The notes beneath the pieces were generated by a model that worked only from the letters and a program-made list of their open reading frames with translations, had not been told where the DNA came from and searched no databases. DNA of 64,000 nucleotides. Origin: Loktanella sp. DSM 29012 (GTDB taxonomy: Bacteria > Pseudomonadota > Alphaproteobacteria > Rhodobacterales > Rhodobacteraceae). Location of the stretch: assembly GCF_900110705.1 (NCBI RefSeq), contig NZ_FOEJ01000001.1, positions 751,501-815,500 on the forward strand, written 5' to 3'. How positions within the stretch are numbered: the stretch's first letter is position 1; the number at the start of each line of letters is the position of its first letter. Made by a program: the position numbers and the translations under genes. Positions 1-64,000 of this stretch are shown here, piece by piece.

Positions 1-17
1 GCCATGGTCGTAATCCC

Positions 18-359
18 TTATGAATTTTCCAGATCGTCGGTGTCGTCCAGCATCAGGGCCATCTGGCCTTGTTCGCCCAGCCGCCGTTCCCATATTGCCC
101 GTTGCCATGCCAGCCAGCCCTGCGCCTCCATCAGGGGGTCGGTGTTCAGATGGCAGGTGCGCACACGGCCTTTCTTGACCGAACGGACAAGGCCTGCGGC
201 CTCGAGCTTGCCCAGATGTTTCATGAAGGTGGGCAGGGCGATGGGGTGAGGTGCCGCCAGAGCCGTGACCGTTTTCGGCCCGCCCGCCAGCTGTTCGAGG
301 ACCGCGCGGCGGGTGGGATCGGCAAGGGCCGAGAAAAAGGCGTTCAATGGCAGGGTCAT
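18..359 (-). CDS. ArsR-family winged-helix transcriptional regulator
   Basis: A 113-aa protein consisting of a single winged helix-turn-helix domain: an N-terminal helix with a LADPTRRAVLEQL block (about residues 12-24) and a recognition region around PTFMKHLGKLEAAGLV, which is typical of the ArsR superfamily. The cysteine-rich metal site of ArsR/SmtB sensors (ELCVCDL) is absent, so this is probably not a metal sensor. In many bacteria this subtype is the first gene of a pair with an SRPBCC/AHSA1 protein. An ATG five bases from the window edge, downstream on the same strand, could start such a partner, but too little is visible to call it. The gene is divergent from dnaE, with 85 bp between them. 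Family call is good; target unknown. Confidence 0.85.
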   Translation of the reverse strand: MTLPLNAFFSALADPTRRAVLEQLAGGPKTVTALAAPHPIALPTFMKHLGKLEAAGLVRSVKKGRVRTCHLNTDPLMEAQGWLAWQRAIWERRLGEQGQMALMLDDTDDLENS

Positions 360-444
360 ACATCATTAGATTGCATCGGCGGGATGCCACGTCAACGTCG
401 CTTGTGGGCTTTCGCGCGGTGGCCCGCCGCCGTAACCTGCGGTC

Positions 445-3400
445 ATGAGCAAAGCACCCCGATTCATTCATCTGCGCGTCCACACCGAATATTCGTTGCT
501 GGAAGGTGCCGTGCCGGTCAAGAAACTGGCAGGCATGGTTGAGGCGGCGGGTATGCCCGCGGTCGCCATGACCGACACCAACAACATGTTCGCGGCCCTC
601 GAGTTCAGCGAATACGCGGCCAAGGCTGGGGTGCAGCCCATCGTCGGTTGTCAGATCAGCCTGGGCTATACCACGCCGGAACCCGGCAAGCGGCCGGATG
701 CGCCTGCGCCCATCGTGCTGCTGGCGCAGTCCGAGGCGGGTTACATGAACCTGATGAAGCTGAATTCGGCGCTGTATCTGTCGGGCGACGGGCTGACACC
801 GCAGATCACCGTCGATGATCTGTGCCATCATTACGCGGGCCTGATCTGCCTGACCGGCGGGCCTGACGGACCCATCGGTCGGTTGTTGCGCCAGGGCCAG
901 CGCGCCAAGGCCGAAGCATTGACCGATACGCTGCATGCACTGTTCGGCGACCGGCTTTATGTCGAATTGCAGCGCCACCCTGACGGCGGTGGCCTGCCCG
1001 AGGCGGAACGCCTGTCCGAGCGTGGCCATATCGAGATCGCCTATGCAAAGGGCTTGCCGCTGGTCGCGACCAACGATGTTTATTTCCCGAAATCCGACCT
1101 GTACGAGGCGCATGATGCGCTGCTGTGCATCGCGGACGGGGCCTATGTCGATCAGCAAGAGGACCGCAGGCGGCTGACGCCGCAGCATTATTTCAAATCG
1201 GAACGGGAAATGGCGACGCTTTTTGCCGATCTGCCAGAGGCGCTGGACAACACCATCGAGATCGCAAAGCGGTGCGCTTTCAAGGTCTACAAGCGCGATC
1301 CGATCCTGCCGAAATTCGCTGATGACGAGGTGGCGGAATTGCGGCGTCAGGCGCAGGAAGGTCTGCGTGCGCGTCTGGCCATCATTCCGCATGCGGCCCC
1401 CGTCGAGGACTACGAAAAGCGGCTGGAATTCGAACTGGGCATCATCGAGGGCATGGGGTTCCCCGGCTATTTCCTGATCGTGGCGGATTTTATCAAATGG
1501 GCCAAGGGTCAGGACATCCCCGTGGGCCCGGGCCGTGGGTCCGGTGCGGGGTCGCTGGTGGCCTATGCGCTGCTGATTACCGACCTTGATCCGCTGCGCT
1601 ACAGCCTGCTGTTCGAACGGTTCCTGAATCCCGAACGGGTCTCGATGCCCGATTTCGATATCGATTTTTGCATGGACCGCCGCGAAGAGGTGATCCGCTA
1701 CGTGCAGGACAAATACGGGCGCGACAAGGTCGGGCAGATCATCACGTTCGGTGCGCTGCTGTCCAAGGCGGCCGTGCGTGACGTGGGCCGCGTGTTGCAG
1801 ATGCCGTATGGCCAGGTGGACCGCCTTTCCAAGATGATCCCGGTCGAAGGTGTGAAGCCCGTCAGCATCGAAAAGGCGCTGGCGGACGAGCCGCGCTTGC
1901 GCGAAGAGGCCAAGAACGAAGAGGTCGTGGACCGGCTGCTGACCTATGCCCAACAGGTCGAAGGGCTGTTGCGCAACGCATCGACCCACGCGGCTGGTGT
2001 CGTGATCGGGGATCGCCCGCTGGACGAGCTGGTGCCGCTGTATCAGGACCCCCGGTCCGACATGCCTGCCACGCAGTTCAACATGAAATGGGTCGAACAG
2101 GCCGGGCTGGTGAAATTCGACTTTCTGGGTCTGAAAACCCTGACTGTCATCCAGAACGCCGTCGATCTGATCCTGAAATCGGGTCGTCCGCTGCACGTCG
2201 ATGCAGAAGGCAACACGCTGTATCAGCCGCCAGCGGGTGCGGAAAACGACATCGGCACCATCCCGCTGGACGATCCGAAATCCTACGCGCTCTATGCGGC
2301 GGCCAAAACTGTTGCCGTGTTCCAGGTGGAATCCAGCGGCATGATGGACGCGCTGAAACGGATGAAACCGACCTGCATCGAGGATATCGTGGCCCTCGTG
2401 GCACTGTATCGTCCGGGACCGATGGAAAACATCCCGACCTATTGCGAGGTGAAGAACGGGCAGAAAGAGCTGGAGTCGATCCACCCCAGCATCGACTACA
2501 TCCTCGAAGAAACCCAAGGCATCATCGTCTATCAGGAACAGGTGATGCAGATCGCGCAGGTCATGGCGGGCTACAGCCTTGGCGGGGCCGACCTGTTGCG
2601 CCGTGCGATGGGCAAGAAGATCGCCGAAGAGATGGCCAAGGAGCGCCCGAAGTTCGAGGCGGGTGCCGTCGCCAACGGTGTCGACAAGAAAAAGGCCCGC
2701 GAGGTTTTTGACCTTCTGGAAAAATTTGCCAACTACGGATTCAACAAGTCCCACGCCGCCGCCTATGCGGTTGTCAGCTATCAGACGGCGTGGCTCAAGG
2801 CGAACCACCCGGTCGAATTCATGGCCGGTGTGATGAACTGCGATATCCATCTGACGGATAAGCTCGGCGTCTATTTCCAAGAGGTGAAAAAAGGGCTTGG
2901 CATCGGTTACACCCCGCCTTGTGTGAACCGGTCGCAGGCAATGTTCGATGTCCACGAGGGAAAGCTGGTTTACGCGCTGGGCGCGTTGAAAAACGTAGGC
3001 GTCGAGGCGATGAAGCTGATCGTTGCCGCCCGTGCGGATGGGGAATTCGTCACGCTGTTCGATTTTGCCCGCCGTGTTGACCTCAAACGTGTTGGCAAAC
3101 GCCCGATGGAAATGCTGGCGCGGGCCGGTGCGTTCGATGTGTTGGACCCGAACCGCAGGCGCGTGATGGCGTCACTGGATGCCTTGGTGGGCTATTCGGC
3201 GGCGATCCACGATCAGAAGAATTCCAATCAGGTCAGCCTGTTTGGTGACGCGGGTGAGGACCTGCCCGAACCGCGTCTGGCGGGGGGCGACGACTGGTTG
3301 CCTGCCGAACGGCTGGCAGAGGAATTCAAGGCCATCGGGTTCTATCTGTCCGGTCACCCGCTGGACGATTACATGGGTGCGCTGAAACGCAAACAGGTGC

Positions 3401-3945
3401 TGACGCTGGACGAGGTGACGGCCAAGGCCGAACGCGGCGCTTGCATCGTGAAAATGGCGGGCACCGTGTCGGGGCGTCAGGAACGCAAATCGGCACGCGG
3501 AAACCGGTTCGCCTTTGTCCAACTGTCGGACCCCACCGGCCAGTATGAGGTCACGATGTTCAGCGACACGCTGGAGGTCGCGCGCGAACATCTGGAAACC
3601 GGCAATCAGGTCGTGATCCAATGCGAGGCGACGATGGAATCCGACCAGTTGAAACTGCTGGGCCGCTCGGTCAGCCCGATCGACACGGCGGTGGTCGATG
3701 CGGTCAGTGGCGGTTTGCGCGTGTTTCTCGATGGTCCAGAGGCCATCCCATCCGTTGCCTCGATCCTGGCAAATGCCGCAAGGGACCGGGTCAAGGGTGC
3801 ACGTGGTCCGGTGTTTTTCTGCCTGATGGGTGAGGGCCTGCCGGGCGAGGTCGAAGTCGATCTGGGACAGGATTTCCCAGTCAATCCGCAGATCAGAGGA
3901 GCCTTGCGGTCGCTGAGCGGCGTGGTTGAGGTCGAAGATGCGTAG
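445..3945 (+). CDS. dnaE: DNA polymerase III alpha subunit
   Basis: Catalytic subunit of the replicative DNA polymerase. The 1166-aa length matches DnaE1 (E. coli 1160). It starts with a PHP domain (HTEYSLLEGA near residue 11), followed by the polymerase core. The catalytic aspartates are visible in PDFDID (D403, D405) and in FDFLGLKTL (D559). A helix-hairpin-helix region and an OB fold follow near the C-terminus (VSGRQERKSARGNRFAFVQLSD). The ATG at 445 is the natural start because the protein begins directly at the PHP fold. The last bases are followed closely by a lipoprotein gene. A standard housekeeping gene with nothing unusual. Confidence 0.98.
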   Translation: MSKAPRFIHLRVHTEYSLLEGAVPVKKLAGMVEAAGMPAVAMTDTNNMFAALEFSEYAAKAGVQPIVGCQISLGYTTPEPGKRPDAPAPIVLLAQSEAGYMNLMKLNSALYLSGDGLTPQITVDDLCHHYAGLICLTGGPDGPIGRLLRQGQRAKAEALTDTLHALFGDRLYVELQRHPDGGGLPEAERLSERGHIEIAYAKGLPLVATNDVYFPKSDLYEAHDALLCIADGAYVDQQEDRRRLTPQHYFKSEREMATLFADLPEALDNTIEIAKRCAFKVYKRDPILPKFADDEVAELRRQAQEGLRARLAIIPHAAPVEDYEKRLEFELGIIEGMGFPGYFLIVADFIKWAKGQDIPVGPGRGSGAGSLVAYALLITDLDPLRYSLLFERFLNPERVSMPDFDIDFCMDRREEVIRYVQDKYGRDKVGQIITFGALLSKAAVRDVGRVLQMPYGQVDRLSKMIPVEGVKPVSIEKALADEPRLREEAKNEEVVDRLLTYAQQVEGLLRNASTHAAGVVIGDRPLDELVPLYQDPRSDMPATQFNMKWVEQAGLVKFDFLGLKTLTVIQNAVDLILKSGRPLHVDAEGNTLYQPPAGAENDIGTIPLDDPKSYALYAAAKTVAVFQVESSGMMDALKRMKPTCIEDIVALVALYRPGPMENIPTYCEVKNGQKELESIHPSIDYILEETQGIIVYQEQVMQIAQVMAGYSLGGADLLRRAMGKKIAEEMAKERPKFEAGAVANGVDKKKAREVFDLLEKFANYGFNKSHAAAYAVVSYQTAWLKANHPVEFMAGVMNCDIHLTDKLGVYFQEVKKGLGIGYTPPCVNRSQAMFDVHEGKLVYALGALKNVGVEAMKLIVAARADGEFVTLFDFARRVDLKRVGKRPMEMLARAGAFDVLDPNRRRVMASLDALVGYSAAIHDQKNSNQVSLFGDAGEDLPEPRLAGGDDWLPAERLAEEFKAIGFYLSGHPLDDYMGALKRKQVLTLDEVTAKAERGACIVKMAGTVSGRQERKSARGNRFAFVQLSDPTGQYEVTMFSDTLEVAREHLETGNQVVIQCEATMESDQLKLLGRSVSPIDTAVVDAVSGGLRVFLDGPEAIPSVASILANAARDRVKGARGPVFFCLMGEGLPGEVEVDLGQDFPVNPQIRGALRSLSGVVEVEDA

Positions 3946-3991
3946 CTGTGTGCCAGAGGCGTGCGGCGGTGTTGAGGTGAGGATGGTGGGC

Positions 3992-4570
3992 ATGATGAAA
4001 AGTTTTCTGGCAGCACTGGGGTGCTGTGCATTGGTTGGCTGTGCGGGCGCAGGTCTGGGTACTGGCACGCCCTTGGTCACGTCAGACGTGGATGCCTTGG
4101 CGGTCGGGCCGGGGGCCGCGCTGCCCTTTGGCGAAATCGCTACTACCTGCGGCATCGCTACTGCGGATATGGGGATGCCGGTTGCCGCCGCCTCTGGCTA
4201 TACCGTCTATGACACCGCGCCGACCAGCACTGCAGTGCGCACGCATTACATCGACGGGTTCAGTGACGGTTGCGCCAGACAGTTCACGGCCGCCCTCGTG
4301 CTGACCGGCGATGTCAGCACCCACGAAGGTGTGCGCTATGCCCGGACGCCTGCGCAGCAGCGCTATTCCGAAACCGACACGGCCTATGAGGCGATCAAAC
4401 GTGCATTCTGCGGGGTCGGCACGGGCGAGCCTTGCGGCAGCAGGATCGACGCGCTGTCACGTCGGACCGTATTCGTCACCGCCTATCCGCAGTTTTCGGG
4501 CAGCAATTCATGGAAGGAATTTCTGCTGCACGAGGGGACGGTCGCGGCCAGCGGCACCGAAACGCCCTGA
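3992..4570 (+). CDS. Unknown lipoprotein downstream of dnaE
   Basis: A 192-aa protein with a lipoprotein signal peptide: a short basic start, a hydrophobic stretch and a lipobox LVGC with the acylated cysteine at residue 17. I chose the ATG at 3992 because it gives a clean signal peptide and has a GAGGTGAGG ribosome-binding stretch about 9 bases upstream; longer starts at 3926 or 3983 would run into dnaE or add a charged leader. The mature part has four cysteines (TTCGIAT, DGCARQF, AFCGVG, PCGSR), which could form disulfides in the periplasm. I do not recognise a domain. It ends 8 bp before the convergent slyX. Confidence 0.75.
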   Translation: MMKSFLAALGCCALVGCAGAGLGTGTPLVTSDVDALAVGPGAALPFGEIATTCGIATADMGMPVAAASGYTVYDTAPTSTAVRTHYIDGFSDGCARQFTAALVLTGDVSTHEGVRYARTPAQQRYSETDTAYEAIKRAFCGVGTGEPCGSRIDALSRRTVFVTAYPQFSGSNSWKEFLLHEGTVAASGTETP

Positions 4571-4578
4571 TTGCCAGC

Positions 4579-4779
4579 CTACCAGTGCGGCGGACGTTCG
4601 TCGCCCAGCGGCACCGTACCGCTGCTTTCGGCCTCGCGGGTTGCCTCGCGCTGCATCAGCATTTCGATGCGGCGCAGGGCGATGGTCAGATCCTTGTCCT
4701 GCCGTGCGACGACATCTGACAGGTCCTCGACCAAGCGGGTCAGGTGGGCGATCTGTATTTCAAGGTCAGTGTTATCCAT
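4579..4779 (-). CDS. slyX: SlyX family protein
   Basis: A 66-aa protein that is almost entirely a coiled coil: heptad-like leucine/isoleucine spacing from residue 6 to about 46 ([15 protein letters not shown], then [11 protein letters not shown]). It ends in RPPHW; SlyX proteins typically end in RPPHY, so the C-terminal signature is nearly intact. The molecular role of SlyX is not established. It is convergent with the lipoprotein gene and lies upstream of, and opposite to, hisS. Confidence 0.85.
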
Positions 4780-4878
4780 GCGCCAGAGTTAGGTCATCGC
4801 GCCTGCCATGCCAAGCCATTGCCCCGCAGCCCCGTGCGGGGTATGTCGCGCGCGACTGACAGACCCACAGGTGATCCG

Positions 4879-6456
4879 ATGGCAAAGCCGAAAAAGACCC
4901 CGCGCCCCAAGGCCGTGACGCCCAAGGGCTTTCGCGATTATTTCGGGGCAGAGGTCACGCATCGCAACGAGATGCTCGCCAGGATCGCAGAGGTCTATCA
5001 CCGCTATGGCTTTGACCCGCTGGAAACATCCGGGGTCGAAACGGTCGAGGCGCTGGGCAAGTTTCTGCCCGACGTGGACCGCCCGAACGAGGGTGTGTTC
5101 GCCTGGGAAGAGGACAGCGACTGGCTGGCGCTGCGCTATGACCTGACGGCGCCGCTGGCGCGGGTTGCCGCGCAATACCGCGATACACTGCCGTCGCCCT
5201 ATCGCCGCTATGCGATGGGTCCGGTCTGGCGTAACGAAAAGCCGGGACCGGGGCGGTTTCGCCAGTTTTATCAATGCGATGCGGATACCGTGGGCGCCCC
5301 CTCGGTCGCAGCGGATGCTGAAATCTGCGCGATGCTGTCGGATACGCTGGAAGCCGTCGGCATCCCGCGCGGCGACTATGTGATCCGGGTGAATAACCGC
5401 AAGGTCCTGAACGGTGTGCTGGAGGTCGCGGGCCTGTCCGGCGACGACAAGGAAGCCGAGCGCGGGATCGTCCTGCGCGCGATCGACAAGCTGGACCGTC
5501 TGGGCGTCGAAGGCGTGCGCGCGCTGCTGGGTGAAGGCCGCAAGGATGAAAGCGGTGATTTTACGAAGGGTGCGGGGCTGGATGATGCGTCGGCCGAGGT
5601 GATCATGGGCTTTGCGACAGCCGGTGCCAGCATCGCGGAGCGCTTGAAGCAAAATGCAACCGCATGGCACGGTCACGATCTGATGGACCCTGCATACCAG
5701 CAAGCCATTAGAGAAAAGTCCGGTGATGCTTGGAATGTCGAGTCACTCAATGTCTTGGGCGCACTCGTTGGGAATTCACCTGTTGGCAAGGAAGGTGTCG
5801 AGGAGCTGAAGCAGATCGCTGACCTACTTGCTGCTCAAAACTATGAAGCCGACCGCATCGTCATCGACCCTTCGGTCGTCCGTGGCCTCGGCTATTACAC
5901 CGGGCCGGTGTTCGAGGCGGAACTGACCTTTGAGGTGACTGACGAAAAGGGGCGTCCGCGCAACTTTGGCTCTGTCGCGGGGGGCGGGCGGTATGACGAT
6001 CTGGTCAAACGCTTTACCGGCCAAGAGGTGCCTGCGACGGGTGTGTCCATCGGTGTGGACCGCCTGCTGGCCGCGCTGCACGCCAAGGGGCGGCTGGACA
6101 CCAAGGCACGCGGTCCGGTCATTGTCACGGTGATGGATAAGGCGCGGATGGCGGATTATCAGACCATGGTCGCAGAGTTGCGGCAGGCGGGTATCCGGGC
6201 AGAGGTGTACCTGGGCAACCCCAAGAATTTCGGCAACCAGCTGAAATACGCGGACAAGCGCGAAAGCCCGATTGCAGTGATCGCGGGCGGCGATGAATTC
6301 GACCGCGACGTCGTGCAGATCAAGGACCTGATCCTGGGCGCTGAACTCGCCAAGGACGCCACCGCCGAGGAATGGAAGGACCGCCCCCAGCAGGTCGAGG
6401 TGCCGCGCACCGAGATGCTGGCGCGGATCCGTCAGATGCTGGACGACCAGTCGTGA
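4879..6456 (+). CDS. hisS: Histidine--tRNA ligase
   Basis: Class II aminoacyl-tRNA synthetase charging tRNA-His, 525 aa. The start at 4879 gives [22 protein letters not shown], the usual alphaproteobacterial N-terminus; the longer open frame from 4744 overlaps slyX and is not needed. Motif 2 is seen as [21 protein letters not shown], and the histidine-specific motif as [16 protein letters not shown]-terminal anticodon-binding domain follows ([15 protein letters not shown] onward). Residues about 255-325 are encoded by a clearly AT-richer stretch (5641-5850), which is unlike the rest of the gene and is treated as a finding. The stop overlaps the GTG start of hisZ. Confidence 0.96.
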
Positions 6457-7529
6457 ACGGTCGCGCGATACAGGCTGAAACCGACCGCCTGTCTGCCTGC
6501 TTTGCCAAAGCTGGCGCGCAGACGGTCTATACGGACGTGCTGCAACCGGCGGATACGCTGCTGGACCTTTATGGCGAGGACATTCGCGGACGGTCCTACC
6601 TGACGTCCGACCCGGCCTTGGGCGAAATGGTGCTGCGGCCCGATTTCACGGTGCCTGTTGTGCAGATGCACATGCAGTCCCACGCCAATCCTGCACGCTA
6701 TACCTACGCGGGGCGCGTGTTTCGCAAGCAGGACGTCAATCCCGGCCGTGCGACCGAATTCGTGCAGGTCGGGTTCGAGGTCATGGGCGGCGACGATCCT
6801 GCCGCCGCCGAGGCCGAGGTTTTTGCCACGATCCGCGCGGCCCTTGGCGATTTGCCGCTGCGGGCTGCGACCGGCGATATCGGCGTGCTGATGGCTGCCG
6901 TGCGCGGGTTGCGGACCACGCAGGCGCGCAAGGATGCGTTGATGCGTCATATCTGGCGGCCCCGGCGGTTTCGCGCGTTGCTGGACCGGTTCGGCGGGCG
7001 CACGCCGCCGCCAGCGTCACGCACGGCGCTGCTGGCCCTGACCGATCCGCTGGACGGCGCACCCGCGCTGGCAGGTGTCCGCACCCGTGCCGAAATCGCG
7101 GCAAGGATCGCATCTCTGCGCGAAGACGCGGCTGCGGCCCCCATCTCGGCCAGTGAAATCGCACTGCTGGATGTGATCCTCGATCTGCGCGCATCCGCGC
7201 CGCAGGCGCTGGGCCGTCTGCGCGATATCGCCATCGACATGCCCGCGATCGAACCGGCGGTGACCCGGATGCATGCGCGGCTGAACGCGCTGCATCTGCG
7301 CGGTATCGACGTGGACGCGCTGGAATTCGAGGGCAGCTATGGCCGCACCGCGTTGGAATATTACGATGGTTTCGTGTTCGGATTTTACGCGGCAGAGGGG
7401 CACCAGCCCCCGGTCGCCACGGGCGGACGCTATGACGCGCTGACCGCCCGGCTGGGTGATACCGATGTGCCTGCGGTCGGCGGCGTGATCCGCCCCGATC
7501 TGGTGCTGGCCGTTAGGGGACATGTGTGA
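6453..7529 (+). CDS. hisZ: ATP phosphoribosyltransferase regulatory subunit
   Basis: A 358-aa HisRS-like protein without the tRNA synthetase function. HisZ partners short-form HisG in the first step of histidine biosynthesis and makes it sensitive to histidine. It keeps class II core traces ([27 protein letters not shown]) and a glycine-rich [14 protein letters not shown] near the C-terminus. The start is GTG at 6453, overlapping the hisS stop as GTGA; the longer in-frame extension only shadows the end of hisS. The next gene, hisG, starts at its stop codon, so all three are probably one transcript. Confidence 0.93.
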
Positions 7530-8218
7530 TGCTGAAACTGGGTGTGCCGTCCAAGGGGCGGCTGATGGAAAAGACGTTTCAATGGTTTGGCAAACGAGGC
7601 GTGACGCTGCGCAAATCCGGGTCTGACCGGGAATACGCCGGGGCCGTTGACGGGATCGACGGTGTCGATCTGGTACTGCTGTCCGCGGGTGAAATCCCGC
7701 GCGAGCTGGCCGCTGGCCGCATCCAGCTGGGCGTCACCGGGTCCGATCTGGTCCGGGAAAAACTTGCCAACTGGGAAAGCACCGTGCGCCAGGTTACCCC
7801 GATGGGGTTCGGTGGTGCCGATCTGATCATCGCCGTGCCGACAGGCTGGGTCGATGTCGATACGGTGGATGACCTTGACGCGGTCGCCGCTGCGTTTCGT
7901 GCAACCCACGGGCATCGCCTGCGTATCGCGACCAAGTATCATCGCCTCGTGCGGGAATTCCTCGCCCGCGAAGGCGTCGCGGATTATGCGCTGGTCGACA
8001 GCCAGGGTGCGACCGAAGGCACGATCAAGAACGAAACCGCCGAGGCGATTGCCGATATCACATCGACCGGGGAAACCCTGCGGGCCAACGGCCTGAAAGT
8101 GCTCAGCGACGGGATGATCCACGCCAGTCAGGCGACGTTGTTCCGGTCGTCACGGTCCGGGTGGACCATGGCGCAGCGCGACACGTTCCGCGTACTCGAA
8201 CATAAGCTGGGGCTCTAG
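7529..8218 (+). CDS. hisG: ATP phosphoribosyltransferase, short form
   Basis: The first enzyme of histidine biosynthesis, joining ATP and PRPP. At 229 aa it is the short form, which lacks the C-terminal regulatory ACT-like domain and needs HisZ, encoded directly upstream. Recognisable blocks are LGVPSKGRL at the N-terminus, GVTGSDLVRE, and the PRPP-loop region DSQGATEGTIKNETAEAIADI. The ATG at 7529 overlaps the hisZ stop (TGATG) and has AGGGGA 8 bases upstream; a GTG one codon earlier is the alternative. Confidence 0.95.
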   Translation: MLKLGVPSKGRLMEKTFQWFGKRGVTLRKSGSDREYAGAVDGIDGVDLVLLSAGEIPRELAAGRIQLGVTGSDLVREKLANWESTVRQVTPMGFGGADLIIAVPTGWVDVDTVDDLDAVAAAFRATHGHRLRIATKYHRLVREFLAREGVADYALVDSQGATEGTIKNETAEAIADITSTGETLRANGLKVLSDGMIHASQATLFRSSRSGWTMAQRDTFRVLEHKLGL

Positions 8219-8309
8219 GCGTCGGGTCAACACGGTTGTTTGACCGGCAGGTCATGGCGTCAGACCACCAGACAGGTCACAGTCGCCTGATACCTGTTGG
8301 GGCGGTGTC

Positions 8310-9080
8310 ATGGCAGCTTTGCGCGTTTTGTCTCTCTCGTTGATATGTTCCGGTTTGATCGCTTGCGGCGGCACCGGTGGCGCAGTCCTGGACGATGCGC
8401 CCGGCAATCCGCGATTTGCCGATGCCGATCCGCACCCCGCCATCGGCACGCAGCCTGCGTTTTATCCGGTGCACGGGCTGGATGTGTCGCGCTACCAGAC
8501 GGACATCGACTGGCGGACCGCGCGGGCGGCGGGCATCCGCTTCGTCTATATCAAGGCGACCGAGGGCGGCGATCTGAGCGATCCGATGTTCGCGGCCCAC
8601 CGCAACGGGGCCAAGGCGGCAGGCGTGCGATACGGGGCCTATCATTTCTACTATTTTTGCCGGTCACCGCAGGAACAGGCCGCATGGTTTATCGCCAACG
8701 TGCCGCGTGACCGGAACGCGCTGCCGCATGTGCTGGATCTGGAATGGAACCACGGGTCGCAGACCTGTCGCCGCAGGCCTGACGGTGCCACCGTCCGGGC
8801 CGAGGCGCAGGTCTTTATGGATATCATCGAACGGCACTACGGTCGGCGTCCACTGGTTTACACCACACCTGACATCTACCGCGACGCGGGGCTGGGGGCC
8901 TTGCCCCGCACCCAGTTCTGGTTGCGGTCGGTGGCAGCCCATCCTGCCATCACCTATTCGGGCGAGGGCTGGTCATTCTGGCAGTACACATCCACCGGGA
9001 TTGTGCCGGGGGTGGCACGCCCGGTGGATATCAACGCCTTTGCGGGATCACTGGCGGAATGGGAACGTTGGATTGAATAA
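8310..9080 (+). CDS. GH25-type lysozyme lipoprotein
   Basis: A 256-aa putative peptidoglycan muramidase of glycoside hydrolase family 25. A signal peptide with lipobox LIAC (Cys19) predicts anchoring to a membrane in the periplasm. The catalytic-domain hallmarks are present: GLDVSRYQ with D58, YIKATEG with E85, and the DxE pair in LDLEW (D143, E145). The C-terminal WSFWQYTSTG and DINAF are also typical. It stands alone between hisG and a convergent membrane-protein gene. The family is clear; whether it remodels its own wall or acts on others cannot be told. Confidence 0.92.
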   Translation: MAALRVLSLSLICSGLIACGGTGGAVLDDAPGNPRFADADPHPAIGTQPAFYPVHGLDVSRYQTDIDWRTARAAGIRFVYIKATEGGDLSDPMFAAHRNGAKAAGVRYGAYHFYYFCRSPQEQAAWFIANVPRDRNALPHVLDLEWNHGSQTCRRRPDGATVRAEAQVFMDIIERHYGRRPLVYTTPDIYRDAGLGALPRTQFWLRSVAAHPAITYSGEGWSFWQYTSTGIVPGVARPVDINAFAGSLAEWERWIE

Positions 9081-9082
9081 AC

Positions 9083-9508
9083 TCAGCGCTTGCGCACGCG
9101 GATGATGATGAGTGCGGCGATCGTCAGGAACAGAATGGATACGGCCTCGTAGAGGATGTTTTCGGGTGCCATGTCCTTGCCTTGAAGAATGATCAGACGC
9201 GCGAGAGCCGTGATCGCGATAAAGATCGGATAAACGAACACCGCATTGCGGTCGGCAAAGAACACGATGACCATGCCGATCACCTCTGCGTAGAGGAACA
9301 TCAGCAGGATGTCGGCCAACGTGATCGACATCGCCTGAACGACAGTGAAGATTTCCGATACGGCCCCGCCGACCGTCAGCAGCACGACAACGGACAACAG
9401 AAACCTTTCGATCAGGTGCAGAACCTTGAGTGACAACCCTGGTTGAGAAGGGCCTGCACCGGTGTGGGCGATGTCAATGTCGTCGGCTGTGTCTTTGTTC
9501 TGTGTCAC
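9083..9508 (-). CDS. PsiE-family membrane protein
   Basis: A 141-aa integral membrane protein with four hydrophobic segments (starting near FLLSVVVLLTV, ADILLMFLYAEVIGMVIVFF, VYPIFIAITALARLIIL and VSILFLTIAALIIIRV), matching the phosphate-starvation-inducible PsiE family. The open frame extends upstream to 9619, but the extra 37 residues are an arginine-rich, unlikely N-terminus. I prefer the GTG at 9508, which opens a polar leader (TQNKDTADDIDIAH) with a GGACGGGGG stretch ahead of it. The physiological role of PsiE proteins is not well established. It converges on the GH25 gene, two bases away. Confidence 0.75.
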   Translation of the reverse strand: MTQNKDTADDIDIAHTGAGPSQPGLSLKVLHLIERFLLSVVVLLTVGGAVSEIFTVVQAMSITLADILLMFLYAEVIGMVIVFFADRNAVFVYPIFIAITALARLIILQGKDMAPENILYEAVSILFLTIAALIIIRVRKR

Positions 9509-9693
9509 GTCGTCGTCCCCCGTCCTGCGGTGCGCTTGTGCCACCTGAGAGCTAGCGCGAAACCGAAGTCTGGCGAACCGAGAGGCCCTCTCTGCCGCGG
9601 GCAAACGTGCGGCTAGCATCGTCGCGGCATATTTTTCCCTTAATCCAGTAGAGCCGCTATCCTACAATCATCGATCCAAAAGAGAATTGGACC

Positions 9694-9987
9694 ATGTCTG
9701 CATTTATTATCGGTCAGATGGAAATTCACAGTAGGGGCTGGATGGACGCGTATTTCGCGAAAATTCCGCAGGTCGTCGCAGAACATGGCGGGGACTTTTT
9801 GGTGCGCGGCGGCGACCCGGAAAGGATGGAGGGCGACGCCCGCCTGCCAGACGCTGTGTTCATTCTTCAGTTCCCGGACCGCGCGCACGCGCGTGCATTC
9901 TGGGATTCCAATGCGTTTCGGGATCTCGCAGAGTTGCGGCGTTCAGGGTCCTCCCTGAACGCTGTTTTGGTTGATAAATTACCCTGA
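9694..9987 (+). CDS. DUF1330 domain protein
   Basis: A 97-aa protein filling one ferredoxin-like alpha/beta barrel domain of the DUF1330 family, which belongs to the dimeric alpha-beta barrel group. Signs are the start AFIIGQMEIHSRGWMDAYFAKIPQ and the central LVRGGDPERMEG and AVFILQFPDRAHARAFWDS blocks. No catalytic function is known for the family. The gene is monocistronic, between the divergent psiE-like gene and a convergent CoA ligase. Confidence 0.88.
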   Translation: MSAFIIGQMEIHSRGWMDAYFAKIPQVVAEHGGDFLVRGGDPERMEGDARLPDAVFILQFPDRAHARAFWDSNAFRDLAELRRSGSSLNAVLVDKLP

Positions 9988-10007
9988 GGCGTTGACGTGT
10001 CTTCGGG

Positions 10008-11567
10008 TTAGCCTGCCGCCTGCACCCGGTCACGCAGGAAGCGGCGCAGAATTTTGCCTGACGCGCTTTTCGGAATTTCATTGACGCGATCAATGCGGTG
10101 CACCTGCTTGTAGGACGACAGGTTGGCGGCCAGATGCGCGCGGATCGTGTCATCGTCAGGGGCATTGTCGCCGCCGACCACAAAGGCCATCGGCAATTCA
10201 CCTGCCTCTGGATCAGGTATGCCGATGACGGCGACATCGGTGATCCCGTCCAGCGCGACGATCGTCGCCTCCAGTTCTGCCGGGGCGACCTGAAACCCCT
10301 TGTATTTGATCAACTCCTTGAGGCGATCCACGACGAACATATGACCGTCCGCGTCGATCCGACTGATGTCTCCGGTGCGCAGCCAGCCATCCGCGACGAT
10401 GGTGTCCGCCGTGGCCTTTGCGTTGTTCAGATAGCCCTGCATCACGTTGGGGCCTTTGATCCACAATTCGCCCTCGGCCCCCGGTTCGGCGTCCTGTCCG
10501 GTTTCGGAATCCACGATGCGGCACTGGACGTTGGGGGCCGCGATGCCCGATGATCCGGGTTTTGCATCATCCAGCGGACACAGGTGGCTGACGGGCGACA
10601 GTTCGGTCATGCCATACCCTTGTAAACTGACGCAGTTCAGGCGTTTGCCGACGGTATTTGACAGATCAGCCCCCAGGGGGGCCGCCCCGCAAAATGTCTG
10701 TTCGACACTGGACAGGTCGAAATCCGCCACCATCGGGTGCTTTGCCAGCGCGAGTGCGACCGGCGGAACGACCCACATGCGCCGCGCCCTGTGGTCCTGG
10801 CTGATCCGCAGAAACATTTCCAGATCAAAGCGGGGCATGGTGACAAGCGCGCCACCACCAGAAAGATGTACGTTCATCAAAACGGTCATGCCGTAGATGT
10901 GGAAAAACGGCAGAAAACCGGCGGCGACCTCTCCCGGTCGAAATCCCGCGCCGTGGATGATTTGATCCAAGTTCACGACCAGATTGCGATGGGACAGCAT
11001 CACGCCTTTTGGCTGGCCGGTGGTGCCGGACGAATAGGGCAGGACGACCGTATGGTCGTCCAGGTCGACGGCGACCTGTTCGAAAAGAGGTTCGCCCATC
11101 ATTTCCGTGATCGGCGTCAGGCCCACGGCGTCACCGATGCTGTAGATTTCGGTGACGCTTGTATCGACCGCCGCCTCCTTGGCTGTTTCCGCGAACATCG
11201 CGACCGTGACCAGCAGATCGGCCTGACTGTCATTCAACTGGTGGCGCACCTCTGACGCGGTGTAGGTGGGATTAATCGTCGTGACGGTGCCACCGGCAAA
11301 GGCCGCGGCATGAAATACCACGCAGTATTCGGGCATGTTCGGGGCCATCAGCGCCAGCGTCTTGCCGGGGCCGAAACCATGCGCACGCAGGCCACCCGCC
11401 AGCGCGCGAATCTGGTCGATCACATCGCCCGCCGTCAGGCTGCGCCCTGTCGGTCCATCGGTCAAAACGACCTCTGACCTGCGGTTTTCCAGCCCGGCAA
11501 AGATCGCCTGCGTGATAGACACGTCCCGCAGCGGCACGTCATCGAATTTGTTCGGATAGATATGCAT
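10008..11567 (-). CDS. AMP-dependent acyl/4-coumarate-CoA ligase family enzyme
   Basis: A 519-aa member of the ANL adenylating superfamily that would activate a carboxylic acid to its AMP ester and then to the CoA thioester. The P-loop-like motif YSSGTTGQPKGVMLSHRN (about residues 163-180), the A5 region QGYGMTELSP, the hinge region GWLRTGDISRID, and the A10 lysine region SASGKILRR near the C-terminus are all present. Overall it looks most like the 4-coumarate-CoA ligase subgroup, but the substrate cannot be assigned from sequence. The ATG at 11567 has GGGAGG at good spacing; the frame extends 11 codons further upstream without that support. Confidence 0.88.
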   Translation of the reverse strand: MHIYPNKFDDVPLRDVSITQAIFAGLENRRSEVVLTDGPTGRSLTAGDVIDQIRALAGGLRAHGFGPGKTLALMAPNMPEYCVVFHAAAFAGGTVTTINPTYTASEVRHQLNDSQADLLVTVAMFAETAKEAAVDTSVTEIYSIGDAVGLTPITEMMGEPLFEQVAVDLDDHTVVLPYSSGTTGQPKGVMLSHRNLVVNLDQIIHGAGFRPGEVAAGFLPFFHIYGMTVLMNVHLSGGGALVTMPRFDLEMFLRISQDHRARRMWVVPPVALALAKHPMVADFDLSSVEQTFCGAAPLGADLSNTVGKRLNCVSLQGYGMTELSPVSHLCPLDDAKPGSSGIAAPNVQCRIVDSETGQDAEPGAEGELWIKGPNVMQGYLNNAKATADTIVADGWLRTGDISRIDADGHMFVVDRLKELIKYKGFQVAPAELEATIVALDGITDVAVIGIPDPEAGELPMAFVVGGDNAPDDDTIRAHLAANLSSYKQVHRIDRVNEIPKSASGKILRRFLRDRVQAAG

Positions 11568-11635
11568 GGTGAACCTCCCAATTCGCGCAAATCGTCGCAC
11601 GGGTCGGGCCGCCTGTCACCTGTGCTGACGCAAGG

Positions 11636-12067
11636 TTATCTGACGCCGATATCGGCCAACGCCTTGGAAAGTTCAGGAGGCAGCGGTTCTTCGGCCTGGC
11701 GGCCTTCTGCCAGATCGGGCGGCGCGTCGGCCGGGGACAGGTATCGCCAGCCTTGGAACGCCTTCTTGGGCGTGGCGGCGACGTGGATCACATCGGGGGC
11801 CAGCACCAGCCCACAGCGGCGCACGCCGTCCTGACCGATGATTTCGCGCAAGGCCATGATCGGTTGTCGGCACAGGATCACACCCTTGATGACCCAGTAG
11901 ATCGACCCGCCGTTCAGCAGTTCGTCCTCGCGCTTGGGCCACATGCGGGTCACGTGGTAATACTGCCCGTCGCGGACCTGTTGAGACCGCACGCGTTGCC
12001 AATCGAGCATGTTCTCGATTGATTCAGTGCCAACCGACAGCTTTACCAGATTTACGTGGTTGCCCAA
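11636..12067 (-). CDS. DUF1489 family protein
   Basis: A 143-aa soluble protein resembling the alphaproteobacterial DUF1489 family, which begins with NLVKLSVGTESIENMLDWQ and carries a conserved YHVTRMWPKREDELL block and GGSIYWVIKGVI. There is no signal peptide and no membrane segment. The family has no known function. It is divergent from nrdJ and shares its upstream region with it. Confidence 0.8.
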   Translation of the reverse strand: MGNHVNLVKLSVGTESIENMLDWQRVRSQQVRDGQYYHVTRMWPKREDELLNGGSIYWVIKGVILCRQPIMALREIIGQDGVRRCGLVLAPDVIHVAATPKKAFQGWRYLSPADAPPDLAEGRQAEEPLPPELSKALADIGVR

Positions 12068-12214
12068 TGTGTCACCCCAGATGTAGTATGCAGGTCCGGT
12101 TTAACCGATTCTTTACCTGGCGAACAGGTAGAGTTGATCACCGGTGTTTCAATTGACCATGCCCGCCGCTGGACCTATTCCTGCACACCTTCACCACACC
12201 CCAAAGGATTCGTC

Positions 12215-14482
12215 ATGACCCGTTTCACCGCCCCGATTGCAGAGCAGATCTGGGACATGAAGTATCGTTTCAAAGAAGCAGACGGCACCCCCATCGATGA
12301 AACCGTCGAGGATACCTGGCGGCGTATCGCGGGCGCGCTGGCCGTCGTGGAAAAGGAACCAAAGGTCTGGGAGGACCGGTTCTATGATGCGCTGGCGGAT
12401 TTCAGATATCTGCCCGCAGGACGTATCACCGCCGGTGCGGGCACCGCGCGCGCGGTGACGCTGTTCAACTGTTTCGTCATGGGTACCGTGCCCGACAGCA
12501 TGGGCGGCATTTTCGACATGCTGAAAGAGGCCGCGCTGACCATGCAGCAGGGTGGCGGGATCGGCTATGATTTCTCGACCATCCGACCCAAAGGGGCGAC
12601 CGTGCATGGCGTGGCCGCAGACGCGTCCGGGCCGTTGTCGTTCATGGATGTCTGGGACGCCATGTGCCGCACGATCATGTCAGCAGGGTCACGCCGTGGC
12701 GCGATGATGGCCACCATGCGTTGCGACCATCCCGACGTCGAGGATTTCATCACCGCAAAACACGACGCCGCCCGCCTGCGGATGTTCAACATGTCCGTGC
12801 TGATCACCGATCCGTTCATGGATGCGGTCAAGGCGGACACCGACTGGGATCTGGTTTTCAAAGGCGAGGTCTACCGCACGATCAAGGCGCGCGACCTGTG
12901 GAACGCAATCATGAAATCCACCTACGAGGTGGCGGAACCGGGTGTCATTTTCATCGACCGCATCAATGCGGCCAATAACCTGAATTATTGCGAAACCATT
13001 GCCGCCACGAACCCCTGCGGTGAACAGCCGCTGCCGCCCTACGGCGCGTGCCTGCTGGGGTCGATCAACATGGCGCGCATGGTCGCCGACCCCTTTGGCG
13101 ATGCGGCAGCGCTCGACGAGGCGGCACTGACCGACCTGGTCGCCACCGCCGTGCGGATGATGGACAACGTCGTGGATGCCAGCCAATTCCCGCTGGAGGC
13201 ACAGCGCCAGGAGGCGCAGGCGAAACGCCGCATCGGTCTGGGTGTCACGGGTCTGGCCGATGCGCTGCTGATGGTCGGCCTGCGCTATGGATCCGAAGAG
13301 GCGGCGCGTCAGACCGACCGCTGGATGCACGCGATTGCCCGCGCCGCGTATCTGGCGTCGGTGGAATTGGCCAAGGAAAAAGGCGCGTTCCCGCTGTTCG
13401 ACGCCGAAGCCTTTCTTGCGTCGGGGGCCATGCAGGACATGGATGACGACGTGCGCGACGCGATCCGCACCCACGGTATCCGCAACGCACTGCTGACATC
13501 CATCGCGCCCACGGGCACGATCAGCCTGTACGCGGGGAACGTCAGCTCTGGGATCGAGCCGGTGTTTGCCTATGCCTACACCCGCAAGGTTCTGCAAAAG
13601 GACGGCACCAAGACCGAAGAAGAGGTCGTCGATTACGCCGTGCAAATGTGGCGCGAGCTGAAAGGCGATGCAGAGCTGCCCGATTATTTCGTCAACGCAC
13701 AGACGCTCGCCCCGCTGGACCACGTCCGCATGCAGGCCGCCGCACAAAAGTGGATCGACAGCTCGATTTCCAAGACGATCAACTGCCCCGAAGACATCAG
13801 CTTTGACGATTTCAAGGACGTCTATATGGCGGCCTGGGATCAGGGGTGCAAAGGTTGCACCACCTACCGCCCCAACGCGGTCACCGGTTCGGTGCTAAGC
13901 GTGTCAGAGGACAAGCCGGTGCAGGTCCAGACCGACGGCGAAACTGCAGAGGTCGTCTATATGACCGAACCGCTGGACCGCCCGACAGAGCTGGAGGGTG
14001 CCACCTACAAGCTGAAATGGCCCGATAGCGAGCACGCAATCTATATCACCGTGAACGATCTGGTCATTGCAGGTCACCGCCGCCCGTTCGAGGTGTTCAT
14101 CAATTCCAAGAACATGGAACACTTTGCCTGGACGGTTGCGCTGACGCGTATGATATCTGCCGTGTTCCGCCGTGGCGGCGACGTGACTTTCGTGGTCGAA
14201 GAGCTGAAGGCCGTGTTCGATCCGCGTGGCGGCGCCTGGGTCAAAGGCAAATATGTCCCCAGCATCCTCGCCGCCATCGGCGGCGTGATCGAGCGTCACA
14301 TGATCGCGACCGGATTCCTGACCGGGGAAGGCGAGGGTCTGAAAAGCGACCCGCAAGCAGATGTGGTCAACCTGTCCGACGCCCCCCGCGGTAAGGCCTG
14401 TTCCAGCTGCGGCAGCTATGAGCTGCGCATGGTGGAGGGTTGCATGACATGCGCCAGCTGTGGGTTTTCCAAGTGCGGCTAG
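12215..14482 (+). CDS. nrdJ: Class II adenosylcobalamin-dependent ribonucleotide reductase
   Basis: A 755-aa enzyme making deoxyribonucleotides using adenosylcobalamin to create the thiyl radical, so it works with or without oxygen. The N-terminal half has GRITAGAGTARAVTLFNCFV and GGGIGYDFSTIRP; the radical-site motif NPCGEQ places the thiyl cysteine at C268. The last 27 residues hold six cysteines in CxxC-like spacing (CSSCG, CMTCASCGFSKC), the redox-active tail that re-reduces the active site. The ATG at 12215 gives the family N-terminus; the open frame extends to 12056 but overlaps the divergent DUF1489 gene. It is followed by a terminator. Confidence 0.95.
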   Translation: MTRFTAPIAEQIWDMKYRFKEADGTPIDETVEDTWRRIAGALAVVEKEPKVWEDRFYDALADFRYLPAGRITAGAGTARAVTLFNCFVMGTVPDSMGGIFDMLKEAALTMQQGGGIGYDFSTIRPKGATVHGVAADASGPLSFMDVWDAMCRTIMSAGSRRGAMMATMRCDHPDVEDFITAKHDAARLRMFNMSVLITDPFMDAVKADTDWDLVFKGEVYRTIKARDLWNAIMKSTYEVAEPGVIFIDRINAANNLNYCETIAATNPCGEQPLPPYGACLLGSINMARMVADPFGDAAALDEAALTDLVATAVRMMDNVVDASQFPLEAQRQEAQAKRRIGLGVTGLADALLMVGLRYGSEEAARQTDRWMHAIARAAYLASVELAKEKGAFPLFDAEAFLASGAMQDMDDDVRDAIRTHGIRNALLTSIAPTGTISLYAGNVSSGIEPVFAYAYTRKVLQKDGTKTEEEVVDYAVQMWRELKGDAELPDYFVNAQTLAPLDHVRMQAAAQKWIDSSISKTINCPEDISFDDFKDVYMAAWDQGCKGCTTYRPNAVTGSVLSVSEDKPVQVQTDGETAEVVYMTEPLDRPTELEGATYKLKWPDSEHAIYITVNDLVIAGHRRPFEVFINSKNMEHFAWTVALTRMISAVFRRGGDVTFVVEELKAVFDPRGGAWVKGKYVPSILAAIGGVIERHMIATGFLTGEGEGLKSDPQADVVNLSDAPRGKACSSCGSYELRMVEGCMTCASCGFSKCG

Positions 14483-14562
14483 GTGTTTGATCCCACGGTG
14501 TGAATCACCTCATCTGATTTCCGGATCGGGAGCCTCAGGATCGCCGAATGATTGCACGCCCG

Positions 14563-14594
14563 AGGCCGCGCGACAGCGCGGCCTTCGTCTTTTA
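14563..14594 (+). terminator. Rho-independent terminator after nrdJ
   Basis: An inverted repeat GGCCGCGC-GACA-GCGCGGCC is followed by TTCGTCTTTTA. The stem, tight tetraloop and T-rich run lie 80 bp after the nrdJ stop, as expected for an intrinsic terminator. Confidence 0.8.
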
Positions 14595-14611
14595 CGCATT
14601 GCATCAAGTAG

Positions 14612-15112
14612 TTACGCAAAAGCGCGATCGACGTCGTGGCGCAAGTACAGCGAGCCATAATCTTCGCCGTCGGGCGAGAAGGCCTCGACACCGGTCGCTT
14701 TCAAGGTTGCCGTCATGGACTGCCAACTCTTGCCGTGGGCCTGCGCCATCGTCCGTGGCGTGTAAAAGCGCCGGTGGAAGGCGACTGCATCGTCCCGGGT
14801 GATGAAGAACTGCTTCGTCTTCAACTTCGGATGGGCCATCTCGGTCGCGGGCGTATGGCCGTTGATGACAAGGCGTTTCATGCGGATCGGCTGGCCGATG
14901 CCGACCGATTTCGAAAACAGCTCGATGCCCTGGTTGGAAGATGTCTCAGGCGAAAGGTCCGAGCAGACCTCATCGTGGTAGACGTCCAGTGCCTCATAAC
15001 CATCGAAGTCGGCATGGTTTCCGATCCTGACGATGCGCCGCTCCTGGATCGCCCGGATGATGACGTCCGGGCCCACCATCAGACGCGTAGCCGATTTCGA
15101 GACGTGTTCCCA
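14612..15112 (-). pseudogene. 5'-truncated gene with helix-turn-helix-like repeats
   Basis: An open frame of 155 residues from an ATG at 15079; the same frame stays open upstream to about 15109, where a TAG ends it. Two segments look like MerR-type winged-helix starts: HVSKSATRLMVGPDVIIRAIQ at the upstream end and FYTPRTMAQAHGKSWQSMTATL near the C-terminus. This is the look of the C-terminal part of a TniQ-like or other mobile-element DNA-binding protein that has lost its N-terminus. It lies beside a decayed IS3 transposase, which supports damage by a mobile element. I cannot name the parent family with confidence; it could also be an intact small gene. Confidence 0.35.
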
Positions 15113-15199
15113 CCCGTGCTACGCTTGGCGGAGTGGAGAGGCTCCGAGGAAAACGCTGTCAAGAAAGCGCACACCATCCGCCGAAATTCATCGTTTTTG

Positions 15200-15545
15200 G
15201 GGTCGTCCATGGTATCGTAGGCCATGCTGACGCAGGATCGACTGATAATCGGGCGAACAATATTGGCTGCTGCGGTCGCTGTGGAAGATACAGTCTCTGG
15301 GCGGCGACCTGAGTGCGATCGCCATCGTCAGCGCCCGGATCGCCAGGTCGCGCTTCAATCGGTTGCCGACAGCCCAGCCGATGACGCGGCGAGAGTGCAG
15401 GTCCAAGATGACCGCCAGATACAGCCAGCCCTCGCGGGTCCAGATAACCGCGGCAGCCGGACTATTGATGCGTGCCGTCGAAAAGGTTTGCGCAGATGGT
15501 ATCATGTCGCCAGATATTGGTGATACAGCCACGACGCAGGGCGCG
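15200..15545 (-). pseudogene. IS3-family transposase OrfB remnant
   Basis: A fragment of the integrase core of an IS3-group transposase. [38 protein letters not shown] and [16 protein letters not shown] are textbook blocks of OrfB, and the second catalytic aspartate sits in HSDR. The first aspartate block (GDITYIWT in intact copies) reads AAAVIWT, and the third block with the catalytic glutamate is missing after QHGLRYHG. A further scrap resembling the segment ahead of the core ([11 protein letters not shown]) lies in another reading frame toward 15545. No OrfA and no terminal inverted repeats were found. The element is inactive. Confidence 0.85.
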
Positions 15546-15597
15546 ACCGACGCCGTCTGTGCAGCGATCCGCGGCGAAAATATCTGAGAGTTTGCAA

Positions 15598-16854
15598 ATG
15601 ACCGATGACGATGCAGTGGCGCTGCTCCGCCGGATGATGGATGCAGCGATCGCCGCAGCAGATCCGGCGACCGTTCTGGCCTCGCACCTCCCCGCGAAGC
15701 CAGCGGGCCGCTGCATCGTCATCGGGGCCGGCAAATCCGCCGCTGCGATGGCGCTGGCACTTGAACGGGCCTGGCCGGATGTGGATCTGTCAGGCGTCGT
15801 CGTCACACGCTATGGTCACGCAGTGCCCACGACCCGGATACAGGTGCGCGAGGCATCGCATCCCGTCCCGGACGCCGCAGGGCTGGCCGCATCGCGCGAG
15901 ATCATGCAAACGGCTGCTGCTGCCGGTGCGGATGATCTTGTGATCGCGCTGATGTCCGGCGGCGGCTCTTCGCTGTTGCCGATGCCGGTCGATCCGCTGA
16001 CATTGCAGGACAAGATCACCGTCAACAAACTGCTGTTGGCGTCGGGCCTGACGATCGACGACATGAACAAGGTCAGGCGCAGGCTGTCCGCGATCAAGGG
16101 CGGCGGTCTTGCGCGTGCCGTGCATCCGGCCCGACTGGTGACCTTGGCCATATCCGATGTCCCGGGCGATGATCCGGCGGCCATCGCATCCGGTCCGACG
16201 GTGCCTGACCCGACGGCGGGTGAAAATCTGGGCTATCTCGTCGATCGGCTCGACCCGGACCTGCCCACTGCCGCGCGCGATATTCTTTTGCAGCCTGTCC
16301 GGGACGTGCCTGCATTTGCATGCGATTACCGCCTGATTGCCACCCCCGCCTTGTCGCTGGAGGCCGCAGCACAGGTTGCCCGCGACGCAGGTGTCACGCC
16401 GAAGATCTTGGGCGATGCCCTCGAAGGGGAAGCGCGGGAATTGGGAATTGCCATGTCGGGCATGGCCAAATGGGTGGCACGGCAGGCCACGCCTGCATCT
16501 GGGCCCACCGTGTTGTTGTCAGGTGGTGAAACGACTGTTTCGACCAGTGGCACCATCCCCGGTCGCGGAGGGCGCAATACCGAATTCCTCCTGAGCCTTG
16601 CCATCGCACTGAACGGCCACCGTGGGATACATGCGCTGGCGGCAGATACGGATGGTATTGATGGGACCGAAGACGCAGCCGGTGCCATGATCGGACCAGA
16701 TGTGCTGATGCGCGCCAGTCGCGTCGGTGCCGATGCCAAGGCCTGTCTTGCAAGCCATGACAGCTACGCGTTTTTCGATGCGACGGGCGATCTGATCCGG
16801 ACAGGACCGACCCTGACGAACGTCAATGATTTCCGTGCGGTCCTCGTGCGCTGA
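15598..16854 (+). CDS. gckA: Glycerate 2-kinase (MOFRL family)
   Basis: A 418-aa protein of the glycerate 2-kinase / DUF4147-MOFRL family, which phosphorylates D-glycerate to 2-phosphoglycerate; older annotations call it hydroxypyruvate reductase TtuD. Typical blocks are [27 protein letters not shown], and [22 protein letters not shown], with the MOFRL domain signature [14 protein letters not shown] and [14 protein letters not shown] at the C-terminus. The ATG at 15598 opens the family N-terminus; a longer frame from 15472 overlaps the transposase remnant. The remnant ends only about 50 bp upstream, so the original promoter region may have been altered. Confidence 0.9.
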
Positions 16855-17057
16855 CATCTGCCCAGGCTCGATGATTCGCGCCAAGGATGCCGTGCGTGGT
16901 GTCTGCGCGGGCTCGCGTACAACATCGTAAAACGCGGACGCACCAGTCTCTCAGCCATGACTCAAATTGTCCTGTCGCAGGCCTGCGGCGGACGGTCTCT
17001 GATAGGGCGTGAAAAAAGGGGTCCAGTTCCGTTCAGAAATCTGTATCGTTCCCACGA

Positions 17058-17096
17058 ACCCGGGAGGAGCCGGGTCAAACCTTGGGTGACACACCC
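17058..17096 (+). promoter_or_regulatory. Two tandem hairpins in the leader of the TAXI operon
   Basis: Two short inverted repeats sit 17-55 bases upstream of the binding-protein start: ACCCGG-GAGGAG-CCGGGT (17058-17075), whose loop carries a purine-rich ribosome-binding-like stretch, and GGGTG-ACA-CACCC (17084-17096). The true ribosome-binding site, GGGAGG, follows at 17102. They may shape the mRNA 5' end or its stability. A regulatory role is only a suggestion. Confidence 0.3.
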
Positions 17097-17112
17097 GATT
17101 TGGGAGGACGAT

Positions 17113-18099
17113 ATGTTCAAAGAAGTCTTGCGTGGGCCGTTGGGCCTGATCGGAACCGCGGCGATTGTGACGATGGGCCTTGCTGCGCCGGCAGTGGCAC
17201 AGCAGCAGCTGTCCATCGCCACTGGTGGTACAGGCGGGGTCTATTATCCGATGGGCGGTGGCCTTGCCGAAGTCATCAACAACCACATCGAAGGCTATTC
17301 CGCGACTGCAGAGGTCACGGGTGCATCGGTCGAGAACATGGGTCTGATTGCCACCGGTGACGCCGATCTGGCCATCGGTCTGGCTGACACCGTGGCACAG
17401 GCCTATTCCGGCACCGGCCGGTTTGAGGGCCAGCAGCTGCCGATGATCCGTGGTCTGGCGTCGCTTTATGCAAACATGGTGCACATCGTCGCACTCGAGG
17501 GGTCCGGCATCACATCCCTGGCTGATCTGAACGGCAAGCGCGTGTCGATTGGTGCGCCCGGTTCCGGCACCGAGGTCAACACCAATGCCATCCTCGAGGC
17601 CAATGGCATCAGCTATGACGATATCGACGAACAGCGCCTGAACTTCAACGAAACAGCCGATGCGCTGGCCAACGGCGACATCGACGCGGGTTTCTGGTCC
17701 GTGGGTGCGCCGACCTCGTCGATCCTGAACCTTGCGACCACGCAGGACATCACGATCATCGCCCTGTCAGAGGCTGAATTGCAGGCGGCGATGGATGCGG
17801 ATTCCACCTTTGCGACGACGACCCTTGCCGGTGGCAGCTACAACGGTGTGGACGAAGACATCACCGTTCTGGGCATTCCGAACGTCCTGGCGGTGTCGTC
17901 GGAAATGACCGACGACGTGGCCTATGCGATCACCAAGGCCATGTTCGAGAATATCGCGGACATGCAGGCGATCCACCCGGCGGCGAACGAAACAACGGTC
18001 GAGTTCACAATGTCCGCCACACCAGTCCCGCTGCATCCCGGTGCGATCCGGTACTACGAAGAAATCGGCGTGACGATTCCTGACGATCTGCGTCCATGA
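17113..18099 (+). CDS. TAXI-family TRAP transporter substrate-binding protein
   Basis: A 328-aa periplasmic binding protein of the TRAP-associated extracytoplasmic immunogenic (TAXI) type. The signal peptide ends near residue 29 (APAVA). The mature protein starts with LSIATGGTGGVYYPMGGGLAEVIN, the hallmark of the family, and contains RVSIGAPGSGTEVN and DAGFWSVGAPTSS. It would hand its ligand to the fused TRAP permease two genes downstream. The ATG at 17113 has GGGAGG upstream; an in-frame start at 16957 is not supported by a signal peptide. The stop overlaps the next gene as ATGA. Ligand unknown; glutamate and other dicarboxylates are common for this type. Confidence 0.93.
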   Translation: MFKEVLRGPLGLIGTAAIVTMGLAAPAVAQQQLSIATGGTGGVYYPMGGGLAEVINNHIEGYSATAEVTGASVENMGLIATGDADLAIGLADTVAQAYSGTGRFEGQQLPMIRGLASLYANMVHIVALEGSGITSLADLNGKRVSIGAPGSGTEVNTNAILEANGISYDDIDEQRLNFNETADALANGDIDAGFWSVGAPTSSILNLATTQDITIIALSEAELQAAMDADSTFATTTLAGGSYNGVDEDITVLGIPNVLAVSSEMTDDVAYAITKAMFENIADMQAIHPAANETTVEFTMSATPVPLHPGAIRYYEEIGVTIPDDLRP

Positions 18100-18590
18100 T
18101 TGCAGACCAACGAGGGGGGAGGGGCATTGTCCTCTCCCTTTTCATTTGGCTGCTGCCATGCGTGGCATTGGCGGACGCGCTTGTCGCGACCCGCGCGGAT
18201 GGCACCGAAATCGCGCGCTTTGTTGTGGCCGACGGCACAGAGTGGTGCGTGCTCTGGAACCATTCCGTTAAGGGGTTCCCGGTGTCGGACTGCTATGAAA
18301 ACAGGGCGGGGCGCATGGTTCTGGTGCATGCCCATCTGCCCGATTTCGCCGCCGGACTGGACCACATCCCGGGTCGCGGACGGCAGGTCACGGACGGACA
18401 AGGCGGCTATTTTATCCTAGATATCAACGAGCCTGTGCCGGGGAACGCTTATATTCTGCGGCCCGGACTCGGCCCTGTCGATCATCGTTTGCAGGTCGGT
18501 GACACGGTCGTGTCGCTGTCGGCGGTTGCCCCGCGTGAACGGGTACGGATTGCCCTTTTAGGAAATACGAATAATGACGACGATACCTGA
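18096..18590 (+). CDS. DUF1850 protein of the TAXI-TRAP system
   Basis: A 164-aa protein with a signal peptide (about residues 1-26, ending ALADA) and a DUF1850 domain (WNHSVKGFPVSDCYE, GYFILDINEPV). DUF1850 genes very often lie between TAXI binding proteins and fused TRAP permeases, as here. This suggests an accessory role in transport, although none has been proved to my knowledge. The start overlaps the upstream stop (ATGA) and the end overlaps the permease start by 17 bp, so the three genes are translationally coupled. Confidence 0.85.
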   Translation: MIADQRGGRGIVLSLFIWLLPCVALADALVATRADGTEIARFVVADGTEWCVLWNHSVKGFPVSDCYENRAGRMVLVHAHLPDFAAGLDHIPGRGRQVTDGQGGYFILDINEPVPGNAYILRPGLGPVDHRLQVGDTVVSLSAVAPRERVRIALLGNTNNDDDT

Positions 18591-20574
18591 CATTCCCGCA
18601 CCCGAGGTGCCGCAACCGCGGTTCGTCATCCGCGCAATCACCGTGATCGGGATCGCGCTGTCGCTGTTCCAGCTCTATGCCGCCGGTGTGCAGCCGCTTG
18701 GTCTGTTTTTCCAGCGTCCCATCCATCTGGGTTTCGTTCTGGTCCTGTGTTTCCTGCTGTATCCCGCCTTTGGCCGTGGCAAGGCGCGGGGTCCCTTGGG
18801 CTGGGCCATCGATGGTGTGCTGATCCTCGCAGGGATTGCCGCGGGGGCCTGGGTGCCGTTGAATATCGACACCATTGCGAACCAGATTTTCCCGCGTCCC
18901 ATCGACGTCTGGATGGGCATCGTCACGATCATCGTCGTGCTCGAGGCCGCGCGCCGGGCCGTGGGCCTTGGCATGACGCTGATCGGCGCGTTCTTTATCG
19001 TTTATGCCTTTGCCGGCAACCGCGGCGAGCTGCCGTTTCTGGCGGACTGGATGCCCGGCATCCTCAATCACCGGGGCTATTCGCTGGACCGGCTGGCCAG
19101 CCAGATGACGCTGGGTGCCGAGGGGATTTTCGGGATTCCGCTGGGCGTGGCTGCGACCTTTGTTTTCATCTTTGTGTTGTTCGGTGCCTTTCTCGAAGTT
19201 ACGGGCGCGGGCAAATTCTTTATCGACCTGGCCTATGCCGCTGCGGGCAAGCAGCGCGGCGGACCGGCCAAGGCCGCGGTGATCGCCAGCGCCGGCATGG
19301 GATCGATTTCAGGATCGGCGATTGCGAACGTGGTGACGACCGGCGCATTTACGATCCCCCTGATGAAGCGGCTGGGCTACCGCCCGGCGCAGGCTGGCGG
19401 GATCGAAGCTGCTGCCTCGACCGGTGGGCAGATCATGCCACCGCTGATGGGCGCGGGCGCATTCCTGATGAGCGAATTCACCCGGATGCCATATGTCGAC
19501 ATCGTTTTGGTCTCGATTTTCCCGGCGATCCTGTATTTCGGGACCGTCTACCTGCTGGTCCATATCGCCGCCGTGAAACAGGGAATGCAGGGCCTGTCCG
19601 CAGAGGAATTGCCCAGCGTGCGCAAGGTGCTGGCCGAAGGGTGGCATTTCCTGCTGCCACTCGTCGCCTTGGTCATTCTGCTGGTTGCGGGCTATTCGCC
19701 CATGCGTGTCGGTTTCTATGCGATCCTTGCGATCATGGCGGCGGCATCGGCACGCGCGCTGTGGGATTTCCAACGTAACGGGCCAACGGCAGACCGGTTC
19801 GTCGCGATGTGCCGTCGCGGTGTGGCGCTGACACTCGAGGCACTGGATCTGGGCGCGCGCAACGCCGTCGCGGTGTCCGTGGCCTGCGCTGTTGCAGGCA
19901 TCATCGTGGGTGTCGTGGGCCTGACGGGTCTGGGCCTGAAATTCTCGGCGATGATGATCGCATTTTCGGGTGGCAACATCGTTCTGGCGCTGATCCTCGT
20001 GCTGCTGGCCAGCTTGGTTCTGGGCATGGGGCTGCCAGTGACGGCAGCCTATATCGTCCTGATCATCCTCGTGGGCCCGGCTCTGACCGAACAGTTCGGC
20101 ATGCCAATCCTGATCGCGCATCTGGTCGTGTTCTGGTATTCGCAGGACAGTAACGTGACGCCGCCAGTCGCCTTGGCAGGCTTTGCCGGTGCTGCGATCG
20201 CGGGATCAAAACCGATGGAAACCAGTGTGCAAGCGTGGAAATATGCCAAGGGCCTGTACCTGATCCCGCTGTTCATGGTGTTCAATCCGGAAATCATTCT
20301 GGGCGGGCCATTGCCGCTGGTGCTGTGGTCAGGGGCCATTGCCATATTGGGTCTGGTCGCCTTTGCCGCCGCGCTCGAAGGTTATTTGTGGGGGCCGATG
20401 TCGGTCTGGATGCGTATATTGCTGGTGCCCGGTGTCGTCGCATTGTTCTGGCCCAACCTGACCGTCGAAATCGTCGGATCGCTGTTGATCGCGCTCTTGC
20501 TGGGGCTGAATTGGTCCGTGGCGCGCCGCTCGGCTGGCGATGCGGGGCCGCGGCCTGCTGCATCCGGGTCATGA
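18574..20574 (+). CDS. TRAP transporter permease, fused 4TM/12TM
   Basis: A 666-aa inner-membrane protein in which the small and large TRAP subunits are fused, as is normal for TAXI systems. The first roughly 150 residues hold four membrane segments; then comes the large DctM-like domain, with conserved GSISGSAIANVVTTGAFTIP and EAAASTGGQIMPPLMGAGAF, and later LGMGLPVTAAYIVLIILVGP. Transport is driven by an ion gradient, not ATP. It is the last gene of the operon; a strong inverted repeat follows before the convergent RND genes. Confidence 0.94.
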   Translation: MTTIPDIPAPEVPQPRFVIRAITVIGIALSLFQLYAAGVQPLGLFFQRPIHLGFVLVLCFLLYPAFGRGKARGPLGWAIDGVLILAGIAAGAWVPLNIDTIANQIFPRPIDVWMGIVTIIVVLEAARRAVGLGMTLIGAFFIVYAFAGNRGELPFLADWMPGILNHRGYSLDRLASQMTLGAEGIFGIPLGVAATFVFIFVLFGAFLEVTGAGKFFIDLAYAAAGKQRGGPAKAAVIASAGMGSISGSAIANVVTTGAFTIPLMKRLGYRPAQAGGIEAAASTGGQIMPPLMGAGAFLMSEFTRMPYVDIVLVSIFPAILYFGTVYLLVHIAAVKQGMQGLSAEELPSVRKVLAEGWHFLLPLVALVILLVAGYSPMRVGFYAILAIMAAASARALWDFQRNGPTADRFVAMCRRGVALTLEALDLGARNAVAVSVACAVAGIIVGVVGLTGLGLKFSAMMIAFSGGNIVLALILVLLASLVLGMGLPVTAAYIVLIILVGPALTEQFGMPILIAHLVVFWYSQDSNVTPPVALAGFAGAAIAGSKPMETSVQAWKYAKGLYLIPLFMVFNPEIILGGPLPLVLWSGAIAILGLVAFAAALEGYLWGPMSVWMRILLVPGVVALFWPNLTVEIVGSLLIALLLGLNWSVARRSAGDAGPRPAASGS

Positions 20575-20581
20575 CCCGGCA

Positions 20582-20611
20582 GGCGCGTCCACGTGATACC
20601 GTGGCCGCGCC
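20582..20611. terminator. Probable bidirectional terminator between TRAP and RND operons
   Basis: An inverted repeat GGCGCG-T-CCACG / CGTGG-C-CGCGCC with a 6-base loop lies in the 47-bp gap between two converging operons. One mismatch interrupts an 11-bp stem. There is no clear T-run on either side, so termination is inferred from position and stem strength. Confidence 0.55.
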
Positions 20612-20621
20612 CCCGTAGGCA

Positions 20622-23600
20622 TCAGGCGGGGGCCGGCACGGCCCCGTCGGCGGCCTTCTTGTCGGCGATCCGCTCCTTGCGCAGGTAGGTGTGATACAGG
20701 ACCGGGACACCCACCAGCGTCAGGACCGAGGCAAAGCCGAGACCGCCCATGATCGTCACGGACATCGCCGCAAAGAAGCTGTCGGACAGCAGCGGCACCA
20801 TACCCAGGATCGTGGTTGCCGCGGCCAGAACCACGGGCCGCAGACGGCTGACACTGGCCGTGACGATGGCCTCATGTTGCGGCAGGCCTTCGGCCTTTTG
20901 CGCATCGATCTCCTCGACCAGAACGATGGCGTTCTTGATCAACATGCCCGACAGCGACAGCAGGCCCAGCAACGCGGTAAAGCTGAAGGGAATGTTCGAC
21001 AACAGCAGGCCGATCGCCACACCGTTGATCGCCATGGGCACGATGGTCCAGATGACCGCCGTCTGGCGTAACTTGCCGAACAACAGGATGGTGATCAGCA
21101 ACATCGTCCCAAAGGAAAGCGGCATCTGCCGACCCAGCGATTCCTGTGCCTGGCCTGCGCTCTCGAATTCGCCGCCCCATTCCATTTCATAGCCAGCCGG
21201 AACCTCGATTGCCTCGATCAGCGGACGCACCTCGGCGAACACGGTGGGCGGCGTCAGACCTTCGATGACGTTGCCTTGCACCGAAATGGTCTGGACGCGG
21301 TTTCGCCGTTCGATCACGGGGTTTTCCGGCACGACGGTGAAACCGTCCACCACCTGGCTTAGTGGCAGATAGCCTCCGATGGCCTGACTGTAGACAATCT
21401 GGTCCAGCAGCTGGCTGTCGCGTTCGGCCTCGTCGCGGGGTTTGCGCACGATAATGTCGATCAGCCGGTCGCGTTCGCGGTAGGTGCCGGCAGGAATGCC
21501 GTTGGTCGCAAGGGCAATTGCAGTCGCCACGTCGCTGCGGGTGATGCCTGCCGCCTGTGCACGATCCTCTGCATAGATCGGGCGGGTTGTGATTTCGACC
21601 TCGCGCCAGTCGTTGTGTTCGGTGTGCAGCAAGTCGGTGCTGTTGCGCAGGATCGCCTCTGCCTCCGCGGCCAGTTCACGCAGTACGGCAGGGTCGGGAC
21701 CAGAAAAGCGTGCCTCGATATCCGAACCGGTCGCGGGACCAAAGATGATGCGTTTCGACTGAAGCTCTGCCCAGGGCAGCGCTTCGATCACGAATTGATC
21801 CAGCTCTGTGCGCAGGGCGGGGATCGCCTCGGGGGATGTGGCACGGATCACCAGCTGGGCATAGGAACTGTCGGCGCGGGCAGGGCTGTAGGTCAGCACG
21901 TAGCGCGACAGGCCTTGCCCGACTGTTGCGGTCACAGCTTCGACGTCGTCTCGGGCCAGCAGCCAGTCCTCGACCACGGCGATATCGGCGGACGATTCCT
22001 CGATGGCGGTGCCCTGTGCGGCTTTGTATTCAAGGTAAAAGATGGGTGTCGTCGCCGCAGGAAAGAACTGCTGTTTGACTTGGCCAAAGGCCATGATGCA
22101 GGCGACAGTCGTGCCCAGCAGGCCTGCGATCACCAGCCAGCGCAATTTCAGTGCCCAGCGGACCAGTTTGCCATAGGTGCGGAACACCGGGCCGTTGTAA
22201 CCGGAATCGTCTGCATCCAGCCCGCCGACCTTGAACAGGTAGTGACCCAGCAGCGGGGTGATCGTCACGCCGACGATCCACGACAGCAGCAGCGAAATGC
22301 CGATCACCGCAAACAGCGAGAACATGAATTCGCCGGACGCATCGGGCGACAGGCCGATCCCGGCAAAGGCCATGATCCCGATGATCGTGGCCCCCAGCAG
22401 CGGGATCTGGGTTTTCTGCGTGGCAATATCCGCTGCATCACGCGAATTCTTGCCCTTGCGCATTTCCTGCTGCATGCCTTCGGCCACCACGATGGCGTTG
22501 TCGACCAGCATCCCCATCGCGATGATCAGAGCACCCAGGCTGATGCGTTCGACCTTGACGTCGAACAGATACATGAAAAAGAACGTCGACAGCACGGTCA
22601 GCAGCAGCGAGGCACCGACGACGACCGCCGCGCGGGGGCCCATGAAAACAGCCAGCACCACGATCACGACCGCGACCGACATGGCAAGCGACACCAGAAA
22701 GTTGCTGTTGGCCTCGTCCACAACCCGGTGTTGTTCGTAGATCGGGCTGACTTCGACGCCGACAGGCAGCAGCGTTTCCAGCACGGCCAGCTCTGCCTCG
22801 ACCCGGCGACCGACATCGACGATATTTTCAGATACCAGGCCCGACACGCCCAATGTGAACACCTCCTGACCATTGTGACGCAGGATGTGATCGGGATTTT
22901 CAATGCGCGCGCGTTTGACGTCCGCGATGTCCAGCAGGTTCAGGACCTCGCCGCCGAAACCAAAGGTCAGACCGCTGATTTCGCGCACGCTGTCCTCTGC
23001 CGATGGTCCCTGGATTTGCAGATTCGCACTGCCATTGTTGACGAAACCGGTCGGGTTGATGGCGGTGGAATCGCTGATCGCGCCGATGATGACCGCCGGA
23101 TCGACCCCCAGCTGCGACAGTGTCTGCGATGACGGTTCGACGAAAATCGCCTCTTGTGGCAGGCCCTGCAGCTGGACATTGGCCACGCCGTCCACGGTCA
23201 GCAGTTCGCGGCGCATGAAACTGGCGATGTCCCAGATTTCCGAATCGCTATAGCCGGGGGCCGCTACGGCATACAGGATGCCATAAACATCACCGAAATC
23301 GTCGTTCACGGTTGATGGCAGCGCATCCGCTGGCAGGGATGCACGTGCATCTGACACACGGTCACGCAGGTCGTCCCAGACCTGCGGCAGTGTATCGCCA
23401 TCGTATTGATCCTCGACCTCGACCTCGATGACCGACATGCCCTGGGTGTTGCGCGATGTGACGTTCTTGACCTCGTCCATCTGCTGGATCGCGGCCTCTA
23501 GCACCTCTGATACTTCGGTGGCCACCTCGGCCGAGGTCGCACCTGGGTAGGGCGTGATGACAAGCGCGTTCTTAAGCGTAAAGGTCGGGTCTTCCAGCTT

Positions 23601-23699
23601 GCCGACGGACATATAGCCGAACAATCCGCCAAAAATGGCGAACAGGATGAACATCCAGGTGTAGAGGGGAGATTCGATCGAAAAGCGGGCGATTTTCAT
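20622..23699 (-). CDS. RND-family efflux permease
   Basis: A 1025-aa proton-driven exporter of the resistance-nodulation-division superfamily. It has the usual two-fold plan: a first transmembrane helix near residues 12-32, a large periplasmic loop, membrane helices about 335-540, a second periplasmic loop and helices 850-1015. Visible blocks include YPGATSAEVATEVSEVLE, GMLVDNAIVVAEGMQQE (helix 4 region) and SGMLIKNAIVLVEEID. It most resembles the subgroup with SVGKLEDPTFTLKNALV at the N-terminus, often annotated only as RND transporter. The adaptor gene is 4 bp upstream. No outer-membrane channel gene is nearby. Substrate unknown. Confidence 0.93.
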   Translation of the reverse strand: MKIARFSIESPLYTWMFILFAIFGGLFGYMSVGKLEDPTFTLKNALVITPYPGATSAEVATEVSEVLEAAIQQMDEVKNVTSRNTQGMSVIEVEVEDQYDGDTLPQVWDDLRDRVSDARASLPADALPSTVNDDFGDVYGILYAVAAPGYSDSEIWDIASFMRRELLTVDGVANVQLQGLPQEAIFVEPSSQTLSQLGVDPAVIIGAISDSTAINPTGFVNNGSANLQIQGPSAEDSVREISGLTFGFGGEVLNLLDIADVKRARIENPDHILRHNGQEVFTLGVSGLVSENIVDVGRRVEAELAVLETLLPVGVEVSPIYEQHRVVDEANSNFLVSLAMSVAVVIVVLAVFMGPRAAVVVGASLLLTVLSTFFFMYLFDVKVERISLGALIIAMGMLVDNAIVVAEGMQQEMRKGKNSRDAADIATQKTQIPLLGATIIGIMAFAGIGLSPDASGEFMFSLFAVIGISLLLSWIVGVTITPLLGHYLFKVGGLDADDSGYNGPVFRTYGKLVRWALKLRWLVIAGLLGTTVACIMAFGQVKQQFFPAATTPIFYLEYKAAQGTAIEESSADIAVVEDWLLARDDVEAVTATVGQGLSRYVLTYSPARADSSYAQLVIRATSPEAIPALRTELDQFVIEALPWAELQSKRIIFGPATGSDIEARFSGPDPAVLRELAAEAEAILRNSTDLLHTEHNDWREVEITTRPIYAEDRAQAAGITRSDVATAIALATNGIPAGTYRERDRLIDIIVRKPRDEAERDSQLLDQIVYSQAIGGYLPLSQVVDGFTVVPENPVIERRNRVQTISVQGNVIEGLTPPTVFAEVRPLIEAIEVPAGYEMEWGGEFESAGQAQESLGRQMPLSFGTMLLITILLFGKLRQTAVIWTIVPMAINGVAIGLLLSNIPFSFTALLGLLSLSGMLIKNAIVLVEEIDAQKAEGLPQHEAIVTASVSRLRPVVLAAATTILGMVPLLSDSFFAAMSVTIMGGLGFASVLTLVGVPVLYHTYLRKERIADKKAADGAVPAPA

Positions 23700-23703
23700 G
23701 GGT

Positions 23704-24780
23704 CTATTCCACCGTCAGGCCAATGAACGGACGCACGGTTTCGCCTTCGGTCAGCATTTGCAGGCCGGCGGCCACGATCTGCGTGTCGCCTGCGATGCCG
23801 CTGACCAGCAGGTCCGTCCCGTTCGGAGAACCGACCTCGACCGGTTGCCATGCCACGGTTCCGTCGGTGCCACCGGGGTTGGGCGTATAGACCAGAACGC
23901 GGGGTGATCCATTGTCATAGGACACCGCGGATGGCGGCAGCATCACCAGACTTTCGTCACCCAATGGCAGGGTCGCTGTCACGGTGATGGATGCGCCGGG
24001 AATGATCGCCGGAGGCACGTCGTCCTGCGTCAGGGCCAATGTGACCCGGTAGCTTTGCCCGATGTTCTGGGTTTCGGCGTTGAATTCGCGCAACTCCAGC
24101 GGGACGGGGGCGGCAAACAGCGGAGACGACCCGGTAAATTTCAGATCGCTGCCCTCGTCGACATTCTGAAACAGGCGTTCCGGCACGTCGATTTCGACGC
24201 GGACTTCTGACATGTCATGCAGGCGGACTATGGGCTGACCGGGGCTGACGATGGCGAAATTCGGCGTCAGACGCGACGCGACCAATGCCTCGAACGGGGC
24301 GTGAAGGCTGGCGTCCGCCAGCGCATCCTCGGCCTCGCGCAGGGCGACGGCAGCCAGATCACGGGCCGTTTGTGCGTCCTCGGCCTGTGTGGCCGACACG
24401 GCGTTCGTCGCGGCCAGGGTTTCAGCGCGGGACAGGGCGCGTTCGGCCTGCGTCAGGTTGATCTGTGCCCGTTCCACCGCCCGTTCAAATGGCCCCACGT
24501 CCAATGCTGCAATCTGCACGTCCTTTTGCAGGAACTGGCCCTCTTGGGCGTCGAACATCGTCATCTGGCCGCCGACCTCGAATGACAGATCGACCGTTTC
24601 CAACGCAACGACCTGACCAAAGAATGTCCTGTCGGTCAGCACGCTTTCGCCAGCGGCACGGATCAGTTTCACAGCCCTCATCGGGGCGGGATCACCCGAC
24701 GGTGTCAGCGCCTCGGCCTCTTGGGCGGACAGTGGTGCAGCGGCAGCAAGAGCAAAAAGGACCGTGGCAATGCGAAGCAT
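23704..24780 (-). CDS. RND periplasmic adaptor (membrane fusion protein)
   Basis: A 358-aa HlyD/AcrA-like adaptor with a signal peptide (first about 20 residues, ending PLSAQ). It has a biotinyl-lipoyl half-motif (VDLSFEVGGQMTMFDAQEGQFLQKDVQIAALD), a helical hairpin (about residues 90-150, LTQAERALSRAETLA), and the second lipoyl half (HAPFEALVASRL). It links the inner-membrane RND pump to an outer-membrane channel. It is first in the operon; a palindromic candidate operator lies just upstream, and the TetR-type gene diverges from it. Confidence 0.92.
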   Translation of the reverse strand: MLRIATVLFALAAAAPLSAQEAEALTPSGDPAPMRAVKLIRAAGESVLTDRTFFGQVVALETVDLSFEVGGQMTMFDAQEGQFLQKDVQIAALDVGPFERAVERAQINLTQAERALSRAETLAATNAVSATQAEDAQTARDLAAVALREAEDALADASLHAPFEALVASRLTPNFAIVSPGQPIVRLHDMSEVRVEIDVPERLFQNVDEGSDLKFTGSSPLFAAPVPLELREFNAETQNIGQSYRVTLALTQDDVPPAIIPGASITVTATLPLGDESLVMLPPSAVSYDNGSPRVLVYTPNPGGTDGTVAWQPVEVGSPNGTDLLVSGIAGDTQIVAAGLQMLTEGETVRPFIGLTVE

Positions 24781-24800
24781 AAATAATCTCCATCGTAGAG

Positions 24801-24816
24801 TACGGCGCAGTACTTA
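24801..24816. promoter_or_regulatory. Palindromic candidate TetR operator
   Basis: AGTAC-GGCGCA-GTACT is a 16-bp inverted repeat located 21 to 36 bases upstream of the adaptor start and about 100 bases from the divergent TetR-type gene. The place and size fit an operator through which the local TetR protein represses the pump. Not verified. Confidence 0.5.
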
Positions 24817-24911
24817 ACCCATCATCCGGCAGTGGCAAGGGGGGAAGTTCCGTCTGTTTTGCCGTGAGGTTCCCACTTTCAATTCGGGCAGGTGCGCCCT
24901 ACCGTTCGTTA

Positions 24912-25505
24912 ATGACCCAAAATCCGTCACAAACCCGTATCCTGGCCGCTGCTCGAAGTCTGTTTTTCAAACATGGCTTCGAAAAAGTATCCACCGACAT
25001 GCTGGCCCGCGAGGCCGCCGTGTCCAAAGCGACGATCTATCGCTACTTTCAGAACATGACCGATCTGTTGGGCTGCGTCGCAACGGCAGAGGTCTGCCGG
25101 TTTCGCGACGCCAACCCGCCGGCGGTCACGTCGCGGGCGGAATTGCAAGACGGACTGACGGCATTCGGAACGCGTCTGCTGACCTTTCTCAACGACCCCG
25201 AGACCGTGGCATTCGCCTGCCTGATCCACGAAGAGGCGCGTCATGCCCCAGACATGGGCCTGACATTTTACGATGCTGCGTTCCAGCAGACGCTCGATGA
25301 TCTGGCGCGGATGTTCGGTCAGGCCAAGGATTGCGGTGCACTTAAGACGGAATTCGCACCACAAGAGATTGCCGAGGATTTCATTGCCTTGCTCGAAGGG
25401 CACGGGTTCAAGCGGGCGCAGTTGGGCCTGTCGGGCCTGCCATATCCGGATGTGCCCAGCAAGGTGAACCGCGCGGTCACCACCTTGTTGCGGGCGCACG
25501 GTTAG
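24912..25505 (+). CDS. TetR/AcrR-family transcriptional regulator
   Basis: A 197-aa regulator with a classic N-terminal TetR helix-turn-helix (TRILAAARSLFFKHGFEKVSTDMLAREAAVSKATIYRYF, about residues 8-46) and a C-terminal ligand-binding domain of the AcrR-C type. The ATG at 24912 puts the helix-turn-helix at the usual distance from the N-terminus; a longer frame from 24864 adds 16 unneeded residues. It is divergent from the RND pump genes, a common arrangement in which it represses them, and a palindrome lies between the two. Confidence 0.92.
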   Translation: MTQNPSQTRILAAARSLFFKHGFEKVSTDMLAREAAVSKATIYRYFQNMTDLLGCVATAEVCRFRDANPPAVTSRAELQDGLTAFGTRLLTFLNDPETVAFACLIHEEARHAPDMGLTFYDAAFQQTLDDLARMFGQAKDCGALKTEFAPQEIAEDFIALLEGHGFKRAQLGLSGLPYPDVPSKVNRAVTTLLRAHG

Positions 25506-25537
25506 GGCCGCTGCCGCAATTGCGGTGCAGCGGCCCC
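25505..25537. terminator. Strong hairpin between tetR and the guanidine operon
   Basis: A perfect 10-bp inverted repeat GGGCCGCTGC / GCAGCGGCCC, with an inner palindrome CCGCAATTGCGG in the loop. It begins on the last base of the tetR stop and ends 6 bp from the stop of the convergent 52-aa gene. It probably ends both transcripts; there is no long T-run. Confidence 0.6.
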
Positions 25538-25542
25538 AAGGA

Positions 25543-25701
25543 TCACATGCGGCGCCAGGCCAGATAGGCCGCCAGCGCGATGATACCGCCCATCAGCGAC
25601 AGTGGAATTTCCATCCCATGCGGATGGATGTGTGCGCCGCCATGGGCCAGCGCGGGCGAGGCCGCCAAAATCGCTGCGATCGTCAGTGACAGGTATTTCA
25701 T
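25543..25701 (-). CDS. 52-aa histidine-containing secreted/membrane microprotein
   Basis: A 52-aa product that is easily missed because of its size. A signal-peptide-like start (MKYLSLTIAAILAASPALA) ends with an ALA cleavage site, followed by HGGAHIHPHGME with four histidines (20, 24, 26, 28), then a hydrophobic segment (about 32-49) and a basic end WRRM. Mature, it would be a 33-aa peptide anchored in the inner membrane with its histidines in the periplasm. Its ATG overlaps the stop of the 152-aa histidine-rich gene (ATGA), which argues strongly that it is translated. It is the last gene of the guanidine operon. A role in metal (nickel) capture is inference. Confidence 0.75.
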   Translation of the reverse strand: MKYLSLTIAAILAASPALAHGGAHIHPHGMEIPLSLMGGIIALAAYLAWRRM

Positions 25702-26156
25702 GCGTCTATTTCCTTTTTGCGTTGGGATAGAAAATCGCGGATGTCCAAGACGGATTTTTCATCCATCGAGACATAGATCAAGGACATGTTGGTGCGTTCT
25801 GTCACCATCTGGCCGGGAAAGGGCAGATAGCTCAGCTCGCGTGATCCGAATGACGGTGATGCTGTCCCGACCTGCCATTCGGTTTTCAACTCCACGTCGA
25901 TCAGTTTCAGCGCCTTGGGTCCTGCGGCGGCGGGGCGTTCAAACGGCACGCCGGCCAGCTTGAGGTAGGCCGACTTGTCACGCGCCTGCACGTAGCCGTC
26001 GATGAACTGCGCGGTCAGGACCTGCAGATCTGCCGCCGCGTCATGTTCATGCATGTGGCTGTGCAGGTGATCGCCGTCCGCGTGGTTGTGACCATGGCCA
26101 TGAGGCGCATGATCATGGTGGTGATGATGCCCGTCCGGGCCGTGATCATGTGGCAT
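25698..26156 (-). CDS. Histidine-rich protein, candidate metallochaperone of the guanidine operon
   Basis: A 152-aa cytoplasmic protein with no signal peptide. Its first 38 residues hold 17 histidines, including a run of five (positions 10-14) and many HxH pairs, followed by a folded-looking domain of about 110 residues that I do not recognise (LTAQFIDGYVQARDKSAYLKLAG, then MSLIYVSMDEKSVLDIRDFL). Histidine-rich tails of this kind are seen in nickel and zinc chaperones such as HypB, UreE and CooJ. The ATG at 26156 overlaps the end of the ureohydrolase gene by 11 bp, and a longer frame upstream is only its shadow. Since guanidine hydrolase needs nickel, a nickel-delivery role is the best guess. 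Confidence 0.8.
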   Translation of the reverse strand: MPHDHGPDGHHHHHDHAPHGHGHNHADGDHLHSHMHEHDAAADLQVLTAQFIDGYVQARDKSAYLKLAGVPFERPAAAGPKALKLIDVELKTEWQVGTASPSFGSRELSYLPFPGQMVTERTNMSLIYVSMDEKSVLDIRDFLSQRKKEIDA

Positions 26157-27411
26157 TGGACCACCTCTTGCCGCTGAATTCGCCGTGCGGGATGGAAACG
26201 GGCTTGTCGATATGCTGTTTGTGCGCGCCCATCTTGCCGCTGGCGACCATGGACCCCAGCACATCCACGATCACGCGTGTGCCCAGCAGGGCCGTGATGT
26301 CCGAGGTGTCATAGGGGGGCGACACCTCGACCAGTTCCATTCCGCAGATGCCCTCTGCGGCGATGCCGGATACCAGCGCCAGCGCCTCGCGCGGCAGGAA
26401 ACCGCCCGGTTCGGGCCAGCCGGTGCCGGGGACGAAACCGCAGTCGATGCTGTCGATGTCGAACGACAGATAGACCATGTCGACCCCGTCCCAGGCCATG
26501 TCCAGCGCCATCTCAAGGGTCTTGTCGATCCCCATCTTTTCGACGTCGCCCATGGTGATGATGTTGGTCTCGCGTTCACGCGCGACCTTGACCGCCTCGC
26601 GCGGGACCTGCCAACCACCGATGCCGATCTGCACAAGGTTCTTGGCCGATACATTGGGCATGTTGGTCGCGTGGAACCACGGCGTGGTATGCATCCGTTC
26701 GTCCAGGTCCTTTTCCTGAATGTCGGCGTGGCGGTCGAAATGCACGATGCCGATCTTCTTGGACGTGCATTCCGCGATGCCGCGCAGACAAGGGTAGCCG
26801 ATGGAATGGTCACCGCCGATCATGATGGGCAGCGAGCCGGAGCTGAACACATGGCTGACGCCACGGCTGATCTGGTCAAAGGATTTTTCGATATTAGCGG
26901 GGATCGTGAATACGTCGCCGGCATCGCACAGCGTCATCTGTTCGCGCAGATCAACGCCCATCTCGTAATTATACGGCGTATACAGCGCCGAGATCTTGCG
27001 CAGCGCCTGCGGGCCGAACCGCGTGCCGGGACGGTAGGTTGTGCCGCCGTCGAACGGGATGCCCAGGATCGTGGCGTCGTAATTGGCCACCTCCAGCACA
27101 TCCTCTGCATAGGGGGCCTTGAGAAAGGTGTTGATCCCGGCGAAATGCGGCAGTTCTCCGCGGGCAAATGTCGGGATGGATTTGTCCTCGATCGCGTCGG
27201 CCCCGGTCAGACCCATGCGCAGCGCCCAGCGGCGTTCCTCGTCGGCGCGGCCGGTGGGAATGTCGCCCTCTTTCTGCATGGCCTTCCAGCCCTGTAGCTG
27301 GGTCAGGTCCGGATGGTGCTGGCGTTTGCCCTGCGCGTTGATCCGCTGGGCCAGATCGCGCGGGTGGTGCGACCTGCTGCGCCTGTTCTGGGGGCCTGTA
27401 TCAGGAAACAT
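26146..27411 (-). CDS. gdmH: Ureohydrolase, probable Ni-dependent guanidine hydrolase
   Basis: A 421-aa member of the arginase/agmatinase superfamily. All metal ligands of the fold are present: H202 (GGDHS), D226-H228-D230 (FDRHAD) and D318-D320 (SFDIDSID). The middle motif reads DRHAD, not the DAHxD usual in agmatinases. There is an N-terminal extension of about 90-100 residues before the fold. These points, the stretch FVPGTGWPEPGGFLPREAL and a guanidine-I riboswitch at the head of the operon fit the guanidine hydrolase GdmH described from cyanobacteria, which makes urea and ammonium from guanidine. A plain annotation would be agmatinase family protein. The start overlaps the ATPase gene by 11 bp; later starts such as M45 are possible. 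Confidence 0.8.
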   Translation of the reverse strand: MFPDTGPQNRRSRSHHPRDLAQRINAQGKRQHHPDLTQLQGWKAMQKEGDIPTGRADEERRWALRMGLTGADAIEDKSIPTFARGELPHFAGINTFLKAPYAEDVLEVANYDATILGIPFDGGTTYRPGTRFGPQALRKISALYTPYNYEMGVDLREQMTLCDAGDVFTIPANIEKSFDQISRGVSHVFSSGSLPIMIGGDHSIGYPCLRGIAECTSKKIGIVHFDRHADIQEKDLDERMHTTPWFHATNMPNVSAKNLVQIGIGGWQVPREAVKVARERETNIITMGDVEKMGIDKTLEMALDMAWDGVDMVYLSFDIDSIDCGFVPGTGWPEPGGFLPREALALVSGIAAEGICGMELVEVSPPYDTSDITALLGTRVIVDVLGSMVASGKMGAHKQHIDKPVSIPHGEFSGKRWSNAT

Positions 27412-28159
27412 GGGTGTCCTCCGTTTGGATTTGGTGGGGAATGCCGCCGTTGCGGGCGTCAAAGTCGTAGGTGATCGTGGCCCCGAACAGACCCGGATCA
27501 TGCGGGTCCCAGCGGGGCTTATCAAAGACCAGCACACGGTCGCCCAGCTTGAACCCCTCTTCGAGGTCGTGGGTCACCATGAACACGGTCATGTTGGTCA
27601 GCGCGCGCAGTTCCATCAGAAACGCATGCATTTGCAGGCGCGTGCCGGGGTCCAGTGCGCCGAATGGTTCGTCCAGCAGCAACACGCGCGGTTTCGCTGT
27701 CATCGCCTGTCCGATGGCCAGTCGCTGCTGCATTCCGCCCGACAACGATGCGGGATATTGGTCGGCCACGTGGTTCAACCCGATCCGCACCAGCATCTCG
27801 TCCGCGTCCTGCATCGCCTGACGTCGTGCCGCACCGCGCAGGAAACCAAACCGCGTCTTGAACGCCGTGCCGGCCATCAGGTTGTCGCGCACGGTCAGGT
27901 GCGGGAACACGGAATAGCGCTGGAACACCACGCCGCGCTCTACGTTCGGCTCGACCGCAGGCGGGCCGCCATCAATGCTGATCTCGCCGCGTGTGGGGCG
28001 TTCCTGCGCCAACAAGAGCCGCAGAAAGGTGGATTTGCCACAGCCAGAGGCACCCACGATCGAAATGAATTCGCCCTGATCGACCTCGACGTTGACCCGT
28101 TCGATGATCGACCGGTCGCCGTAGGCCTGCCAAATGTTGCGGACGCTGACGAAACTCAT
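27401..28159 (-). CDS. ABC transporter ATPase, NitT/TauT type (guanidine operon)
   Basis: A 252-aa ATP-binding subunit: Walker A GASGCGKST (about residues 36-44), Q-loop in VVFQRYSVFPHLTV, signature LSGGMQQRLAIGQAM, Walker B RVLLLDEPFGALD and switch histidine in MVTHDLEEG. It belongs to the nitrate/taurine-type importers. The start at 28159 overlaps the permease stop as ATGA; a much longer open frame upstream only reads through the permease. Close relatives are annotated as urea ABC transporter components, because they often sit near urea/guanidine carboxylase genes. Confidence 0.93.
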   Translation of the reverse strand: MSFVSVRNIWQAYGDRSIIERVNVEVDQGEFISIVGASGCGKSTFLRLLLAQERPTRGEISIDGGPPAVEPNVERGVVFQRYSVFPHLTVRDNLMAGTAFKTRFGFLRGAARRQAMQDADEMLVRIGLNHVADQYPASLSGGMQQRLAIGQAMTAKPRVLLLDEPFGALDPGTRLQMHAFLMELRALTNMTVFMVTHDLEEGFKLGDRVLVFDKPRWDPHDPGLFGATITYDFDARNGGIPHQIQTEDTHVS

Positions 28160-28968
28160 AGCCCGGCCTCCAGCCACGGGAACGCCCGGCGGGACAGCGT
28201 TTTCAGCGCCCAGTCGATGAGAAACGCCAGCAGCGTGATCCAGATGACGTAGGTCAGGATGATGTCCATCGCGAGGTAGCGGCGCACCAGGAAAATCCGG
28301 TAGCCAAGTCCCACATCCGACGCCACAGCCTCGGCCGCGATCAGGAACAGCCAGGCTGACCCCAGCGACAGGCGCACATTTGCAATCAGGCGCGGCAGGA
28401 TTTGCGGCAGTGTCACGCGCAGGGCGATGACCAGTGACGATGCACCGATGGTCTGCGCCTTGATCAGTTGTTCGGTGGGGATGTCCAGCACGCGCTGCGA
28501 CAGGTCGCGGATCATGAACGGGGTGATGCCCACGATGATCAGCACGACCTTTGACAGCTCGCCCAGTCCGAACACGATGAACAGGATCGGCAGCAGCGCC
28601 AGCGGCGGCACCATCGACACCACGGAGACAAAGCTGGAAAAGCCGGACCGGACCAGCGGCAGCAGTCCGATGGCCATGCCCGCAAGCAGGGAGATAGCGG
28701 CCGAAATGCCGACACCCAGCAGCAGGCGCTGCAATGAGGCCCATGTATCCTGCCACAACAGGATGTCACCACTGCGGCGGTCGGCCTCTGTGAATAGCCG
28801 GATCGCGGTGTCCAGGATCGTGGCGGGTGCGGGCAACAGTTTGTCATTCGGGTTGGCCGTCAGCCGGATGTCCGAACTGATCGCATAGGCAATCATCACC
28901 GCGATGAACGGCAGCGCGGCGAGCATGATACCGCTGCGGCGTGATGGAATACGGTTGATCAGTCGCAT
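28156..28968 (-). CDS. ABC transporter permease, NitT/TauT type (guanidine operon)
   Basis: A 270-aa inner-membrane protein with about six membrane segments. The cytoplasmic EAA-like coupling loop reads QTIGASSLVIALRVTLPQILPRLIANVRLSLG, as in SsuC/TauC/NrtB permeases. The ATG at 28968 is preceded by GGAGG. It is coupled to the ATPase gene by ATGA overlap and separated from the binding-protein gene by 75 bp that hold a hairpin. It is predicted to form the channel for the ligand bound by the upstream periplasmic protein, most likely guanidine or guanidinium. Confidence 0.93.
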   Translation of the reverse strand: MRLINRIPSRRSGIMLAALPFIAVMIAYAISSDIRLTANPNDKLLPAPATILDTAIRLFTEADRRSGDILLWQDTWASLQRLLLGVGISAAISLLAGMAIGLLPLVRSGFSSFVSVVSMVPPLALLPILFIVFGLGELSKVVLIIVGITPFMIRDLSQRVLDIPTEQLIKAQTIGASSLVIALRVTLPQILPRLIANVRLSLGSAWLFLIAAEAVASDVGLGYRIFLVRRYLAMDIILTYVIWITLLAFLIDWALKTLSRRAFPWLEAGL

Positions 28969-29011
28969 GACAAGCCTCCGGTCAGGGGTCGCATGAATGA
29001 CGGGAATTGGG

Positions 29012-29037
29012 GGCGCGCGACGCGGTCGCCGCGCGCC
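29012..29037 (-). terminator. Attenuating hairpin between binding-protein and permease genes
   Basis: An inverted repeat GGCGCGCG / CGCGCGCC (8 bp, 10-base loop) lies directly after the binding-protein stop. In ABC operons such a hairpin commonly lets the binding protein be made in excess over the membrane parts. There is no clear T-run, so partial termination or mRNA protection are both possible. Confidence 0.5.
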
Positions 29038-29043
29038 AGAGGC

Positions 29044-30111
29044 TTACAGCGCGCCGTCGGCGGCCATCTGCATGTAGGTGGTGTCGAACCGGAACATGAC
29101 GTTATCCGCGTCGCCCGTCACCACGTCACCCGGATAGGCGATGCCCACGAAATCGGCGCTGGGCGCGTTCACACCCAGAATGCCCTTGTCGAACAGGAAT
29201 TCCGCAACCGTCGTCATCGTGGTCGGCAGATCGGGCGACGCGGCCTGTGCGACGGCATCGGCAGGATCATAGAACATCTCTGTCACGGCCAGCTGCGCCT
29301 GATACCCGGCCAGATCGGTGCCCGCTGCCTCTGCCATGGCGGTCAACGCCTCTTCGTCACCAGCGGCCATCAGGCCCATGACCTCGTACCAGGCACCGAC
29401 CACGGCCTTGCCGAAATCAGGGTTGTCGGCCAGCGTCTGCGTGTTCACCACCATCAGGTCCAGGATTTCACCGGGGATTTGCGAACTGTCGAACAGCACA
29501 TTCGCATCCGGGTTCGACGCCGTGATTTCGGACACCAGCGGGTTCCATGTGACCACGGCGCTGACGTCGTCGGTCGCATAGGCCGCGATCATATCCGCGT
29601 CAGATGTGTTGATGACACCGTCCAGATCGGATTCCGACAGGCCGACCGTGTCCAGCCCCCGCGCCAGCAGGTAATGCGAAACCGACAGTTCCACCAGATT
29701 GACCGGCTTGCCTGCCAGATCCTGCAGCGTGCCTTCGCCCTTCAGGATGACCGCGTCGTTGCCGTTGGAATAGTCACCGATGATCAGGGCCGTTGTATCG
29801 ACGCCACCGCCTGCTGGGATCGACAGCGTGTCCATGTTGGTGGCGCTGACACCATCAAAGGCACCGGCGGTATATTGGTTGATGGATTCGACGTAGTCGT
29901 TGATCTGCACGATCTCGACCGTGATGCCGTATTTTTCGGCCCACTTGTCCATGATCCCGCTGTCGGACAGATAGCCCCAGGGCATCCAGCCCGCGTAGAT
30001 CGACCATGCCAGTTTGAAATCTGTTTTTTCCTGAGCCAGTGCAGGCTGCGCCATCGCAGTCGCCAGTCCGGCCGAGAGCGCCGCAGCGGATAGAATGTTC
30101 TTGAATTTCAT
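29044..30111 (-). CDS. ABC transporter substrate-binding protein of the guanidine operon
   Basis: A 355-aa periplasmic binding protein with a signal peptide (cleavage after QPALA, about residue 26). It resembles the subgroup annotated as putative urea ABC transporter binding protein (urea-carboxylase-associated), with FKLAWSIYAGWMPWGYL after the signal, GVSATNMDTLSIPAGGGVDTTALIIGDYSNGNDAV, and DVSAVVTWNPLV. In other bacteria these transporters go with guanidine carboxylase or guanidine hydrolase genes. Here the leader carries a guanidine-I riboswitch, so guanidine is the likely ligand. The ATG at 30111 has a GGGGAAAG ribosome-binding stretch; the frame continues upstream only through the riboswitch region. 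Confidence 0.9.
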   Translation of the reverse strand: MKFKNILSAAALSAGLATAMAQPALAQEKTDFKLAWSIYAGWMPWGYLSDSGIMDKWAEKYGITVEIVQINDYVESINQYTAGAFDGVSATNMDTLSIPAGGGVDTTALIIGDYSNGNDAVILKGEGTLQDLAGKPVNLVELSVSHYLLARGLDTVGLSESDLDGVINTSDADMIAAYATDDVSAVVTWNPLVSEITASNPDANVLFDSSQIPGEILDLMVVNTQTLADNPDFGKAVVGAWYEVMGLMAAGDEEALTAMAEAAGTDLAGYQAQLAVTEMFYDPADAVAQAASPDLPTTMTTVAEFLFDKGILGVNAPSADFVGIAYPGDVVTGDADNVMFRFDTTYMQMAADGAL

Positions 30112-30155
30112 GACTTTCCCCGTTGTGCGTCCCGCCTGTTGTCCAGATGGATTTC

Positions 30156-30190
30156 GCCGCGCTGGCGGAACAAGAGACAATGAGCGCGGC
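30156..30190 (-). promoter_or_regulatory. Possible expression-platform hairpin of the guanidine riboswitch
   Basis: A perfect 8-bp inverted repeat GCCGCGCT / AGCGCGGC with a 19-base loop lies directly downstream of the riboswitch aptamer and 44 bases before the start codon. It could be the switching element, but it lacks a T-run and does not cover the ribosome-binding site, so the mechanism is open (Rho-dependent or translational control are options). Confidence 0.4.
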
Positions 30191-30197
30191 CAAAACC

Positions 30198-30315
30198 TGC
30201 GCAGTAGCCTCCCGGGATTTTGCCCCGCCGTGTGCCGCCCCGGAATTTGCCGGCGCGGTAGCTCTTCTTGGACCAGGCTTGTCGCGGGCGACAACGGAAC
30301 CCTAAGTGCTCTGCC
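30198..30315 (-). ncRNA. Guanidine-I (ykkC) riboswitch
   Basis: The leader of the binding-protein gene carries, in the right order, the conserved blocks of the guanidine-I aptamer. AGGGTTCCG lies at 30303-30295, followed by a perfect TTGTCG/CGACAA hairpin. Next comes TGGTCCAAGA at 30275-30266, close to the consensus UGGUCCGAGAG. Last are ACGGCGGGG at 30231-30223 and AAAATCCCGGGAGG at 30221-30208. The outer P1 stem can form from GAGCACTTAG and CTACTGCGC. Guanidine-I riboswitches turn on genes for guanidine export, carboxylation or hydrolysis when guanidine binds. About 85 bases separate the aptamer from the start codon. The call rests on motif recognition by eye; a covariance-model search would settle it. 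Confidence 0.9.
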
Positions 30316-30573
30316 ATCCCAGTAGCGGGCAGGGGATGGCGCTGTGCAACGCAGGCCGGGTCAGAAATGCGTGGTGCGCCCGCGTTGCCCGAAAATTGGG
30401 CGGTGTTCGCGGGCTGGCGCATCGAAATTCAGCGCCCAAGCGATACCGGACAGGTGGAATCGCCGCGCGCGGCAGGGCGCCGATGGCGCTTGTTTGATTA
30501 GACCCGGCGCAGAATCTGCCGTATACACGCGCCCAACACAGAGCCCCGCAGGGGCCGAACACAGAGCAGGCAC
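30316..30573. other. Divergent intergenic region between guanidine operon and tolQ
   Basis: About 260 bp between the riboswitch and tolQ. It must contain both divergent promoters, but no convincing sigma-70 pair stands out. A small hairpin GCCCC-GCA-GGGGC lies at about 30542-30554, close to the tolQ start. Open frames here look like chance. Confidence 0.4.
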
Positions 30574-31248
30574 ATGGAACAGACACACGATTTCACGATG
30601 TGGAGCATGTTCGCGGACGCGACCATCCTCGTACAACTCGTCATGCTGGCGTTGGTCGCAGCCTCGGTCTGGTGCTGGGCGATCATCGTGGACAAGACGT
30701 TGCAATATCGCCGTGCCCGGCGCGAATCCGATGCCTTTGACGCGATGTTCTGGTCGGGCGAACCGCTGGATCAATTGTTCGACGACATTGGTGCAGCACC
30801 TCAGGGGTCGGCTGAAACCATCTTTGCCGCGGGCATGACCGAATGGCGGCGCAGCCACAAACAGGACGGCGATCTGATCGCGGGCGCGCAGGCGCGGATC
30901 GACCGCAGCATGGATGTCGCCATCGCCAAGGAAGCGGCCAAACTGCAAAAGGGCCTGCCCGTGCTGGCGACAACCGGATCGACGGCCCCGTTCGTGGGCC
31001 TGTTCGGCACAGTGTTCGGAATCATGAATTCATTCATCCAGATCGCGGAATCCCAGAACACCAACCTTGCGGTCGTGGCCCCCGGTATCGCAGAGGCGCT
31101 CTTGGCCACGGGTCTTGGCCTGCTCGCGGCCATCCCCGCCGTGATCTACTACAACAAGCTCAGCGCTGATGCCGACCGCATCATCGCCGGGTTCGAGGCC
31201 TTTGCCGACGAATTTTCCACCATCCTCAGCCGCCAGCTGGACAGCTGA
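30574..31248 (+). CDS. tolQ: Tol-Pal system inner-membrane protein TolQ
   Basis: A 224-aa MotA/TolQ/ExbB-family proton-channel subunit with three membrane helices: about residues 18-38 (ILVQLVMLALVAASVWCW), and two in the C-terminal half around GSTAPFVGLFGTVFGIMNSF and EALLATGLGLLAAIPAVIYYNKL. With TolR it powers TolA to draw in the outer membrane at division. It heads tolQRAB-pal-cpoB. The ybgC thioesterase gene that often precedes tolQ is not present here. Confidence 0.95.
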   Translation: MEQTHDFTMWSMFADATILVQLVMLALVAASVWCWAIIVDKTLQYRRARRESDAFDAMFWSGEPLDQLFDDIGAAPQGSAETIFAAGMTEWRRSHKQDGDLIAGAQARIDRSMDVAIAKEAAKLQKGLPVLATTGSTAPFVGLFGTVFGIMNSFIQIAESQNTNLAVVAPGIAEALLATGLGLLAAIPAVIYYNKLSADADRIIAGFEAFADEFSTILSRQLDS

Positions 31249-31249
31249 C

Positions 31250-31726
31250 ATGGGGGCCGGTGTTCAGAAATCCGACGGAGGGGGCGGCGGGCGACGCGGG
31301 CGTCGCCGCAGCCGCGCCCAGCCGATGGCGGAAATCAACATCACTCCATTCGTGGACGTGATGCTCGTCTTGCTCATCATCTTCATGGTGGCCGCACCGC
31401 TGATGACCGTGGGCGTGCCGGTGGACTTGCCTGAAACGGCGGCCAATGCACTGCCCAGCGACGACGAGGAACCGCTGACCGTCACCATCGACGCATCCGG
31501 TGCGTTGTCGATCCAGAATACGCCTGTGGATCAGGCTGATCTGATCGCGCGCCTGCAGGGGATTGCGTCCGAACGGGCCAGCGACCGGATCTTTCTGCGG
31601 GCCGATGGGGCCAACGACTGGAACCGTGTCGCACAGATCATGGGTGCGCTGAATGCGGCTGGGTTCAACAACATCGGTCTGGTGACGGATATCGGCGGGC
31701 CGGACCTGATGGGCACGGACGGCTGA
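31250..31726 (+). CDS. tolR: Tol-Pal system protein TolR
   Basis: A 158-aa ExbD/TolR-family protein: a basic cytoplasmic start (GRRGRRRSR), the motif MAEINITPFVDVMLVLLIIFMVAAP with the membrane aspartate essential for proton coupling (in FVDVMLVLL), and a periplasmic domain. The ATG at 31250 lies one base after the tolQ stop; a longer frame from 31169 merely overlaps tolQ. Confidence 0.95.
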   Translation: MGAGVQKSDGGGGGRRGRRRSRAQPMAEINITPFVDVMLVLLIIFMVAAPLMTVGVPVDLPETAANALPSDDEEPLTVTIDASGALSIQNTPVDQADLIARLQGIASERASDRIFLRADGANDWNRVAQIMGALNAAGFNNIGLVTDIGGPDLMGTDG

Positions 31727-31730
31727 TCCC

Positions 31731-32876
31731 ATGCAATGGACGCCCGGCAGCACGGTTTCGGCGGTGGGACACACGGCTCTCTTGATCTGGTTGGTCGGGG
31801 GCTGGGGGTTTCAGGCTGACCCCATGCCGTTCGAGGTGTCGGACGTGTCCATCGTGACCTCCGAGGAATATGCGGCCATCGTCAGCGCCACCACGCCGAA
31901 CCCCAGTGACGTGGCCCCGGACGCGCCCGTGGCACCGCCTGTCGAACAGACTCCGGATGCGCCGACCCCGGATGAGGTGCCGCCGCCGCCGCCGCCGCCG
32001 CCGCCGCCCGAACCACCCGTGGCCGAGGCCCCGCCGCCACCTGCAACCGATGCGCTGCCAGTGCCACCCGAAACGCAGGCACCCGTCGCACCCAGCCCGG
32101 TCCAGGACGAGGTGGTCGCCGCACCGAACCTGAACGACGCACCACGCGCGATCCCGCGCCCGTCTACCCGTGTCATGGCCCAGCCCGTTGCCCCGCCGCC
32201 GCCTGATGCGACCCCGGATGAGGTCGTGCGCCAGCAGGCCGCCCCCGATGCCGCCCCCGATGCCCCCGTGGTCGAAGAAGCACAGGAAGAAACCGCACCC
32301 GAAGAAGCGGTGACCGAAATCGTGACCGAGGCGGAAACACCCACAGGCCGCGTGACCGAGGCACCGCGCCCGCCGCAACGCCCAAATCGCCCGACGCCCG
32401 CGCCCGAGCCCGAGGTTGAGGTCGCCGAGGAAACCCCGGCCCCCGCGCCGGAACTCGAACCCGATCCGGCCCCGCAGACGGACGAGGACGCGATTGCCGC
32501 GGCCCTTGCGGCGGCGGCCGCGGTAACGGCCCCGGAACCGGATCTGGCACCCGGCCCGCCGATGACGCCCTCAGAACAAGAGGGGTTCCGCGTGGCGGTG
32601 AACGCGTGCTGGAACGTCGATCCGGGCTCTCAGGCGGCGATGGTGACGACGACGGTGGCATTTGATCTCGACCAATCTGGCCGCGTGACGGGCGACGTGC
32701 GGCAGGTCGGCGCGATGGGTGGCGACGCCGCCGCCACGGAAATCGCATATCAGGCGGCCCGCCGCGCGATCCTGCGTTGTCAGGGGCAGGACGGCTATGA
32801 TCTGCCTGCGGAAAAATACGACCAGTGGCGGGAGGTGGAAATCACCTTTGACCCGTCCGGAATGCGGTTGCGGTAG
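31731..32876 (+). CDS. tolA: Cell-envelope protein TolA
   Basis: A 381-aa protein with an N-terminal membrane anchor (about residues 10-25), a long proline/alanine/glutamate-rich periplasmic spacer (about 60-275) and a C-terminal TolA/TonB-like domain (from GFRVAVNACWNVDP). The spacer includes a run of nine prolines coded by a GCC/CCG triplet tract near 31980-32007. TolA links the TolQR motor to TolB and Pal. E. coli TolA has a helical alanine/lysine-rich spacer; a proline-rich one is common in alphaproteobacteria. It starts 4 bp after tolR. Confidence 0.9.
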   Translation: MQWTPGSTVSAVGHTALLIWLVGGWGFQADPMPFEVSDVSIVTSEEYAAIVSATTPNPSDVAPDAPVAPPVEQTPDAPTPDEVPPPPPPPPPPEPPVAEAPPPPATDALPVPPETQAPVAPSPVQDEVVAAPNLNDAPRAIPRPSTRVMAQPVAPPPPDATPDEVVRQQAAPDAAPDAPVVEEAQEETAPEEAVTEIVTEAETPTGRVTEAPRPPQRPNRPTPAPEPEVEVAEETPAPAPELEPDPAPQTDEDAIAAALAAAAAVTAPEPDLAPGPPMTPSEQEGFRVAVNACWNVDPGSQAAMVTTTVAFDLDQSGRVTGDVRQVGAMGGDAAATEIAYQAARRAILRCQGQDGYDLPAEKYDQWREVEITFDPSGMRLR

Positions 32877-32945
32877 GCGGGAAATCGCCAAGTCGTGATG
32901 GCGGTGACACGGTTGCGCTGTTAACCTGCGCAGAATGACGCAAAA

Positions 32946-32960
32946 GGGCGGAAAACGCCC
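32946..32960 (+). other. Small hairpin between tolA and tolB
   Basis: GGGCG-GAAAA-CGCCC, a 5-bp stem 19 bases upstream of the tolB start, preceded by AAAA. It may attenuate or stabilise the message. No T-run follows. Confidence 0.3.
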
Positions 32961-32978
32961 GTGGTTGAGGGATTGGGT

Positions 32979-34310
32979 ATGACATTGAAGGCAGTTGTGA
33001 TCGCGGGGCTGATGGCCATTGCATCAATCGGGCAGACCTTGCCGGCGCTGGCGCAGTCCGGCCCGCTGCGGTTGACCATTACCGACGGCGTGATCGAACC
33101 GCTGCCCTTTGCGGTGCCGACATTCACCGCCGAAACACCGGGCGCAGAGGCGCTTGCCGCCGATATCAGCGGCCTGGTCGCGCAGGATCTGACGGGCACG
33201 GGGCTGTTTCGCGAAATCCCCGCTAGCGCCTATATCAGCCAGCTGGGCCCGTTTGGGACGCCACCCGCCTATCCGGACTGGCGCGCGATCAATGCACAGG
33301 CCGTCATCTCAGGTGCTGTTGCGGTGAACGGATCACAGCTGACAGTGAAATTCCGTCTCTATGACATCTTTACCGGGGCCGAACTGGGGCAGGGCCTGCA
33401 ATTCGCCGGCACGACCCAGGGCTGGCGCCGCATGGCGCACAAGGTCGCCGATGCTGCCTATTCCCGCATCACGGGCGAGTCCGGCTATTTCGACAGCCGC
33501 GTCGTTTTCGTGAGCGAGGCAGGCCCCAAGGACAACCGCCTGAAACGTCTGGCGATCATGGATTACGACGGGGCGAACGTGCAGTTTCTGACCGACAGTT
33601 CGTCGCTGGTGCTGGCCCCCCGGTTTTCGCCCAACGGCGACCGTGTGCTTTATACCAGCTACGAATCGGGCTTTCCCCGGATCAACATTCTCGACGTGGG
33701 CTCTGTTTCGCAGCGACAGTTGCCGACGGCCCCCGGCGAAATGGCATTCAGCCCCCGGTTTTCGCGTGACGGCAGCCGGGTGATCTACAGCCTTGCGAAT
33801 GGCGGCAACACCGATCTGTACATCGGTGACATCGGCAGCGGGGCCTCGACCCGTCTGACCAGCGCACCGTCGATCGAAACCGCCCCCAGCTTCAGCCCCG
33901 ACGGCAGCCAGATCGTGTTCGAGAGCGACCGGTCCGGTGGCAGCCAACTGTACATCATGTCCGCAAACGGTGGCGAGCCGCGCCGCATCAGCTTTGGCGA
34001 CGGGCGCTATGGCACACCGGTCTGGTCGCCGCGTGGTGACCTGGTGGCCTTTACCAAGCAGAACGCGGGCCGGTTCCACATTGGCGTGATGCGCACCGAC
34101 GGATCAGAGGAACGACTGCTGACCTCCAGTTTCCTGGACGAGGGGCCGACATGGTCCCCCAATGGTCGCGTGTTGATGTTCACCCGCGAAACACAGGGCG
34201 CATCAGGCACCAGCCAGCTGTATTCGGTAGATATTTCCGGGCGAAACCTGAAACCCGTACCGTTGCAGGGCGGGGCGTCAGACCCAGCCTGGGGCCCGCT
34301 GCAACCGTGA
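32979..34310 (+). CDS. tolB: Tol-Pal system beta-propeller protein TolB
   Basis: A 443-aa periplasmic protein with a signal peptide (ending about ALAQ), an N-terminal alpha/beta domain ([28 protein letters not shown]) and a C-terminal six-bladed propeller with repeated FSPDGS / WSPNGR blocks ([46 protein letters not shown] and others). It binds Pal and the TolA C-terminus. The ATG at 32979 gives the clean signal peptide; a GTG at 32961 adds six residues and is less likely. Confidence 0.96.
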
Positions 34311-34375
34311 TTCCCAAATACGCTGTCGCGTGATAGTCTGCGACCAAAGAGCGGTTCAACAAGGACATTGAAACA

Positions 34376-34894
34376 ATGCACATCTTAACAAAAGTGGCCC
34401 TGATCGGCCTTGCGCTGGCGACATCTGCCTGCACGCGCCCGGACCGTTTTGGCGGGATGGACCCGCTGACCGGCAGCGGCGTGGACGCCAATGCCGCAGG
34501 CGTCGCGACTGGGGCCTCTGACCCGCGCAGCCCCGAATTCTTTCAGCAGACCATCGGGGACCGCGTGCTGTTCGTCGTCGATTCCAGCACATTGACCCCG
34601 CAGGGCATTGCCACGCTGGACGGGCAGGCCGGCTGGTTGCAGACCAACGCCGACTACCTCGCCATCATCGAAGGCCACGCCGACGAACAGGGCACACGCG
34701 AATACAACCTGGCACTAGGCGCGCGCCGCGCCAACGCCGTGCGGGAATACCTGATCTCGCGCGGGATTTCGGCCAACCGCCTGCGGACCGTCAGCTATGG
34801 CAAGGAACGCCCGGTCGAGGTCTGCTCGAACGAGGCATGCTATGCCCAGAACCGCCGTGCGGTGACGGTCATCTCGATCGGACAGCTCAGCTGA
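34376..34894 (+). CDS. pal: Peptidoglycan-associated lipoprotein Pal
   Basis: A 172-aa outer-membrane lipoprotein. The signal peptide ends in a lipobox (TSAC, Cys19); after a short linker comes an OmpA-like peptidoglycan-binding domain with GHADEQGTREYNLALGARRANAVREYL. It tethers the outer membrane to the wall and binds TolB. AAGGA about 10 bases upstream marks the start. Its stop overlaps the next start (TGATG). Confidence 0.96.
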   Translation: MHILTKVALIGLALATSACTRPDRFGGMDPLTGSGVDANAAGVATGASDPRSPEFFQQTIGDRVLFVVDSSTLTPQGIATLDGQAGWLQTNADYLAIIEGHADEQGTREYNLALGARRANAVREYLISRGISANRLRTVSYGKERPVEVCSNEACYAQNRRAVTVISIGQLS

Positions 34895-35700
34895 TGCGGG
34901 TGCTGGCGGTTGTCCTCGCACTCGCCGCGGGTCCGGCGCTGGCGCAGGACGCGACCCTTGCCGACATCCGGCAGCAGTTGACCGTGCTTTACGGTGACAT
35001 TGAGGCGCTGCGCGGTGAATTGTCGGCCAGTGGTGCGCTGTCGACCGGCGTGGCCGGCAGCACCCCGCTTGATCGTCTGAACGCGATCGAGGCCGAGTTG
35101 CAGCGCCTCACCTCCAAGACCGAAGAGCTGGAGTTCCGGGTCAACCGGATCACCGTGGACGGCACCAACCGTGTCGGTGATCTGGAATTCCGCCTGTGCG
35201 AACTCGAACCGACCTGCGATATCGCGCTGCTGGGCGATACACCGTCACTGGGCGGCGTGGATTCGGCGGCTAATATCCCGGTGCCTGCCGCACCTGTGGC
35301 GCAGGCCCCCGACCTTGCCCTGGGCGAACAGCAGGATTTCGAGGCCGCACAACAGGCGCTGGCCGCGGGTGATTTCCAGATTGCTGTTGATCGGCTGGCG
35401 GCCTTTGGCAACACCTATCCCGGTTCACCGCTCGAGGTGCAGGCCAACATCGCACTGGGTCAGGCGCAGGCAGGTCTGGGTCAGAATGGCGAGGCGGCAC
35501 GCGCCTATCTGGCCGCGTTTTCTGCCGAACCAGAGGGTCCCTTTGCACCCGAGGCGCTGTTCCGGCTGGGGCGCGCGCTTGGTGACGTGGGACAGATCCC
35601 CGATGCCTGCGTCACGCTTGCAGAGGTCGGTGTGCGGTTCCCCAACAGCACCTATGTCGCCGAAGCGAACAGCGCGCGCGGCCTGCTGGGATGCACCTGA
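34894..35700 (+). CDS. cpoB: Tol-Pal coordinator CpoB (YbgF)
   Basis: A 268-aa periplasmic protein with a signal peptide (VLALAAGPALAQ), an N-terminal coiled coil (about residues 25-95) and C-terminal tetratricopeptide repeats (DFEAAQQALAAGDFQIAVDRL; ALFRLGRALGDVGQIPDACVTL). In E. coli it coordinates Tol with peptidoglycan synthesis. The ATG at 34894 overlaps the pal stop; a longer frame from 34837 is a shadow of pal. It overlaps the start of tilS by 10 bp. Confidence 0.92.
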   Translation: MRVLAVVLALAAGPALAQDATLADIRQQLTVLYGDIEALRGELSASGALSTGVAGSTPLDRLNAIEAELQRLTSKTEELEFRVNRITVDGTNRVGDLEFRLCELEPTCDIALLGDTPSLGGVDSAANIPVPAAPVAQAPDLALGEQQDFEAAQQALAAGDFQIAVDRLAAFGNTYPGSPLEVQANIALGQAQAGLGQNGEAARAYLAAFSAEPEGPFAPEALFRLGRALGDVGQIPDACVTLAEVGVRFPNSTYVAEANSARGLLGCT

Positions 35701-36935
35701 CAGGTCTGCCTGACCGCTTTGCCGGTGAAATGGGGCATTTGCTGGGACCTGAATTCCCGGATGCCATCGGCGTTGCCGTGTCAGGCGGTGGCGACAGCAT
35801 GGCGCTGTTGCACCTGGCCGCTGGTTGGGCGCGGATTTTCGGCGTGTCGATGTCGGTCGTCACGGTCGATCACGGCCTGCGCGACGCCAGCGCATCAGAG
35901 GCCGCGATGGTTGCCGATGAATGCGCGACGCTTGGCGTTGCGCACGACACCTTGCAGTGGAAATGGGATGGGAACGGCAACCTTCAGGATGCGGCGCGCA
36001 ATGGCCGCCGGGCGCTGATCGGCGCTTGGGCGCAGGGTCGCCCGGTCCTGTTGGGGCATACCCGCGACGATCAGGCCGAAACGCTGCTGATGCGGCTCGC
36101 ACGTGGATCAGGCGTCGACGGTCTTGCGGCGATGGCGGGTTTGCGCGGCGCCGGGGGCTGGCAGATCGTGCGTCCGATGCTTCACTTGGGGCGTGACGAA
36201 CTGCGCCACTATCTCAAGGTTTTGAACATTCCCTTTGTCGATGATCCGACCAACGACGATGCGACCTACGCGCGGGTTCGCATGCGACACCTCATCGGGC
36301 AAGAGGGGCTGGACACGGTGCGCTTGGCCAATACGGCGCAGGCCATGGCCCGTGCGCGCGTGGCATTGGCCGCGCGGGCACATGACGCCGCAACCGCAAT
36401 GATGCGGCCAACGACGCAGGGTTGCATTGCACTGAACCGCGACGCGCTGACCCGGATCGAGGCTGAAACGCAGTTGCGGATCCTGGCCGGTGCAATTGGT
36501 GCGGTTGCGGGGGCCGTCTATCGGCCAAGGCTCTCTGCCCTGACACAGACACTGGACAGGGTGCTGGCTGGCGGCACGACTACACTTCAGGGCGCGATCC
36601 TCGTGCCCAAAGGTGCCCATCTGTTCATCGCGCGAGAGTATCAGGCCGTCGCGGATCATCAGGTCCGTGCACACAGCGGTGATCTGTGGGACGGGCGCTG
36701 GATGCCGGTCGGGCAGGGCCTGACAGGTGCTGTGCTGCGTGCGCTGGGGGCGGACGGTTTGCAGCAAATCACGGTGCGGCCTGAGGACGCGGCACCCCGT
36801 GCCTGCCTGCTGGGCCTGCCGTCGATCTGGGCAGGTGATCGCCTTATCGCTTGTTCTGCCTTGGATTTCGGCACGGATGCCGGGGTCAAAGACCAGATAC
36901 GCGGAAGTTTTCCGCAATCCCTCCTTGTGCATTGA
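35691..36935 (+). CDS. tilS: tRNA(Ile)-lysidine synthetase
   Basis: A 414-aa PP-loop enzyme that converts C34 of the tRNA-Ile CAU anticodon to lysidine. The ATP PP-loop is SGGGDSMAL (S31-S36), followed by VDHGLR, GHTRDDQAETLLMRLARGSGVDGLAAM and the conserved DPTNDDATYARVRMRH. The C-terminal half is less conserved, as is usual. It overlaps cpoB and is followed by ftsH after an 82-bp gap, a conserved alphaproteobacterial order. Confidence 0.95.
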   Translation: MHLTGLPDRFAGEMGHLLGPEFPDAIGVAVSGGGDSMALLHLAAGWARIFGVSMSVVTVDHGLRDASASEAAMVADECATLGVAHDTLQWKWDGNGNLQDAARNGRRALIGAWAQGRPVLLGHTRDDQAETLLMRLARGSGVDGLAAMAGLRGAGGWQIVRPMLHLGRDELRHYLKVLNIPFVDDPTNDDATYARVRMRHLIGQEGLDTVRLANTAQAMARARVALAARAHDAATAMMRPTTQGCIALNRDALTRIEAETQLRILAGAIGAVAGAVYRPRLSALTQTLDRVLAGGTTTLQGAILVPKGAHLFIAREYQAVADHQVRAHSGDLWDGRWMPVGQGLTGAVLRALGADGLQQITVRPEDAAPRACLLGLPSIWAGDRLIACSALDFGTDAGVKDQIRGSFPQSLLVH

Positions 36936-37017
36936 AGATAAGCGTAGAACCTCTATTTTAAGTACATCGTGACGCCGTCCCGCGCGTCGCACCATTCGCC
37001 GTCGGAGGAGCCTCGTT

Positions 37018-38928
37018 TTGGGCAACGCACGTAATATCGTATTTTGGGTCGTTCTGTTCCTGCTGGTCCTGACGCTGTTCAACCTGTTCAGCAACCCGGC
37101 AACCAGCGCCAGCAACACCAAGAGCTATTCCGAATTCGTCAGCGCCGTTGAAAACGACGCGGTCGCCAGCGTCACGCTGGATGGCGAACAGGTTCGCTAT
37201 CGCGGAACCGACGGGCGCGACTACGTCACGATCCGTCCCGGCGACGCCGAAGTGACCAACCTGCTGATCGCGCAGGACATTCCTGTGACGGCGCAAAGCC
37301 AAGAACAGTCCGGTCTGCAATCCTTTCTGATCGGTCTGCTGCCCTTTGTGCTGCTGATCGGTGTCTGGATCTATTTCATGAACCGGATGCAGGGCGGCGG
37401 CAAAGGTGGTGCGATGGGCTTTGGCAAATCCAAGGCCAAGCTGCTGACCGAAAAGCATGGCCGCGTCACCTTTGACGAGGTTGCAGGCATCGACGAGGCC
37501 AAGGACGAGCTGGAAGAGATTGTCGAATTCCTGCGCAATCCGCAGAAATTCAGCCGTCTGGGCGGCAAGATTCCCAAGGGTGCGCTGCTTGTCGGACCTC
37601 CGGGCACTGGTAAAACGCTGCTGGCGCGTGCCATCGCAGGCGAGGCTGGCGTGCCCTTCTTCACGATCTCGGGCTCTGATTTCGTCGAAATGTTCGTCGG
37701 TGTGGGTGCATCCCGCGTCCGCGACATGTTCGAACAGGCGAAAAAGAACGCGCCCTGCATCGTGTTTATCGACGAAATCGACGCCGTGGGCCGGTCCCGT
37801 GGCGCAGGATACGGCGGCGGGAACGACGAACGCGAACAGACGCTGAACCAGCTGCTGGTCGAAATGGATGGTTTCGAGGCGAACGAAGGTATCATCATCA
37901 TCGCCGCCACCAACCGTCCCGACGTGCTGGACCCCGCGCTGCTGCGTCCCGGTCGCTTTGACCGGCAGGTGCAGGTGCCGAACCCCGACATCAAGGGCCG
38001 CGAGAAGATCCTTGGCGTACATGCCCGCAAGGTGCCGCTTGGCCCCGATGTCGATCTGCGCATCATTGCGCGCGGTACGCCGGGTTTCTCTGGCGCGGAC
38101 CTTGCAAACCTGGTGAACGAAAGCGCGCTGATGGCCGCGCGCGTCGGTCGCCGCTTTGTCACCATGACGGATTTCGAATCCGCCAAGGACAAGGTGATGA
38201 TGGGGGCGGAACGTCGGTCCATGGTCATGACCGAGGACGAGAAAAAGCTGACAGCCTACCACGAGGCCGGCCACGCCGTCGTCGGGTTGAACGTGCCGCA
38301 GCATGATCCCATCCACAAGGCGACGATCATTCCCCGCGGTCGTGCGCTGGGTCTGGTGCTGTCCCTGCCGGAACGCGACCAGCTGAGCGTCAGCTGGACG
38401 AAATACACCTCGAAAATCGCGATGGCGATGGGTGGCCGCGTTGCCGAAGAGCTGGTCTTTGGCAAGGAAAACGTAACCTCTGGCGCCGCGTCGGACATCC
38501 AGCAGGTGTCGAAAATCGCGCGCGCCATGGTCACGCAGTTCGGCTACGCTGAAGAGTTGGGTTTCGTGGATTACGCCAACGAACAGTCCAGCTATCTGGG
38601 TAACTACGGCGGTGGCACAAACCACTCTGCCGATACGCAAAAGATCATCGATGACAAGGTCAAGGAACTGGTGCAGACGGGCTATGAAACAGCCAAGCGT
38701 ATCCTGACCGAAAAACGTGACGATCTGGAACGTCTGGCGCAGGGGCTGTTGGAATACGAAACCCTGACCGGCAACGAGATCACGCGCGTCATCGCGGGTG
38801 AAACGCTGAACCGTGGCGAGGACATGGATGATACGCCCCCGTCGGGTGGCAATGCGATCCCGTCGGTGCCAAAGATCAAGAAAAAGCCAAGCGGTGACAG
38901 CGGTATGGAACCAGAACCCACCGCGTGA
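37018..38928 (+). CDS. ftsH: ATP-dependent zinc metalloprotease FtsH
   Basis: A 636-aa membrane-anchored AAA+ protease. It has two membrane helices (about residues 6-25 and 100-121), a AAA module with Walker A GPPGTGKT (193-200), Walker [12 protein letters not shown], and the SRH arginine region RPGRFDRQV, and a zinc protease domain with HEAGH (H415, H419). The start is TTG at 37018, with GGAGGAG 8 bases upstream; no in-frame ATG or GTG gives the correct N-terminal helix. A clear terminator follows. Confidence 0.97.
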
Positions 38929-38942
38929 TCCGGACAAAGCTG

Positions 38943-38975
38943 AAGGCCCCGCGCGGATCGTGCGGGGCCTTTTTC
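38943..38975 (+). terminator. Rho-independent terminator after ftsH
   Basis: AAGGCCCCGC / GCGGGGCCTT stem with the loop GCGGATCGT, followed by TTTTCT, 15 bp after the ftsH stop. A textbook intrinsic terminator that closes the tol-tilS-ftsH block. Confidence 0.92.
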
Positions 38976-38994
38976 TATGGGGCAGGGGGATGAA

Positions 38995-39576
38995 ATGCCG
39001 CAACTGGTCAAAACAGAACACACGGGGCGCATCGTCTGGATGGGGCGGGTGCCGCACCGTGAACGGGCGGAAATCGCAGGCCAGCCCGTCACGACGATGG
39101 ATCTGGATTTTTCGGGTGCCGTAGGCGAGGTACACGCCGGTCTGACCCGGCCAAGCTGCGTGCGCGTGACGACGCAGTATCCCAAGGGCACCGAAATCCG
39201 CAATGTGCGGCAGGTTTCCATCGTCAGTGCCGAAGAACTTGCGATGATTGCGGATGATCTGGGGCTGGAACAGGTCGATCCGGCCTGGCTGGGCGCATCG
39301 CTTGTCATCGAGGGGATCGCCGATTTCAGCCATATCCCGCCTTCTGCCCGCCTTCAGTCACAAGGCGGGACAACGCTGACCGTCGATATGCAGAATGCGC
39401 CGTGTACGCTGGTGGCCAAAACCATCGAAGAGACGCGCCCCGGCCACGGCAAGGGGTTCAAGGCCGCCGCAAAAGGACGGCGCGGCGTGACCGCATGGGT
39501 CGAACGCCCCGGCCGTCTGGCCATGGGCGATGTCATCACGCTGCATGTCCCGAACCAGCGGGCATGGCGACCCTGA
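38995..39576 (+). CDS. MOSC domain protein
   Basis: A 193-aa protein with a MOSC (molybdenum cofactor sulfurase C-terminal) beta-barrel. Support comes from LDFSGAVGEVHAGLTRPSC, with a conserved cysteine, and RNVRQVSIVSAEELAMIADDLGL, LGASLVIEGIADFSHIPPSARLQ and GKGFKAAAKGRRGVTAWVERPG. MOSC proteins are thought to handle sulfur on the molybdenum cofactor or related reactions; the exact role of stand-alone versions is open. The ATG at 38995 has GGGGGA at the right spacing. Confidence 0.88.
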   Translation: MPQLVKTEHTGRIVWMGRVPHRERAEIAGQPVTTMDLDFSGAVGEVHAGLTRPSCVRVTTQYPKGTEIRNVRQVSIVSAEELAMIADDLGLEQVDPAWLGASLVIEGIADFSHIPPSARLQSQGGTTLTVDMQNAPCTLVAKTIEETRPGHGKGFKAAAKGRRGVTAWVERPGRLAMGDVITLHVPNQRAWRP

Positions 39577-39672
39577 ACCGACGCTTTTTCAGGCGGATCT
39601 GTCGAAAAACAGACGCTTTTGCTGCGCACCCTGCTTAGGCTGCGAGGAACGCAGTTCAGTGAAAGGCCCGCC

Positions 39673-41349
39673 ATGACCGATATGTCCGACATTGCCATCG
39701 CCCGCGCCGCTCGGAAATTGCCGATCCAGCAGATTGGCGCAAAGTTGGGAATCAGCCCGGACGATCTGGTGCCCTACGGCCATGACAAGGCAAAGGTCGG
39801 CCAAACCTTTATCGATAGTGTTCAGGACAGACCCGATGGCAAACTGATCCTTGTCACCGCGATCAACCCGACCCCCGCAGGCGAGGGCAAGACGACGACG
39901 ACCGTGGGGCTGGGTGACGGCCTGTGTGCCATCGGCAAACGGGCCGCGATCTGCATCCGCGAGGCGTCATTGGGCCCGTGTTTCGGGATGAAGGGCGGTG
40001 CCGCAGGTGGCGGATATGCGCAGGTCATCCCGATGGAGGACATGAACCTGCATTTCACGGGGGACTTCCACGCGATCACAAGCGCCCACAACCTGTTGGC
40101 GGCAATGATCGACAACCACATCTACTGGGGCAATGCGCTGGATATCGACATCCGCCGTATCGTCTGGCGCAGGGTGCTGGACATGAACGACCGAGCGCTG
40201 CGGCAGGTCAACGTGTCGCTGGGCGGTGTGTCGAACGGGTTTCCGCGCGAAACCGGGTTCGACATCACGGTTGCGTCCGAGGTCATGGCGATCCTCTGTC
40301 TGGCGCGCAATCTGGACGATCTGCAACAACGTCTGGGCGACATCATCGTGGCCTATACCCGCGACCGCACCCCCATCACCTGTCGCCAGATCAAGGCGGA
40401 TGGGGCAATGACGGTGCTGCTGCGCGACGCGATGCAGCCAAACCTGGTGCAGACCCTCGAAAATAACCCGGCCTTTGTTCACGGTGGCCCCTTTGCCAAC
40501 ATCGCACATGGCTGCAATTCTGTGACCGCGACCACGACCGCGCTCAAGCTTGCGGATTATGTCGTGACAGAGGCCGGTTTCGGGGCTGATCTGGGGGCGG
40601 AAAAGTTTCTAAACATCAAATGCCGCAAGGCCGGGTTGTCGCCCGCAGTCGTCGTCCTGGTCGCCACGGTGCGCGCCATGAAAATGAACGGTGGCATAGC
40701 CAAGACTGATCTGGCCACCGAAAACGTCGCCGCCGTGCAGGCAGGGTGTGCGAACCTTGGCCAGCATATCGCCAATGTGCAGGGTTTCGGGGTGCCGGTC
40801 GTGGTGGCGATCAACCATTTCAGCGGCGACACGCAGGCCGAAATCGACGCGGTCACGGCCTATGTTGCGGGTCAGGGATCAGAGGCGATCCTGTGTCGCC
40901 ACTGGGCCGAGGGATCAGATGGAACCCGCGATCTGGCCACCCGCGTGGCCGCCATCGCGGATGCCGGGACGGCCCGGTTCCAGACGCTCTATCCCGACGA
41001 TATGCCCTTGCTGGACAAGATCGAGACAATTGCGACCCGCATCTACCACGCCGATGGCATCGCAGCGGGCGCCAAAATCCGCGCGCAGCTGACACAATGG
41101 GAGGCGCAGGGGTTCGGACACCTGCCGATCTGCATGGCAAAAACACAATATTCGTTCAGCACGGATCCCGACCTGCGCGGCGCACCACGGGGACATACCG
41201 TCCCCATCCGCGAGGTGCGCCTGTCCGCCGGGGCCGGTTTCATCGTTGCGATCTGCGGTGATATCATGACAATGCCCGGCCTGCCGCGCGTTCCCGCGGC
41301 TGAATCCATCGGATTGAACGCCAGAGGTGAAATCGAGGGTTTGTTCTGA
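39673..41349 (+). CDS. fhs: Formate--tetrahydrofolate ligase
   Basis: A 558-aa ATP-dependent enzyme that makes 10-formyl-THF from formate and THF. The P-loop is [18 protein letters not shown] (from about residue 65), followed by [37 protein letters not shown] and, near the C-terminus, [10 protein letters not shown] and [23 protein letters not shown]. With folD just downstream it forms the C1-THF pathway between formate and methylene-THF; in roseobacters this pair serves oxidation of methyl groups and purine supply. Confidence 0.97.
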
Positions 41350-41364
41350 CGCCGTCCGGCGCTA

Positions 41365-41385
41365 TTGCCCCCGTAATGGGGGCAA
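41365..41385 (+). terminator. Hairpin between fhs and folD
   Basis: A perfect TTGCCCCC-GTAAT-GGGGGCAA inverted repeat, 16 bp after fhs and 37 bp before folD. There is no T-run on the plus strand. It may lower read-through into folD or be a processing site. Confidence 0.45.
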
Positions 41386-41421
41386 GGCACCCCGCCCACC
41401 GTCCCAAGCAGAGGTGATGAC

Positions 41422-42300
41422 ATGACGGCGACCGTGATTGATGGAAAGGCATTTGCCGCAAAGGTGCGCGCAAAGGTCGGCACCCATGTGGCGCGACTGA
41501 AGGACGAACACGGGATCACCCCCGGCCTCGCGGTGGTGCTGGTCGGTGAAGACCCTGCCAGTCAGGTTTACGTCAAGATGAAGGGCAAGATGACCAAAGA
41601 GGTCGGCATGCTGTCGCTGGAATACCGCCTCAATGCGGATGCAGACGAGGATGACGTGTTGCGACTGGTCGCGGACCTGAACGCCAATCCAGAGGTGCAC
41701 GGCATCCTCGTGCAGCTGCCACTGCCAAAACACATGGAAGAGGCCAAGGTTCTGGCCGCGATCGACCCCGCCAAGGATGTCGACGGCTTTCACATCTCGA
41801 ACGTCGGTCTGCTGGCCACCGGGCAAAAGGCGATGATCCCCTGCACGCCGCTGGGGTGCCTTATGATGCTGCGTGACCATCACGGTGATCTGTCGGGCAT
41901 GAATGCCGTGGTTATTGGCCGGTCCAACATCGTGGGCAAGCCGATGGCGCAACTGCTGCTGGGCGACAGCTGCACCGTGACCATCGCCCATTCGCGGACC
42001 CGTGATCTGGCCGAGGTGGTCCGCCGTGCCGATATCGTCGTGGCCGCCGTCGGACGGCCGAGGATGGTTGGGGCCGGTTGGATCAAACCGGGGGCCACGG
42101 TCATCGACGTGGGCATCAACCGCACGGACGATGGTCTGGTCGGGGACGTGGATTATGCGCCCGTGGCAGAGGTCGCAGGGGCCATCACGCCCGTGCCCGG
42201 TGGTGTCGGCCCGATGACCATCGCCTGCCTGCTTGCCAACACGGTTACGGCCTGCTGCCGCGCAAACGACCTGGCGGAACCGGACGGGTTGACGGCGTAA
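41422..42300 (+). CDS. folD: Bifunctional methylene-THF dehydrogenase / methenyl-THF cyclohydrolase
   Basis: A 292-aa enzyme interconverting 5,10-methylene-, methenyl- and 10-formyl-THF. Conserved signatures are [14 protein letters not shown] with the catalytic lysine, [28 protein letters not shown] (NADP-binding) and PGGVGPMT. An AGAGGTGATGAC ribosome-binding stretch precedes the ATG. The last 56 bases overlap the convergent pdeM gene, so the two genes end inside each other. Confidence 0.97.
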
Positions 42301-42940
42301 CCGGCACGGCAATCGCACGCCTGCCGGTCAGCACCGCGCAGGGCCGATCGAACAACGCTGCCAACACGGGATCGGTCGCACGCAGACCGCCCGTGTAGGC
42401 CCCAAAGGCCGGCAGGATCAGCCGCCTGCGGTCGAACAGAAAACAGGGCCGCGCGGACCCCGCGCCGGGGATCGCGTATTTCGGGTGGTAGTGGCCTGAT
42501 ACCTCGCCCGGCTGTGCCGTGGCGATGTGGCGAAAGACCAGCGGGCCGCAGTGATAGGCGGCCAGATGTGTGCCACCGAATTCCACCGGGCCGGGGTCGT
42601 GATTGCCTTCGATCCAGATCCACTGGCGGCCCGCCTGCATCGCTGTCAGACTGCCCGCATCCTCGGCTGACAGGGTTTCTGCCGCCAGCAAGTCATCGAA
42701 ACTGTCGCCCAGGCAGATGACCGTCGTCGGATCACAGGCTGTTATGTCAGCGGCCAGACGCGCAAGCGTCTCGCGCGTCTCGTAGGGGGGCAGCATCTGG
42801 CCAGACCGGCGTGCCACGCGGTCGGATTTGCACAGATGCAGGTCCGACACGCACAACAGACGCTGATCCGGCCACCACAGCGCACCCGATGCCAGGGCGC
42901 GCAGCGTGGTGTCGCAAAAGGTCAAGGTGTAGGCGTTCAT
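42245..42940 (-). CDS. pdeM: Ligase-associated DNA damage response endonuclease PdeM
   Basis: A 231-aa calcineurin-like phosphoesterase: SDLHL, GDSFDD, GNHD and GHYHP carry the metal-binding residues. Genes of this type occur with an Lhr-type helicase, an ATP-dependent DNA ligase and an exonuclease in a DNA repair set; here the helicase gene is immediately upstream on the same strand and the ligase and exonuclease are outside the window or absent. The C-terminal about 19 codons overlap folD on the other strand. Confidence 0.9.
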
Positions 42941-42978
42941 GGTCCGTTCCTGCCGCGCTTTGTCGGGCGATGCAAGCG

Positions 42979-45378
42979 CTAGAGATCGGCCAGCCCGGCG
43001 TCCCGCATCAGTTGTGCCGCGGTGTCTTCCATCAGGCGTTCGGCACCCGCACCCTTGATCGGGATGCGGCCCATTTCCAGCAACATCGGCGCTGCCAGCG
43101 GGGTCGGGCGGTTCAGCGTTACGTGATCGACACGGCCTGCGGTGCGCGTCAGCATTTCCTCGATCCGGCCAAAATCCACGAGGCCGCGCAGCGCCTCTTC
43201 GCGGGTGATCTGCAACATCAGGTGGTCGGGATCGTATTTCGCCAGCGTGTCATACAGGATGTCGGACGAAAATGTCGCCTGCCGCCCGGATTTGCGGGCC
43301 TGTGGCAGATTGCGCTGGATCAGCCCCGCAATGGTGGCCGAGGCGCGAAAGGTGCGTTTCATCACCGCATTGCCGCCCAGCCAGTCATTGAACCCGTCCA
43401 GCATCGCATCGCGGACGAACAGCGGCGCAGGATCGGTCACAGGATTCAGGCCCCAAACCAGCGTGGCATAGTCGGTCGCGACAAACCCCAGCGGATCGAG
43501 ATCTTCTTCTTCCATCCGTTTGGTCAGCAGCAGACCCAGCGTTTGTTGCGCGTTGCGCCCGGCAAAGCCGTAGAAACAGGTATGTGCGCGATCGTTGTGT
43601 GGAAAGGATTCGACAAGAATGCGATCGGCCTCGGGCAGTTTGGACACCCGACGCTGCATGTGCAGCCAATCGGACGTGTGGCCGGGCAGTTGCGGCCAGT
43701 CGTCCTGCTGGAACATGCGCAGCACGCGCTGTGACAATTGCGTGGATGTGGCGAATTTGGTGCCCATGAATGTCGCGATCTTGGGCGGCTTGTCGGCGCG
43801 GCGCGTCACCTCGACACTGACCTCGCGTAGGCCCTCGTAACGGACGATTTCGCCGCCGATCAGGAATGTGTCGCCTTTGGTCAGCTGCGCGGCAAAGGCC
43901 TCTTCGACTTCGCCCAATGGCTTGAACCCACCCTTCAGCCGCACCTTGAGCCGGTCGGCGTCCTGAATGGTGCCGATGTTCATGCGGATATCGCGGGCGG
44001 CACGCGGGTCGCGCAGATACCATAACCCATCGCGCAGCAGCAGCCGTTTCCAGCGGTCGTAGGCGCGCAGGGCGTAGCCGCCAGTGGCGCAGAAATCGAG
44101 GCAATCATCGAATTCCGCCCGTGTCAGACTGGAGAATGCGCCGACCGTTTGCACCTCGGTAAACAGGTCGTCCGCGTCGAACGGTCCGGCGCAGGCCCGG
44201 ATCAGAATGTGCTGACACAGAACGTCGCGCGGACCCGCCCCTTTGGGGTCGCCGTCCAGATCATGCGCCCGCGCGGCCTCGAGTGCGGCCACGCATTCCA
44301 CGACCTCGAACCGGTTCGCGGGCACCAGCAGCGCCTTTGATGGGGCGTTGTAGCGGTGGTTTGCGCGTCCGATCCGCTGGATCAGGCGTTTGACGTTTTT
44401 CGGCGCGCCAATCTGGATCACCAGATCCACGTCGCCCCAATCGATGCCCAAATCCAGACTGCCCGTACAGACAATCGCCCGCAAATCGCCGCGCACCATC
44501 GCGGATTCGACCTTTTCCCGCTGGGCACGGTCCAGACTGCCGTGGTGGATGCCGATGGGCAGATCGGTGTCGTTGGCCAGCCAGAGGTTGTGGAAAAACA
44601 GCTCTGCCTGTGCGCGGGTATTGTGAAAAATCAGTGTCGTCTTGTGCTGTTTGACCTGTTCCAGCACCGCCGGGATCGCATGGCGGGCATTGCCGCCGGA
44701 CCAGGGCGGACGTTCCCGGGTCACCAGCATCGCGATATCGGGGTCGGGGCCGGGATCGGCATAGAGGATTTCGCAAGGATCAGGATGACAGGCGAGGCCG
44801 TGGGCGATGGCGGCAGGGTCCTCGACCGTGGCGGACAGGCCGACGCGGCGCAGGTTCGGGCACATGGCCTGCAAGCGCGACAGTGCCAGCATCAGCTGAT
44901 CGCCCCTTTTGGATTCCGCCAGTGCATGAATTTCGTCCACGACGATACGTTGCAGTCCTGCGAACATGCGCGGCGCGTCCTCGTAGGATGTCAGCAGAGC
45001 CAGGCTTTCCGGCGTGGTCAGCAGGATGTGCGGCGGGTCGGCGCGCTGGCGTTTCTTGGCGGTGGCGGTCGTGTCGCCCGTCCGGTCCTCGACCCGGATC
45101 GGCAGGCCCATCTCGTCGATCGGGGTGCGCAGGTTGCGTTTGATATCCGCGGCCAGTGCCTTTAACGGCGACACATAGAGCGTATGCAACCCGTCGTGTC
45201 CGCCGTCCGCCAGTTCCGCCAGTGTGGGCAGAAACCCCGCCAATGTCTTGCCGCCGCCGGTCGGCGCGATCAGCAGCAGCGACGCGGCATCGGCGCGGTC
45301 CAGCATGTCCTGCTGGTGCGGATGCACGGACCAGCCGCGCGCGGCAAACCAATCATGAAAGACAGGGGGGAGGTTCAT
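42979..45378 (-). CDS. Ligase-associated DEXH-box helicase (Lhr type)
   Basis: A 799-aa superfamily 2 helicase of the Lhr-core group. Motif I is APTGGGKTLAGFLP, motif II VVDEIHAL, motif III LSATVEDP, and the C-terminal RecA domain has STNT-like IFHNTRAQAELF and the motif VI region QRIGRANHRYN. The winged-helix and Lhr-core parts follow. With pdeM, 38 bp downstream, it forms the known ligase-associated DNA damage response pair. An alternative name is LhrC. Confidence 0.92.
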   Translation of the reverse strand: MNLPPVFHDWFAARGWSVHPHQQDMLDRADAASLLLIAPTGGGKTLAGFLPTLAELADGGHDGLHTLYVSPLKALAADIKRNLRTPIDEMGLPIRVEDRTGDTTATAKKRQRADPPHILLTTPESLALLTSYEDAPRMFAGLQRIVVDEIHALAESKRGDQLMLALSRLQAMCPNLRRVGLSATVEDPAAIAHGLACHPDPCEILYADPGPDPDIAMLVTRERPPWSGGNARHAIPAVLEQVKQHKTTLIFHNTRAQAELFFHNLWLANDTDLPIGIHHGSLDRAQREKVESAMVRGDLRAIVCTGSLDLGIDWGDVDLVIQIGAPKNVKRLIQRIGRANHRYNAPSKALLVPANRFEVVECVAALEAARAHDLDGDPKGAGPRDVLCQHILIRACAGPFDADDLFTEVQTVGAFSSLTRAEFDDCLDFCATGGYALRAYDRWKRLLLRDGLWYLRDPRAARDIRMNIGTIQDADRLKVRLKGGFKPLGEVEEAFAAQLTKGDTFLIGGEIVRYEGLREVSVEVTRRADKPPKIATFMGTKFATSTQLSQRVLRMFQQDDWPQLPGHTSDWLHMQRRVSKLPEADRILVESFPHNDRAHTCFYGFAGRNAQQTLGLLLTKRMEEEDLDPLGFVATDYATLVWGLNPVTDPAPLFVRDAMLDGFNDWLGGNAVMKRTFRASATIAGLIQRNLPQARKSGRQATFSSDILYDTLAKYDPDHLMLQITREEALRGLVDFGRIEEMLTRTAGRVDHVTLNRPTPLAAPMLLEMGRIPIKGAGAERLMEDTAAQLMRDAGLADL

Positions 45379-45414
45379 CCCCCCTAGGTGTAGCTCAGGG
45401 TGCCCGTCGTCAAG

Positions 45415-46725
45415 TCAGCGGACGATATCCTCGTCCTTGACGAACATATTGGCCCAGGCGCGGTCCATCAGTTCAGGCGTCATCTGATAGGGGATGCCCT
45501 CGAATTCGCAGATCGCGATCATCTGGTCGATCAGGAATACGGGCTGATAGTTCGCATAGACGTTGTCGATCGTCGGGTAGAGGTTGTTCAGCAGATGCAG
45601 CAGCGTGCCCTCATCCAGCGGCATCTTTTTCTTGCGCGCGACAAGCGAGAAGATTTTCAGGAAATCGGACTGGCTGGGGCCGTCGATCTTGATCTTGTAG
45701 AAAATCCGGCGCAACGCGGCCTGGTCGAAAATTGCATTGGGGTGAAAGTTGGTGGAAAAGATCACCAGCGTATCGAACGGCACCTCGAATTTTTCGCCCG
45801 ATTGCAGTGCCAGGATATCCTTGTTTTCCTCCAGCGGGACGATCCAGCGGTTCACCAGCGCTTGCGGCGGTTCGGCCTGACGGCCAAGGTCGTCGACGAT
45901 GAAGATGCCGCCCGTCGATTTCATCTGCAGCGGTGCCTGATAGGTCCGCGCCACGGGGTTGTAGACCAGATCCAGCATGTCCAGCGACAATTCACCCCCC
46001 GTGATGACCGTGGGGCGTTCGCAGCGCACGTAGCGCGTGTCGAACATGCCCGTCGTGCGGCGCAGCGAATTGGGGTCCTGTTCATCGGCCTCGGCCTGCG
46101 AATGCACGATGGGGTCATAGACCGAAATGATCTGGCCCGAATATTCCACGGCACGCGGGACATAGATCTTGTCCCCCATGGCGTCGCGAATCCCGTTCGA
46201 GATGGACGATTTCCCGTTGCCCGGCGGGCCATACATCAGGATCGACCGGCCGGAACTGACGGCAGGGCCCAGGTTTCCGATCAGCGCGGGCGGCAGGATC
46301 AGGTGGCCCATCGCGCCGGTCAACTGGTCGCGGGTGACCTGGATATTGCGGATCGACTGGCGTTTGATCTGTTCGTGATAGACCGACAGCGGCACCGGCA
46401 TCGCACCGTAGTATTCTGACTGGGACAGCGCCTCGTTCGCGCGATTTCGGCCTGCGTCGGTCAATTGGTAGCCCATCTCGGACCCCGACGACGCCGACAG
46501 CGTGCCGGTCGCCTCGAGCAAGAGCTGACTGCGGGCGATGTCGATCAGTTCCTGCGTGACGTTGATCGGCAGGCAGATGACCTTGGCGATGGCGGCCGCC
46601 TCGGTCAGGTTGGTGCGGAACATCGACTTGATCAGGATGTCGCGCATCATCGGCAGCGCCAGCTTCATCTCGCTCAGCGTTTTAGGGCGGGGCGGCGCGA
46701 CGACGCCGGAAACTTGCATGTTCAT
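45415..46725 (-). CDS. AAA-family ATPase next to the Tad locus
   Basis: A 436-aa protein with a central ATPase domain: Walker A GPPGNGKSS (about residue 178 on), Walker B GGIFIVDDLGRQ, and FSTNFHPN as a sensor-like block followed by DQAALRRIFYKIKI. The N-terminal about 150 residues (LSEMKLALPMMRDILIKSMFRTNLTEAAAIAKVI) look like a helical or winged-helix domain. There is no membrane segment. Homologues seem common beside Tad genes in Rhodobacterales, which suggests a link with pilus assembly or its control, but the function is unknown to me. The ATG at 46725 is chosen; a second one lies two codons on. A hairpin with its arm over the AGGG ribosome-binding stretch lies just upstream. Confidence 0.8.
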   Translation of the reverse strand: MNMQVSGVVAPPRPKTLSEMKLALPMMRDILIKSMFRTNLTEAAAIAKVICLPINVTQELIDIARSQLLLEATGTLSASSGSEMGYQLTDAGRNRANEALSQSEYYGAMPVPLSVYHEQIKRQSIRNIQVTRDQLTGAMGHLILPPALIGNLGPAVSSGRSILMYGPPGNGKSSISNGIRDAMGDKIYVPRAVEYSGQIISVYDPIVHSQAEADEQDPNSLRRTTGMFDTRYVRCERPTVITGGELSLDMLDLVYNPVARTYQAPLQMKSTGGIFIVDDLGRQAEPPQALVNRWIVPLEENKDILALQSGEKFEVPFDTLVIFSTNFHPNAIFDQAALRRIFYKIKIDGPSQSDFLKIFSLVARKKKMPLDEGTLLHLLNNLYPTIDNVYANYQPVFLIDQMIAICEFEGIPYQMTPELMDRAWANMFVKDEDIVR

Positions 46726-46756
46726 TGGATGACCCTGGCTGCTGGCAGGGTCGCAC

Positions 46757-46785
46757 CCCCGCCTATGGGTCAATGCATGGCGGGG
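46757..46785 (-). terminator. Hairpin between the prepilin peptidase and the AAA ATPase
   Basis: A CCCCGCC / GGCGGGG inverted repeat with a 15-base loop, in the 105-bp gap. A second repeat, GACCCTG / CAGGGTC (46731-46752), overlaps the ribosome-binding region of the ATPase gene. They could separate expression of the ATPase from the Tad operon. Moderate support only. Confidence 0.4.
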
Positions 46786-46830
46786 CTTTATGGCCGAATG
46801 ATGGACAAATTCGTGTCAGGCTGGGGCAGA

Positions 46831-47325
46831 TCAGCCGCCAAAGGCCGCCAGTCCCAGATACAGCGTCAGCGCCATCGCCAACGGCAGGCCCATCGGGAAA
46901 CGATTGCCAGATGTCCAGCTTTCCCAATGGGGATAGCGGGCGCGCAAGGGTGTCAGACGCAGCAGACGGTGCAGGATGATCCCGATGATCATGCAGGCGG
47001 ACAACATCAGCATCATCGCGCTGATATCGCCGGCCGCGACCATCGGCGCACCGGCGGCCATGAATTTCGCGTCACCCGCCCCCAGCCAGCCTGTCATGTT
47101 CAGCAAGATGCCGATGACCAGCATCACGACCAGATGCAGGTAGTTCCACAGATAGACGTCCAGCGGCAATGCGACCAATCCCAGCACGGCATAGGCCGCG
47201 AACAGGGCCAGCACGGCCTTGTTCGGGATTTTCATGGTCGAGACGTCCCTGAACGCGACCCAGATCGAAATCGGGATGGCGGGTATCAGGAACAGCAGCG
47301 CGGCGGTCGTAGGCAGAGCCAACAT
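46831..47325 (-). CDS. tadV: Prepilin peptidase of the Tad system (TadV/CpaA)
   Basis: A 164-aa A24-family aspartic membrane protease that cleaves Flp prepilins. The catalytic GxGD motif is seen as GWLGAGDAKFMAAG, and the first aspartate as VAFRDVSTMKIPN. Several membrane helices make up the rest. The ATG at 47325, two bases after the upstream stop, has GAGG 7 bases ahead; a GTG at 47331 overlapping the stop is the alternative. The N-methylation domain of large PilD enzymes is absent, as usual for TadV. Confidence 0.92.
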   Translation of the reverse strand: MLALPTTAALLFLIPAIPISIWVAFRDVSTMKIPNKAVLALFAAYAVLGLVALPLDVYLWNYLHLVVMLVIGILLNMTGWLGAGDAKFMAAGAPMVAAGDISAMMLMLSACMIIGIILHRLLRLTPLRARYPHWESWTSGNRFPMGLPLAMALTLYLGLAAFGG

Positions 47326-47327
47326 GA

Positions 47328-48167
47328 TCACGCCTCAAGCGCGCGCAGCGAACGGGCGGCTTCCTCAAAGTGCTGGGGATGTGTGTCGATCGCTTCGGTC
47401 AACAGACCCTTGCCGATGGTCAGATCGTTCTGTTTGATCGCCGTCAGGGCCATCGTGTACAGCAATTGCGCGCGTTCCACCTGCGTCATCGGAATGACGG
47501 GCAGGTCGTAGCGGCGCTGCGCCCCGCGAGCCAGCACCAGATTGTTTTTCGCGGTGAACATCGTGCTGTCCTGGCGCAGCGCGTCGGTGAACAGGCGTTC
47601 GGCACCCGCGTAATCGCCGCGCGTCAGCTTGGAAAAGCCCCAGTTGTTGATCACGCCGGCGGGTGTCGTCGTCAGGCCGGCAGCGGTCTGATAGAATGAA
47701 TCGGCCTTGTCCCACTGTTTCTTGCTGTCGGCGACCATGGCCTCCAGCTTGTAGCGGTCGAATGTTTCGTGGGTGGGCGGGATCGCATTCAGCGTGGCAG
47801 CGGCGGCGTCCCACTGGTTGGCGCGGATCTGCGCATCTGCGAGGTTCACGCGGTCGTCGCTGTTGGATTGGGGATGGGCAATCACGTTGTTCCATGCGGT
47901 GATCGCCTCGGTGGCGCGACCAGCCCGGACCAGCGATTTCGCCAGTCCCCGCATCAGGTCGACCCGGCCCGGATCATTGGCATTGGCCCCGGCAAAATAA
48001 CGGACGGCCTCGTCGGGATCACCGACGGTCAGCATCACGTCATTCAGATTGGTTTCGTCGACGACGTTCAGATCCTGGAGGGCGCGTTGCACTTCGGCAT
48101 CGCCGTTCTTGGCGCAAGCCGACAGGACAAGGGTCCCGGCCAGGGCGATCAGAATAGGGTGGCGCAT
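47328..48167 (-). CDS. tadD: TadD-like tetratricopeptide lipoprotein
   Basis: A 279-aa lipoprotein (lipobox LSAC, Cys18) made mostly of tetratricopeptide-type helix pairs (DPGRVDLMRGLAKSLVRAGRATEAITAWNNVIAH; GVINNWGFSKLTRGDYAGAERLFTDALRQD). In Tad systems TadD is a periplasm-facing lipoprotein needed for secretin assembly or stability. It lies between a second TPR lipoprotein and the prepilin peptidase. Confidence 0.85.
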   Translation of the reverse strand: MRHPILIALAGTLVLSACAKNGDAEVQRALQDLNVVDETNLNDVMLTVGDPDEAVRYFAGANANDPGRVDLMRGLAKSLVRAGRATEAITAWNNVIAHPQSNSDDRVNLADAQIRANQWDAAAATLNAIPPTHETFDRYKLEAMVADSKKQWDKADSFYQTAAGLTTTPAGVINNWGFSKLTRGDYAGAERLFTDALRQDSTMFTAKNNLVLARGAQRRYDLPVIPMTQVERAQLLYTMALTAIKQNDLTIGKGLLTEAIDTHPQHFEEAARSLRALEA

Positions 48168-48193
48168 TTTTTGCGTCCTTTGCTGCTACTGCC

Positions 48194-48742
48194 TCAGAGC
48201 GGTTCGACGGTCACACCATCGTCCCTGACGACCAGTTGAAACTGGTTCTGTTGGCTGTCAGCGTAAATCGCGCCATCGCGTTTGGCGAGCGCCAAGGCCA
48301 AGTTCTGGCGAATAGCGTCCGAATTCCCGTTATCCGTGGCAAAAGCGCGACGGAAAACCTCGGCGGCTTCGGCGAATTTGCCCTGTTCCATCAGCAGAAC
48401 GCCCAGATTGTTCCAGGCCGGCGGGAAATCTGGGGCATCTTCTGCGGCGCGGCGCAACAGGTCTTCGGCCTGACCCAGGCGGCCCAATCGCAGGTTGGCG
48501 GACCCCAGTGCCGACAATGTATCGACGTTCAGGCCATCGCGTGCGGCGGCGCGGGTGTAGGCGCGCAGGGCCAGTTCGTATTCCCCGGCGGCCATCAGGC
48601 GGTGGCCGACCACCAGCCCGTCGGTTTCCGCCTCGCCGGCAATACCGGGCGCGAAAACCGGCTGTTCGGGTTCATCGAAAAATCCGCAGCCGGTCATCAG
48701 GAAACACAGACCCGCCAGTGCCAAACTGCGCCAACCGATCAT
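48194..48742 (-). CDS. Second TPR lipoprotein of the Tad locus
   Basis: A 182-aa lipoprotein with lipobox MTGC (Cys19) and about three tetratricopeptide repeats (LMAAGEYELALRAYTRAAARDGLNVDTLSALGSANLRLGRLGQAEDLLRRAAEDAPDF region, then WNNLGVLLMEQGKFAEAAEVF). It resembles TadD, the next gene, in plan but not in length. It may act with TadD in secretin assembly. Confidence 0.85.
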   Translation of the reverse strand: MIGWRSLALAGLCFLMTGCGFFDEPEQPVFAPGIAGEAETDGLVVGHRLMAAGEYELALRAYTRAAARDGLNVDTLSALGSANLRLGRLGQAEDLLRRAAEDAPDFPPAWNNLGVLLMEQGKFAEAAEVFRRAFATDNGNSDAIRQNLALALAKRDGAIYADSQQNQFQLVVRDDGVTVEPL

Positions 48743-48756
48743 GTGTCCTGTTCCTC

Positions 48757-49749
48757 TTAGCCGCCAGCAGATCCCAGAATGTCACCCATGGCGTAAACCG
48801 AGGGTCCGATCAAGATGAGCAGTAGCGGCGGCACCGTCAACATCATCGTGGCCAGCGTCATCTTGGTCGGCAGCTTGTTTGCCTTTTCCTCGGCTCGCAT
48901 CACGCGTTTATCGCGCATTTCGCCGGCATAGACGCGCAGTGCGTCAGCAATGGATGTACCGAATTGCTGGCTTTGGATCAGGACGGTCACGAAACTGGTG
49001 ATGTCCGGCGTGCCGCAGCGTTCTGCCATGTCGCGCATGACGGATTCCTTGTCCTTGCCGGCCTTCAGTTCCTGCGACACCATTTCGTATTCGCCCGCCA
49101 GATCGGGGAAACCCGATTTCATTTCGCGGGCGACGCGCATGATCGACTGATCCAGCGATTGACCGGCCTCGACGCAGACCAGCATCAGGTCGAGGCTGTC
49201 GGGAAACCCGTCCTCGATATTCTGCTGCCGCGTCGCCTGACGGCGGGTGATCCAGTACATCGGGAACATGTAGCCGGCAAAACCGGGGATCACGATCATG
49301 AATGCCACCGCCTGACCAGTCAGCTCTTCGTTGGTGAGCGAGTCGAGATAGGCATAGATACATCCCAGGATCAGGCCGATGATCCCCAGGGCGAACTTTG
49401 CAAAATGAAAATTGCGCACCGCGTTGCGGCTCTTGTAGCCCGCCTGAAGCAGCTTCAGCTTCATCGCGGAATAGGCTTCCTCGTCCTGCGGCTCGAGGAA
49501 GGTCGCGTATTTTTCCAGCTGATCCTTTTTCTTTTCCTCGCGCAGACGCTGTCGTTTGTTGTCTGACTTGTCGGGCTTGGGTGGCTGGTTCGCTGCCTTC
49601 AGGCGATCCAGCGGGTCCTCTTCCTTTTTCAGCAGGACCGGCAACGTTGCGACGACCATTGTGAAACCAATGGCCCCGAGCAGCATCACCAGACCAAAGG
49701 GGCCCAGCATATCGGTGATCGTGGTATTCGCGTATTCCAGAAAACTCAT
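48757..49749 (-). CDS. tadC: Tad platform protein TadC
   Basis: A 330-aa inner-membrane protein of the GspF/type II secretion F family. An N-terminal membrane helix is followed by a charged stretch (KSDNKRQRLREEKKKDQLEKY), two further helices in the middle, and the F-domain with PDSLDLMLVCVEAGQSLDQSIMRVA and LIQSQQFGTSIADALRVYA, ending in one helix. The ATG at 49749 has GAGG ahead of it. It partners TadB directly upstream. Confidence 0.93.
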   Translation of the reverse strand: MSFLEYANTTITDMLGPFGLVMLLGAIGFTMVVATLPVLLKKEEDPLDRLKAANQPPKPDKSDNKRQRLREEKKKDQLEKYATFLEPQDEEAYSAMKLKLLQAGYKSRNAVRNFHFAKFALGIIGLILGCIYAYLDSLTNEELTGQAVAFMIVIPGFAGYMFPMYWITRRQATRQQNIEDGFPDSLDLMLVCVEAGQSLDQSIMRVAREMKSGFPDLAGEYEMVSQELKAGKDKESVMRDMAERCGTPDITSFVTVLIQSQQFGTSIADALRVYAGEMRDKRVMRAEEKANKLPTKMTLATMMLTVPPLLLILIGPSVYAMGDILGSAGG

Positions 49750-49757
49750 GTCAGACC

Positions 49758-50723
49758 TCAAACTTTAATGTTCACAAGGGCTTTCATCACGAACAGGTTC
49801 ACGATGAGAAACGCGGCAACAACCAGACAGGCCGGGATAAAGATCGGTTTATCCATGACCTCGTCATAATAGCCCGGTTGCACAAGGTTGATGCCCACCA
49901 GTGCCAGGATCGGGAAACCCGACAGCAGTTTGCCGGACCATTTGGCTTCTGCCGTGATCGCCTTGACCCGGCGAAACAGGCGGAACCGCGCACGGATCAC
50001 CTTGCCCAGACCGTCAAGTACCTCGGCCAGGTTGCCGCCCGATGTGGCCTGAATGGTCACGGCCACGGCCAGAAACCGCATGTCCTGCATGTCCAGCCGT
50101 TCGGCGAGCGTTTTCAGACATTCGCCCATGTCCCGGCCATAGGCGGCCTCGTCCGACACGATCCCCATTTCAGTGCCCAGCGGGTCGGGCACCTCGCGCG
50201 CGACGATCGCCACGGCAGACGCAAAGGGGTGGCCGACGCGCAGCGATCGCACCATCAGTTCGACTGCCTCGGGCAGCTGTTCTTCCAGCATGGCCGTGCG
50301 CTTGGTCGCCTTGCCGTTGATCCAGGTATAGACCGCGCCAATCCCCATCGCGACCGCGACGACCGCGCGGGTGGGGGCCTCGACACTGGTGGCCACCGAC
50401 AGACCGATGAAGGCCATGACGCTGACGCCAGCCATCAGCATGATGATCTGCGACGGTGTGAATGCGATATTGGCCTTTTGCGCCTTGGTCGCGAGGATCG
50501 AGTACAGCGGAATGCGCTGTGATCGCATGTGCTGGGTCATCTCCTTGCGGAGTTGTTCCAGCACCTTTTCGCGGTTGCCACCTTTTTCCAGCATGTCCAG
50601 ACGGCGGTTGACCTTGCCGTCCATCGAAATGGATTTGCCGAAAATGACCAGATACACGCCCTGAACCGTCGCCAGAACGGCGGCAAAGATCACGGCATAG
50701 ATGATGGGTTCCATTGAAATCAT
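49758..50723 (-). CDS. tadB: Tad platform protein TadB
   Basis: A 321-aa inner-membrane protein of the GspF family, with an N-terminal helix, a cytoplasmic linker, paired helices (MLMAGVSVMAFIGLSV and AVVAVAMGIGAVYTW), the F-domain (LPEAVELMVRSLRVGHPFASAVAIVAREV; TIQATSGGNLAEVLDGL) and C-terminal helices. With TadC it forms the platform turned by the TadA ATPase. It starts 5 bp after tadA. Confidence 0.94.
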   Translation of the reverse strand: MISMEPIIYAVIFAAVLATVQGVYLVIFGKSISMDGKVNRRLDMLEKGGNREKVLEQLRKEMTQHMRSQRIPLYSILATKAQKANIAFTPSQIIMLMAGVSVMAFIGLSVATSVEAPTRAVVAVAMGIGAVYTWINGKATKRTAMLEEQLPEAVELMVRSLRVGHPFASAVAIVAREVPDPLGTEMGIVSDEAAYGRDMGECLKTLAERLDMQDMRFLAVAVTIQATSGGNLAEVLDGLGKVIRARFRLFRRVKAITAEAKWSGKLLSGFPILALVGINLVQPGYYDEVMDKPIFIPACLVVAAFLIVNLFVMKALVNIKV

Positions 50724-50728
50724 GATGA

Positions 50729-52195
50729 TTACTCCGCGGCCATGGGTTCAAAGATCTGCGGCGGCAGGTCGTAGCCCCACAGTTTGAAACGATCGGAAAA
50801 GTGACTGCGCACGCCAGTCGCCGTGAAATGACCGATGATCTTGTTTTCCGGTGTCAGGCCGACGCGCTGATACTTGAAAATTTCCTGCATCGAGATGACG
50901 TCGCCCTCCATCCCGGTGATTTCGGTGATAGATGTCATGCGACGCGAACCGTCCTGCAGACGGGATGCCTGCACGATCAGGTTCACAGCCGATGAAATCT
51001 GGCTGCGCATCGCCTTGATCGGCATCTCGATACCCGCCATCGCGATCATGTTTTCCAGACGGCTGACACCGTCGCGGGCGCTGTTGGCGTGGATCGTGGT
51101 CATCGACCCGTCGTGGCCGGTGTTCATGGCCTGCAACATGTCGATGACTTCCTCGCCGCGGGTTTCACCCACGATGATCCGGTCAGGGCGCATCCGCAGC
51201 GCGTTTTTCAGACAGTCCCGCTGGCTGACACCACCCTTGCCCTCGACGTTGGGCGGGCGGCTTTCCATACGGCCCACATGGGTCTGTTGCAGCTGAAGTT
51301 CGGCCGTATCCTCGATCGTCAGAATACGTTCGCTGTTGTCGATAAAGGACGACAGCGCGTTCAGCGTCGTGGTCTTACCCGAACCCGTACCGCCCGACAC
51401 GATGACGTTCAGACGGGTCGCGACAGCGGCCTGCAGGTAGGCGGCCATTTCCTCGGAGAACGCGCCAAAGGCGACCAGATCGTCGATCCCCAGCTTGTCC
51501 TTCTTGAATTTACGGATGGACACCAGGCTGCCATCCACGGCCACGGGCGGCACCATCGCGTTGAAACGCGACCCATCGGCCAGGCGCGCGTCGACATAGG
51601 GGTTGGATTCGTCAACACGCCGGCCCACGGCGGACACGATCTTGTCGATGATCCGCAGCAGGTGCTTTTCGTCCTTGAACGTGATGTCGGTCAGTTCCAG
51701 CTTGCCCGCGCGTTCCACGAAAATCTGTTGCGGACCGTTGACCAGGATATCGTTGACGGTGTCATCCTTGAGCAGGGTTTCCAGCGGTCCCAGACCCGTC
51801 ACCTCGAAAAACAGATCCTGTGACAGGGTCACCCGTTCGTCGCGGGTCAGGACGATTCCCATTTCTTCGAGGGATTCGGTCGCGATCGCGTTGATTTCGT
51901 TGCGCAGATCGGTTTCGGATGCATTTTCCAGCGCGGCCAGGTTCAGGTTGTCCAGCAGCGCCTTGTGCAGTTCCAGCTTGATCTCGCCCAGACGCTCCTT
52001 GCGCTTTTTCTCGCGGTCGGCGGCGGGCACCTCTGCCGGACGCGCCGCGCGCGGTTTCATCAGGCTGACCTTTTCGACCGCAGCCGGTGTTGCGACGGGG
52101 ACAGGCGCGGGTGCGGGCTTGGGGGCCGCTTTGCCAAGGACCGGCTTTTCGGTCCGTGCACCTGCGTCGCCTGGTTTCTTATATTTGGAAAACAT
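50729..52195 (-). CDS. tadA: Tad secretion ATPase TadA/CpaF
   Basis: A 488-aa hexameric secretion ATPase of the VirB11/GspE family. After a proline/alanine-rich leader and an N-terminal domain, it has Walker [16 protein letters not shown], an Asp box in [10 protein letters not shown], Walker B region [29 protein letters not shown] and a His box. It powers Flp pilus extension and probably retraction. It sits 11 bp after tadZ. Confidence 0.95.
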
Positions 52196-52206
52196 CAGTT
52201 CACCTT

Positions 52207-53469
52207 TCAGGCAGCGTCCGCTGCTTCGGATTTATTGACCGCATGGACGGATGCCGCGAGTTTCGCGAGTTCCTTGCGCAGGGCGTTCTTGGGGGCCGCG
52301 ACGGCCAGCGGTGTGCCGTGATCGCAGCTTTGTGCGACCTGGCGGCCGCCGTCGGGCATCATGACCTCGATGGGGATGCCCAGTGAATCGGCCATGCGCT
52401 TGACCCGTGCCTTGCCTGACAGATCGGTAAATCCGGGGGCCCGGTTCATGACGAACCGCAGCTTTTCGAATGGCAGATCCTCGGATTGCAGCGTCCGTTT
52501 CAGGCGCAGCGTGTTTTGCGCCGACCGCATGTCCAGTTCCAGCATCGCGAAATAGACATGCGATGCCTCGAGCACGGTCTGCGACCATTCCACCATCGCC
52601 GTGGGCATGTCGATGATGACGTAGTCGAAATTCGTTCGGGCCATTTCCAGCAGGCGGCCCACGTCGTCCGTGTCGATCAGTTCCAGCGGGACCATGTCGC
52701 TGGGCGCTGTCAGCACGTGCAGTTTTTCATCAAAGGAAACCAGCGCCTGCATGAACGCTGTGCTGTCCATCATGTCGGTGGCAGACAGCAGTTCCAGCAC
52801 GGCCTCGCGGCGCGGCAGGTCCAGGTAGGTGGACATGCTGCCGTATTGCAGATCCAGGTCCAGCACGCAGACACGCGGCTGTTCGCCCTTTTTGTTCACG
52901 TTGGCCAGTTCCCACGCCAGGTTCAGGCCAAATGTGGTCGCACCCGTTCCGCCGGCCATGCCGTGCACGGCGATCAGCACAGCCTCGTGGGTGCCGGTCG
53001 GTTTCAGGGCCTTGGGCTCATCCACCAGCGCGGGGGGTGCAGCAGGCGTTTCGGGCGGCGGGGCCAGAACCCGGTCGATGGCCTGTGACAATTCGTTTTC
53101 GGGCAGAGGGTAGGGGACGAATTCATCGCCACCGTCGCGCAACAGCCGGTGCAACGTGGTCGGAGACACATCCTCGGTAATCAGGATCACCTTGATCCCC
53201 TGATCGCGGGCGGCGCGCACGACGTCGGAAATCTGGTCCAGATCCTCTTCGTCCTCGGCGTCCATCGCAACGGCGAGGAATTGCAGCTCCGCCGCTTCCG
53301 GTTGGCTCAGAAAGGCCAGCGCCTCGTCAAAACGCAGGTCGCCCCAACGTTCGCCCAGCGCAGTTTCCATGTCCTCGATCAGCAGGTCAAAGACCTGCAC
53401 ATCCCGGCTTACGGTGCATGCGATCAATTCGGTGCTGTCAATCAGTGCCGCTGCTGCTGCGTTATTCAT
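52207..53469 (-). CDS. tadZ: Tad localisation protein TadZ/CpaE
   Basis: A 420-aa protein with an N-terminal receiver-like domain (about residues 1-150) and a C-terminal ParA/MinD-type ATPase domain. The P-loop reads HGMAGGTGATTFGLNLA: the usual lysines of KGGVGKT are missing, as in many TadZ/CpaE proteins, so ATP hydrolysis may be weak or absent. VCVLDLDLQYGSMSTYLDLP and DYVIIDMPTAM match the other ParA motifs. It is thought to place the Tad machine at the cell pole and opens the tadZABC run. Confidence 0.92.
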   Translation of the reverse strand: MNNAAAAALIDSTELIACTVSRDVQVFDLLIEDMETALGERWGDLRFDEALAFLSQPEAAELQFLAVAMDAEDEEDLDQISDVVRAARDQGIKVILITEDVSPTTLHRLLRDGGDEFVPYPLPENELSQAIDRVLAPPPETPAAPPALVDEPKALKPTGTHEAVLIAVHGMAGGTGATTFGLNLAWELANVNKKGEQPRVCVLDLDLQYGSMSTYLDLPRREAVLELLSATDMMDSTAFMQALVSFDEKLHVLTAPSDMVPLELIDTDDVGRLLEMARTNFDYVIIDMPTAMVEWSQTVLEASHVYFAMLELDMRSAQNTLRLKRTLQSEDLPFEKLRFVMNRAPGFTDLSGKARVKRMADSLGIPIEVMMPDGGRQVAQSCDHGTPLAVAAPKNALRKELAKLAASVHAVNKSEAADAA

Positions 53470-53662
53470 TGCCTGCCGTCCTCATTACTGCGACGCGGTC
53501 CGGGCAAGCATGAAGCGGTGTTGATCCCGCACATCCGACCCGGATCGCATGTCCCCGCCCAAAGGGGGGAACGATCCTAATGATCAGGATATGACGGGCA
53601 ATCTGGGCAAGATTGGGTCAAATTCATCGTCATTGTGCGGTATTTGGCGACGATGGCAGACG

Positions 53663-53683
53663 GGGCGGAACACTGTTCCGCCC
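53663..53683 (-). terminator. Terminator after the OmpA-like Tad lipoprotein
   Basis: A perfect 9-bp inverted repeat GGGCGGAAC-ACT-GTTCCGCCC, 10 bp downstream of the stop of the OmpA-like gene. It separates the secretin operon from tadZ; the remaining about 180 bp up to tadZ probably hold the tadZ promoter. Confidence 0.65.
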
Positions 53684-53693
53684 GGTAGGGGGG

Positions 53694-54344
53694 TTATTCG
53701 CCCCCGGCACCACCTTCGGTGGCCGATATTTCGGTCGTTGGCACGGCGCTCAGCACGTATTCACGGAACACGACCTGCGCGTATTTGCCGTTCAGCAGCA
53801 TCGGTGACCCGGCAACAAAGCCGGACACCTCGGTCACGGTGCGCCGGTTGCGCATCTCTGGCTGCTGGGTGGCGACGACGGGTCGTGTTTCGCCGAATGA
53901 CACCAGGGCCTCCAGCCGGTTACGGCTGATCCCTTGGGTCGCCAGATAGGCCACCACGGCATTGGCGCGGTCGCGTCCCAGACGTTCGTTATAGGCGGCC
54001 GAGCCGACCAGATCGGTGTGGCCATAGACACGGAACCGGATTTCGGGGAATTGCCGGATCCAGTTGGCCTGCTGTTGCAGCACGGCCTGCGCCTGCGGTG
54101 TCAACACACTGGAATTGAACGGAAAGGTAACGGTGCTTTCGACTTCGGTCGCGAAACGAACGGCCAGTGCATCAGTCGCCTGCTGCGGGTTCGTCATGGC
54201 CTGAATATTCGCCGCCGTTGCGGCACCGAATTGCGCGTCGACCGCTTGGGCCGCTGCAATTTCATCGGGGAACATGCCGGCGGGTCTGTTGGAACAGCCC
54301 GCGACGGTCAACGCCGCCAGGCCCAGGATCAACGTCGTTTTCAT
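53694..54344 (-). CDS. OmpA-family lipoprotein of the Tad locus
   Basis: A 216-aa lipoprotein: signal peptide with lipobox VAGC (Cys17), a linker and an OmpA-type peptidoglycan-binding domain (FRVYGHTDLVGSAAYNERLGRDRANAVVAYL). A C-terminal extension (GSPMLLNGKYAQVVFREYVLS) is not part of that domain. It may anchor the secretin to the wall. The ATG at 54344 has GGGAG ahead and gives the best signal peptide; an ATG at 54359, overlapping the secretin stop as TGATG, is the alternative. Confidence 0.88.
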   Translation of the reverse strand: MKTTLILGLAALTVAGCSNRPAGMFPDEIAAAQAVDAQFGAATAANIQAMTNPQQATDALAVRFATEVESTVTFPFNSSVLTPQAQAVLQQQANWIRQFPEIRFRVYGHTDLVGSAAYNERLGRDRANAVVAYLATQGISRNRLEALVSFGETRPVVATQQPEMRNRRTVTEVSGFVAGSPMLLNGKYAQVVFREYVLSAVPTTEISATEGGAGGE

Positions 54345-54358
54345 GGCCACGGCTCCCA

Positions 54359-55783
54359 TCAATCCATCACGTATCCGTAGGACCCGGAAAAGTCCTGACG
54401 GGCGACCTCGCCTGCACCGCCGCTCCGCGGGGCGTTGGCGGCAGAAACACGGCCGAACAGGAACAAGTCCTTTTCCGACGGCGGCTGAATGCGATCCGTG
54501 GGCAGCGCCAACGCCTCGCCGCGGGTCGGTGTGACCAGATGCGGTGTGACGATGATGACCAGCTCCGTTTGCTGGCGGGAATATTCGGCAGACCGGAACA
54601 ATGCGCCCAGAACCGGGATGTCACCCAGCCACGGCACCTGACCGTTCAGATCGGTGAAATCGTCCGACAACAGACCCGCGATGGCAAAGCTTTCGCCGTC
54701 ACGCATTTCCACCGTGGTGGATGTTTCACGCCGGCGGAATGCGTCGACGGTGAAACCGTTGGACGTAAACCCATTGGATGGATCGATCGAGGAGACGGCC
54801 GCGATCAGTTCTAGATTGATGATGTCGCCATCAACCACCCGTGGGGTAAAGTTCAGTTCCACACCAAAGGGTTTGAATTCGACGGCGATCTGGCCGCCTT
54901 CCTGCGCCACGGGAACGGGGTATTCGCCACCAGCGAGGAACTTTGCCTCTTGGCCGGACAATGCGGTCAGGTTGGGTTCGGCCAGCGTGCGCACGACGCC
55001 GCGACTCTCGAGTGCTTCGAGCAGGATGCCGACTTCGACTCCGCCAGCGTTGAACCCGAACAGAAACGCACCGTTGTTGGCATTGCTGGCAGGAGTGGAC
55101 CCGGTGAACGTGTTCTGGACCGCTGCATTGCCGACCAGTGAACCGGTTCCGCCGGACAGACCCAGATCACCGCCCAGCGATGTGCCCTGTGCTGCGATAG
55201 AGGACGACAGCGACTTGGAAACCGACCGCTGCATCTCGGCGAAACGGACTTTCAGCATGACTTGCTGGGTGCCGCCGACGCTCATCAGGTTGGACACCCG
55301 CTCTGGCGCGTAACGTTCGGCCAGTTCCAGTGCGCGATCCAGACGCGCGATCGAGCTGACCGTGCCGGACAGCACGATGCCGTTGTTGGCGGTGCGCACT
55401 TCGATTGGCTCGCCCGGCAGGATCTGTTCCAGCCGTTCTTTGAATTCTGCAATATCAGGGGTGACCTGCACCTCGACGTTGCTGATCAGGCGTCCATCGA
55501 CACCCAGAATCGTCATCGTCGTGCGGCCGGGCTCTTTGCCCAGCAAATAGATCGTGCGGTCCGACAGCGACAGGATGTCGGCGATGCCTGGGTTCGCAAT
55601 AGAGAGTTCGGTAAAGGGCTCGTCGCTTTCGACCACGATGGCGCGGTTCATGGGGACGGCCAGCGCGCTGGACGGCGCACCACGCAAGACACGCAGGTTT
55701 TGCGCATCAGCCACGTCCGGAACGTGTACCAAAGATAGGGAAAGGCACGCAAAAACGGCCTTGATCGTCGTTTTGTAGCTCAT
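54359..55783 (-). CDS. cpaC: Tad outer-membrane secretin RcpA/CpaC
   Basis: A 474-aa secretin with a signal peptide, an N-terminal BON/pilus-secretin domain (VVESDEPFTELSIANPGIADILSLSDRTIYLLGKEPG region) and the C-terminal secretin gate (FKPFGVELNFTPRVVDGDIINLELIAAVSSID; VPWLGDIPVLGALFRS; ELVIIVTPHLV). It forms the outer-membrane channel for the Flp pilus. It is first in a two-gene unit with the OmpA-like lipoprotein; a terminator separates it from cpaB upstream. Confidence 0.95.
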   Translation of the reverse strand: MSYKTTIKAVFACLSLSLVHVPDVADAQNLRVLRGAPSSALAVPMNRAIVVESDEPFTELSIANPGIADILSLSDRTIYLLGKEPGRTTMTILGVDGRLISNVEVQVTPDIAEFKERLEQILPGEPIEVRTANNGIVLSGTVSSIARLDRALELAERYAPERVSNLMSVGGTQQVMLKVRFAEMQRSVSKSLSSSIAAQGTSLGGDLGLSGGTGSLVGNAAVQNTFTGSTPASNANNGAFLFGFNAGGVEVGILLEALESRGVVRTLAEPNLTALSGQEAKFLAGGEYPVPVAQEGGQIAVEFKPFGVELNFTPRVVDGDIINLELIAAVSSIDPSNGFTSNGFTVDAFRRRETSTTVEMRDGESFAIAGLLSDDFTDLNGQVPWLGDIPVLGALFRSAEYSRQQTELVIIVTPHLVTPTRGEALALPTDRIQPPSEKDLFLFGRVSAANAPRSGGAGEVARQDFSGSYGYVMD

Positions 55784-55934
55784 TGTGACCTGCCTCTCGG
55801 ATCACGACCAGCGGAAATTATTTTCCGTCATTACGACCATCTATGACGGACGGTCGCTAATATTGCAAGAATCAATGACTTGCCTTGCGAACCTGATGTG
55901 GGCTGTGGGCAACAGCGGGACAAACTGTCCTGCG

Positions 55935-55975
55935 TAAAAAGGCGTCTGGCCGCCCCGTGAGGGACGGCCAGACGA
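55935..55975 (-). terminator. Rho-independent terminator after cpaB
   Basis: Read on the minus strand: a CGTCTGGCCG / CGGCCAGACG stem followed by CCTTTTTACG. It starts 7 bp after the cpaB stop. This is a strong intrinsic terminator that splits the Tad locus into separate units. Confidence 0.85.
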
Positions 55976-55981
55976 CAAGGA

Positions 55982-56857
55982 TCAGTTCGAGCAGGCGATT
56001 TCGGTCTGGACGGCTTCGGTGCCGCGGCGCACGGTCGTGAAACACCGTTCCGGGGCTGCAACGGGTGCCGGGGCTGCGACAGGTGCCTCGACGACCTGGA
56101 CCTCTTCCTCTGGCGGTTCAGGCAGGAAAATGGCCTGATCGCCGATGGGGACTGACGATTCCTCGTTGCCCTTGCCAACCAATGCCAGGCTCAATCGGCC
56201 TTCGGATTGTGCCTGCGCTAGGCGGGCCACGTCCGAGGGGATGACTTCGACTGTCACCGTGCTTGGGATTGATGTCCGGGACCGGTTTCTGTCAGTGCTT
56301 TGGTCCACGGCGATCAGACGGATCGAGCTGCCGATCAGGTGGGTTTCCTCCGCACTGTTGCGGCCTGCCACGCGTCCTGTCCAATAGACATCAACGCGGT
56401 CGTTGGGGCGCAGGAAACCGGATACTGCGGTCGATGCGTCAACGCGGATCGTGAATGCACGCATCAGCGGGTTCAATTCCTGCGTGATGCTGGCAATCTG
56501 ACCGGGCTCGGTGGTGTCGGTCATCAAAATGACTTCGTTGGCCTCGATCGGGCGGATCAGACTGCGCACGACCTCCGGGCCTTCGGGGAACAGGTCCGTG
56601 ATTTCGGTGAATGTGCCTTCTGGCAGATATTCGGTCGCATATTTCACATAGACCACGTCATCCGCAGTCAGGGGATCACCGAACGAAAGCGACTTGTTTG
56701 CGGCCAGCACATTGACGGTCTCGATGACCTGTGCGGCGCGCGCTCGCTCTTCTTGCAGTGCGACCTGCTGGTCGCTCATGTATCCGCGGACCATAAAGAC
56801 GGCAAAGCCTGCCAGTCCCATGCCCAGGATCAGAACCAATCCGAAAACTACACGCAT
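55982..56857 (-). CDS. cpaB: Flp pilus assembly protein RcpC/CpaB
   Basis: A 291-aa protein with an N-terminal membrane segment (VFGLVLILGMGLAGFAVFMV), an SAF domain (LAANKSLSFGDPLTADDVVYVKYATEYLPEGTF region) and a RcpC/CpaB domain (DASTAVSGFLRPNDRVDVYWTG). The C-terminal tail is rich in proline, alanine and valine and ends with two cysteines. It is a periplasmic partner of the secretin. It follows the two small pilin genes. Confidence 0.93.
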   Translation of the reverse strand: MRVVFGLVLILGMGLAGFAVFMVRGYMSDQQVALQEERARAAQVIETVNVLAANKSLSFGDPLTADDVVYVKYATEYLPEGTFTEITDLFPEGPEVVRSLIRPIEANEVILMTDTTEPGQIASITQELNPLMRAFTIRVDASTAVSGFLRPNDRVDVYWTGRVAGRNSAEETHLIGSSIRLIAVDQSTDRNRSRTSIPSTVTVEVIPSDVARLAQAQSEGRLSLALVGKGNEESSVPIGDQAIFLPEPPEEEVQVVEAPVAAPAPVAAPERCFTTVRRGTEAVQTEIACSN

Positions 56858-56909
56858 TGCCTTGCCTCTCGTTTATTGGTGATCGAAAACAGTTCGATCG
56901 TTCTTGCCG

Positions 56910-57068
56910 TTATTCGGCGACCGTCAGGGAACTTGAGATTTCCGTCGTCAGGTCACCTGCGCCGCCTGCCACTGCCAACGCGGCAGCGATCGGCAGCAAT
57001 ACAATCGCGGCGGTCAATACGACCCAGTCGACTGTCACCGCACCGTCTTCGTCATTCAAAAAATTCAT
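56910..57068 (-). CDS. Second small Flp-type pilin
   Basis: A 52-aa protein (MNFLNDEDGAVTVDWVVLTA, then a hydrophobic stretch and a short polar tail ending SSSLTVAE). Its first half is almost the same as that of the larger pilin upstream. The peptidase site would be after the glycine in DEDG|AVTVDW. It is shorter, lacks the C-terminal tail of its neighbour and has a different hydrophobic core, so it may be a minor pilin or a diverged copy. It lies between the main pilin and cpaB. Confidence 0.85.
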   Translation of the reverse strand: MNFLNDEDGAVTVDWVVLTAAIVLLPIAAALAVAGGAGDLTTEISSSLTVAE

Positions 57069-57194
57069 GTTGCCTACTCTCGCTTATATTGAACCTGCAT
57101 GATGCGACAAAGTGGCATGAGCATGTCCTCGCGGGGGTATTGTTGTTTCAAACCGATGGGATTGTGGTGAAACGCAGACCTCCAAGTAGACAAA

Positions 57195-57219
57195 GGGCCG
57201 CGCCGAAACGGCGCGGCCC
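57195..57219 (-). terminator. Terminator after the main Flp pilin
   Basis: A perfect 10-bp inverted repeat GGGCCGCGCC / GGCGCGGCCC with a GTTTC loop, followed on the minus strand by TTTGTC, 40 bp after the pilin stop. It probably lets most transcripts stop after the pilin, so that pilin is made in excess. Confidence 0.75.
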
Positions 57220-57258
57220 CAGGGAACCAGGTCGTGGAATGACCCGTTCAGGCGTCGC

Positions 57259-57471
57259 TTAGCCTTCTTCGCCGCCAGCGCCGAACGTGATGTCGGGAAC
57301 GGTGGTGGTGGACAGCTCGGTTGCGATGTTGTCGGCCATTGCGTTTGCACCGCCAGCGACCTTTGCGCCGACTGCCACACCCAGAACAACGATACCTGCG
57401 GTCAGAACGACCCAGTCAACCGTCACTGCACCGTCTTCGTCGTTGTAGAAAGCTTTGATAAAGTTCATCAT
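57259..57471 (-). CDS. flp: Flp-family type IVb pilin (main pilin)
   Basis: A 70-aa prepilin. A short leader with DEDG ends at the predicted cleavage glycine; the mature part begins AVTVDWVVLTAGIVVLGVAVG, followed by a polar tail. Flp pilins usually have Glu5-Tyr6 after the cleavage site; here those positions read Asp-Trp, a form that seems common in Rhodobacterales. GAGGAGG lies ahead of two adjacent ATGs. It is the first gene of the locus and probably the most highly expressed. Confidence 0.92.
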   Translation of the reverse strand: MMNFIKAFYNDEDGAVTVDWVVLTAGIVVLGVAVGAKVAGGANAMADNIATELSTTTVPDITFGAGGEEG

Positions 57472-57838
57472 TTTGTAGTCCCTCCTCAGGGGTTTAGCTG
57501 GTTTGCATCCCTTGCCGGATCTTAGCGCGCCGGCCTCTTCTTGGCCCGCTCCCCGTCTTGGATGAACACTTATAGCCGTCGGAATGCGTCATCATTTGGA
57601 CCTGTCTGGTGCTTTTTCAGGCCGCCTAAAAAAACCGCACGAAAATTATCTAAGCTACTGATAATGTTGAAAATAAAAATGTATAATACCTTTATAAACT
57701 CCGACTTTACGTGACATATTGCGACCAATTTGCCGCGCTCGTGGCGGACTGTTTCGCCACCGGTATCAATCAGCCGCAAAAAATGGTTCAGTTCGACAAA
57801 ACAGATGCACCAAACGCATCGGCGGGCAGGACAATGTT
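57472..57838. other. Intergenic region between pilin and lytic transglycosylase genes
   Basis: A 367-bp divergent region without a credible gene. The part from about 57620 to 57720 is strongly AT-rich compared with the rest of the window. It contains TATAAT at 57682-57687 and an inverted repeat ATTATC-N9-GATAAT at 57645-57665. The pilin promoter and perhaps that of the transglycosylase should lie here; no complete -35/-10 pair could be fixed. Confidence 0.5.
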
Positions 57839-58672
57839 ATGATGAACGTGACGCGACTTTGCGGGGCGGCGGCCTTTGCGGCAGTTCTGTCGGCACCCGT
57901 GTGCGCGCAGGATCGACTGCAACCGGACTTTACCTTCAAACGTGTGGGCCTGCCCGAGGCAGGTGCACGGCGTCTGACCATTCAGATCGATCCCAGCGCA
58001 CCCTCTGCGACAACATTCCCAAAATCGCAGGCCCAGCCAGAGGATATCGTGGCCGGGGTCGCGCTGCCGCGGCCGTCCGGGCTTGACTGGTTCTGGTCAA
58101 CGGTGTCGCCTGATCGTGCGGATACAGGGCCCGGCCGTCTGCAAGAAGCCCTACGCGTGATGGCGGATCCACCCCAGGGTGCCGCAGTGCCCGAACCGCG
58201 GCTGGAAACGCTCAACGATATTGCCCGCGTGCACGGGATCGACATCATCCGTGCCACGGTCGGCACAAAGGTGTCGCCCGCTCTGGTGCTGGCCCTCATC
58301 TCGGTCGAGAGTGGTGGCCGCCCGGATGCCGTCAGCCGGGCAGGGGCCCAAGGTCTGATGCAGCTCATGCCGGACACTGCCGCCCGGTTCAAGGTCTCCA
58401 ACAGCCTGTCACCGGCGGACAATATCCGGGGCGGTGTGGCCTATCTGGATTGGTTGATGGGCCATTTCGACAGTGACCCCATTCTGGTCCTCGCAGGCTA
58501 CAACGCCGGCGAGGGGTCGGTCCGGGACGCCAATGGCGTCCCGCCCTTTCCTGAAACCCGTGGCTACGTGCCAAAGGTGCTGGCCGCGTTCAACGTTGCC
58601 CGCAACCTGTGCCTGACCCCGCCAGAGCTGGTCAGCGACGGTTGCGTGTTCGCGGTGAACACCTCTAGCTGA
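57839..58672 (+). CDS. Lytic transglycosylase domain protein
   Basis: A 277-aa protein with a signal peptide (ending SAPVCAQ) and a C-terminal SLT (goose-lysozyme-like) domain. The catalytic glutamate lies in LALISVESGGRPDAVSRAGAQGLMQLMPDTAARF, followed by NIRGGVAYLDWLM and AGYNAGEGSV. It would cut peptidoglycan and could open the wall for the adjacent Tad pilus machine. It is divergent from the pilin genes. The start is one of two adjacent ATGs at 57839 or 57842. Confidence 0.9.
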   Translation: MMNVTRLCGAAAFAAVLSAPVCAQDRLQPDFTFKRVGLPEAGARRLTIQIDPSAPSATTFPKSQAQPEDIVAGVALPRPSGLDWFWSTVSPDRADTGPGRLQEALRVMADPPQGAAVPEPRLETLNDIARVHGIDIIRATVGTKVSPALVLALISVESGGRPDAVSRAGAQGLMQLMPDTAARFKVSNSLSPADNIRGGVAYLDWLMGHFDSDPILVLAGYNAGEGSVRDANGVPPFPETRGYVPKVLAAFNVARNLCLTPPELVSDGCVFAVNTSS

Positions 58673-59299
58673 TCAGTTGATGATCGTGGCCTCGGTTGCG
58701 GCGCGCAACTCTTGCTCGGTCACGCCATCGGCACATTCGATGATCTTCAGACCGCCGTCGACCACGTCGAACACGCCCAGGTTGGTGATCACCCGGTCCA
58801 CGACACCCGCACCCGTCAGGGGCAGGGTGCAGGCCTTCAGCAGTTTGGACTCACCCTTCTTGTTCTGGTGATCCATGACGACGACGACACGTTTGACACC
58901 CGCAACCAGGTCCATCGCGCCGCCCATGCCCTTGACCAGCTTGCCCGGGATCATCCAGTTCGCCAGATCGCCGTTTTCGGCCACCTCCATGGCTCCCAGG
59001 ATCGCACAGGCGATCTTGCCGCCCCGGATCATGCCGAAACTGGTGGCGCTGTCGAAATAGGACGTGCGGTCCAGTTCGGTGATCGTCTGCTTGCCCGCGT
59101 TGATGACGTCTGCGTCCTCTTCACCTTCGAACGGAAACGCCCCCATCCCCAGCATTCCGTTTTCGGATTGCAGGGTGATATCCTTGTCGCCGGTATAGTT
59201 TGCCACCAGCGTCGGAATCCCGATGCCAAGGTTCACATACATCCCGTCTTCCAGTTCCTCTGCCGCACGCGCGGCCATCTGATTGCGATCCCAGGGCAT
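58673..59299 (-). CDS. scoB: 3-oxoacid CoA-transferase subunit B
   Basis: A 208-aa beta subunit with NLGIGIPTLVANY, the active-site glutamate in QSENGMLGMGAFP (E46), and MDLVAGVKRVVVVMDH. It transfers CoA between succinyl-CoA and acetoacetate or a related oxoacid. Its ATG overlaps the stop of subunit A (TAATG), so the pair is coupled. The choice among succinyl-CoA, butyrate and other CoA donors cannot be read from sequence. Confidence 0.92.
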   Translation of the reverse strand: MPWDRNQMAARAAEELEDGMYVNLGIGIPTLVANYTGDKDITLQSENGMLGMGAFPFEGEEDADVINAGKQTITELDRTSYFDSATSFGMIRGGKIACAILGAMEVAENGDLANWMIPGKLVKGMGGAMDLVAGVKRVVVVMDHQNKKGESKLLKACTLPLTGAGVVDRVITNLGVFDVVDGGLKIIECADGVTEQELRAATEATIIN

Positions 59300-60003
59300 T
59301 ATGCGGACTCCTTTTTGCGCGTAGTGCGCTGTTCGATACGCTTTTCGTGCGTGCCTTGCACAATACGGTGCACATAGACGCCGGGCAGATGGATGTGATC
59401 AGGGTCCAGCGATCCGCGCGGCACGATTTCCTCGACCTCTGCGACGCAGACCTTGCCGCACATCGCGGCGGGGACGTTGAAATTGCGTGCCGTCTTGCGG
59501 AAAATCAGGTTGCCTGTGTCATCGGCCTTCCACGCCTTGACGATGGCCAGATCGGCGACGATCCCGCGCTCCATGATATAGGTTTCGCCGTCGAAATCCT
59601 TGTGGTCCTTGCCTTCGGCAATCTGGGTGCCGACACCGGTTTTCGTATAGAAACCGGGGATACCCGCGCCACCGGCGCGCATCCGTTCGGCCAGCGTGCC
59701 TTGCGGATTGAATTCGACCTCCAGTTCCCCCTCGAGGTACTGGCGCATGAATTCGGCATTTTCACCGACATAGGACGACATCATTTTGCGCACCTGTTTG
59801 GTCTGCAACAGGATGCCGATCCCGAAATCATCGACGCCCGCGTTGTTGGACGCAAATGTCAGACCCTTTGTGCCGGCGTCGCGGATCGCGGCCAGCAGCA
59901 GTTCGGGAATCCCGCACAGGCCAAATCCACCAGCGGCGATGAGCATGTCATCGAACAAGAGCCCATCAAGGGCCTCGCGCGCAGAGCTATAGACTTTCTT
60001 CAT
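59299..60003 (-). CDS. scoA: 3-oxoacid CoA-transferase subunit A
   Basis: A 234-aa alpha subunit: AAGGFGLCGIPELLLAAIRD, SNNAGVDDFGIGILLQ and GGAGIPGFYTKTGVGT are characteristic. GGAGGG precedes the ATG at 60003; a longer frame upstream lacks support. It forms the enzyme with subunit B directly downstream, for ketone-body or polyhydroxybutyrate-related metabolism. Confidence 0.92.
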   Translation of the reverse strand: MKKVYSSAREALDGLLFDDMLIAAGGFGLCGIPELLLAAIRDAGTKGLTFASNNAGVDDFGIGILLQTKQVRKMMSSYVGENAEFMRQYLEGELEVEFNPQGTLAERMRAGGAGIPGFYTKTGVGTQIAEGKDHKDFDGETYIMERGIVADLAIVKAWKADDTGNLIFRKTARNFNVPAAMCGKVCVAEVEEIVPRGSLDPDHIHLPGVYVHRIVQGTHEKRIEQRTTRKKESA

Positions 60004-60092
60004 GGATCCCTCCGGCAAACCAGTTTGCAAGAAACTGGCGCGGGGGCGCCCAAGTGTCAACGTGATGCTGTTGACGCGTGGTCTCCGCGCAA

Positions 60093-60138
60093 ACAAATAA
60101 TGCCCGCATCCCCGCCCCGGCATCGCAGGGCGGGTGCG
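60093..60138 (-). terminator. Probable terminator after topA
   Basis: On the minus strand, GCACCCGCCC pairs with GGGGCGGGG-ATGC across a short loop, followed by ATTATTTGTTTG. It lies 13 bp after the topA stop and before scoA. Confidence 0.6.
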
Positions 60139-60150
60139 TTATGATCCAGC

Positions 60151-62772
60151 CTAGTCGGCGGATTTCTTGGCGGGTGTTTTCTTTTTCGCGGCAGGCTTCT
60201 TGGCGGCGGCCTTCTTGGCCGGTGCCTTTTTCGGCACGGCCTTTTTCTTGGTGACCTTCTTGCCGGATTTGGCCGCGCGTTCGTCGATCAGGTCGACCGC
60301 CTGCGCCATGGTCAGATCGGCCGGTTCAACCGTATCGGGGATCGTGGCGTTGATCTTTTCCCATTTGACATAGGGGCCATATTTGCCGTCGTAGATATTG
60401 ACCGCGCCGCCTGCCTCCGGGTGTTCGCCCAGCTCGCGGATCGGCACGGCAGCCTTGCCGCGCCCGCCACGGCTGGCGACCTTTTCGGCCAACAGCTGCA
60501 CCGCACGGTTCATGCCGACGGTCCAGACGTCCTCCAGGTCTTCCAGGTTGGCATTCGTGCCGCCCTTGTGCGACGTCGTGTCGGCATGTTTGATATAGGG
60601 GCCATATCGCCCGATGTTTGCCCAGACGTTCACACCATCCTCGGGGTGCGTGCCTATCAGGCGCGGCAGGGCAAGCAGGCGCACGCCTTCTTCCAGCGTC
60701 AGCGCCTCTGGTTCCCATGCGGCCGGTACGGACTGGCGCGGTGGTTTCGGCGTCTCCTCGGTTGCAGCACCACGCTGCACATAGGGGCCGAAACGCCCCT
60801 TGAAGATGCGGATCTCGTCGCCCTGATCCTCGCCCAGCAGCTTGCCGTCGGGGGGAATGGCACTGGCCTCTGCCTCGGGGTCGGGCGGACCAAAGGGGCG
60901 CGTGTATCGGCATTCGGGATATTGCGAACAGCCGATGAATGCGCCGCCAGACCGCGCGGTACGCATGGACAGCCGCCCTTCGCCGCAGTTGGGGCACAGA
61001 CGCGGATCGCTGCCGTCCTCGGTCGGGGGGAACAGATGCGGTTCCAGCACCTCGTTGATCTTGTCCAGCACCTCGCCGATGCGCAGATCGGCGGTTTCCG
61101 CGATGGCGGCCGAAAAATCGCGCCAGAACCGTTCCAATACCTTTTTATAGTCGGCATCGCCCGCGCTGACCGCATCCAGCTGGTTTTCCAGATCGGCGGT
61201 AAAGTCGTATTCGACATAGCGGTGAAAGTAGTTCGACAGGAACGCCGTTACCAGCCGCCCCTTGTCCTGCGGGATCAGGCGATTGCGGTCTTTTTCGACA
61301 TAGCCGCGATCCTGAATGGTGGTCACGATGCTGGCATAGGTTGACGGACGGCCAATGCCCAACTCTTCCATGCGCTTGACCAGCGTCGCCTCGGTATAGC
61401 GGGGCGGCGGCTGGGTGAAATGCTGCTCGCTGTCGACCGACTGCTTGGCGGTTTTCTCGCCCTGATCGATCTGCGGCAGACGTTTGTCGTCTTCGTCCGG
61501 GGTGTCGTCGCGGCCTTCTTCGTAGACGCGCAGAAAACCGTCAAACATCATGACCTGACCGTTGGCGCGCAACCCGACCTGACCGTCCGCGCTGCCGATT
61601 TCCACGACCGTGCGTTCCAGACGTGCAGCCGCCATCTGGCTGGCCAGCGTCCGTTTCCAGATCAGATCGTACAGCTTGCGCTGGTCGGCATCCGCGATCT
61701 TGGCGTCATCGACACTGACCATCATGTCGGTCGGGCGGACACATTCATGCGCTTCTTGCGCGTTCTTGGCCTTGTTCTTGTAGATGCGGGCCTCGGCGGG
61801 CACGTATTCCTTGCCGAATTTCGCGCTGATGGCCTCACGCGCGCCGGTCACGGCCTCGGGGGCCATGTCGATGCCATCGGTCCGCATGTAGGTGATCAGA
61901 CCGGCCTCATACAACCGCTGCGCCACGCTCATGCAATGTTTCGCGCCCATGCCGAACTTGCGGCTGGCCTCTTGTTGCAGGGTCGAGGTCATGAAGGGCG
62001 GGCTGGGATTGCGGGTCGCGGGTTTTGCCTCGACCGATTGCACGGTCAGGTCGCGGCTGTTGACCGCCTGGACGGCCATTTCGGCCTGCGTTGCATCGGC
62101 CAGATCGAACTTGTCCAGCTTCTTGCCTGCCAGGGTCGTCAATCGCGCCTCAAAGGATTGGCCGCGCGCGTTCGTCAGCACGGCCTTGACCGTCCAGAAC
62201 TCGCGGTTCTTGAACGCCTCGATCTCCATCTCGCGCTCGACGATCAGGCGCAGCGTGACCGACTGCACACGACCCGCTGATTTCGCACCGGGCAGCTTGC
62301 GCCACAGGACGGGCGACAGGTTGAATCCCACCAGATAGTCCAGCGCACGCCGCGCCAGATAGGCCTCGACCAGTGGCGCATCCACACGGCGCGGATTCTT
62401 CATCGCCTCGGTGACGGCTGTTTTCGTGATCGCGTTGAAAACCACGCGCGACGCGCTCTGGATTTTCAGGCCGCGTTTGTTGTTCAATTCCTGTTCAAGG
62501 TGCCAGCTGATCGCCTCGCCCTCGCGGTCGGGGTCGGTGGCAAGGATCAGGTTGGGGTCATTTTTCAGCGCGTCGACGATCGCCTTGATGTGTTTTTTCG
62601 AGTCGCTCGCGACTTCCCAGATCATGTCGAAATCGTTGTCAGGGTCGACTGAACCGTTCTTGGGCGGCAAGTCGCGGATGTGTCCGTAGGACGCCAGCAC
62701 AGTGTAGTCACTGCCCAGATACTTGTTGATTGTCTTGGCTTTGGCGGGGGATTCGACAACGACGACGGGCAT
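60151..62772 (-). CDS. topA: DNA topoisomerase I
   Basis: An 873-aa type IA topoisomerase that relaxes negative supercoils. The TOPRIM domain starts at VVVESPAKAKTINKYLG; the catalytic tyrosine is Y295 in GLITYMRTDG. One C4 zinc finger (CPNCGEGRL ... CSQYPECRY) and several topoisomerase-C repeats (RFGPYVQRG, RYGPYIKHAD, KYGPYVKWEK) follow. The last about 35 residues are lysine/alanine/proline-rich, like a histone-H1 tail, and may bind DNA nonspecifically. The ATG at 62772 starts the TOPRIM fold; a 20-residue upstream extension is unlikely. Confidence 0.96.
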   Translation of the reverse strand: MPVVVVESPAKAKTINKYLGSDYTVLASYGHIRDLPPKNGSVDPDNDFDMIWEVASDSKKHIKAIVDALKNDPNLILATDPDREGEAISWHLEQELNNKRGLKIQSASRVVFNAITKTAVTEAMKNPRRVDAPLVEAYLARRALDYLVGFNLSPVLWRKLPGAKSAGRVQSVTLRLIVEREMEIEAFKNREFWTVKAVLTNARGQSFEARLTTLAGKKLDKFDLADATQAEMAVQAVNSRDLTVQSVEAKPATRNPSPPFMTSTLQQEASRKFGMGAKHCMSVAQRLYEAGLITYMRTDGIDMAPEAVTGAREAISAKFGKEYVPAEARIYKNKAKNAQEAHECVRPTDMMVSVDDAKIADADQRKLYDLIWKRTLASQMAAARLERTVVEIGSADGQVGLRANGQVMMFDGFLRVYEEGRDDTPDEDDKRLPQIDQGEKTAKQSVDSEQHFTQPPPRYTEATLVKRMEELGIGRPSTYASIVTTIQDRGYVEKDRNRLIPQDKGRLVTAFLSNYFHRYVEYDFTADLENQLDAVSAGDADYKKVLERFWRDFSAAIAETADLRIGEVLDKINEVLEPHLFPPTEDGSDPRLCPNCGEGRLSMRTARSGGAFIGCSQYPECRYTRPFGPPDPEAEASAIPPDGKLLGEDQGDEIRIFKGRFGPYVQRGAATEETPKPPRQSVPAAWEPEALTLEEGVRLLALPRLIGTHPEDGVNVWANIGRYGPYIKHADTTSHKGGTNANLEDLEDVWTVGMNRAVQLLAEKVASRGGRGKAAVPIRELGEHPEAGGAVNIYDGKYGPYVKWEKINATIPDTVEPADLTMAQAVDLIDERAAKSGKKVTKKKAVPKKAPAKKAAAKKPAAKKKTPAKKSAD

Positions 62773-62985
62773 GGGAATCCTTAATATTCGGACGATATGG
62801 CTATGACCGCGCAACATGTGGCGGTTGATCAAAGGATGTCAATGCAGCTTGTCGATATCGCACGGGGCGCGTGATCACGATGTTTTTGACGTTTGATCCA
62901 TGATCGGTGGTGCACGCCGTGCCGCGATTCGTCATCGCGCACCCCGGCGGTTGGTCATGGCGAACGGGCTGCGGCAGGCGTTCGG

Positions 62986-64000
62986 TCAGGCGATACGCGA
63001 CAGCAGACCGCCGGGTTGACGCATGATCTTGCCGTCCAGTTCCAGATCGACCAACGCGGGTGCAACCTGCATCGGTTTGGCTGACAGATCGCGGATCAGT
63101 TGATCCTCGGCCATGGGCGACGGGCCCAGCCGCGCGAGGATCTGTTCGTGCAGCCGTGCAGCACTGGCCAGATCGCGGGCCGGCGGTGCGGTGGGGACAT
63201 GCGTCATCACTTCGCAACGGCTGTCTGTCGGGATTGCGGACGGTCCGTTCGCGTTGTCCGCCAGGGCGCGCAATGGCGCAGGTGCCGCAACTGGACCCAG
63301 CGCCTCCAGGATATCGTGAACTGAACGCACCAGAGTGGCACCGTCGCGGATCAGCATGTTACAGCCCGCTGCCCGCGCATCAAGGGGATGCCCTGGCACC
63401 GCCAGCACGTCGCGGTGCTGGTCCAGCGCATTGCGTGCCGTGATCAGGCTGCCCGATTTTGCCGCGGCTTCGACCACGACAACCGCGCGGGACAGCCCGG
63501 CGATGATCCGGTTACGGGCTGGAAAATGCCGTGCCTGCGGTTGCAGACCCATCGGCATTTCGGACAGTCGCAGCCCACGGTCGGCAATGGCATGCGCCAG
63601 TTCCGCGTTTTCTGACGGATAGATCACATCGACACCGCCCGCCTGCACCGCAACGGTTCCGCCATCCAGCGCGGCCAGATGCGCTGCCGCATCGACCCCG
63701 CGAGCCAGGCCCGACACCACCACATAGCCTGCCTCGGTCAGGTCGGCAGCCAGTTTGCGGGCCATGCGCGTGCCCAGTGACGACGCATTCCGGGCACCCA
63801 CCAAGGCGATCATCGGGCGCGCCAGCAGGGCCGGATTTCCCAGCGTCCACAGCAGCGGCGGTGCATCCGCCATATCGGCGAGCGCCGCCGGATAGTCGGG
63901 ATCGTCCGTCGCAATCAACCGCGCACCTGCCGCCCGGGCCGCGCGCAATTCTGCGCTGATGACGGCAGCAGGGCAGATCCGGTAATCAGACACGCCTGCG
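62986..64000 (-). CDS. dprA: DNA processing protein DprA, 5' end outside the window
   Basis: The visible 338 codons run off the right-hand edge. A GTG at 63993 is probably internal, since the frame stays open to the edge and DprA normally has an N-terminal helical domain. The Rossmann-like DprA core is intact: LVGARNASSLGTRMAR, SGLARGVDAAAH, GGVDVIYPSEN, ARNRIIAGLSRAVVVVEAAAKSGSLITA and GHPLDARAAGCN. A winged-helix domain at the C-terminus (from HEQILARLGPSPMAEDQLIRDL) is present. DprA loads RecA on incoming single-stranded DNA in transformation. It is 213 bp upstream of topA. Confidence 0.93.
   Translation of the reverse strand, partial: AGVSDYRICPAAVISAELRAARAAGARLIATDDPDYPAALADMADAPPLLWTLGNPALLARPMIALVGARNASSLGTRMARKLAADLTEAGYVVVSGLARGVDAAAHLAALDGGTVAVQAGGVDVIYPSENAELAHAIADRGLRLSEMPMGLQPQARHFPARNRIIAGLSRAVVVVEAAAKSGSLITARNALDQHRDVLAVPGHPLDARAAGCNMLIRDGATLVRSVHDILEALGPVAAPAPLRALADNANGPSAIPTDSRCEVMTHVPTAPPARDLASAARLHEQILARLGPSPMAEDQLIRDLSAKPMQVAPALVDLELDGKIMRQPGGLLSRIA

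Follow-up and report, generated by a model that had tools for sequence, protein, structure and literature searches.

On its minus strand, a stretch of 64,000 nucleotides from Loktanella sp. DSM 29012 (the window) carries a Guanidine-I riboswitch and, behind it, an operon for guanidine assimilation that also encodes a small protein with a histidine-rich tail, here called ACC. The riboswitch and the operon are real and are of a kind already known. Less ordinary, and worth testing, is how closely this His-tailed protein, as yet unnamed, goes with guanidinase in genomes most of which have neither HypA nor HypB, the nickel-loading proteins of a related operon. The features concerned are as follows.

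30207..30316, minus strand: Guanidine-I riboswitch aptamer, RF00442 (cmscan)
29044..30111, minus strand: ABC importer substrate-binding protein, 355 aa, probably guanidine-binding (TIGR03427, 515 bits, cut-off 333.9)
28156..28968, minus strand: ABC importer permease (BPD), 270 aa (PF00528, 70 bits, cut-off 26.4)
27401..28159, minus strand: ABC importer ATPase, 252 aa (PF00005, 114 bits, cut-off 25)
26146..27411, minus strand: guanidinase (GdmH-type ureohydrolase), 421 aa (Arginase family, 269.5 bits)
25698..26156, minus strand: ACC, 152 aa, His-rich N-terminal tail and core, directly after the guanidinase
25543..25701, minus strand: SML, 52 aa, overlapping the ACC stop codon
24864..25505, opposite strand to the operon: TetR-type regulator, beyond SML

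From the permease onward, neighbouring genes share a few bases at their junctions. The first-pass annotation of this DNA had read the region as a riboswitch of this class ahead of an ABC importer and ureohydrolase operon, and the genes are as it described, with two more, ACC and SML, that it did not mention. Its forecast that annotation would otherwise call such an operon urea transport plus agmatinase is borne out by a related plasmid, where the genes are annotated as a putative urea ABC transporter substrate-binding protein, permease subunit and ATP-binding protein, and where an 'agmatinase family protein' and two hypothetical proteins complete the annotated operon. (The model TIGR03427 itself is named 'putative urea ABC transporter substrate-binding protein'.) Of the named genomes in which such loci turned up, Loktanella sp. 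3ANDIMAR09 is the closest, with 99% identity over ACC, in a ranking from an ACC relative search that may omit the window's own record. Genes divergent from the riboswitch occupy 30574-36935 of the window and, from their sequences, resemble a Tol-Pal cluster and then tilS; beyond the other end of the operon, 20622-24780 resembles what we take to be an RND efflux pair.

The identity of the aptamer had been proposed from four conserved blocks, AGGGTTCCG, TGGTCCAAGA, ACGGCGGGG and AAAATCCCGGGAGG, and a perfect internal hairpin. All four blocks are found on the minus strand in the order claimed, as is the hairpin (6 bp, TTGTCG/CGACAA), and the covariance model search that had been suggested as a check, here extended to the complete window (64 kb) and to 4227 Rfam families, gives a significant match that places the RNA in RF00442, the ykkC or Guanidine-I family (minus strand, 30316-30207; 78.7 bits against a gathering cut-off of 63, E 2.5e-12). 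The alignment spans the full model (1-107 of 107). RF00442 is the sole family above its gathering score in the window, and its match there is the one match in the whole genome. When 30100-30450 was searched leniently (E up to 10), no rival family came near its cut-off, the sole additional match being isrK with 12.7 bits against a cut-off of 50. The span of 30198-30315 originally given to the riboswitch overshoots the 3′ end of the aptamer match by 9 bases. Membership of the family supports guanidine as the ligand, and the direction of control usual for the family would have guanidine turn the operon on.

The best solved relatives of the 421-aa enzyme are 7esr/7oi1 (E 2.6e-161) and 9fek (E 1.7e-158), which we take to be the Synechocystis and N. 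inopinata guanidinases, though the PDB label on both is agmatinase. The next solved relative is 3nio, at E 3.7e-52. In N. inopinata, specificity for guanidine is attributed to Thr105, His222, Trp313 and Glu344 (PMC11410670), and in the alignment all four hallmark residues are present in the window's enzyme, as T125, H241, W332 and E362 (residue numbers were transferred manually, allowing for a shift of 2 in chain 9fek). An alignment-based survey of 131 loci, several of them from the same genomes, replaced a looser ORF-pattern check of 37 loci; in it the four residues are complete at 126 loci, and the remaining five comprise two alignments that are cut, a partial one, a locus lacking any hit, and L195, where Thr replaces Trp. 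The residues and the closest solved relatives together support the reading of this 'agmatinase' as a guanidinase, and the proposed activity would be the nickel-dependent cleavage of guanidine. Urease alpha is encoded elsewhere in the genome, so that the urea formed can be used.

Two other readings of ligand and substrate are to be weighed against guanidine. Subtype 2 ykkC RNAs retain the same fold (PMC6031431), and the aptamer might be such a variant with ppGpp or PRPP as its ligand. However, the match to the Guanidine-I model is full length and above cut-off with no family competing, and the adjoining genes are for guanidine uptake and breakdown, not for amino acid or purine synthesis, which makes this reading scarcely credible. 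The ureohydrolase could instead act on another guanidino compound, such as agmatine or methylguanidine, with the riboswitch sensing that compound or a by-product, and the agmatinase-like models NF002564 and TIGR01230 do match the enzyme, at scores below their cut-offs. Against this, all four hallmark residues are in place, the 7esr and 9fek chains score 530-540 bits where the next solved enzyme has 181, and the Guanidine-I class, according to PMC11410670, does not recognise metabolites that carry a guanidino group. A substrate other than guanidine is very improbable in our judgement.

Similar operons are known. The Synechocystis one (sll1077/gdmH, hypA, hypB and an ABC importer; PMC8390497, PMC12186494) has in common with that of the window the riboswitch, an ABC importer and a guanidinase, but the window operon is without HypA and HypB genes, and ACC and SML stand in their place. 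The comammox Nitrospira operon has riboswitch and guanidinase and, likewise, no nearby nickel chaperones (PMC11410670); its importer is an APC permease, whereas that of the window operon is an ABC importer. The Synechocystis guanidinase is encoded together with two nickel-loading proteins (PMC12186494), and activation of metformin hydrolase required HypA and HypB (PMC11399263). For the comammox guanidinase, nickel loading is described as unclear because such chaperones were not found (PMC11410670).

The association of ACC with guanidinase was followed at several taxonomic depths. In a survey of 248 genomes of the family, with ACC counted at E<=0.001 and guanidinase at E<=1e-100, ACC is present in 38 and guanidinase in 36, all 36 of these being shared (Fisher p 2e-41). 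ACC adjoins the guanidinase on the same strand in 35 of the 36, and in the remaining one, G098, the two genes lie at contig ends. The two family genomes with ACC only are G124, where it is weak and missed by the ACC profile, and G159, where the operon is decayed. A sample of 385 genomes of the class, searched for guanidinase-like sequences at E<=1e-80, gave 12 hits besides the window's own genome, and ACC adjoins ten of them. The other two, G325 and G310, have no ACC in the stretch fetched and have diverged guanidinases, 49-57% identical; the G310 contig ends inside the guanidinase gene so that its neighbour cannot be judged, and the one that is not cut by a contig end has Thr for Trp332. All seven guanidinase hits in a sample of 398 genomes of the phylum fall within the same class, and the four that had not been seen previously all carry ACC. 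Plasmid pNGR234b of S. fredii NGR234 also has it.

Working in the opposite direction, 105 relatives were found when named genomes were searched with ACC, and 80 loci were kept. Every one of these 80 has a guanidinase match (partial in a few, e.g. L098), 78 have the substrate-binding protein and 77 have the aptamer, 75 by motif and L036 and L097 by cmscan, the L097 aptamer being full length. At L044, L098 and L103 the aptamer was not found. Fifteen distant loci were fetched and ten scanned, with the aptamer present in eight.

Several genomes depart from this pattern. L198 (G159:C334, 6026-6595) has an aptamer at 6486-6595 and, directly after it, broken ACC fragments at 6205-6364; guanidinase was not found in its genome at E<=1e-100, and the locus resembles the scar of an operon deletion. 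G159 is one of 11 of the 248 family genomes with a Guanidine-I hit and no guanidinase at E<=1e-100, and four of those eleven hits (G077, G051, G228 and G039) are below the gathering cut-off. Three family genomes have two Guanidine-I matches: G127 (C1:659399-659516 and 673619-673734), G065 and G239. L036, which resembles the G127 locus, lacks the usual binding protein. G008, G194 and G083 (L211-L213) have guanidinase and ACC, with Guanidine-I absent both from the genome scan and from the stretch fetched; in G008 and G194 the binding protein is only about 42% identical, so that regulation or ligand may differ there.

ACC itself belongs to no named family in the collections searched. NCBIfam and PHROGs gave no match to it, and Pfam gave a single one, RlmM_FDX at 14.3 bits and E 0.058, which is below the cut-off of 22.2. 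The histidine-rich nickel proteins include HypB and UreE with their tails, Hpn and SlyD, and ACC shares with these a terminal tail rich in His and a nickel enzyme as neighbour. It differs from them in that its family is without a Pfam or NCBIfam model: none matched 21 diverse members at E<=0.01, the curated nickel-chaperone models for HypA, HypB and UreE included, and an ACC profile found nothing better than E 0.68 among PDB sequences. Conservation along the protein is seen in alignments A1 and A2. In the 80 relatives the tail before the core has 7-28 histidines, and the core has 0-3, with none in most members and no cysteine in any. The tail is reduced in L187, L188, L189 and L192, and so is not strictly kept. 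An AlphaFold model made from a 44-sequence alignment has a moderate mean pLDDT of 71.8 (41-90 and 121-152 mostly above 80, about 91-120 low and the tail disordered), and Foldseek with this model gave 123 PDB matches at E<=10 and none at E<=0.001, so that the fold offers no hint of function. In the titles and abstracts searched in the open literature a His-tailed guanidinase partner is not named, though the primary paper on guanidinase chaperones may mention it.

Where, then, would the nickel come from? HypA (PF01155) has no match in the window's genome, a search for which the control was that 7 of 14 genomes matched, four of them above cut-off. The best score for HypB (TIGR00073) in that genome is 79.1 bits against a cut-off of 121.2, and as this sub-threshold hit is about 3 kb from urease it is probably UreG. 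Among 46 genomes with guanidinase and ACC, HypB is above cut-off in 11, all of which also have HypA, and both are absent above cut-off in 34. HypA is above cut-off in 16 of 48 further ACC genomes and, among the 12 class genomes searched, in three of the ten that bear ACC; those three all have reduced tails, a post hoc observation that is not used as evidence. The association of ACC with guanidinase, taken with the 34 of 46 genomes, makes ACC a candidate nickel loader in Alphaproteobacteria, and its composition fits delivery of nickel to the guanidinase as the candidate role.

SML, the last gene, may encode a membrane-anchored metal-binding peptide. Its product has an apparent signal peptide, the motif HGGAHIHPHG and one hydrophobic stretch (signal peptide and stretch judged by eye). 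Similar small ORFs, defined by a length of 40-80 aa, an A-H junction and two or more histidines in the presumed mature N-terminus, follow ACC at 58 of the 80 loci, whereas random positions gave 82 of 4000, and at many loci their start overlaps the ACC stop.

The scheme that we propose is that guanidine inside the cell is bound by the leader's Guanidine-I aptamer, which thereby switches on the six genes, i.e. the three-gene ABC importer, the nickel-dependent guanidinase, ACC and SML. Guanidinase would cleave guanidine to urea and ammonium, and the urease encoded elsewhere would free the remaining nitrogen from urea. Most likely the His-rich tail of ACC captures nickel and the conserved core passes it to the guanidinase, the role that the HypA and HypB homologues have in Synechocystis. 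As a whole, with ACC delivering nickel and the leader element described below taking part in the switching, this explanation has somewhat better than an even chance in our judgement. ACC is a concrete and testable candidate for the nickel supply of an alphaproteobacterial guanidinase that has no HypA or HypB, and its co-expression with guanidinase could yield better-loaded enzyme.

The wider claim, that ACC is a new family of dedicated guanidinase nickel loaders which replaces HypA and HypB across Alphaproteobacteria and is induced by guanidine together with a nickel-gathering SML, is more tentative and falls a little short of even; if true, it would mean a self-contained kit in which a nickel enzyme is made in answer to a substrate sensed by RNA. 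Counting against nickel delivery by ACC, HypA above cut-off is nominally commoner with guanidinase (9 of 36 family guanidinase genomes against 35 of 212 others), a difference that is not significant (Fisher p 0.24). The main competitor has nickel come from urease accessory proteins (UreE, UreG), or the enzyme take it up unaided, with ACC being an assembly factor, a stabiliser or a regulatory subunit and its His tail a metal buffer. Urease and a probable UreG are indeed present in the genome, and the N. inopinata guanidinase, when produced in E. coli with no chaperones, has 0.42 nickel per subunit (PMC11410670). ACC conservation is strongest in the core, which, having no histidine in most members and no cysteine in any of the 80, does not look metal-binding, and the four reduced tails point the same way. 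Set against this, most ACC members seen have retained the His tail, His-motif proteins like SML come after ACC at those 58 loci, and unless metal is involved it is difficult to account for two adjoining His-rich products next to a nickel enzyme. We consider this competitor a serious one but less likely, and delivery of nickel by ACC remains the preferred reading.

A link between tail length and HypA was looked at and rejected. In a first set of 30 family genomes the eight with HypA have a mean of 10.5 histidines and the 22 without it 16.1 (p 0.014); in a second set of 48, the means are 17.4 for the 16 with HypA and 16.2 for the 32 without (p 0.42). At least three of the 48 are also in the first set, as their hit coordinates are identical, so the two sets are not fully independent.

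The likeness of the window's riboswitch to RF00442 riboswitches generally is that it matches the full-length model and lies upstream of genes for guanidine transport and degradation. It differs, with most of the Rhodobacteraceae leaders examined, in adding after the aptamer a conserved hairpin, A-C, and a pairing, B-D. The elements in the window are these.

30183..30197, minus strand: leader element A, forming the 5′ side of hairpin A-C (pairs with C at 13 of its 15 positions)
30164..30171, minus strand: leader element B, GTTCCGCC, loop of hairpin A-C (8-bp pairing with D)
30149..30163, minus strand: leader element C, forming the 3′ side of hairpin A-C (pairs with A)
30129..30136, minus strand: leader element D, GGCGGGAC, partner of B, just 5′ of the ribosome-binding site (pairing counts)
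30118..30121, minus strand: probable Shine-Dalgarno, GGGG, ahead of the ATG at 30111 (sequence)

Alignment A3, made from the window plus 32 leaders out of a dereplicated set of 54 (33 in all; the 22 others, mostly more divergent, are excluded from the pair counts), has a six-pair consensus helix for A-C in which 84.7% of positions are paired and three pairs are changed on both sides; in the window A and C pair in a register shifted from this consensus. The GGGG is nearly invariant or common in the same alignment. The A-C duplex has a z below -2 relative to shuffles in 41 of 73 leaders. For B, a perfect 8-bp partner downstream, with G-U allowed, occurs in 63 of 75 leaders where shuffles lead one to expect 2.4. 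B is invariant in the 33 aligned leaders, and the evidence for B-D that depends on changes therefore comes from leaders outside that alignment. In 22 leaders with a changed B, a perfect partner is still present in 13, against 0.6 expected, with matched changes such as GTTCTGTC/GACAGAAC in L105 and GCTCCGCC/GGCGGAGC in L092; eight of the 13 share the common pair GTTCGGCC/GGTCGGAC, which is farther from the start codon and is maybe a different element. Scored jointly, the two helices have a covariation score reached by 5 of 500 shuffles, and on sliding the partners pairing falls from 93% to 39-45%, statistics that are biased towards the structure, as it was derived from the same sequences.

Since A-C and B-D cross, they would form either a pseudoknot, which is possible, or alternative pairings. 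With B in the loop of hairpin A-C, B would alternatively or also pair with D just ahead of the ribosome-binding site, and the switch probably works through this conserved element downstream of the aptamer, by which expression would be affected. No intrinsic terminator was found on the minus strand in 29900-30600, the two terminator-like matches there (0.4 expected) both being on the plus strand. In the titles and abstracts searched in the open literature an A-C/B-D leader element is not described.

Two other arrangements were tried. That the aptamer hides the ribosome-binding site is unsupported in a simple folding calculation on 73 leaders (p 0.9), in which the mean unpaired probability of the site is 0.373 in the full leader, 0.381 in the platform alone and 0.375 with a shuffled aptamer. 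A helix of the P3 3′ strand with the downstream leader does not exceed shuffles in Rhodobacteraceae, reaching p<=0.05 in one of 75 leaders, a control probe doing so in three of 75, and is not claimed for the window.

Distant leaders differ in look, by eye, from those of Rhodobacteraceae. In a second group made up of eight distant leaders with L036 and L097, the helix with the P3 3′ strand is at p<=0.05 in three of the distant ones. In L187, L209 and L210, which come from more distant Alphaproteobacteria, a TCTCCCG-like segment downstream is able to pair with the P3 3′ strand, and their expression platform is perhaps different from that of Rhodobacteraceae.
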